The notes beneath the pieces were generated by a model, which saw only the letters and a program-made list of their open reading frames with translations, was not told the origin of the DNA and did not search any database. 21,953 nucleotides of DNA from a virus: the IMG/VR virus record IMGVR_UViG_3300042868_001875, positions 1 to 21,953 of that record. The stretch is one strand, 5' to 3'. Below, piece after piece: positions 1 through 21,953 of the stretch. The position numbers and the translations under genes were made by a program. Positions within the stretch are counted from its first letter, which is position 1; each line of letters begins with the position of its first letter.

Positions 1-567
1 GTCTGAAGATGATATTGAATCTATTCCACGTTGATACAATGATGCCCAAGTTTGTAATCTTTCGTCATTCATCAAGTATGGTTCAGCTTCGCCTAATGCT
101 GCGTACAATAACAAGTCTGGGCAATTGGCCAAAAATGCATTTGATGAATTAGTTGAGCTTAAATATGTTGGTGATCCATAGTAAAGCATATGCAATGTGT
201 AAACACCATCTGGTACAGGTGCGAATTTAAATTCTGTTGCCAATACTGTGTACATTGTTGGAATACCAGACTCTGTTGTTCTAGCATTTCTAAAAAAGTT
301 ACTAGGAGTTTGATATTCAATTACACTTACTGGATTTGTTTCAATGTGTAAATCACGCATTGCAAGAAAGTCACTAGGCAATGCTACTGTACCATCACTT
401 GCAACTGTGTTTGTTGTAACATACTTTAGCATTTGACGTATACGAAGATCACGTCTTAATCTATTTTCTGCTAATGTAATAAAGTCTGGGATCTGTGTTG
501 TTAGATCATTGCGTGCTAAGTAATCAGCTACTGTAGACTTTAGTTCTGTATATGATGTAAATGCCAT
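1..567 (-). CDS. SU10-type head-tail adaptor protein (3' end cut by window edge)
   Basis: The frame opens at ATG 567 and stays open for 189 codons to the left edge, so the C-terminus is missing. The N-terminus (MAFTSYTELKSTVADYLARN) followed by IPDFITLAENRLRRDLR matches the pattern I know from phage adaptor proteins of the SU10/P22-gp4-like group, which sit under the portal and join head to tail. The later part has short beta-like stretches (LPSDFLAMRDL, FKFAPVPDG) and ends in LYAALGEAEPYL, also typical of that group. Its start overlaps the stop of the 102-aa gene by one base (TAATG), so the two are translationally coupled. Its place, last after capsid in the head operon, fits an adaptor. The family call is from motif recognition, not a search. 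Confidence 0.8.
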   Translation of the reverse strand, partial: MAFTSYTELKSTVADYLARNDLTTQIPDFITLAENRLRRDLRIRQMLKYVTTNTVASDGTVALPSDFLAMRDLHIETNPVSVIEYQTPSNFFRNARTTESGIPTMYTVLATEFKFAPVPDGVYTLHMLYYGSPTYLSSTNSSNAFLANCPDLLLYAALGEAEPYLMNDERLQTWASLYQRGIDSISSSD

Positions 568-875
568 TATACTGTGCCTTCTCGTGTGCGAAACACTTTG
601 TTATCTGGGTCATTAAGAAATCTTCTAAATGCTTTTTGGTCTATGACATGGAATCCACGCACAATACCTTTTTTGTTTAATTCGTCAAAGACAGTCATAG
701 GAATACTTGCTATCTTGTTGTCAAATATATCATCACCCCAACGAGTGTGTTTATCTGTATATTTACGTTGATTGTTATTGTCCTCAATAATATCTGTAAT
801 GTCTTGTCTAGTTTCAACAACTAAACCACTATCAGTATCATGAACAACGTTTGTTCTAAATGTTATAGGTTTCAT
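567..875 (-). CDS. Conserved phage protein of unknown function between capsid and adaptor
   Basis: A 102-aa protein starting at ATG 875, preceded by AAGGAAAAATGA on the coding strand, a reasonable ribosome site. The middle (KYTDKHTRWGDDIFDNKIAS) and the C-terminal part (GFHVIDQKAFRRFLNDPDNK, then FRTREG) look like a small soluble protein that recurs at this position in SU10-like and related podoviral head operons. Its role is not known to me. The position between major capsid and adaptor suggests a head-completion or tail-joining role, but that is inference. No transmembrane segment or nucleotide-binding motif is visible. It is coupled to the adaptor gene by a one-base overlap. Confidence 0.85.
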   Translation of the reverse strand: MKPITFRTNVVHDTDSGLVVETRQDITDIIEDNNNQRKYTDKHTRWGDDIFDNKIASIPMTVFDELNKKGIVRGFHVIDQKAFRRFLNDPDNKVFRTREGTV

Positions 876-949
876 TCATTTTTCCTTTGCCTGTGTTTTG
901 AGTGAAAACTATTTTGACAGACAAACATTAAAATACTATTAGGTAGAAG

Positions 950-973
950 AGGCCTACCACGAAAGATAGGCCT
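950..973 (-). terminator. Stem-loop after the major capsid gene (weak terminator or processing site)
   Basis: AGGCCTA at 950-956 pairs with TAGGCCT at 967-973, a perfect 7-bp stem with a 10-base loop. It lies 14 bases past the capsid stop codon. The sequence after it on the minus strand (TCTTCTACC) is pyrimidine-rich but not a clean U-run, so termination would be partial. A leaky terminator or 3'-end stabiliser after the capsid gene would raise capsid mRNA relative to downstream genes, as in many phages. That role is inferred. Confidence 0.5.
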
Positions 974-986
974 AATCTAATTACAA

Positions 987-1937
987 CTACTCTGCTAAGT
1001 CAGCAATAATTGCGTGAGCAGCTTGGTTCTTAACTTCTAATGTATATTCTACTAAAAGTTGAGTTACATCTGCGTCACCAGATTTAGCCAATTCATTTGT
1101 TTGGAATGGGCGTAAATATGCAACTGCTGCGTACTCTGGATCAAGAACAAATGCTTGTTCACCACTATCACCAGAATCTGCAGTCATAAATCTGTTAGGA
1201 ACAACAGATAATGTACCAAAGTCTGATAAGTAAATATCAGCTGCACCAATGATTGTAGTAGCTTTGTTGCTTGGAGCCATATAACGCTGAGCTGCAACAC
1301 CTGCAAATGCAGATACATTTACTTTTTGTGTTGGAGTTGTCATAAGAATGGTTGGAGTACCACCATTAGTATATGCAGATTTAACTGCTGTTTTTAACAT
1401 TGTTTCTGTGAATGCTGCGTCAGTACCAGATACACGAGCTGTAGTGCCAAGTGAACCAGCAGTACCGTTAGTGCCACCAACGTAGTTAGAATTTAACCAT
1501 GTTTGTAGACCACCAAGTGTACGAGCTGTAGTAGCATTACCAGCTGCTGCAACTGTGTTGCTTAAAAGTGCTTTTTCCATATCACGTTTAAGTTCAGCAG
1601 AAACTTTAGCTAATTGGTAAGCCTTTTCAGATTTACGACCAGCTTTGTTAATTGCTTCCATAGTACCAGAAATCTTAATTGTTTTTGAAGAGATCTGAGT
1701 TCTATTACCTACTCGTGTTGTTGGAGTTACTGTAATGTCAGAAGCTGCGTCACCTTCAACTACAGCGTTAGATGCTGCTGCTGCGAGTGAGTCAGTTTGC
1801 CATTCGTGATATGTTGCTGTTGCCTTTGTCTTACCAATAGAACTCATAAATGGAGTTTCTGTAGGTGAAATGTTATAAATAACATCTGACAAATCTTCTC
1901 TATTACCAATAGAGGTATAGGTTTGATACGTTGCCAT
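987..1937 (-). CDS. Major capsid protein, SU10-type (DUF5309 family)
   Basis: A 316-aa protein that forms the icosahedral shell. The N-terminus (MATYQTYTSIGNREDLSDVI, then SPTETPFMSSIG) carries the N-arm signature common to SU10-type HK97-fold major capsid proteins (the DUF5309/SU10_MCP group): 'NREDL..VI..ISP.ETPF.S..GK'. The central part holds an Ala/Gly/Thr-rich insertion around residues 145-170 and the P-domain-like segment KVNVSAFAGVAAQRYMA. The end (YTLEVKNQAAHAIIADLAE) is a typical capsid C-terminus. The length is normal for the family. The ATG at 1937 has AAGGA six bases upstream. It follows the scaffold gene directly, the usual order, and is followed by a stem-loop. Assembly would use the scaffold encoded just upstream. 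Confidence 0.93.
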   Translation of the reverse strand: MATYQTYTSIGNREDLSDVIYNISPTETPFMSSIGKTKATATYHEWQTDSLAAAASNAVVEGDAASDITVTPTTRVGNRTQISSKTIKISGTMEAINKAGRKSEKAYQLAKVSAELKRDMEKALLSNTVAAAGNATTARTLGGLQTWLNSNYVGGTNGTAGSLGTTARVSGTDAAFTETMLKTAVKSAYTNGGTPTILMTTPTQKVNVSAFAGVAAQRYMAPSNKATTIIGAADIYLSDFGTLSVVPNRFMTADSGDSGEQAFVLDPEYAAVAYLRPFQTNELAKSGDADVTQLLVEYTLEVKNQAAHAIIADLAE

Positions 1938-1946
1938 GATTTTTCC

Positions 1947-2945
1947 TTAGATTAAATTTTCAAATAGAGCTGCAGCATCTCTGACTTTGCCAGAGCTACG
2001 CAACTGCTGTGATTGTTTCTTTACAGTTTCGCTATTACTTGCTTTAGTTTGTGCAGTACCAGATTTCAACATCTTTGGTGCGTCAGCAATCTTCTTTGTT
2101 AAGGCTGGTTTTGACTTTTGCAATTTGTCATACATCATTGCCTTATGCAATGTAACAACGTGCCTAGAATCATAGACAGAAGATAACTCTTCCTCTGAGA
2201 ATCCTAAGGCTTTGCCATAAGTACGAATCTCTTTTCTGAGGTTTTCGCCTTTGGTTGGATCTGAAAACTCTGGTAGGACTTGTGCTAGTTTAGATGCTTC
2301 CTGTGCAACTCTGTCAGACATGGCACGAGCTTGTTCAGATTGTTGCACTTGTGCAATTCTGTACTGCTCTGCTCTTATAGCTTGGAGTTGTTCTTTCCTT
2401 TCAGAAAGTTCAGCAACTTTAACTGCATAGCCTATAGGGTCGTTTTCCTTAAGAAGATTTAAATCCTCTTGTGGTGACTGAGCTACGATAAATTCCTCAA
2501 TAGCTTGTAAGCGTTGAGCATATGTATCACGAGCATACTTTGCTTCTTCAATAGCTTGACGTTCAGCTTCAACAGCCTTGCGTTGTTCTGCTACTTCAGT
2601 AGTCTTTTTAGTGTAATCAGCACCAAGTTGATAACCTTTAACTAATTCATCAAGGGTGACCTCCTTTTCTTCGCCAGCAGCTTTTACCTTGTAGCGAGGT
2701 TGTTCCTCTTCTTCAGTTTCAGTTTCTTCTTGTTCTTCAGAATCATCTTCAGCTTCAACTTCTTCAGTTTCTTCTGCTTGTGGCTCTGCTTCTTGAGCCT
2801 CTGCTTCTACTTGTTCTTGAACTTCACCATCTGATTGCTCCTTAGAGTTCGCTGGTGTATTCATTAAACCTTCAAATGCATTGGCTGCTGTACTTACTGT
2901 AAGCTCGCCATTCCCATCTTCTGGGGTCATGGTAGTTTCACTCAT
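1947..2945 (-). CDS. Capsid scaffolding protein
   Basis: A 332-aa very acidic protein located between portal and capsid, the standard place for the scaffold that guides procapsid assembly and is later expelled. Residues about 35-85 are almost wholly Glu/Asp/Ala/Gln. This is followed by RYKVKAAGEEKEVTLDELVK (a motif frequent in podoviral scaffolds), then a long helical, coiled-coil-prone region (residues about 110-270) rich in Glu, Gln, Ala and Arg. The C-terminus is basic and helical (KVRDAAALFENLI), the kind of tail that binds coat protein in P22. The start at ATG 2945 has AGGAAAATTAA upstream. Sequence identity among scaffolds is low, so the call rests on composition, position and the VTLDELVKGYQLGADYTKKT segment. 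Confidence 0.85.
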   Translation of the reverse strand: MSETTMTPEDGNGELTVSTAANAFEGLMNTPANSKEQSDGEVQEQVEAEAQEAEPQAEETEEVEAEDDSEEQEETETEEEEQPRYKVKAAGEEKEVTLDELVKGYQLGADYTKKTTEVAEQRKAVEAERQAIEEAKYARDTYAQRLQAIEEFIVAQSPQEDLNLLKENDPIGYAVKVAELSERKEQLQAIRAEQYRIAQVQQSEQARAMSDRVAQEASKLAQVLPEFSDPTKGENLRKEIRTYGKALGFSEEELSSVYDSRHVVTLHKAMMYDKLQKSKPALTKKIADAPKMLKSGTAQTKASNSETVKKQSQQLRSSGKVRDAAALFENLI

Positions 2946-2994
2946 TTAATTTTCCTATATATCCACTAGGGGTGGTTACCCATTTTAGAAATCT

Positions 2995-3228
2995 CTAAAA
3001 TATCTTCCATGCTTTACTTTTAATTTCGCTAGTCTTAGCGATTGATTCAAAGTGAGCCATGAGTTCGTTATAGCAAGAGATGCGTTGATATGCTTGTTCT
3101 CTTACGTCTGTTTGTTCTGGATTAGAGTAAACGATGCGTTGCATTTGGTTGTCCACTAATTCCTTGACTGCATCTTGAAAATGCACGTCATTTAAAATAT
3201 TTGCAATGGCCTGTGATTTATCAGACAT
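2995..3228 (-). CDS. Small protein of unknown function between portal and scaffold
   Basis: A 77-aa, mostly helical protein, starting at ATG 3228 and overlapping the end of the portal gene by eight bases, so it is probably translated by coupling. Visible pieces are ILNDVHFQDAVKELVDNQ and REQAYQRISCYNELMAHFES. Small proteins with a similar 'RE.AY..I.....L...' helix recur after the portal gene in podoviral head operons, but I do not know their role. It contains no zinc-binding pairs, membrane segment or enzyme motif. The short gap that follows (2946-2994) contains only the ribosome site of the scaffold gene and a small CCAC/GTGG hairpin. Confidence 0.8.
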   Translation of the reverse strand: MSDKSQAIANILNDVHFQDAVKELVDNQMQRIVYSNPEQTDVREQAYQRISCYNELMAHFESIAKTSEIKSKAWKIF

Positions 3229-5314
3229 TCATACTACCTTTTGCAATGTCATTGATCTTAGTAATAGAGTCCATTACTGTTTTAGTTTGATTGTTCTTAG
3301 CTGTTTCAGTCATGTTAGCTGCATCTAGTTTAAGTTGCATTTCTTTCAACGCTAACTCAGCTGTCTGTACAAGTTCTTTTTGTTGTAATTCTAAAGACTT
3401 GCGTTGATTCTCTAGTTGCATTTGTTCACGATCTAATTGTAGCTTAGCAGCTTCTGTTTGTGCTCTTAGTTGAGCTTTCTCACGTTCTACCTGAGCTAAT
3501 ATTTCAGCTGCTTGTGTATTAGGATCAGCCTTTTGTTGTGATGCTTGTTGTATAACTTGTTGTTCAATCTCTGGAGTAATCTCATTCATGAATGCTGTAG
3601 CATCTTTGAATCCAGCCATGTGTACAAACTTAGCTAATGTATCTCTATATTGTTTAATTGAGATGAGTGGATTGTTTACACCATAAGCCTGTAAGATTTG
3701 TTCTTGCTTACCTAAGATCATTTGCATAGTAGCAAGTTGTTCTTGACGTGAGCCAGTACCTAAACCTACGTTGATAGTGACATTGTATTCTGTATCCCAT
3801 TCACGAGGATCAAAAGGAACAAACTTACCATTAATACGAAGCGTTCTTACTGTATCTTGATACTTGCATAGTAATTGTAAGATACCTTTGAATAGTGATT
3901 TAACACCTGTTTCTGCAAATATACGAGCAATCAATTCTAACTTACCATAAGATGCATTAGACATTGTAGCTACTGCTGCAGCTGTAACGTTTTGCAATAC
4001 ATCTGGACTTAAACCTTGTTGAGCATCGCTAACACCTGTACGTTTAGCTTGAACTCCATCTAAATACTCTAGCATTGGGAATGATTGTGCAGCACTTGAC
4101 TGTACTGTCAATGGTACGATTGCACCTGCATTCTTAACACGAATCACACCACCTGCTGTAGATGTTAATAAGTCATCTAAGTTTACTTGGCCTTCAACTG
4201 CAGCAATGCGTGAGTTGTTAGTTAAGTATAAGTTATCTAACATCTGACGAGTGACAGTAGACTTAATTAATTGAATATCTAATGTACGATCAGCTAATGA
4301 TTGGCCATAGAATTTATGTGGAATTGGTATTGGGCAGATAGAATGAAATGGTACATAATCGCACTCCATATCTTCTAGGATCTCATTAGATGCATATACA
4401 ATTCTTCTTAGTTCTGCAATGCCATCTTCGTTGTAATCTACTTTAATGAAACATTCATACACTTCTACTAATTCCATAGAAATATCTTGAGTGCCCATGC
4501 TGTTAGGTTGTTCACCACGAGAGTAACGAGCAATTCTTTCTGGGCTAAATTCTAATGTATCGCCAGATTCTAATGACTCTACCATGTCTTTATCAAAACC
4601 CATCGCCACTAGCTCAGAACGAGTAAGCATCCTACGATGTGCTACGAATGGTGAATCTTGAATTGTTTTAGCACGCTTAGATATTAAGAACTCTTCTGGA
4701 GGAACATTTTCTACAATGATCTTACCTTTGTTCTTGCTGCGTTTTAATGTAACGTTGTTTGATTTACTGTATGTTGTTTGGCCAGTCATCTCATCAATAG
4801 ATGATTCTTCAATGATTTCTTGAGATGCTAGTTCTATCTCTGGATCTTGCATGAGCATCATTAGCTCATCATCTGATAGGCCTTCATACTTTTCTTTAGT
4901 AACATCTGTATCATCATTCCAGTAAGCCTTAACTACACCAGTCTTTTGTAGTAACGCATCTTTGAACCAGTTATGAAGTATTAAGAAGCCATCGTTATCT
5001 TTATAGAATACATGATTAACTAATTGTGTGGCCTGCTCAGCATTTTGTTCGTCACCTTCTTTAGCTGGTGCAAACTCAACTACGTTATCACTAGAAGTAA
5101 ATACACGAATGAGTTGTGGTAATGCACCATCAACTGCTTCAGCAACTTCACCTGTAACGATTGTAGACTTACCCTCAACTTCATTACCATATGGCTCACG
5201 AAGATAATACTCAAGGGCTTGTTGACGTTCATCTGTAGTATCTGTTTCTAGATAACCTAATGAGTCATCTATCTCAGCCTCAATAATCGTCTTTAATTTG
5301 TTAATATCAATCAT
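3221..5314 (-). CDS. Portal protein, SU10/P22-like
   Basis: A 697-aa protein that forms the dodecameric DNA-entry ring at one capsid vertex. It follows the large terminase directly and has the portal hallmarks: an N-terminal helical region (LGYLETDTTDERQQALEYYL, then GRSTIVTGEVAEAVDGALPQ-like text at residues about 47-67), the FTSSDNVVEFAPAKEGDEQN segment, a long central stem region containing GQSLADRTLDIQLIKSTVTR, and the VSDAQQGLSPDVLQNVTAAA motif near residue 430, which is highly typical of this family. The last 120 residues are a long Gln/Glu/Lys/Ala coiled coil, comparable to the barrel of P22 portal. The length suits the group. The start ATG 5314 lies next to the terminase stop, with no gap. 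Confidence 0.93.
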   Translation of the reverse strand: MIDINKLKTIIEAEIDDSLGYLETDTTDERQQALEYYLREPYGNEVEGKSTIVTGEVAEAVDGALPQLIRVFTSSDNVVEFAPAKEGDEQNAEQATQLVNHVFYKDNDGFLILHNWFKDALLQKTGVVKAYWNDDTDVTKEKYEGLSDDELMMLMQDPEIELASQEIIEESSIDEMTGQTTYSKSNNVTLKRSKNKGKIIVENVPPEEFLISKRAKTIQDSPFVAHRRMLTRSELVAMGFDKDMVESLESGDTLEFSPERIARYSRGEQPNSMGTQDISMELVEVYECFIKVDYNEDGIAELRRIVYASNEILEDMECDYVPFHSICPIPIPHKFYGQSLADRTLDIQLIKSTVTRQMLDNLYLTNNSRIAAVEGQVNLDDLLTSTAGGVIRVKNAGAIVPLTVQSSAAQSFPMLEYLDGVQAKRTGVSDAQQGLSPDVLQNVTAAAVATMSNASYGKLELIARIFAETGVKSLFKGILQLLCKYQDTVRTLRINGKFVPFDPREWDTEYNVTINVGLGTGSRQEQLATMQMILGKQEQILQAYGVNNPLISIKQYRDTLAKFVHMAGFKDATAFMNEITPEIEQQVIQQASQQKADPNTQAAEILAQVEREKAQLRAQTEAAKLQLDREQMQLENQRKSLELQQKELVQTAELALKEMQLKLDAANMTETAKNNQTKTVMDSITKINDIAKGSMNV

Positions 5315-6607
5315 CTATACAATCCATTTATTATTAATGTTGAGAGGTTGACCCCAATCAGAGCCACTTTCATCTAAGCCTACCGCTAAATATCTAAATG
5401 CGTCAGCAGCATGAGAGCACCAATCATGTAGTGGTGTATCAAAGAATACGTTACGCTTCTCATCATATGTTCTACGATAGTTTCGTAATGCATCTATACC
5501 TTGCTTAACGTCTTTATCAAACCAGCATCTAGGAAGTAACCTGCGTACTGCTTGAATTCCATCTGCAACTGGTAGTTTCTTTACTACTGTAATCTCTAGT
5601 CCTGCATCTTGTAACATCTCTTTACGAGATTTACCTGTACCTAATTCTCTTACCTCTACATCATGAGGTAACAACTGTACAGCATCAATCCAACCATTAT
5701 CACGCAACCAAGCAACATAAGTATCCAATCCTTGTCCATGATTTTCATAGAAATCTACAAGTCTTATTTCCTTACCTACTACTTGTGCTACCCAAATTGC
5801 TGTGCTATCTGATATACCTAAGTCCCATGCACAATATGTCTTTGCTAGTTCTTCTCTAGGTATAGATGTTATCTTATTATTCTTTTCTAAATCATTAATG
5901 ATCTGGCCATAGTATGAGCCTTCTACTGCTGCATTAAATGAGCATTCAAACTCTTGGTTATACTTATCCTCACCCATCTCATTTTTAGCTGAGGCTAATT
6001 CATTTGCATCTAGTAACTGTGTTTGTGATGCCTTAAACTCTAATAGCTTCCATTGATCGTCACCTTTGTCAGCACGATCTCTTAAATCTTTAAAGTGATT
6101 ATTGCCTTTAGGTGTACCAATAAACATTGCCCAACCTAAACGATCAGATAATGCTGGTCGTACAACTTCACTAAATATAATTGGATTAATATCACCAATC
6201 TCATCAATCACTACACCGTCTAAATAGATACCTCGTAATGCGTCAGGATTATCTGCACCGTATAATGAAATACGTCTGCCCATGAAATCAACTCTTAACT
6301 CTGCTATGTTAGCAATAGCACCTAGTGGCCTTGTATAGTTAAGTAAGTAATCCCATGCAATACGTTTACATTGTGAGTACGTTGGAGCAATGTATGCAAA
6401 TCTTGGATTAGGTTTATCACACAGTAGTGATGAATGTATCAACTGGTTTATGGCTGATACCGTCTTGCCCATACGTCTATGAGCTACCACTACTGTGAAC
6501 CTGTTGTCCTTCACCATTTGGTGAATCAACTTCTGTGGATTACGAGGTGTATAATCAGTAGATACTACATCCTCTTCATCATCTATAATTTCAATCTCTT
6601 CAGACAT
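5315..6607 (-). CDS. terL: Terminase large subunit (ATPase and nuclease)
   Basis: A 430-aa DNA-packaging motor that pumps and cuts the phage genome at the portal. The N-terminal ATPase has Walker A at residues 42-49 (AHRRMGKT), Walker B near 132-136 (VVIDE, with catalytic Glu136), and the coupling motif IGTPKG at 163-168. The C-terminal RNase H-fold nuclease shows acidic residues in the expected places: D262 in AWDLGISDST, D316 in LLPHDVEVRE, and D402 in the terminal HDWCSHAADAFRY segment. Both halves look intact. It overlaps the end of the small-subunit candidate by eight bases. 'Portal next, small subunit before' is the normal packaging-module order. Confidence 0.95.
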   Translation of the reverse strand: MSEEIEIIDDEEDVVSTDYTPRNPQKLIHQMVKDNRFTVVVAHRRMGKTVSAINQLIHSSLLCDKPNPRFAYIAPTYSQCKRIAWDYLLNYTRPLGAIANIAELRVDFMGRRISLYGADNPDALRGIYLDGVVIDEIGDINPIIFSEVVRPALSDRLGWAMFIGTPKGNNHFKDLRDRADKGDDQWKLLEFKASQTQLLDANELASAKNEMGEDKYNQEFECSFNAAVEGSYYGQIINDLEKNNKITSIPREELAKTYCAWDLGISDSTAIWVAQVVGKEIRLVDFYENHGQGLDTYVAWLRDNGWIDAVQLLPHDVEVRELGTGKSRKEMLQDAGLEITVVKKLPVADGIQAVRRLLPRCWFDKDVKQGIDALRNYRRTYDEKRNVFFDTPLHDWCSHAADAFRYLAVGLDESGSDWGQPLNINNKWIV

Positions 6608-6842
6608 CTATACCTGTTATCACTTTAATGGATACTGGCTGATCAGCATCGCCTGTAATCTCAGTAGAAGATAAATCTGGTAGACTCTTCTTCAATAATA
6701 GCTCAATTGCTTTCATTCTTGTTGCTGAAATCTCATTTTCAGTCAAGCCAAGTGCATGATTTTGAAGAACATTTACGAGCTGACTAGTTTGAATCTTAGT
6801 CCTTACTTCGTCTTGATGTCTTTTGCGTAGTCTTTCTGCCAT
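6600..6842 (-). CDS. Terminase small subunit-like DNA-recognition protein
   Basis: An 80-aa protein encoded immediately before, and overlapping, the large terminase gene. It reads as a helical protein (ERLRKRHQDEVRTKIQTSQL, NHALGLTENEISATRMKAIE, LLLKKSLPDLSSTEITGD). The segment 'T..RMKAIELLLKK.LPDLS..EI.GD' is what I know from short small-terminase-like proteins of podoviruses. Small subunits bind the packaging site and recruit the large subunit. It is shorter than most full small subunits and has no obvious N-terminal helix-turn-helix, so it may be only the oligomerisation part, or another packaging accessory. Position is the strongest support. Confidence 0.7.
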   Translation of the reverse strand: MAERLRKRHQDEVRTKIQTSQLVNVLQNHALGLTENEISATRMKAIELLLKKSLPDLSSTEITGDADQPVSIKVITGIDV

Positions 6843-6886
6843 GATTGTAACTCCATTACTGGGTCATTACCTTAGTTGTTAATTAA

Positions 6887-7138
6887 TTACCACTTTACCT
6901 TGTTAGCCCAGTAAGCCGCACTCATCTTACCTTTAGCTATATTATCAGAATGTCTTGCCTTAAATGACTTAGATCTTGCTGTATTTGTTTTATCACCACT
7001 AACACCTTGCTGGCCAAAGCGAATAAGTTTTTCTTTGTCACCTACCTTTGCCAGTACTGCATGGCTTTTAGTGGGATGGTTTGGAGTTCTCTTAGGTTTA
7101 TTAACACCAGAGAATGTTTCTTTACCCTTCTTAATCAT
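6887..7138 (-). CDS. Small basic conserved phage protein next to terminase
   Basis: An 83-aa, strongly basic protein, starting at ATG 7138, which overlaps the stop of the 54-aa gene as ATGA. It begins MIKKGKETFSGVNKPKRTPN and continues HPTKSHAVLAKVG, then LIRFGQQGVSG, and ends KGKMSAAYWANKVKW. I recognise this layout ('GVNKPKRTPNHPTKSHAV', 'IRFGQQGV.G', 'SAAYWANKVKW') as a widespread phage protein of unknown function often encoded beside terminase or portal genes. The high Lys/Arg content suggests nucleic-acid binding, perhaps in packaging, but that is inference. There are no zinc-binding pairs or membrane segments. Confidence 0.85.
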   Translation of the reverse strand: MIKKGKETFSGVNKPKRTPNHPTKSHAVLAKVGDKEKLIRFGQQGVSGDKTNTARSKSFKARHSDNIAKGKMSAAYWANKVKW

Positions 7139-7299
7139 TTTTTCTTCTTAGCTGTCTTTCCGTATTCTTTCATTTTTTCTTTCTTAGATTCTTTTTTCTC
7201 GTGCATCTTCATACCTTTTGCACTAGCGTAAGTTTCTGCAGATTTTTTACCTTTTTCCGTATAAGGAAATTTCTTTTTTCCAACCATTGGCATGATCAT
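7135..7299 (-). CDS. Lysine-rich 54-aa peptide of unknown function
   Basis: A 54-aa reading frame from ATG 7299 (alternatives at 7293 and 7287). It begins MIMPMVGKKKFPYTEKGKKS, has AETYASAKGMKMHEKKESKK in the middle and ends in a run of lysines. About two fifths of its residues are Lys. It is coupled at both ends by ATGA overlaps: its start overlaps the stop of the 50-aa gene, and its stop overlaps the start of the 83-aa gene. That tight packing is good evidence that it is translated. The 'KKFPYT.KG...A..YA' motif recurs in short basic phage proteins. A DNA-binding role is possible but unproven. Confidence 0.75.
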   Translation of the reverse strand: MIMPMVGKKKFPYTEKGKKSAETYASAKGMKMHEKKESKKEKMKEYGKTAKKKK

Positions 7300-7448
7300 T
7301 TACCTTTCTTAGCTGTTTTTGCTGCTTGTTTAAATTGTTTTGCTGTTGGTGCATTCTTGCTGCCAACCTTGTTCATCTTTTCGTCTGAACCTGCTTTAAT
7401 TCTTGCACGCTTAGCATGAATGTTAGCATATAATCCTTGTTTAGCCAT
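7296..7448 (-). CDS. Basic 50-aa conserved phage peptide
   Basis: A 50-aa frame from ATG 7448. It begins MAKQGLYANIHAKRARIKAG, followed by SDEKMNKVGSKNAPTAKQF and a Lys-rich end. The 'GLYANI+AKR.RI.AGS.E+M...G..GAPTA..F' arrangement is a recurring small phage protein of unknown function. The start overlaps the stop of the 109-aa gene (TAATG) and its stop overlaps the start of the 54-aa gene (ATGA), so the frame is almost certainly used. No enzyme motif, zinc site or membrane segment is visible. Its membership in a run of short basic proteins next to the packaging genes suggests a DNA-related or virion-internal role. Confidence 0.8.
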   Translation of the reverse strand: MAKQGLYANIHAKRARIKAGSDEKMNKVGSKNAPTAKQFKQAAKTAKKGK

Positions 7449-7777
7449 TATCTGCCTAGCATTCTTAGTAATGAATTTAAATCCAACCCTCTTGGAAGCA
7501 TTTGGTTTTGTATTGGCATAGTATTTTGCATAGACATACCACCAGCATAAGGAGGAATGTTTTGCATAGTATTAGCTTGTGGATTATATCCTCTTAGAAA
7601 GTCTACATCTGAAGGTGTGCCTTGTGTGTAAACATCACCCATTTGTCTTAACCTTGACATTTCATCCATCTGAGCTTTCATTTGTGCAAACTTTAATGCA
7701 GCTAATTCAGCTTCAGTCATAGTACCTGTAGGTGATTTACTGTTAGAGCCGCCTAATAATCCTGCTAATCTATCCAT
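7448..7777 (-). CDS. Gln/Met/Asn-rich protein of unknown function
   Basis: A 109-aa protein with a ribosome site AAGGA six bases before ATG 7777. The first half is helical and charged (MTEAELAALKFAQMKAQMDE, then MSRLRQMGDVY). The second half is low-complexity, rich in Asn, Gln, Met, Pro and Gly (NPQANTMQNIPPYAGGMSMQ), and ends in a short helix (RGLDLNSLLRMLGR). I do not recognise a family. Such half-ordered Gln/Met-rich proteins in late operons are sometimes virion components. Coupled downstream to the 50-aa basic gene. Confidence 0.75.
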   Translation of the reverse strand: MDRLAGLLGGSNSKSPTGTMTEAELAALKFAQMKAQMDEMSRLRQMGDVYTQGTPSDVDFLRGYNPQANTMQNIPPYAGGMSMQNTMPIQNQMLPRGLDLNSLLRMLGR

Positions 7778-7786
7778 GATGTGTCC

Positions 7787-7960
7787 TTATTTTTTCTTTT
7801 TCTTGCTCATGCCTGCTTCGCTTAAAGCGATTGCAATACCTTGAGCTTTAGATTTAACTACCTTGCCACCCTTACCAGAGTGCAATGTACCAGCTTTATA
7901 CTCACCCATTACTTTTGCTACCTTTTTTAACTTCCCAGCTTTTGATGTGGGTTTCTTCAT
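7787..7960 (-). CDS. DUF6496-like small basic protein
   Basis: A 57-aa frame from ATG 7960, which has AAGGA six bases upstream. The C-terminal core 'VMGEYKAGTLHSGKGGKVVK' followed by SKAQGIAIALSEAG is the signature of the DUF6496 group ('M..+K.G.L.SG.GKKV..R.QAIAIALSEA'), short basic proteins of unknown function found in many phages. The N-terminus is Lys-rich and the end is a lysine run. It overlaps the 3' part of the zinc-ribbon gene by 59 bases in another frame. A later start at ATG 7909 would cut the overlap to eight bases, but lacks a good ribosome site. Confidence 0.8.
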   Translation of the reverse strand: MKKPTSKAGKLKKVAKVMGEYKAGTLHSGKGGKVVKSKAQGIAIALSEAGMSKKKKK

Positions 7961-8075
7961 CTGGTTTCCTTAATTTAAAATGTGTTAGGTTTCTACAGTC
8001 TTGACATATAGAAGATCCTGTGTCATCTGAATCGTATGGTTCACCACACTCTTGACATATTTGCACTTGGATCAT
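7902..8075 (-). CDS. Zinc-ribbon-like small protein, first gene of the late unit
   Basis: A 57-aa frame from ATG 8075 (a TTG at 8084 would add three residues; neither has a clear Shine-Dalgarno). Two Cys pairs, CQEC and CQDC, lie 13 residues apart with an acidic loop between them (GEPYDSDDTGSSI), the pattern of a small zinc ribbon. The C-terminal half is basic and overlaps the next gene by 59 bases. It is the first frame after the intrinsic terminator at 8088-8113, so it would be translated only from read-through transcripts. The function is unknown. A nucleic-acid or transcription-complex binding role is a guess from the fold type. Confidence 0.55.
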   Translation of the reverse strand: MIQVQICQECGEPYDSDDTGSSICQDCRNLTHFKLRKPDEETHIKSWEVKKGSKSNG

Positions 8076-8087
8076 CTTATTCAAACT

Positions 8088-8113
8088 AAAAAAAAGCCTG
8101 CTATTACACAGGC
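8088..8113 (-). terminator. Intrinsic terminator between late promoter and late genes
   Basis: On the minus strand GCCTG (8113-8109) pairs with CAGGC (8100-8096) across an 8-base loop, followed immediately by eight U residues (8095-8088). The short GC-rich stem plus clean U-run fits a Rho-independent terminator. It also ends the leftward early operon. It stands only about 45-50 bases past the predicted start of the late transcript, the place expected of a tR'-like late attenuator. Confidence 0.8.
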
Positions 8114-8160
8114 CAATTATGGAGTGCTATGAAAGTGATAGATACACTTATCCCAGCACC
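8088..8160 (-). ncRNA. Predicted short leader RNA of the late promoter (lambda 6S-like)
   Basis: The start predicted 5-7 bases after the -10 box is G8160 or G8159, and the RNA would end in the U-run at 8088, giving about 70-73 nt. From +1 or +2 it folds into a long hairpin: GUGCU (8159-8155) pairs with AGCAC (8128-8124), and AAGUG (8149-8145) with CACUU (8137-8133), closed by a 7-base loop, with G-C and A-U pairs possible in the internal loop. Then comes a 10-base linker and the terminator hairpin. No open frame fits inside. It could be a true small RNA, the default product of an antiterminated promoter, or a cis element like HK022 put RNA. Prediction only. Confidence 0.6.
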
Positions 8161-8164
8161 AGCG

Positions 8165-8194
8165 ATTATATCATATATAATAGGCCATTGTCAA
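8165..8194 (-). promoter_or_regulatory. Strong consensus sigma-70 promoter, candidate late promoter (pR'-like)
   Basis: Read on the minus strand, the -35 is TTGACA (8194-8189) and the -10 is TATAAT (8170-8165), both perfect. The spacer is 18 bases, with TG plus one base just before the -10 (extended -10). It begins three bases after the stop of the Q-like gene and points at the late genes. In lambdoid phages the Q binding site sits in the same place, between the -35 and -10 of pR'. Confidence 0.85.
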
Positions 8195-8197
8195 GTG

Positions 8198-8521
8198 CTA
8201 ATTGGGTATTCTGCGTGTTGCTATGTTTAATAAATTATCGTAGGCCATGTTCATGTGGTAATCTTGCAACACCTCAGCCCTAGATCCTGTGTACTTATGA
8301 TAGACAGCATTTTGTTGACGTTCTGGAAGTGAATCTATAATAGCCTGTATAGTTTTAATGTGATCATTCTGCATAGACTCATACATCTCATCAAACGATG
8401 TACTATTGCCACCAGTACTCATCCCTAAACTGCGACTAGGAAAACCAAGTTTACTATTGCCACTATGCTTAAGACTTCTTGCCCATGCCTTTAATAGATC
8501 CTGCAGCCTTTCCATTGTCAT
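8198..8521 (-). CDS. Q-like late antitermination protein candidate
   Basis: A 107-aa protein from ATG 8521, chosen because GGAGG lies six bases upstream; the frame is open further but without a ribosome site. The N-terminus MTMERLQDLLKAWARSLKHS, then LGFPSRSLGMSTGG, followed by a helical region (IKTIQAIIDSLPERQQNAVY, HKYTG) and a last helix (MAYDNLLNIATRRI), resembles the phage 82-type antitermination Q family: 'L..W..W...G.GFPS.S', then a sigma region 4-like helical part. Such proteins bind DNA at the late promoter, load onto RNA polymerase and make it ignore terminators. The match is by eye. Strong independent support is the location: last gene of the early operon, directly before a consensus promoter and an early terminator. 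RinA/ArpU-like activators are an alternative. Confidence 0.65.
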   Translation of the reverse strand: MTMERLQDLLKAWARSLKHSGNSKLGFPSRSLGMSTGGNSTSFDEMYESMQNDHIKTIQAIIDSLPERQQNAVYHKYTGSRAEVLQDYHMNMAYDNLLNIATRRIPN

Positions 8522-8522
8522 A

Positions 8523-8918
8523 CTAATCCTCCAGAGAATATATTGAGCTAACGTTATTTGACTCTGATCCATTGTGTGATCTTAAATTATGTTTGGTGTG
8601 TGTTTCCTTATAAACTGTGCCAGTCATATTTTCATATCCAGATGGCAATGGCCTTAGTATGCTTTGAAGTAAGCATGGACTATCTTTAAAATACAATGTA
8701 TGACTCTTGCATCCACTAGCATTAAGGTAACGATAGGCCACCATGTTTGCAATAGCACTTACAATTTGTTTGTAGTTAGCATTAATGCGTCTAGCTATTT
8801 CAGTAGATGAAATTCTTTCGTCACCTACAGCTTCAATAATTAATTCTCTTAATTTTGCAATGGTAATTTCTTCACCATTAACTTTATATATTTTTTGTGC
8901 TTTTGGATTGTTGTTCAT
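8523..8918 (-). CDS. Helix-turn-helix protein of unknown function
   Basis: A 131-aa protein from ATG 8918, overlapping the stop of the gene before it (ATGA). Residues about 36-68 (ISSTEIARRINANYKQIVSA, then IANMVAYRYL) read as a helix-turn-helix or winged-helix DNA-binding region: a short helix, a turn at the Asn, and a recognition helix. The C-terminal 40 residues are Ser/Asn/His-rich and probably disordered. It stands just before the Q-like gene at the end of the early operon, a place often taken by regulators. It might be a repressor or middle-gene regulator, but no target can be named. Confidence 0.7.
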   Translation of the reverse strand: MNNNPKAQKIYKVNGEEITIAKLRELIIEAVGDERISSTEIARRINANYKQIVSAIANMVAYRYLNASGCKSHTLYFKDSPCLLQSILRPLPSGYENMTGTVYKETHTKHNLRSHNGSESNNVSSIYSLED

Positions 8919-9400
8919 AATGGCATAAACTTAACATATTTAGTTGGACATATATAAAAGTTTTGCTTTACATCTTCATATCTTTTGTCTGTATAACTTT
9001 TTACAAACCAATTATCTTTTGTTTCTGCTTTAATAATAGCCACATGAGTTCTTTCTTTATTTAAATAAATATAAACTTCTGGTTTAGGATTTGCATAATC
9101 ATATGAATACTGAGCACAAACCATAAAATTTTCTTTAAATGGCCAATCCTCTTCACAAGTAAAACTAGCACCAAGATTTTTTACTTCAACTCTTTTTAAA
9201 TTTTCATTCTTTTTTTGCACATACATATCACCATCATCAACATTTTCTTTCCAGTCTTTATAATCCTTAGATCTATTAATTGGATTGATTGTTACAGAAT
9301 ATCCCATATTATTGAGCCATTGTGCAACGATCCAAACACCTTCTTGGCTTTTTTCAAGAAAGTTTAAAAATCTTTTATGGTCTATATTATTTTTAATCAT
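8915..9400 (-). CDS. Putative PD-(D/E)XK nuclease-like protein
   Basis: A 161-aa protein starting directly after the stop of the previous gene (TAAATG). An N-terminal helix (GVWIVAQWLNNMGYSVTINP) leads to GD at 57-58, then RVEVKNLG with E72 and K74. The 'helix - GD - 13 residues - E-x-K' layout is that of the PD-(D/E)XK nuclease fold, with D58, E72 and K74 as predicted metal and catalytic residues. The rest is alternating strands with several aromatics (YSYDYANPKPEVYIYLNKER). The substrate is unknown; DNA processing during replication or recombination, or attack on host DNA, are possible. The fold assignment rests on one motif. Confidence 0.6.
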   Translation of the reverse strand: MIKNNIDHKRFLNFLEKSQEGVWIVAQWLNNMGYSVTINPINRSKDYKDWKENVDDGDMYVQKKNENLKRVEVKNLGASFTCEEDWPFKENFMVCAQYSYDYANPKPEVYIYLNKERTHVAIIKAETKDNWFVKSYTDKRYEDVKQNFYICPTKYVKFMPL

Positions 9401-9721
9401 TTAACTTACATCTACTTCTTTTATTTGCCAACGATTGTTTTGCTTATATGTACCCCATACAAGTATCTTCCATCCTGCCTTGCGTACATACTTAACAGAT
9501 TCGCTATCAGCTATCTTTTTTATGCGTGCCCCCATGTTACTCTTTGATGTGACCTGCACCGCTACTACTTGACCTTCTTCAGTTATAGCAAGGATGTCAA
9601 TAAACGTAAACAAATCTTTGCGTACACCAGCATGGAAATTAAACGTTTCCACTATCTGTACTAGTGGGTAATTTTCCTTCTTCATTCTCGCTAGGGCTAC
9701 TTGCGTTGGTGACATTGCCAT
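9401..9721 (-). CDS. PD-(D/E)XK-like small protein with Gln in the E-x-K motif
   Basis: A 106-aa protein. ATG 9721 has GAGGA eight bases upstream, which supports this start even though it overlaps the previous gene by 83 bases. The core TFIDILAITEEGQVVAVQVT followed by SKSNMGARIKKI matches a common small phage family built like a resolvase or VRR-type nuclease: D42, then a strand with Q56-x-T58 and S59/K60 where most members of the fold have E-x-K. The C-terminus WKILVWGTYKQNNRWQIKEV is the usual closing strand pair. Catalysis is uncertain because of the Gln. It could be a DNA-binding, non-catalytic member. Confidence 0.65.
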   Translation of the reverse strand: MAMSPTQVALARMKKENYPLVQIVETFNFHAGVRKDLFTFIDILAITEEGQVVAVQVTSKSNMGARIKKIADSESVKYVRKAGWKILVWGTYKQNNRWQIKEVDVS

Positions 9722-9890
9722 TAAATTGTTCCTCGTTAGGTTTACTTGTTCCGTCTAAAAATCTTTTTTCAACTTCACCTGTGCTTTTATTGCATTGGTA
9801 TTCGTAATCTTTTTTAAAAATTCTACTCCAATTATCTTCTGCCTCTTGCTCAGATATTAATAGTGGCCTTCTTCCAGAACCTTTACCCAT
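9639..9890 (-). CDS. Conserved phage protein, MGKGS/NWxRIF type, unknown function
   Basis: An 83-aa protein. ATG 9890 is chosen over the longer frame because GGAGG lies six bases upstream. The start MGKGSGRRPLLISEQEAEDN, then WSRIFKKD, is a pattern I know from many phage genomes ('MGKGS.PRP......F..NWDRIF') where the function is unknown. The C-terminal half is Ser/Asn/Glu-rich and likely disordered, which helps explain how it tolerates an 83-base overlap with the next gene. No catalytic or metal motif is visible. Confidence 0.75.
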   Translation of the reverse strand: MGKGSGRRPLLISEQEAEDNWSRIFKKDYEYQCNKSTGEVEKRFLDGTSKPNEEQFNGNVTNASSPSENEEGKLPTSTDSGNV

Positions 9891-10005
9891 CATCATCCTC
9901 CATGATATGAACTTTAATATATTTATAAGCTGCTTCAATTGCTACAAATGGAATTAAGAATGGCACTAACATAAAGCCAACAATCCCTACAATAAATCTA
10001 AGCAT
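9883..10005 (-). CDS. 40-aa single-span membrane protein
   Basis: A short frame from ATG 10005 encoding MLRFIVGIVGFMLVPFLIPF, then VAIEAAYKYIKVHIMEDDDG. The first 25 residues form one hydrophobic transmembrane segment; the tail is basic, then acidic. It overlaps the end of the HNH gene by eight bases and the start of the MGKGS gene by eight bases. The GGAGG of the next gene is inside it. The ribosome site is weak (GAG at nine bases). The coding pattern fills an otherwise empty gap exactly. Role unknown; small membrane proteins in early operons can act on host membrane functions or superinfection. Confidence 0.55.
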   Translation of the reverse strand: MLRFIVGIVGFMLVPFLIPFVAIEAAYKYIKVHIMEDDDG

Positions 10006-10282
10006 TTATTCTACTCAATGTATCAGCAAGCAACTCTTCTTCTGTACCAAATTTACTTTCAAATGTTTCTTGTCCTGCGTGTAATGCAATACCATGACCA
10101 CCATGCTGGTGATGATTAGGGCACAATGGAATTGCGTTCATAAAATTATTACGCATACCCATTCCCATACCATGACGAATATGATGTATGTGTGGAGGTG
10201 AATGACCCCACCCCTCTCTTAAACATACAATACATCCAAGCTGTGACAGTTTATCATAGTGCTGCTTCTCTGCTTTTGTCAA
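9998..10282 (-). CDS. Ref-like HNH endonuclease (RecA-dependent nuclease family)
   Basis: A 94-aa protein. The start is TTG 10282, with AGGA seven bases upstream and no better ATG. It carries LGCIVCLREGWGHSPPHIHH (zinc-binding CxxC and a catalytic HH), then AIPLCPNHHQHGGHGIALHA and ESKFGTEEELL. The order 'LGC..C....G.......HH....G.G', 'IPLC..HHQ.G..G.A.H', 'FE..+GTE..LL' is the signature of phage P1 Ref and relatives, which cut DNA at RecA-made displacement loops. Length is normal for the short form. It follows the NinB/YbcN-like gene, overlapping it by 29 bases, so the two probably act in the same recombination or repair step. Confidence 0.8.
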   Translation of the reverse strand: MTKAEKQHYDKLSQLGCIVCLREGWGHSPPHIHHIRHGMGMGMRNNFMNAIPLCPNHHQHGGHGIALHAGQETFESKFGTEEELLADTLSRINA

Positions 10283-10619
10283 AATGAAATCCTAACTCTA
10301 TTGCGAAACGTTGAATGTCTTGAATATAATTTTTGAACTCGTCTACATTTAAAGATGTCGTACTCTTTATAGCATATATTTCAGATCCTGCAACTGTCTT
10401 TTTTTCTGAAAGATATTTAAACCTAAACATATCATGCAACTCTTCTTCAGAGTAACCACAGTAATCACCAATCTCTTTTAACATTGCCCAGTACAAATCA
10501 TTTTGTGAGTTAGATCTTTTTAATTTAAATTTATCTAATTCAAGATCACCATCTTTTTGAAAGTCATGGCCATTAATTTTTGCTATCGCCATTTCCTTGT
10601 TGTGTTTCGTTATCCTCAT
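10254..10619 (-). CDS. NinB/YbcN-like recombination protein
   Basis: A 121-aa protein. ATG 10619 is preferred (GGAG nine bases upstream) over a longer frame that would lie within the neighbour gene. Key segments are LKRSNSQNDLYWAMLKEIGD, CGYSEEELHDMFRFKYL, KSTTSLNVDEFKNYIQDIQR and FAIELGFHF. The pattern 'KRS..QN.LYW..L..I......s.EELH..fR.KyL', 'KSTT.L...EF..YI..I..fA...G' is the NinB/YbcN family, a recombination accessory in lambdoid phages; lambda Orf (NinB) acts as a recombination mediator that contacts SSB. It overlaps the HNH gene downstream and the 59-aa gene upstream by 47 bases. Confidence 0.8.
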   Translation of the reverse strand: MRITKHNKEMAIAKINGHDFQKDGDLELDKFKLKRSNSQNDLYWAMLKEIGDYCGYSEEELHDMFRFKYLSEKKTVAGSEIYAIKSTTSLNVDEFKNYIQDIQRFAIELGFHFDKSREAAL

Positions 10620-10752
10620 ATTTTTTGCTCCACTTAGTAGATTTATAAACCATTCCATTTTTTAATGTTACCTTCCATTCAGTAGGTGATAAAAGTTTTC
10701 CTTCTTCGTCAACGTCAAAACATTTAAACCATTTAGTTGTTTCATATTTCAT
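10573..10752 (-). CDS. Small soluble protein of unknown function
   Basis: A 59-aa frame from ATG 10752, overlapping the helicase stop as ATGA. It begins MKYETTKWFKCFDVDEEGKL and continues LSPTEWKVTLKNGMVYKSTK before a polar, probably disordered tail. Two similar beta-like stretches with Trp (TKWFKCFDV, TEWKVTLKNG) suggest a small beta-structured domain. I do not recognise a family. The end overlaps the next gene by 47 bases in another frame. Coupling to the helicase gene is the main support for its being translated. Confidence 0.7.
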   Translation of the reverse strand: MKYETTKWFKCFDVDEEGKLLSPTEWKVTLKNGMVYKSTKWSKKYEDNETQQGNGDSKN

Positions 10753-11660
10753 ATTGGCTTATCTCTATATCTTAATGACTTTGGTTCAAACCACAATGGT
10801 ACTGATCCTTCCCACTCAAAATGCCTTTGTTTATTTACAGCCATAAATCCATCTGGAACTATTCTAGCATCTTCTATAGAAAGTTTACCTTCCATTATGT
10901 CTTTTTCTTTTTTCTTATTTCTGTAAATACTGCAACAATTATCTGCAAGATTTGTGATTGTAGCAGAACCTGCCACGTCAAACTTACTTGGTGTGTGTGA
11001 AGTTTCGTCTATTGTTTTTCTACTATGAGCCACTAAATGAATGTGAATATTTAGATCTCGTGCTGCAATACATAACTGGTCAACAAATTTCTTTTGGCCA
11101 TTATAATCATCTTCATTTATAGAACATTTCATTAATGAATCTACCACAAAATGCTGGCAACCCAATTGCTCTGCTGCATAATAAATAACTGATAATACAG
11201 ACGTTGGATTAGTAGATCCTAATTGATCGTACAAAAACAATTGACCTGTACTGCTATTACAAAACTCAGTAATGGCTGACTCTGTTGGTTCGCTAGTACC
11301 TACTGACTGACGAATATACCTAGCTAATGTGCTACGACAAGACATCTCAAAAGAACATATTAAAACTTTATAATTCTCTATGAGCTTAAGAGTAATATAG
11401 CTGAGAACCATACTTTTCCCATGACCACTATAACCAGACCAAATAGTCGTTTCGCCTAAACGAAGTCTGAAATTTTCTGCCTTATCAAACGGAAGATACG
11501 CACCACTTTGAATCTCGCCAGAGAAATATCCAATAGTAGATTCAATAAAAGTATCTGGACTCTTAATTTTACGATATTCATCTGTATCCCTTTTAAAAAA
11601 ATAGTTCTTAATCTTATCCTCATTAATGATGAGGTTCTGCATTTTCTCTTCTAATGACAT
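10749..11660 (-). CDS. DnaB-like replicative helicase (RecA-fold ATPase)
   Basis: A 303-aa DNA helicase of the DnaB/T7 gp4/Twinkle type, lacking a DnaB N-terminal collar domain. Walker A is GYSGHGKS at 76-83. The catalytic Glu is in FEMS (E105). Walker B is HFVVDS at 170-175. The sensor segment LVAHSRK has H212 in the place of the conserved motif-3 residue. A basic motif-4 segment (VNKQRHFEWEG) lies near the end. The N-terminal 60 residues are helical and may serve as linker or ring-forming segment. It overlaps the primase zinc-finger gene by ten bases, so the two are made together and presumably work together at the fork. Confidence 0.9.
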   Translation of the reverse strand: MSLEEKMQNLIINEDKIKNYFFKRDTDEYRKIKSPDTFIESTIGYFSGEIQSGAYLPFDKAENFRLRLGETTIWSGYSGHGKSMVLSYITLKLIENYKVLICSFEMSCRSTLARYIRQSVGTSEPTESAITEFCNSSTGQLFLYDQLGSTNPTSVLSVIYYAAEQLGCQHFVVDSLMKCSINEDDYNGQKKFVDQLCIAARDLNIHIHLVAHSRKTIDETSHTPSKFDVAGSATITNLADNCCSIYRNKKKEKDIMEGKLSIEDARIVPDGFMAVNKQRHFEWEGSVPLWFEPKSLRYRDKPI

Positions 11661-12061
11661 AAGTCGTAAGCCTTTCTCAATCTTTCAGCTGCAATTAACA
11701 ATCTATCTTTATCTTCTAGTGGGAGTTCTTTCCCATTGCCAATCTCTATAGCTGCTAATGCCACTAGCAATGTTTCATTAGAAATAGATTTTAATATTGA
11801 GTATGGATTAAAAGGTTTTGAAACTGGCTTGAAGTCACCTATACGCTGAGGCACAATATCATCAAACGTTAATCCAACTGCACCAAGTATATCATTAGCT
11901 GCACAGCCTGCAAAGCAATTTATAAGAATTCTTCCATCTGGCATCTGTTTAACTCCTAGCGATGCTGTTCTATCTTCATGTGCTGGGCATAAACATTGGT
12001 ATTCATCTTTACCAGACTTGTAAGATTTTTCAAAGTGACCTATGAATTCATAAATATTCAT
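11651..12061 (-). CDS. Primase zinc-finger (CHC2-type) protein without catalytic domain
   Basis: A 136-aa protein with a DnaG-type zinc-binding domain: C25-P-A-H28, then C49 and C53 in INCFAGC, with the usual intervening strand SLGVKQMPDGRILI. The CPAHEDRTASL text is typical of CHC2 zinc fingers that read the priming sequence. After residue 75 the chain is helical (NETLLVALAAIEIGNGKELP) and then ends. No TOPRIM or RNA-polymerase domain is present here or in the helicase. It is thus either a recognition subunit for the host or another primase, or a loader-like adaptor. ATG 12061 overlaps the initiator stop (ATGA). Confidence 0.85.
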   Translation of the reverse strand: MNIYEFIGHFEKSYKSGKDEYQCLCPAHEDRTASLGVKQMPDGRILINCFAGCAANDILGAVGLTFDDIVPQRIGDFKPVSKPFNPYSILKSISNETLLVALAAIEIGNGKELPLEDKDRLLIAAERLRKAYDLCH

Positions 12062-12465
12062 GAGATGTCCTTAATAAAAGATCTCTTCTTTTCTTCTATC
12101 TTCTTCTCTTTTCTCATATCATCTTCTCTCTTATCTTCTTCTCTTCTCTTCTCTCTAGCATAGGTTGTATACTCGTTGAATATAGAATTGTCTGAGTCGC
12201 CCTCAAACCAAGCGTTTAAAGAGATTAACATATCCTGTACAAACTCTTTATCTTTATGCAACCTAAAGCATAGTTTTTTCAGATCTGGAAGCTCACCATT
12301 CTTTTCTGAAGCTAAACACCAAAGCTCAAAAAGTGTGGCCTTTTGATCTGAACTTAACTCATGCCAGTCTGGATCGTTAATAATATCCCTGCCATATACC
12401 TTGAACCAGACCATAGATGCCTTGTTCTTAAAGTGCTGAAACTTACCCCAATTGCGTACTCTCAT
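12058..12465 (-). CDS. Replication initiator-like (replisome organiser) protein
   Basis: A 135-aa protein. ATG 12465 is chosen because GGAGG lies four bases upstream; the longer frame runs into AT-rich promoter DNA. The text MRVRNWGKFQHFKNKASMVW, then DPDWHELSSDQKATLFELWC and LASEKNGELPDLKKLCFRLH, reads as the winged-helix N-domain of phage replication organisers ('W.KFQ..K.......WFK.Y.....D..W..L......L..L...A...G.LP'). These bind origin repeats and recruit the helicase. The last 35 residues are almost only Lys, Arg, Glu and Asp, encoded by a polypurine tract. It heads the leftward early operon, in the lambda O position. Confidence 0.75.
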   Translation of the reverse strand: MRVRNWGKFQHFKNKASMVWFKVYGRDIINDPDWHELSSDQKATLFELWCLASEKNGELPDLKKLCFRLHKDKEFVQDMLISLNAWFEGDSDNSIFNEYTTYAREKRREEDKREDDMRKEKKIEEKKRSFIKDIS

Positions 12466-12493
12466 AAATCCTCCATAGTTAAACTGCCAAAAA

Positions 12494-12522
12494 AGCGTAT
12501 CATAAGTAAAAAGCAATTGCAA
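12494..12522 (-). promoter_or_regulatory. Candidate leftward early promoter
   Basis: Upstream of the initiator gene the minus strand reads TTGCAA (12522-12517), a 17-base spacer that ends in TG plus one base, then TACGCT (12499-12494). An overlapping TATGAT (12504-12499) is closer to a -10 consensus but lacks a well-placed -35. A promoter must lie somewhere here because the operon starts at 12465; the exact boxes are uncertain. The flanking stretch 12520-12550 is almost pure A/T. Confidence 0.4.
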
Positions 12523-12553
12523 TATATTTTTTATATAAATTGTATATAAATAC

Positions 12554-12590
12554 TTGACATTGTTTTTAATAGGCATAATATAACCATATC
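12554..12590 (+). promoter_or_regulatory. Rightward early promoter with conserved downstream box
   Basis: A perfect -35 TTGACA (12554-12559), a 16-base spacer and -10 TAATAT (12576-12581) are followed by AACCATATC. The predicted start is near 12588, about 27 bases before the first rightward gene. The layout, including TTGACATT and the AAC-C/T-ATATC box at the same distance, is repeated at 17526-17562, so this looks like a phage promoter type. Confidence 0.7.
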
Positions 12591-12614
12591 AACAATAACT
12601 ATGGAGTTAAAAAG

Positions 12615-12821
12615 ATGGAAAATACAGTAGAAAATATAGTATCTTATGTTAATGGCCTTAAAGATTTTGATTGGTACTATAAGTATTCAGATGATCATAG
12701 GGCATGGGAAAGTGCTACTAAAGCTAGGAATACTTTACTTTATAGTCAAAAAATACTTGACCCTAACTATGAAATATGGAATTCTATAGCACCAGATAAC
12801 TTTCATAATGGAGCATATTAA
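12615..12821 (+). CDS. First rightward early gene, unknown function
   Basis: A 68-aa protein from ATG 12615, with GGAG nine bases upstream. It is acidic and rich in Tyr, Trp and Asn (NGLKDFDWYYKYSDDHRAWE, YSQKILDPNYEIWNSIAPDN). No known domain, membrane segment or metal site is seen. It is the first gene made from the rightward early promoter. Such immediate-early small acidic proteins often act on host enzymes, but nothing in the sequence proves this. The stop is two bases from the next start. Confidence 0.75.
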   Translation: MENTVENIVSYVNGLKDFDWYYKYSDDHRAWESATKARNTLLYSQKILDPNYEIWNSIAPDNFHNGAY

Positions 12822-12822
12822 T

Positions 12823-13035
12823 ATGGATAAGTTTGAATGGAGTCGTGATAAGCAGCATACTTGGTATAACCAATGGGACTTTAAGACCCCAAGATCATAC
12901 AAAGAACGTTATGGTGTTGACTATAACAAGGATGGCAATTATGCTTATGACGAAGAAAAATTTACACACAAGTTAATTATTATAGTATTATGTGTAATTG
13001 CATTATGTTATACAGGAGTTATAAATTGGATTTAG
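12823..13035 (+). CDS. Small tail-anchored membrane protein
   Basis: A 70-aa protein. ATG 12823 is chosen (GGAG nine bases upstream); an in-frame ATG at 12808 would overlap the previous gene. The first 50 residues are hydrophilic and aromatic-rich (MDKFEWSRDKQHTWYNQWDF, RYGVDYNKDGNYAYDEEKF). The last 20 (LIIIVLCVIALCYTGVINWI) form one transmembrane helix at the very C-terminus, so the soluble part would face the cytoplasm. No family is recognised. Its place in the first early operon suggests a host-interaction or superinfection role (inference). Confidence 0.7.
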   Translation: MDKFEWSRDKQHTWYNQWDFKTPRSYKERYGVDYNKDGNYAYDEEKFTHKLIIIVLCVIALCYTGVINWI

Positions 13036-13184
13036 ATCAAATCATTAAATTATTAAAAGAATCAGCAGATGATCTTAAAGCTGACAATGATAAGGCGGAG
13101 GCTAAAGAAAATGGATCAGCAAATGTTTTACGATCAAGTGATGGCAGAATTACACCAACAACAGATGAAGGAGCAAGAGAATGA
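13026..13184 (+). CDS. Small acidic protein, TTG start, unknown function
   Basis: A 52-aa frame starting with TTG 13026. AGGAG lies seven bases upstream, while the in-frame ATGs further up lie inside the membrane protein and lack ribosome sites. The sequence begins with an acidic helix (DLDQIIKLLKESADDLKADN) and ends in a polar tail (SSDGRITPTTDEGARE). The stop overlaps the start of the annealing-protein gene (ATGA). Function is unknown. The 3' half also contains a 33-codon frame with its own GGAGG site. Confidence 0.6.
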   Translation: MDLDQIIKLLKESADDLKADNDKAEAKENGSANVLRSSDGRITPTTDEGARE

Positions 13185-13711
13185 GCAAGTACTTAGAACT
13201 ACGCAAGATTGATGTTTCAGAACATATTGAAAAGAAAAATAATCTTTCATATTTATCATGGGCATGGGCTGTAGATACATTGCTTCAGCAAGATCCAGCA
13301 GCTACATGGGAATATAAAGAGCCAGCAAAATTTGGCGAAACACTTATGGTGTTTTGTTCTGTAAGTGCCTTTGGCAAAACAATGACAGCACAATTACCTG
13401 TAATGGATTATCGTAACAAAGCTATTATTAATCCAGATGCTTTTGCAGTTAATACAGCTATGCAACGTTGTTTAGCTAAAGCTATTGCATTACATGGAAT
13501 TGGCCTATACATATATTCTGGTGAAGATATAGCTCCAGATGTTACTGTAAAAGAAGTTGAACCTATTACAGATGATGATGTTGAAGTGGCTAAAGGCCAA
13601 CTTGTATTAGCAAAAGAAGCTGGTGAACTAAAAGAAAAGTTTTTTAAGTTTAGCCCACAGATGCAAGAAAGACTTCGTGAGTTTGCTAATGAATTAAAGA
13701 AAGTTGCATGA
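13181..13711 (+). CDS. Single-strand annealing protein, Sak3/DUF1071 type
   Basis: A 176-aa recombinase that anneals complementary single strands during phage recombination and replication. The core LSYLSWAWAVDTLLQQDPAA near residue 22, the VSAFGKTMTAQLPVMDYRNK segment, and AVNTAMQRCLAKAIALHGIG, then LYIYSGEDI, are typical of DUF1071/Sak3 proteins, related to the Rad52/Erf-like annealing group. Length is slightly short for the family but the conserved core is complete; the C-terminal 40 residues are a charged helical tail. Its stop overlaps the next start (ATGA), coupling it to the YqaJ exonuclease, its usual partner. Confidence 0.85.
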   Translation: MSKYLELRKIDVSEHIEKKNNLSYLSWAWAVDTLLQQDPAATWEYKEPAKFGETLMVFCSVSAFGKTMTAQLPVMDYRNKAIINPDAFAVNTAMQRCLAKAIALHGIGLYIYSGEDIAPDVTVKEVEPITDDDVEVAKGQLVLAKEAGELKEKFFKFSPQMQERLREFANELKKVA

Positions 13712-14256
13712 GTCATTTAAAAGATAACAGGCGTCATAACGTCATTACCGCTAGTAATACATATGCAGCAGTATATGAGAGGCAGAAATTATGGAGGCAG
13801 ATGACTTTGCGTGAGCCTCCATTTGAAGGTAATGAGATGACTGAGTGGGGTGTATTAAATGAACCTATAGCATTAAGTACGCTAGAAAAAGAACTTGATG
13901 ATATAGTGGAGGCTGGTAACAAATTTGTTATGCATAAGGAACTACCTTTTGGTGCTAGTCCAGATGGTTATTATAATGGGTCTGTAATTGAAATTAAGTG
14001 CCCTTACACGCAAGAAGTATATCCATCTATACCAGACAGGTACTATTTTCAAATGCAGCTCCAGATGGAAGTATGTGACGTTGATAGTGCATATTTTTAT
14101 ATCTGGACACCAAACGAAACAAAACTAGAAATAGTTGAAAGAAGTAAGTCATGGCTTGAATGGTATATGCCATTAGCACTAGAGTTTATGAAATATGTTG
14201 AAGATGACATAGAACCTAAACGCTGGACTAAGAAACCAATTTTTGTTAAGGAGTAA
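13708..14256 (+). CDS. YqaJ/lambda-Exo-type recombination exonuclease
   Basis: A 182-aa nuclease that resects double-strand ends to give single strands for the annealing protein encoded just upstream. The order of motifs is that of the YqaJ family: ITASN near the N-terminus, EWGVLNEPIAL (residues 46-56), then GASPDGYYNGSVIEIKCP with catalytic D86, E95 and K97, and PDRYYFQMQLQMEVCDVDSA with the conserved Gln residues. Length is close to the phage members. The start overlaps the upstream stop (ATGA). Together with the annealing protein and the SSB-tip protein it forms a complete Red-like cassette. Confidence 0.9.
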   Translation: MSHLKDNRRHNVITASNTYAAVYERQKLWRQMTLREPPFEGNEMTEWGVLNEPIALSTLEKELDDIVEAGNKFVMHKELPFGASPDGYYNGSVIEIKCPYTQEVYPSIPDRYYFQMQLQMEVCDVDSAYFYIWTPNETKLEIVERSKSWLEWYMPLALEFMKYVEDDIEPKRWTKKPIFVKE

Positions 14257-14259
14257 CGT

Positions 14260-14484
14260 ATGGCAGAGTATGATAATACAAATAGTTTTGCACTATTTAA
14301 AAACGATAAGGGTGATAATCCTAAACGACCAGACTACACAGGTAATTTAAATGTAGATGGTATTGAGTTTAGAGTTAGCGGCTGGATTCGTGAAAGTGCT
14401 AAAGGTAAGTTTATTTCTGGATCTGTGCAGTTAAAAGAAGTAACTACATCTAATGCTACAAATGAGGAAGATGCTCCCTTTTAG
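14260..14484 (+). CDS. Small OB-like protein with SSB-type C-terminal tip
   Basis: A 74-aa protein, three bases after the exonuclease stop, with AAGGAG upstream of ATG 14260. The body (NSFALFKNDKGDNPKRPDYT, GNLNVDGIEFRVSGWIRES, GKFISGSVQLKE) looks like a small beta-barrel of the type found in phage proteins near recombination genes ('ALFKND.K.....PDY.G..N.DG.......W..E...GKF.S...'). It ends in NEEDAPF, acidic residues then Pro-Phe, which is the form of the tip by which bacterial SSB recruits repair proteins. A single-strand binding role is therefore likely but not proved; the fold is inferred. Confidence 0.75.
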   Translation: MAEYDNTNSFALFKNDKGDNPKRPDYTGNLNVDGIEFRVSGWIRESAKGKFISGSVQLKEVTTSNATNEEDAPF

Positions 14485-14490
14485 GAGCAT
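14471..14490. terminator. Stem-loop at the end of the recombination operon
   Basis: ATGCTCC (14471-14477) pairs perfectly with GGAGCAT (14484-14490) around a 6-base loop. It contains the last codons and the stop of the SSB-tip gene. Only three U residues follow on the plus strand and none on the minus, so it is a weak or Rho-assisted terminator at best. It separates the rightward recombination genes from leftward pqqA and may serve both strands. Confidence 0.5.
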
Positions 14491-14509
14491 TTCCCATCAC
14501 TTATACAAA

Positions 14510-14581
14510 CTATTTATTCATGACGTACATAGTCACTTCAAAGCCAAAACGCATTTCAGTAGCAGCTGGAGTTGTCCACAT
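14510..14581 (-). CDS. pqqA: PqqA, precursor peptide of coenzyme PQQ
   Basis: A 23-codon gene. The peptide begins MWTTPAATEMRFGFEVTMY and ends with four more residues, VMNK. PqqA peptides are 22-29 aa, begin MWxxP and hold the invariant Glu and Tyr in E-V-T-x-Y; here E15 and Y19 have exactly that spacing. In PQQ synthesis PqqE, with PqqD, joins that Glu to that Tyr, and the pair is cut out and oxidised to PQQ, the cofactor of methanol dehydrogenases. ATG 14581 has AAGGA eight bases upstream, a promoter at 14626-14654, and runs against its neighbours, as lone cargo genes often do. No other pqq gene is in the window, so host enzymes would have to process it. A chance match of this quality is very unlikely. 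Confidence 0.9.
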   Translation of the reverse strand: MWTTPAATEMRFGFEVTMYVMNK

Positions 14582-14606
14582 AATAATATTCCTTAAAAGG
14601 TTTCTG

Positions 14607-14622
14607 GCTTATGCCATTAAGC
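14607..14622 (-). promoter_or_regulatory. 5'-leader hairpin of pqqA
   Basis: GCTTA and TAAGC form a 5-bp stem with a 6-base loop, beginning within a few bases of the predicted pqqA transcript start. A hairpin at the 5' end often protects mRNA from decay. It does not reach the ribosome site at 14590-14594, so it would not block translation. Confidence 0.4.
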
Positions 14623-14625
14623 GTA

Positions 14626-14654
14626 ATTATACACCTTTTATAACGTCTTATAAA
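14626..14654 (-). promoter_or_regulatory. pqqA promoter
   Basis: On the minus strand the -10 is a perfect TATAAT (14631-14626). Seventeen bases upstream lies TTTATA (14654-14649), a 4-of-6 match to the -35 consensus. The predicted start is near 14619, leaving a leader of about 38 bases before ATG 14581. Confidence 0.6.
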
Positions 14655-14678
14655 TAGAGAAAACCATGACAAAAGACT

Positions 14679-14963
14679 ATGCAAAAAGTTGAACTAAGAG
14701 AATCTACAGTAAATGAATTATCTACTACACCAGAGGCAAGATTATTGCAGGCTATATTGCTTAAGGCTGTTGACGATGCAATGAATGGATATTCTACTGA
14801 ACAAAAATCTGCATTATTTTTTTTATGGTCTAAGTCAAATCAACTAAGAGATTTATGTTTGTTATTTTCTAATTATGATATAGACTATGTTAAGAAAATG
14901 ATTTACAGTAAAGTTAAAGATAAAGACTTAATTAAATTTATAGATTTAAATTATGGACATTAA
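14679..14963 (+). CDS. Helical protein of unknown function
   Basis: A 94-aa protein from ATG 14679; the ribosome site is weak. It looks fully helical: TPEARLLQAILLKAVDDAMN, STEQKSALFFLWSKSNQLRD, LCLLFSNYDIDYVKKMIYSK. No family is recognised and no membrane helix is long enough to be sure of. It precedes and overlaps, by 11 bases, the SleB-like hydrolase gene, so the two are probably translated together. The promoter for this rightward unit is not clear; the short region 14620-14665 contains AT-rich hexamers on both strands. Confidence 0.7.
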   Translation: MQKVELRESTVNELSTTPEARLLQAILLKAVDDAMNGYSTEQKSALFFLWSKSNQLRDLCLLFSNYDIDYVKKMIYSKVKDKDLIKFIDLNYGH

Positions 14964-15324
14964 TACACTAGACTTACACATGAGCTGTTACGCACACGCT
15001 GCATACCATGAGGCAGGAACGCAGCAGGAAATTATTGCTGTGATGAACGTCATACGTCAACGCATTAAAGCAGGCTATGGCAAGGACTCGTGTGAGGTGG
15101 CTTACGCTGCAGGCCAGTTTCAGGGCATAACAGATCCATCTCATGATGAGGTTGATAAGAAACGTTATCTTGAAATTAAGTCATTAGCTGTTGATGCAAT
15201 AGTGTTTAATAAACATAAAAATCCTGTGCCTAAAAAATTACATTTTTATGATGATAGTATTGATACACCAGCTGGATGGAAAAATTGTAACATTAAAATA
15301 GGAAGGCTTGTATTCTGTGACTAA
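14953..15324 (+). CDS. SleB-type cell-wall hydrolase
   Basis: A 123-aa protein of the SleB/CwlJ (Hydrolase_2) peptidoglycan hydrolase fold. AAYHEAGTQQEIIAVMNVIR has the catalytic Glu (E20) and the helix that follows; CEVAYAAGQFQ is the next conserved block ('C.V....QF'); and the C-terminal KLHFYDDSIDTPAGWKN and GRLVFCD match the closing 'A.HF....P.W......G...F' motif. There is no signal peptide, so it would need a holin or act from inside the virion. It is not beside the holin and lysozyme genes at the right end, and stands instead in an early-looking rightward unit. Confidence 0.8.
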   Translation: MDINTLDLHMSCYAHAAYHEAGTQQEIIAVMNVIRQRIKAGYGKDSCEVAYAAGQFQGITDPSHDEVDKKRYLEIKSLAVDAIVFNKHKNPVPKKLHFYDDSIDTPAGWKNCNIKIGRLVFCD

Positions 15325-15550
15325 ACCAATTGCATTTTTAGTGGAGGAGTTTGACAGTACAGGTAAACTTGTATGGTCTGGACTTATGACTTCAGAGCCA
15401 ACGTCTTTAGAAATTTCTCAAGATATAAAAAACAAATTACATAATTGGACTATCACACCATTGCTCCCAGATACAAAGAATATTATTAAAGTAACTAACA
15501 TCAAAAAGTACGACTCAAAAAAACTTGTGGAGGCTCATCTTGGCAACTAA
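15317..15550 (+). CDS. Unknown small protein, GTG start
   Basis: A 77-aa protein. GTG 15317 is chosen: GGAAGG ends ten bases upstream, while TTG 15308 would be only one base from it. The text TKPIAFLVEEFDSTGKLVWS, then GLMTSEPTSLEISQDIKNKL, reads as a small beta-rich phage protein of the 'PIA...E.......W' type, usually found with host-interaction genes and of unknown role. It overlaps the SleB gene by eight bases and the glycosyltransferase by 11, so the three form one coupled set. Confidence 0.65.
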   Translation: MTKPIAFLVEEFDSTGKLVWSGLMTSEPTSLEISQDIKNKLHNWTITPLLPDTKNIIKVTNIKKYDSKKLVEAHLGN

Positions 15551-16277
15551 AACAAATCTATTTATTGCAACACCTATGTATGGTGGCCTATGTTATGGCA
15601 CTTATCTGGAATCCATGCTTAAACTGCAGGCATGGCTTAACGCTAAAGACATAGAGGCATACTTTTCATTTCTCTATAATGAAAGCCTTATCACTAGAGG
15701 TCGCAATACTTTAGTCAATGACTTCTTAAAAGGTGATGCTACACACTTAATGTTTATTGATGCTGATATACAATTTGAGGCACAGCACTTATTAAAGATG
15801 ATTGATTCTGACGTAGAGATTATATGTGGCCTGTACCCTAAAAAAGAAATTAACTGGGGTGGAGTTGCTTACGCTATTGAAAAGAAAGTGCCACAGGATC
15901 AGCTTAAATACTTTACTGGCGAGTATGTAGTAAATATGGTTGGCGATGCTAAGCAGCAACTTGTGCCATTAGATAAGCCATTTGAGATTAAACATGGCGG
16001 TACTGGATTTATGTTAATTAAACGTGAAGTGTTTGAAAAGTTAAAAGATAAATGCCCATCATACACACACAATATGAGTGATGTAAATGATAACTCTGAT
16101 TTAGGTGACAAGATAACAGAATACTTTGCTACTAGTATAGATGATCAAAATCATTTATTAAGTGAAGATTATCATTTCTGTAAACTAGCTCGTGATAATG
16201 GTATTAAGGTATGGGGTGCAGCATGGGCACAATTAGGCCACACAGGAACTTATCAGTTTAGTGGCAGGCTTGTATGA
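15540..16277 (+). CDS. GT-A-fold glycosyltransferase
   Basis: A 245-aa enzyme that would transfer a sugar from a nucleotide donor. The start is TTG 15540, with GGAGG six bases upstream, giving the N-terminus MATKTNLFIATPMYGGLCYG, the standard opening of this phage glycosyltransferase group. The DxD metal and donor site is in LMFIDADIQFE (D74, D76). A later acidic pair is in LLSEDYHFCKLARDNGIKVW (general base region), and GHTGTYQFSG closes the fold. The acceptor is unknown: host surface polysaccharide, phage DNA or a virion protein are all possible. It is coupled by ATGA to the FkbM methyltransferase, suggesting both act on the same glycan. Confidence 0.85.
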   Translation: MATKTNLFIATPMYGGLCYGTYLESMLKLQAWLNAKDIEAYFSFLYNESLITRGRNTLVNDFLKGDATHLMFIDADIQFEAQHLLKMIDSDVEIICGLYPKKEINWGGVAYAIEKKVPQDQLKYFTGEYVVNMVGDAKQQLVPLDKPFEIKHGGTGFMLIKREVFEKLKDKCPSYTHNMSDVNDNSDLGDKITEYFATSIDDQNHLLSEDYHFCKLARDNGIKVWGAAWAQLGHTGTYQFSGRLV

Positions 16278-16867
16278 TTATTCCTAATAACATGATTAGT
16301 CATGTAGGAAAAATATTTCAAGGTGAATATGCTATTGGTGCTATGAAAGAACCATACATTATAGATATTGGTGCTAACGTAGGTGGATTTGCAGTCTGGG
16401 CACATGAGTACTTTGAACGACCAAAGATAGATTGTTATGAGCCTATAAAAGAAAACTTTAACTTGCTTAGACAAAATACAACAGGTACTGATATAGCCAT
16501 TAGGAACTTTGCCATAGGTAAAGAAGATGGTGAACGTCAGATGTATTATGGCCTTCATAACTGTGGTGAGGCTAGTATGTTTGCAGGTGAGGAACAGGCC
16601 AAAGAAGGTGAGATAGTTAAGGTAATGTCAGCCAAACATCTTCCAGCGTGTGACATCATTAAAATTGATACAGAGGGTGCAGAGATTGAGATACTTGAAA
16701 ACCTAGTGCACTTTCCTGTAGTTTTTCTTATAGAGTTTCATAGTGCATACAATCGTAGACGTATAGATGAATTACTACTTGACTATACGCTAATTGAGTG
16801 TACAATGCGTGGTTATAATTATGGTATTTTAAAGTATATTAGGAGTGAATTGTGTACACCAAATTAG
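16274..16867 (+). CDS. FkbM-family methyltransferase
   Basis: A 197-aa S-adenosylmethionine-dependent methyltransferase. Motif I is IIDIGANVGGFAVWA (D31 to G38). The acidic end of strand 2 is in IDCYEPIKENFNLL (E56). The late motif DIIKIDTEGAEIEILENL, with D132, E134 and E137, is the hallmark of FkbM-type O-methyltransferases. These commonly cap sugars in lipopolysaccharide or glycolipids. Its start overlaps the glycosyltransferase stop (ATGA), so it may methylate the sugar that enzyme adds. No membrane segment or signal peptide, so it would act in the cytoplasm. Length is typical of a minimal FkbM domain. Confidence 0.85.
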   Translation: MIIPNNMISHVGKIFQGEYAIGAMKEPYIIDIGANVGGFAVWAHEYFERPKIDCYEPIKENFNLLRQNTTGTDIAIRNFAIGKEDGERQMYYGLHNCGEASMFAGEEQAKEGEIVKVMSAKHLPACDIIKIDTEGAEIEILENLVHFPVVFLIEFHSAYNRRRIDELLLDYTLIECTMRGYNYGILKYIRSELCTPN

Positions 16868-17100
16868 ACGATGCAAGGCAGGCCAAATTTATTGTCAATT
16901 ATATACAAAACAATAAAGATTGCAGCATTAAAGACATCATTCAAGGGTGTGCCACTAATAGGACTAGATTGAAATACTTGGAAAGTCAAGGATATTTTAC
17001 TTTGCCAAAGTGGACTTATAGTAACGAATTAGATAAACGATTTAAGAATAGAACTTATGTATCTGTTAAAGTTGGCAGGGAATATGGTAAATGGATTTGA
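16852..17100 (+). CDS. Small HTH-like protein, GTG start
   Basis: An 82-aa basic protein from GTG 16852, with AGGAG six bases upstream. It overlaps the methyltransferase end by 16 bases. The layout ARQAKFIVNYIQNNKDCSIK, then DIIQGCATNRTRLKYLESQG and YFTLPKW, followed by VSVKVGREYGKWI, reads as a winged helix: two helices, a turn, a recognition helix, then a beta wing. It is probably a DNA-binding protein but its target is unknown. The stop overlaps the start of the next small membrane gene (TGATG). Confidence 0.65.
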   Translation: MYTKLDDARQAKFIVNYIQNNKDCSIKDIIQGCATNRTRLKYLESQGYFTLPKWTYSNELDKRFKNRTYVSVKVGREYGKWI

Positions 17101-17207
17101 TGGGAAAAGTAATTGATTGGGTAGTATGGGCAATAGTCATAGGTAGCATATTTTGGATGGCATATGGTACCTATGAAATGATTAATTTAATTTTTTTAAG
17201 GAGTTAA
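17100..17207 (+). CDS. 35-aa single-span membrane protein
   Basis: A 36-codon frame from ATG 17100, overlapping the previous stop as TGATG. It encodes MGKVIDWVVWAIVIGSIFWM, then AYGTYEMINLIFLRS. Residues about 7-22 form a Trp-rich transmembrane helix, and the end is again hydrophobic. The last codons carry the AAGGAG used by the DUF3310 gene. It fills the 108-base gap between two clear genes exactly, good support for translation. Role unknown; too short for a typical holin but similar in kind to small phage membrane-active peptides. Confidence 0.6.
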   Translation: MGKVIDWVVWAIVIGSIFWMAYGTYEMINLIFLRS

Positions 17208-17208
17208 T

Positions 17209-17484
17209 ATGTCAGACAATGTAAATCACCCAAAACACTATAATATTAAGGGCTTGGAAACAATAGATATTATTGAGTCTAGACTTACTGATGAAGAGTT
17301 TGTAGGGTACTTAAAAGGTAGTAAGATGAAGTATGACTTGCGTTACCCATTTAAAGGAAACGTAGAAGAGGATCTTGCTAAATCAGAATGGTTTAAAAAT
17401 AAATTGGTTGCAGTTTTGAGAGAAGTGGAAGCTGTTAATCCACCAGAAATTGAAGCCCATCTTCAAAGATTTGATGATGAATAA
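17209..17484 (+). CDS. DUF3310 protein
   Basis: A 91-aa protein with AAGGAG five bases before ATG 17209. The first part, VNHPKHYNIKGLETIDIIES, and the middle, GYLKGSKMKYDLRYPFKGNV, then EEDLAKSEWF, are the defining blocks of DUF3310 ('HP.HY...G.E.IDII', 'F..G...KY..R...KG...EDL.KA.W'). This family is common in phages and is sometimes annotated as a nucleotide-kinase-related protein without firm evidence. It is the last gene before the promoter at 17526. A 6-bp ATTGAT/ATCAAT hairpin overlaps its stop but has no U-run. Confidence 0.85.
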   Translation: MSDNVNHPKHYNIKGLETIDIIESRLTDEEFVGYLKGSKMKYDLRYPFKGNVEEDLAKSEWFKNKLVAVLREVEAVNPPEIEAHLQRFDDE

Positions 17485-17525
17485 TTGATAAAAATCAATG
17501 ACTTATAAAATAATTAAAAAAAGTG

Positions 17526-17562
17526 TTGACATTATATTGTAATTATATAAAATAACTATATC
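17526..17562 (+). promoter_or_regulatory. Second rightward promoter of the TTGACATT/AACYATATC type
   Basis: A perfect -35 TTGACA (17526-17531), a 16-base spacer, and -10 TAAAAT (17548-17553), followed by AACTATATC. The arrangement matches the promoter at 12554 base for base in spacing. The predicted start, near 17560, is the first base of the leader hairpin. It would drive the small-protein genes from 17619 to 18617. Confidence 0.7.
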
Positions 17563-17591
17563 GCTGATTTATCAATCCACTTGCAGGCGAT
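17560..17591 (+). promoter_or_regulatory. 5'-leader hairpin
   Basis: ATCGCTG (17560-17566) pairs with CAGGCGAT (17584-17591), seven base pairs with one bulged G and a 17-base loop. It begins at about +1 of the transcript from the 17526 promoter. The ribosome site (AAGGAG near 17607) lies 15 bases past it and stays free. A 5'-end stabiliser is the simplest reading. Confidence 0.45.
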
Positions 17592-17618
17592 CAAGAAATT
17601 TTGCTAAAGGAGAATTAC

Positions 17619-17810
17619 ATGACTATCTTATCAAGTTATGATGCAGTAGGCCTCGCTGAAGGCTTTGTAGAAGGCACAGAAGAAGAAGTAATAGAGGCAT
17701 GGCAGTACCTAGTGAACACAGGCCTAGCATGGCAGTTGCAAGGCTGGTTTGGAAGAACAGCGTCTGATCTTATTGATGCAGGTATTATTAATCAACCACA
17801 ATTACACTAG
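17619..17810 (+). CDS. Conserved small phage protein (WQYL/GRTA type), unknown function
   Basis: A 63-aa protein. ATG 17619 is preferred (AAGGAG seven bases upstream) over an ATG 18 bases earlier that overlaps that ribosome site. The core EEEVIEAWQYLVNTGLAWQL, then QGWFGRTASDLIDAGII, is a strongly conserved small phage protein ('EAWQ.L.DTG..W.LQG.fGR.A..LI..G.i'), now carried as a DUF. Its function is not known to me. It is the first gene after a strong promoter with a structured leader, so it is likely abundant. Confidence 0.85.
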   Translation: MTILSSYDAVGLAEGFVEGTEEEVIEAWQYLVNTGLAWQLQGWFGRTASDLIDAGIINQPQLH

Positions 17811-17821
17811 GAGAATATAAC

Positions 17822-18250
17822 ATGGCTTATGTCAACAACGAAACAAAATCAAAAATTCTAACAGCTTTAAAGCCTGTATTTAAGAAGTATGGTATTAAGG
17901 CCACAGTTGCTAGAAATTCTTATCACTCAACATTAGTTGTAAACCTTGTATCTGGCAGTATTGATTTTAGTAATGACTATGATACTAGACAGGTTAATGT
18001 TTACCATATTGATAAATATTACGATGGAATTGCCAAACAGTTTTTAAATGAAGTAGTAGATAATATAAAAATTGCTGGTGAATGGTATGACGAATCAAAT
18101 TCACAAATTGATTATTTTAATACCGCCTTTTATATTTCAATTAATATAGGTAAACGTGAAAAGCCTTATGTTTATAACGCACCATCTCATGTAGTACAGG
18201 CTTTAAAAGAGCTTGGTAAACTTGAGTTCATTGTTGTAGGAAGGAGTTAA
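17822..18250 (+). CDS. Conserved phage protein of unknown function
   Basis: A 142-aa protein with AGGAG seven bases before ATG 17822. MAYVNNETKSKILTALKPVF and KYGIKATVARNSYHSTLVVN, then QVNVYHID, YFNTAFYISINIGKREKPYV form an alpha/beta domain. I know similar proteins ('MAYVS.E.K..IA..LK...P....++ ... HSTIV', 'DYF...+Y..I.IG.+.KP') from phages and from large polyvalent proteins of mobile elements, where the role is unknown. No catalytic residues can be assigned. Confidence 0.8.
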   Translation: MAYVNNETKSKILTALKPVFKKYGIKATVARNSYHSTLVVNLVSGSIDFSNDYDTRQVNVYHIDKYYDGIAKQFLNEVVDNIKIAGEWYDESNSQIDYFNTAFYISINIGKREKPYVYNAPSHVVQALKELGKLEFIVVGRS

Positions 18251-18252
18251 AA

Positions 18253-18453
18253 ATGCCTAACTTTTTTGCTGTGACACATAATCAAGTATGGGATTTAGGA
18301 TTTCAATCCAACCATAAAAATGCTAATGATTATGCAGTTGATCAGTTTAATATTTATCACGCACCTAATGGATACCTTATACTTCATGCAAATGAATTAA
18401 AGGAACTAGTAAGGCTTGCAAATAAAAGGCTTGAAGTGGAAGGGGTATTTTGA
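18253..18453 (+). CDS. Small protein of unknown function
   Basis: A 66-aa protein with AAGGAG six bases before ATG 18253, overlapping the end of the previous gene. It reads MPNFFAVTHNQVWDLGFQSN, then NIYHAPNGYLILHANELKEL, followed by a charged helix. The second half looks like a short beta hairpin plus helix. No family is recognised. The stop codon overlaps the TTG start of the next gene (TTGA). Confidence 0.75.
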   Translation: MPNFFAVTHNQVWDLGFQSNHKNANDYAVDQFNIYHAPNGYLILHANELKELVRLANKRLEVEGVF

Positions 18454-18617
18454 CAATTAAATTTAAATACAAACCTACATTATTAAGTGAAGAGCATATA
18501 CAACAAATATGCAAATTTTTAAAGACACCTTATGTTAAAGGTGAGTACCAGAAGTGGAATAAGTTTTCTCAATTCAAGTTCTGGCACAAAGATAAGATGG
18601 ACAAAAGGGATAAGTAA
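18450..18617 (+). CDS. Small basic protein, TTG start
   Basis: A 55-aa frame from TTG 18450, with GAAGGGG upstream and a four-base overlap with the preceding stop (TTGA, the same coupling as the more usual ATGA). It begins MTIKFKYKPTLLSEEHIQQI and continues CKFLKTPYVKGEYQKWNKF, ending in a Lys/Asp-rich tail. It is basic and probably soluble. No family is recognised. It is the last gene of the rightward unit, and its stop lies inside the stem-loop of the terminator. Confidence 0.6.
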   Translation: MTIKFKYKPTLLSEEHIQQICKFLKTPYVKGEYQKWNKFSQFKFWHKDKMDKRDK

Positions 18618-18631
18618 TTATCCCTTTTTTT
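18602..18631. terminator. Strong bidirectional intrinsic terminator
   Basis: AGGGATAA (18606-18613) pairs with TTATCCCT (18618-18625) around a GTAA tetraloop. Flanking A and T runs extend the stem. Seven T residues follow on the plus strand (18625-18631), and on the minus strand the stem is followed by a shorter T run. It stands between convergent genes and would end both the rightward unit and the leftward late unit. Confidence 0.9.
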
Positions 18632-20300
18632 ATTTCTGCTCTTCAGATCCTAGTAAACCACCGCCAACACTAATTGGCATTAATGATAGTAAACTAATTT
18701 CACCAGACTTTAATTTCTTAATCATTTCATTGTATGGAATATTTAATTTTTCAGCTTTAGTTTTAATTAAATCTAAATATGTATCAGCAATAGATTTTGA
18801 TGATCCTTGAATTCCAGAGCCTGCTGTCTTTTGCCCAAACACATTTCCTTCTTGCTGTGCTTTATCTCTATAACCTGTCCAAACATTAGCACTGAAATCT
18901 CTTGGTGTCATGTTGGCTTCTTTTGCTTGATTGGCTACAATTTTTTCAAGGTCTGCATATTGTTTACCAGATGGGAATACACCCTTTTCAACACCTGTAA
19001 AAATATTGGCAGATGGTTTTTCTGAAAGGTTTGCCCAATGTCTATCAAACACCATAGCATTAGGATCGCCCATTAATGCCTTGCCCATGTTACGAACTTT
19101 TTCTTTGCTTAAATCATTAATTCTGCCTTCGTATGCAGCAGTGAGATTTTTAGCTCTACCAGTTTCCATAGGCATCATATTTCCTACAGTTTCAAATACA
19201 GAATTTTCTGGCATTCTAAACTCTTTTTGTACGGGAGGTTCTTTAGCTAAAAATCTTCTCATATATTCAGATCCAATGCGTGCATTGCGTGGCACGTCTG
19301 ATACTGGTGAAGTTGCAGCTAAAAATCCAGCAAGTTGAGGTAAATTTTCTTTTCCATAAATTTCTTCTAATGGAGTGCCATGAAGATCCCACCAATTTAC
19401 AGTTGGATGTTTAGCTAAAAAATCTAAACCTACTTTATTTAAATCTTGCAATCTACCAGCATATTCTTGTCCTTGAATAAAATCATTCCAATTACCTACT
19501 GGGAATGACTCGCCTTTTCCAACATTGTATCCAGCAATTTGATTTGTGCGTTCACCAAATTTAACTGCTTTGCGTAATTCATTAGGTGCAAACTTTTGTG
19601 ATACATCTAAATATGTTTTTTTGCTTTCTGGATCTAACCATGTACCAAAATAATTTTCTGTTTTATCTAGTGCAGATTTATTTGCTAAATATTGTTGCTC
19701 AATATCTTTTTTAGTGAGCTTGTCTAAAACTTTATTTCTTGGATCTGTATTTTTATATATGCCCATCATGAGGCCTTCAACAGGTATATCACCAGTGGGA
19801 ACGTTTACAGAATAACCACCGCCCATTGTTTTATTATAAATTTCAGATGGTTTTGTAGATTTAAATTGACCAAGACCTTCGGTAACTTTTTTACTCTCAA
19901 TAGATTTAACTATATCTTCAAGAGTTGTAGCACCTTTTTTTCCAGCACTTCCAATAGTTCCTAATGCAGCAAGGCCAAGTCCACCAGCCATGCTTAATGG
20001 ATCTTGATTTGCAACAGCACGACCAAATACGTCACCGCCTTCAGCACCCATAACAGGAGCAGCACCAACAACGTTAGCAAGTTTTGATGAGGTTTGTCTA
20101 GCAAATCTAGGGTCTACATTTAAAAACTCTAGCCCACTAGATAATGGATTAGTAAACACCCTTTCTGTAGGTGTGTATGATCCAGATTTAAGTGCCTCTT
20201 TACCTTGAGCAATTAGTTTGGATTCTGCTAATGCTTTTTTCCAGTCAGCATCCGATCCTTCAAAAAGCCATCGTAAATTTTTATAATCTGATAATGCCAT
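18630..20300 (-). CDS. Probable virion-internal or ejected protein, 556 aa
   Basis: The largest protein on the right side, with AAGGA six bases before ATG 20300. Residues about 70-125 are Gly/Ala-rich and hydrophobic (ANVVGAAPVMGAEGGDVFGR, then SMAGGLGLAALGTIGSAG), as in membrane-active ejection proteins. The C-terminal half has a conserved-looking enzyme-like block: LPQLAGFLAATSPVSDVPRN, DPNAMVFDRHWAN, and LEKIVANQAKEANMTPRDFS followed by ANVWTGYRDK. I have seen this block in large phage virion proteins but cannot assign an activity. It is the last gene of the leftward set. A polyvalent-type injected protein is the best guess; a tail component is the alternative. Confidence 0.6.
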   Translation of the reverse strand: MALSDYKNLRWLFEGSDADWKKALAESKLIAQGKEALKSGSYTPTERVFTNPLSSGLEFLNVDPRFARQTSSKLANVVGAAPVMGAEGGDVFGRAVANQDPLSMAGGLGLAALGTIGSAGKKGATTLEDIVKSIESKKVTEGLGQFKSTKPSEIYNKTMGGGYSVNVPTGDIPVEGLMMGIYKNTDPRNKVLDKLTKKDIEQQYLANKSALDKTENYFGTWLDPESKKTYLDVSQKFAPNELRKAVKFGERTNQIAGYNVGKGESFPVGNWNDFIQGQEYAGRLQDLNKVGLDFLAKHPTVNWWDLHGTPLEEIYGKENLPQLAGFLAATSPVSDVPRNARIGSEYMRRFLAKEPPVQKEFRMPENSVFETVGNMMPMETGRAKNLTAAYEGRINDLSKEKVRNMGKALMGDPNAMVFDRHWANLSEKPSANIFTGVEKGVFPSGKQYADLEKIVANQAKEANMTPRDFSANVWTGYRDKAQQEGNVFGQKTAGSGIQGSSKSIADTYLDLIKTKAEKLNIPYNEMIKKLKSGEISLLSLMPISVGGGLLGSEEQK

Positions 20301-20308
20301 ATTAATCC

Positions 20309-20482
20309 TTAATCATTTAGGTCTTGAAACTCCATGTAAATATCTAAATCTTCACCAGATATTTCCACTAGAGAACTATCTTCAAATTCAAGGTAAATAA
20401 CTTGATCATTAAAATCAACCTCGCAGCTGACAATTGTTTTACCAACTATTTTTTCGCATAGTTTTTGAATATCGCCAGACAT
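20309..20482 (-). CDS. Small acidic protein of unknown function
   Basis: A 57-aa frame from ATG 20482, preceded by AAGGATTAAT, the identical 10 bases found before the 556-aa gene. It begins MSGDIQKLCEKIVGKTIVSC and continues EVDFNDQVIYLEFEDSSLVE, an alternating pattern that looks like a small beta-sheet domain, ending in an acidic stretch. The first strands ('KIVGKTIVS.E...') resemble small phage proteins with no known function. Its stop is eight bases before the next start. It fills what would otherwise be a 190-base gap. Confidence 0.7.
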   Translation of the reverse strand: MSGDIQKLCEKIVGKTIVSCEVDFNDQVIYLEFEDSSLVEISGEDLDIYMEFQDLND

Positions 20483-20490
20483 ATTAATCC

Positions 20491-21228
20491 TTAAATGTTT
20501 ACAAGAAATTCTTTACCAATTTTTTGTGATTTATTTGATCTTGACCAAGCACCACAATCTTGACATTGAAAGCGTTGGAATATTGATGTTCTTGATCTTA
20601 CTTCACCACGTTTGTGTAATTTGCTTGATCCGCAATTTGTACATACAGTATTTGCAGAATACGCATTATGGTTTGGATGTTGTTTAATCCAACCCTTGAG
20701 GCGATCATAGAGTGATTCAAGAAGTACGACATCATTCTTGTTATACTCTTCCATGCGTTTCCATGCTGCACGATCATTATTCATAACCTTTAGCCATAGC
20801 TCATGGCCTTCATGGTCAGTCTTTTTTCCAATACCTAATCGCTGAGAAACATAATCTAATTTATTTGAAACAAATCTAAAATTACTTTTTACTACCCTTA
20901 ATAAGTCAATGTGTTTTACTGGGCTTGGTGGATTCATACCAGCCTCTAGGAATTCTTTGTTAAGCATTGGAATATCAAAACGTAGGCCATTATAGTGGAC
21001 AATCACGTCAGCAGATTCCATAAGCTCATGAATGCTTTTTAGCATATGCTTACGGTCTGTTTTGTATATTGAATCAAACATAATCTTTGATTCACCATAC
21101 CACTTTGCTGCATAGCATAATGTATAAGATGATTCAAGAAGTTGATTTAAAGCTACGTTCTGTTGCCAGATGCCCCATACAGTTGCAAGGTTTGGAGCAC
21201 ATTCAATGTCAAGTAAAAGTATTTTCAT
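20491..21228 (-). CDS. DEDDy-type 3'-5' exonuclease with C-terminal zinc ribbon
   Basis: A 245-aa protein. The RNase H-like exonuclease domain has all four acidic residues: D7 and E9 in LLLDIEC, D85 in VHYNGLRFDIPML, and Y162-x3-D166 in EEYNKNDVVLLESLY, the DEDDy form. This fits single-strand 3'-5' exonucleases such as those of the DnaQ/PolB proofreading group. The tail has two Cys pairs, CTNC (196-199) and CQDC (222-225), forming a zinc ribbon that probably grips nucleic acid. No DNA polymerase is in the window, so it may act in trans or in recombination and DNA turnover. It is encoded between lysis genes and the virion protein. Confidence 0.88.
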   Translation of the reverse strand: MKILLLDIECAPNLATVWGIWQQNVALNQLLESSYTLCYAAKWYGESKIMFDSIYKTDRKHMLKSIHELMESADVIVHYNGLRFDIPMLNKEFLEAGMNPPSPVKHIDLLRVVKSNFRFVSNKLDYVSQRLGIGKKTDHEGHELWLKVMNNDRAAWKRMEEYNKNDVVLLESLYDRLKGWIKQHPNHNAYSANTVCTNCGSSKLHKRGEVRSRTSIFQRFQCQDCGAWSRSNKSQKIGKEFLVNI

Positions 21229-21256
21229 AAGTATTCTCTAGTATTGAGATTACTTA

Positions 21257-21706
21257 TTATAAGCCTTCAAAAAGCCTTCTTTCATCTAAACGTCTGTTTT
21301 GTAAACCTTTTAATATTTTACCACCAGCTCTACAATATTTAACTAGCGATTCCATAGCCGCTTCTTTATCGCCACGAAGCAACGCTTGACGGATGGTTGA
21401 ACGCTGAAAGCATCCAAGACCCAGATTAAAGCAAAAGCTGACAATAGCGTCAAACTCATGCTGTCGTAAAGGCACGTTAGGTAGCATCTTATGTACTCCC
21501 AACTCAAAACGTTTGAGGTCGTGTTTAAGAATTCCATCTATTTCCTCGTTTGTAAATGTTTTATTCCATTCAGGTGGTAGTGTTTTACCATCACCTATCA
21601 AGTGACCGATTCCTACTGTCCAAAGTTTTGCGGGACACTTGTATGGTTTATTTCTAACACCTTCGTGATGACGTAGCAACTTAATAAGTTTATCAGATAC
21701 CTTCAC
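21257..21706 (-). CDS. Endolysin, T4-type lysozyme (GH24)
   Basis: A 149-aa muramidase that cuts the peptidoglycan glycan chain at lysis. Start GTG 21706 is chosen because it gives the usual N-terminus (MKVSDKLIKLLRHHEGVRNK) and overlaps the holin by 14 bases; the open frame continues upstream but runs through holin codons. The catalytic set is E15, C24, T30 with spacings of nine and six, exactly those of T4 E11-D20-T26, with Cys in place of Asp. LWTVGIGHLIGDGKTL and RQHEFDAIVSFCFNLGLGCF are standard blocks. With no N-terminal hydrophobic segment from this start, it needs the holin for release. Confidence 0.88.
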   Translation of the reverse strand: MKVSDKLIKLLRHHEGVRNKPYKCPAKLWTVGIGHLIGDGKTLPPEWNKTFTNEEIDGILKHDLKRFELGVHKMLPNVPLRQHEFDAIVSFCFNLGLGCFQRSTIRQALLRGDKEAAMESLVKYCRAGGKILKGLQNRRLDERRLFEGL

Positions 21707-21953
21707 GTTTCTTTTCCCATGTGCGAGAACCAAAGTAAAAGCCAATAATAGACGCAGTAATAGCCATTTCTTCAGAACCAAATACTTCTCTAGATGCTAC
21801 AACAAAGTCTACACCTGACCACATAGCCCAAGCTAATGAGATAAGGTTAATAAGAACTAACTCACCTACAAAGATAAAAGCTACTACAGGTCTTACCATA
21901 GCGTTCCAGTTTTTAACTGTTTTGCTTGCACCATCTACAAGTTTCTTGTCATG
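21693..21953 (-). CDS. Holin, three-TM (GTA_holin_3TM-like), 5' end cut by window edge
   Basis: The frame is open from the right edge to the stop at 21693, 86 codons. The visible part begins HDKKLVDGASKTVKNWNAMV and continues RPVVAFIFVGELVLINLISL, a transmembrane helix, then an acidic loop and a second hydrophobic stretch (AITASIIGFYFGSRTW) before a basic end. 'F...R...NWNA..RP..A' is the typical second half of three-span phage holins. The N-terminal span and start codon lie beyond the window. An internal ATG at 21899 is unlikely to be the real start. It overlaps the lysozyme gene, the usual holin-endolysin pair. Confidence 0.8.
   Translation of the reverse strand, partial: HDKKLVDGASKTVKNWNAMVRPVVAFIFVGELVLINLISLAWAMWSGVDFVVASREVFGSEEMAITASIIGFYFGSRTWEKKREGI

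Follow-up and report, generated by a model that had tools for sequence, protein, structure and literature searches.

The viral DNA analyzed here (the window, 21,953 nucleotides) very probably carries a late switch of the Q/pR'/tR' type, in which a Q-like protein of 107 amino acids is predicted to act by antitermination. The gene family, the promoter, a pause-like sequence and the terminator are conserved together, and the promoter and terminator belong to a cassette that heads the late operon. The best reading is that this system represents a new and very small branch of the known Q-type antitermination. The Q-like gene, the promoter, the terminator and the first late gene all lie where an earlier note on this DNA had placed them (Table 1).

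Table 1. Features of the predicted late switch and of the early and late operons in the window, with the evidence for each.
Feature	Position	Strand	Evidence
SU10-type major capsid protein, late operon	987..1937	-	PF17236, E 1.9e-99
SU10-type portal protein, late operon	3221..5314	-	PF23899, E 7.6e-223
Terminase large subunit, late operon	5315..6607	-	PHROG terminase large subunit
First late gene, small zinc-ribbon-like protein	7902..8075	-	ORF, weak zinc-ribbon Pfam matches
Intrinsic terminator (tR'-like), 7-bp stem and 8 T	8088..8114	-	Compensatory stem changes in relatives
Untranslated leader, predicted start site to terminator	8115..8158	-	Sequence and conservation
Predicted promoter-proximal pause, GG-N8-YR in first transcribed bases	8143..8154	-	Fixed register in relatives
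Late promoter (pR'-like): TTGACA, 18-nt spacer, TGn extension, TATAAT	8165..8194	-	
Q-like antiterminator gene (predicted), 107 aa	8198..8521	-	ORF, family alignment, AlphaFold2 model, profile matches
Q-like protein parts: helix (residues 3-20), disordered loop (21-42), sigma-region-4-like helices (43-104)			
Ref-type RecA-dependent nuclease, early operon	9998..10282	-	PF16786, E 1.1e-11
NinB homologue, early operon upstream of Q	10254..10658	-	PF05772, E 1.5e-6, over cut-off

The Q-like ORF ends with the stop codon TAG (8200-8198, minus strand), which is followed by CAC and then by the -35 hexamer TTGACA (8194-8189); the spacer ends with TGA and leads to the -10 hexamer TATAAT (8170-8165). 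The consensus extended -10 promoter that the earlier note had described three bases past the Q stop was thus recovered, and it is the sole 12/12 sigma-70 match of the window when both strands are scanned, with approximately 0.05 such promoters, or 0.004 with TG, expected in 22 kb of the window's dinucleotide composition. A sigma-70 promoter is therefore present upstream of the late operon, and transcription is predicted to start near 8158, about 7 nt past the -10 hexamer. The terminator stem (8114-8095) and its eight T (8095-8088) are found approximately 44-70 nt into this transcript, whose terminated form is predicted to be 60-70 nt long. The first late ORF (ATG at 8075) begins about 13 nt past the T tract, and in close relatives this same gene likewise comes after the terminator. 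The terminator count alone is not significant, as three were found in the first 12 kb vs. 6.7 in shuffles. The terminator at 8114-8088 is established because the stems differ among relatives yet stay complementary: in 20 leaders with different stems, the leaders' own arms pair at -12.5 kcal/mol vs. -6.6 kcal/mol for swapped arms, and none of 20,000 permutations was as good. Elsewhere in the window, a strong 11-bp terminator-like stem lies between convergent genes (18603-18628).

Searches of viral contigs with the 107-aa protein yielded approximately 155 loci. The co-occurrence of gene, promoter and terminator in relatives, as claimed earlier, was borne out: the cassette directly follows Q, with a TATAAT promoter within 75 nt of the stop, in approximately 134 of the 155 loci, a count that overstates independence because the loci include near-duplicates, the 29 protein clusters (at 90% identity) and 75 distinct leaders being better units. 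Typically, TTGACA overlaps or lies near the stop codon; the leader after the promoter is short and leads into a stem-loop with a T tract, beyond which lies a small late gene. In five loci (L043, L044, L050, L068 and L255) one gene is inserted between Q and the cassette. A scan of viral contigs for the promoter plus TGGGATA, in which the Q gene was ignored, returned 80 usable loci, of which 33 have Q directly upstream. All 33 have the terminator, and the remaining loci are mostly unrelated promoters, apart from the inverted-type units described below. The whole cassette is present in MW202481. No cassette was found for the Q gene of L074, L076 or Methylophilales phage Venkman; several candidate positions for a late promoter were examined in Venkman, and none was convincing. 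In Venkman (L251 1-500, L250) the next gene overlaps the Q homologue, and the late genes lie on the opposite strand. MW202710, MW202462 and HTVC106P share the portal and have neither a tblastn match to Q nor the cassette. EBPR podovirus 1, whose SU10-portal match is at best marginal, has a remote Q homologue followed by TTGACA-17-CAGAAT, GG-N8-CG, a terminator and TerS, which suggests that the unit may extend beyond this lineage. Another recurrent promoter, TATAATATAGG-GTATGGGATAGCTATAGGTAGTATCC, was observed in L266, L286, L299, L301, L303, L307, L313, L321 and L324; these contigs have no Q-like gene, and the part that is transcribed can fold into a GGATA/TATCC hairpin.

In one group of relatives, no promoter follows the Q gene. 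Three IMG/VR records of this group (G013, G014 and G016) have a portal match, and in each of them the SU10 portal is on the strand opposite to Q. A unit that serves the late genes is expected to head the inverted late operon, and all three records lack the cassette after Q and have it at that place. In G013 and G014 (L252, 13963, plus strand; L253, 5057, minus strand), it consists of TTGACA-17-TATAAT, TGGGATAACTACG and then GGGGCTAAAAAGCCCC, while in G016 (L254, 4388, minus strand) it consists of TGATATAAT, GGGCGAAAAGCG and then the terminator. In G013, the late genes toward the terminase and portal come next, on the same strand as the cassette. The inverted-type unit recurs in L281, L284, L288, L292, L302 and L305 of the promoter-plus-TGGGATA scan. 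When the late genes are inverted, the cassette travels with them and not with Q.

A pause-like sequence, which the earlier note had not described, lies in the first transcribed bases. The elemental pause consensus is G-10 Y-1 G+1. GG-N8-YG was found 9-11 nt past the -10 hexamer in 51 of the 75 distinct leaders (mean of 2.1 and maximum of 7 in shuffles), and GG-N8-YA was found at a similar position in most other leaders, including that of the window. In most of the 75 leaders a -10-like hexamer (GATAAT, GATAAG or GATAGT) following TGn overlaps it; in the window, this hexamer is GATAAG (8152-8147, minus strand) with TGG before it. Of 25 records, 18 contain the full pattern TTGA-N18..20-TATAAT-N8..12-GG-N8-YR exactly once, and the reversed control gave no match. 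On a scale from 0 (saturated) to 1 (invariant), composition-corrected constraint of the pause region is 0.84, 0.85 and 0.43 in three leader groups, far above neutral sites overall, although anchoring the region on its own GG inflates its value somewhat. The pause is predicted at about +14, or at +18 to +20 if the -10-like hexamer sets it; the polymerase engaged by 21Q is arrested at +14 (PMC6606751). This conserved pause-like sequence is the strongest additional sign of Q control.

No comparable conservation was found in the spacer between the -35 and -10 hexamers, where constraint is 0.24, 0.21 and 0.32 in the three leader groups vs. 0.28, 0.41 and 0.38 at the four-fold sites of the gene, i.e., there is no extra constraint indicative of a Q-binding element, and no such site was found elsewhere either. 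An earlier spacer comparison used third codon positions, which was unfair because of two-fold sites; repeating it with four-fold sites and composition correction led to the same conclusion. Synonymous sites in codons 100-107 of Q, just upstream of the -35 hexamer, are extra conserved in group I relatives (p 0.0075) and not in groups II and III, and are therefore only a hint of an overlapping site. The leader of the window also contains CTCC (8124-8121, minus strand), which is part of a ACTCTCCGTAG-like motif. In leaders of relatives (e.g., L088 and L027), this motif is found between the pause region and the terminator; it lies in the terminator loop in one group, varies in its distance from the promoter and is absent from the inverted-type units.

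The AlphaFold2 model of the 107-aa protein (pLDDT 81) has the order helix, disordered loop and C-terminal sigma-region-4-like domain. The loop, although modelled with low confidence, contains many of the most invariant residues in the family alignment (L25, G26, P28, G37 and G38). The C-terminal domain matches sigma region 4 with Z of about 6 and rmsd of 2-3 over 60 residues, a Z value that can also reflect a common arrangement; Foldseek against the PDB listed sigma factors and not 21Q, whose absence from the matches listed is not evidence. As a single sequence, the window protein gave nothing useful against Pfam, including no PF06530 match. Among the 29 family members, seven match PF06530 below threshold (best E 1.4e-4) and 12 match sigma-70 region 4, while none reaches the PF06530 gathering cut-off (26 bits) when scored individually. 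When the family was compared by HHalign with ten known Q proteins, one of them a 21Q relative with solved homologues (6jnx and 6p18), the score was 30.9 and the probability 54% over residues 5-72, vs. a maximum score of 20.1 in 100 column shuffles; the alignment is strongest to the DLP12-type members and absent with the 21Q-type subset alone. Both the PF06530 signal and the HHalign alignment extend over the N-terminal helix and the loop. These comparisons point to profile-level homology of the family to known PF06530/21Q members, and by profile and fold the 107-aa protein is predicted to be a remote relative of the 21Q-type Q proteins. The identification in the earlier note is supported in this remote sense, although the window protein by itself has no PF06530 match. 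Because the PF06530 signals are below threshold and the Q layout comes from a model, we name it a Q-like protein and not a PF06530 member. The first family profile (A1), searched against the sequences of solved structures, gave nothing meaningful, a viral scan with DLP12 QuuD found near-identical copies only, and bacterial genomes gave 49 pattern matches and no true relatives. Homologues in MW202481.1 (ctXG6705) and Venkman have already been named automatically as "phage antitermination protein Q" and "antitermination-like protein"; no text on antitermination in Venkman was found in the papers searched.

The sigma-region-4-like domain also suggests a different role, in which the protein activates, or appropriates sigma for, another late promoter, while the promoter-terminator unit yields a small RNA. 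The structural matches that are clear are all to sigma region 4, and late transcription in SU10-type relatives, phiEco32 among them, depends on a sigma factor encoded by the phage (PMC8948821). We nevertheless consider such an activator very unlikely, given that the cassette follows the late operon and not Q upon inversion and that the profile similarity to Q proteins includes the N-terminal helix and loop. Sigma-70 region 2 (PF04542) was also matched by no protein in 13 records with positive controls, although this search could miss a divergent sigma factor, and the window is itself only a fragment. For T7-like RNA polymerase there was no match, but the control was also without a match.

Another explanation assigns no role to the protein: the terminator, which also closes the early operon, would mainly end early transcripts, and the late genes would be transcribed from an ordinary strong promoter by partial read-through, since terminators leak. 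This appears very unlikely, as G013, G014 and G016 keep the terminator after the late promoter with the Q operon elsewhere, and the interval between promoter and terminator retains a pause-like sequence in fixed register. That the leader RNA itself drives read-through, like the put RNA of HK022, with the protein dispensable, is less probable still and can be given hardly any weight. The leaders of the window (z -3.4) and L001 (z -4.7) fold better than shuffles, but most leaders have no excess stability, and no covariation of hairpin arms was found across 19 leader classes (p 0.23). A conserved leader hairpin of the put type, strong in these two leaders, was accordingly dropped as a candidate element.

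Based on antitermination by a Q-like protein, we propose that host sigma-70 RNA polymerase would initiate constitutively at the near-consensus promoter, pause within approximately 14-20 nt of the start and, without Q, stop at the terminator. Once early transcription has yielded enough of the 107-aa protein, the protein may load onto the paused polymerase. There, the sigma-region-4-like domain would bind both DNA and the polymerase, and a collar inside the RNA exit channel would be built from the conserved loop. The modified polymerase would then ignore the terminator and transcribe the late operon, which encodes the terminase, SU10-type portal and capsid, with Q probably acting in trans. A tentative extension, which we put forward as possible and less likely than not to be correct, is that a minimal Q needs no sequence-specific site between -35 and -10 for its recruitment and instead recognizes either the extended -10 or the transcribed pause region, so that promoter, loading site and terminator would together take up about 110 bp and the switch would work in trans on an inverted late operon.

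The closest known counterpart is the phage 21 Q family (PF06530; 21Q and DLP12 QuuD), which shares the position in the early operon before the late genes, remote profile similarity, a helix-loop-sigma-region-4-like layout as predicted by the model, a sigma-70 promoter, a pause-like sequence and a terminator before the late genes. It differs in length (162 aa for 21Q vs. 107 aa here), and the window family is below the PF06530 cut-off, has no constrained Q site in the spacer and is associated with SU10-type head genes. With lambda Q/pR'/tR' (PF03589), the switch shares the order of gene, pro­moter, pause and terminator; unlike lambda, there is no Pfam match to lambda Q, the leader is about 70 nt long vs. 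194 nt and the -10-like element is approximately 5 bp further downstream. The lambda pause is reported at +16/17 (PMC7876045), and the lambda sequence there reads G-N8-CG. AlpA of Pseudomonas aeruginosa is also a small antiterminator, with an N-terminal ring and a C-terminal HTH (PMC9371919), and the published layout shared by 21Q and AlpA is a helix, a ring and a sigma-region-4-like HTH (PMC6606751, PMC9371919). The alpB promoter with its downstream terminator tB and a -10-like sequence (PMC9371919) resembles the unit found here, whereas AlpA controls a bacterial lysis programme. The Q-binding sites of lambda, phage 21 and AlpA are all between -35 and -10, the same spacer that shows no extra constraint here.

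SU10 is a phiEco32-like phage, and the window has the SU10 portal and capsid families; in contrast to the phage sigma promoters of the phiEco32 late genes (PMC8948821), the late promoter here is of the host sigma-70 type and followed by a terminator, and the search of 13 records for a sigma-70 region 2 gene was negative. Q-type antitermination may extend to an uncultured phage lineage from aquatic habitats, with phage sigma factors reported for its better-known SU10-type relatives, which suggests that the early-to-late switch has been exchanged between phages that share head genes. Approximately 75 naturally varied leaders and one short protein constitute a useful set for studying the requirements of Q loading, and the predicted switch is compact enough for one reporter construct.

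The SU10 portal scores over cut-off in 21 of 24 related records, while the early operon has lambda-like content: CHC2 zinc finger, DnaB-like helicase, NinB, Ref nuclease and Q, with Cro in relatives. The earlier description of the phage as non-lambdoid and SU10-like thus fits the head genes and not the early region. The Venkman portal is 61% identical to that of the window, a 22-kb fragment, and our guess from Venkman is that the host belongs to the Methylophilales. The gene directly upstream of Q (8523-8918, minus strand) weakly matches Ren-like exclusion proteins (PHROG 142, E 0.0019).

Follow-up and report, generated by a model that had tools for sequence, protein, structure and literature searches.

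A probable lambda-like late promoter leader behind a diverged Q-family antiterminator gene in little-studied freshwater phages

Why should a phage place a strong promoter, a short hairpin-forming leader and a terminator immediately before its late genes? The question is raised by the window analysed here, a 21,953-base virus record considered over its whole length, in which promoter, hairpin and terminator alike lie on the minus strand. An initial annotation had proposed, without naming a strand, a structured RNA of ~72 nt at this site, and considered that it could be a by-product comparable to lambda 6S RNA, a regulatory RNA or an element acting like HK022 put RNA. The relevant features are the following:

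8198-8521, minus strand: Q-type antiterminator gene, 107 aa from MTMERL (PF06530 in homologues, structure model)
8194-8165, minus strand: late promoter (-35 TTGACA at 8194-8189, 18-nt spacer, TATAAT at 8170-8165)
ending at 8165, minus strand: extended -10 element TGATATAAT (TG extension; TGA-TATAAT)
8159-8088, minus strand: predicted terminated leader RNA of ~72 nt (start at ~8159-8157, judged from the -10 spacing)
8159-8124, minus strand: 5' hairpin (outer stem GUGCU/AGCAC, inner stem AAGUG/CACUU)
8154-8143, minus strand: predicted promoter-proximal pause signal (G-11 G-10 at 8154-8153, Y-1 at 8144, purine +1 at 8143)
8154-8132, minus strand: conserved core GGGATAANTGTATCTATNACTTT of the initial transcribed region (19 IMG/VR stretches)
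8114-8088, minus strand: intrinsic terminator (stem at 8114-8095, then U8)
7902-8075, minus strand: first late gene, a small zinc-ribbon protein (MIQVQICQEC...; ORF list)
987-6607, minus strand: late structural genes (PHROG matches)
6607-5315, minus strand: terminase large subunit (PHROG match)
5314-3221, minus strand: portal (PHROG match)
1937-987, minus strand: major capsid protein (PHROG match)

Within positions 1-13000, this is the only promoter matching the sigma-70 consensus at 12 of 12 positions, and its activity is predicted from that match. Genes of the replication type lie upstream on the same strand, among them NinB, a RecA-dependent nuclease and a DnaB-type helicase; the Q-type gene, which ends a few bases ahead of the -35, is then followed by promoter, leader, terminator and late genes. 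The promoter is kept in relatives, and related contigs repeat the order of Q gene, promoter, leader, terminator and zinc-ribbon gene, the last being again the first gene after the leader. In four of them (L057, L092, L117, and L129), the Q-like gene and the late promoter are separated by a DNA methyltransferase gene, and at least two different methyltransferases occupy this one spot just before the promoter in relatives; promoter and leader are intact downstream of the insert.

The RNA running from 8159 to 8088 has a predicted folding energy of -24.2 kcal/mol (z -3.90), a value reached by none of 200 shuffled sequences, and contains both stems named in the initial annotation as well as the terminator hairpin. 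The structure is real and the original observation is confirmed, including the statement that there is no room for a protein, no ORF fitting into the transcript. The terminator accounts for much of the z-score, because the first 45 nt taken by themselves give a marginal result against shuffled sequences (z -1.86, p 0.045). Rfam covariance models at the gathering score gave no match in the window, and the late leaders of lambda and phi80 likewise match none. The same stretch also folds when read on the plus strand, as an inverted repeat should, but that strand carries neither promoter nor U-tract. Plus-strand positions 8120-8230 hold a GGAG followed by an ATG (8129) opening a 33-codon frame opposite the leader; we rejected this small ORF, whose frame, start and length are not kept in relatives.

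The gene preceding the promoter encodes the Q-type protein. Its ORF opens at 8572, and we assigned the 107-aa start to an inner Met (8521) because the proteins of relatives begin there. Searched alone, the window protein matches no Pfam model significantly and does not reach the PF06530 cut-off. Among 33 IMG/VR homologues, 15 match PF06530 (Phage_antitermQ) at E<=0.1 (best 5.4e-6, against 8.8e-25 for the Q protein of phage 21), and eight give weak matches to sigma-70 region 4. The latter are expected from the 21Q fold, as the crystal structure of Q21 resembles sigma region 4 bound to anti-sigma (PMC6606751). We modelled the window protein from 33 sequences (pLDDT 79), an earlier model from seven sequences being too poor. 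Foldseek by itself returned no significant PDB match for this model; when the model was re-aligned to the Foldseek PDB candidates, the Q21 loading complex (6p18) came first (Z 7.4 over 90 residues), followed by sigma region 4 domains. The structure supports the Pfam evidence and is insufficient alone, because Foldseek was not significant and a Z of 7.4 is modest for a helical protein. Comparing the family profile with the single 21Q sequence in hhalign gave no match (probability 0.4), and PDB sequence searches with family profiles found no Q protein. Two homologues are already annotated in this sense: that of MW202481 as "phage antitermination protein Q", and that of Methylophilales phage Venkman as "antitermination-like protein". 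On this homology and modelling evidence, we assign the 107-aa protein to the Q antiterminator group. A scan of genome contigs for the Q-like protein gave a single weak match (36%), in a contig binned as Thermoplasmatota that is possibly a mis-binned phage (L051, JAMCUS010000019.1). A search for a phage RNA polymerase (PF00940) found no match, and neither did its control.

Relatives of the window allow the leader to be examined across a family. The core GGGATAANTGTATCTATNACTTT occurs in 19 IMG/VR stretches, once in each (0 expected in the shuffled window), with the same promoter ahead and a terminator behind; this 23-nt sequence hardly varies between lineages with Q proteins of only ~50% identity, while its spacing to the -10 differs by 1-2 nt. 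A further group (L052, L065, L094, and others; Q ~42% identical) shares the promoter followed by the pattern GGGATAAT, its core diverging after GGGATAATT. A profile search added many more relatives (L132-L189, Q 43-52% identical) with quite different leaders, for example TGGACAACTCCTGTCC or GAGGGCATTGTGTTGCCC. Finally, EBPR podovirus 1 (Q 33% identical) carries TTGACA-17-CAGAAT, GGGGCAGAGGTGCGCCC and a terminator, all located after gp41.

The conservation tests were conducted on 12 lineage representatives, and since these lineages are related, shuffle tests overstate their independence. The summed score for a 5'-proximal helix was 113, against 88.3 +- 5.6 after shuffling, and none of 500 shuffles scored as high; single sequences were mostly not significant. 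When L044-type, L082-type and MW202481 leaders are aligned, three hairpin pairs are changed on both sides and still paired, and the covariation score, to which three terminator pairs also contribute, was reached by 0 of 500 shuffles. Among L132-type leaders, the arms vary as GGACA/UGUCC, GGGCA/UGCCC, AGGCA/UGCCU and GGAUA/UGUCC, as counted by script; RNAalifold recovered only the terminator from this alignment, in which MAFFT had put the hairpin arms in different registers. The terminator itself is conserved in spite of altered sequence, with one doubly changed pair in alignment A6 and three in alignment A7. The window's own close group varies too little for a covariation test. As for the individual stems, the initial annotation had asked whether either would be broken without compensation. 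This is the case for the inner stem AAGUG/CACUU in L044, L130 and L131, where a U x C mismatch shows that it is not conserved; the outer stem GUGCU/AGCAC is kept in L130 and L131, other groups having another helix in its place, and neither helix score nor covariation indicates such a break for the whole 5' hairpin. The 5' hairpin is better supported by comparison, its sequence shifting over about 12 related lineages while the helix stays.

The start of the transcript also carries a putative pause signal. The known core-polymerase pause consensus is G-10 Y-1 G+1, and the lambda PR' leader carries a pause at ~16 nt (PMC4604602). The motif GG N8 YR, placing the RNA end 20-23 nt past the -10 (~+14 to +17), is found in 11 of the 12 lineages (1.3 in shuffled sequences) and the strict form GG N8 YG in eight (0.6 in shuffled sequences), the window having YA instead of YG; p-values for this motif are optimistic because it was noticed before testing and the lineages share ancestry. 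Overlapping the predicted signal is a -10-like GATAAG (8152-8147), which matches at four of six positions and lacks the important T at position 6, the sister groups having GATAAT. No Q-binding direct repeat rose above chance in the family, in a test that detects that of phage 21.

With a Q-group gene upstream, late genes downstream and a pause motif between them, the ~72-nt RNA is very probably the counterpart of lambda 6S RNA, a leader made from a PR'-type late promoter over which a Q-family antiterminator has control. The host's sigma-70 RNA polymerase would initiate at ~8159-8157 on the minus strand and meet the promoter-proximal pause signal at ~+15. By default, it would stop at the terminator at ~+72 and release a short hairpin RNA. 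Once the Q-type protein has accumulated, it would bind near the promoter, join the paused polymerase and make it terminator-resistant, and read-through would then reach the zinc-ribbon, terminase, portal and capsid genes. In phage 21, Q likewise sits near the promoter and on the paused polymerase, and the terminator is passed (PMC6606751). The 5' hairpin cannot form at the predicted pause or help to make it, because its 3' arm is still downstream of the active site and untranscribed. It probably acts after pause escape, for example by protecting the 5' end or by hindering backtracking, a role that we propose because complexes that Q has engaged do backtrack to the pause (PMC6606751).

Of the three roles considered initially, the lambda 6S-like one is therefore well supported, by the Q-family gene, strong promoter, pause motif, terminator and late genes, and by their repetition in relatives. 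The terminated leader could in addition be a trans-acting small RNA like StxS, whose CUCC stretch (~8125-8121 on the minus strand in the window, near the terminator) would pair with Shine-Dalgarno sequences in mRNAs of the host or early mRNAs of the phage. This possible addition is compatible with the PR'-Q switch, and we regard it as rather unlikely. CUCC is present in 11 of the 12 lineage leaders against 2.7 expected, the RNA would have a stable 5' hairpin and a terminator with a U8 tail, and StxS provides a precedent (PMC7873438); yet the motif was picked after the data were seen, its context varies between linker, outer stem and terminator loop, and it is missing in L007 and L035 (CUUC) and in EBPR podovirus 1.

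Alternatively, the inverted repeat could serve as a DNA operator to which a dimeric regulator, either Q or a repressor, binds, the RNA fold being incidental. The near-invariance of the core among phages with Q proteins ~50% identical does exceed what pairing needs. An operator is nevertheless improbable: the U x C mismatch of L044, L130 and L131 means that the DNA dyad itself is not conserved, more distant relatives keep the hairpin and lose the core sequence, and the distance from core to -10 shifts by 1-2 nt. Least credible of all, to the point of being nearly negligible, is a put-like leader modifying RNA polymerase without a protein: put RNA, which may also hold a -10-like sequence, consists of two non-terminator stem-loops (PMC9378689), and although the leader has a fitting size (~70 nt), two hairpins and a position near the promoter, its second hairpin is an intrinsic terminator with U8 that such a modification would defeat, so that no put-like pair exists, a Q-family gene is adjacent, and hairpin sequence and shape differ widely between relatives.

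The probable late switch under a Q-family antiterminator is a known architecture in a new lineage, that of little-studied freshwater phages in which it was previously unrecognised. The nearest relatives with a name are phages of Methylophilales or were obtained from spring water. As the window portal is 61.5% identical to that of Venkman, whose host is Methylophilales bacterium H5P1, and 73% identical to that of MW202481, the host of the window phage is likely to belong to the Methylophilales. In Venkman itself (MT375522; Q-like gene at 12602-12928), no promoter-leader-terminator arrangement of the window type was found, so its late operon must either be controlled otherwise or have a site too diverged. 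In relatives of an isolated Methylophilales phage, a lambda-style late switch would operate through a Q protein that standard annotation misses because of its divergence, and the succession of Q-like ORF, TATAAT, GG N8 YR, hairpin and terminator offers a signature for metagenome searches.

Several described systems resemble the window. StxS, like the predicted RNA, originates in a PR'-tR' region, where antitermination control yields it as a by-product (PMC7873438); StxS is an Hfq-bound, RNase E-processed RNA with known targets, whereas the window RNA is predicted from sequence. The PR'-Q21 system of phage 21 shares with the window a Q protein of PF06530, a similar predicted fold, a short leader and a terminator immediately past the start. 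Its tandem Q-binding repeat (TGAGCA) was not found in the window family, and its terminator stem begins at ~+3 with no separate 5' hairpin, unlike that of the window. Podoviridae sp. MW202481, from Manatee Spring, has no zinc-ribbon gene directly after the leader, which is itself unannotated, but presents the same kind of promoter, a GGGATA core, a hairpin and a terminator after an annotated Q gene, the hairpin being re-paired over 11 bp (GUUGGGAUAGG/UCUGUCUCAAC).

The lambda PR'-tR' region (6S RNA, Q) offers a close parallel, with its Q gene, strong promoter, promoter-proximal pause (predicted in the window), terminator and late genes, and the window matches the lambda order of replication genes, Q, PR', leader and late genes. 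The lambda late leader is ~194 nt long, that of the window being shorter (~72 nt), and lambda Q belongs to another Pfam family (PF03589 instead of PF06530). The -10-like element lies at +1 to +6 in lambda (PMC4604602) and at ~+7 to +12 in the window. The lambda leader also has a similar TGGGTTAATTCG stretch, and its transcript start, AACGAUGGGUUAAUUCGCUCGUUGU, folds into a hairpin at ~+1 (AACGA/UCGUU), as in the window. Five of the six lambda-type Q leaders examined begin with four bases (AACG or AACA) that are exactly complementary to CGUU or UGUU 14-25 nt further on (0.6 expected), the fourth pair being G-C in some phages and A-U in others. The AACR/YGUU complement is seen at this distance in all five of lambda, phi80, SPN3UB, ES18 and phiEt88 (L193, L196-L198, and L200). 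The case for a hairpin in lambda-type leaders rests on this +1 complement, since the six leaders did not reach significance in a general helix test (p 0.08). We found no description of a +1 hairpin as a general trait of Q leaders in the literature searched, little of which was subscription-only. The recurrence of AACR...YGUU would fit a shared role, and the +1 hairpin may be such a trait. A stronger proposal, that it is a functional, conserved part of Q leaders generally that blocks backtracking after the pause, and that the released RNA also works as a small RNA through a CUCC seed complementary to Shine-Dalgarno sequences, is quite unlikely to hold as a whole. Should the 5' hairpin prove to have a function, the action of Q, so far described as driven by DNA and protein, would gain an RNA step.
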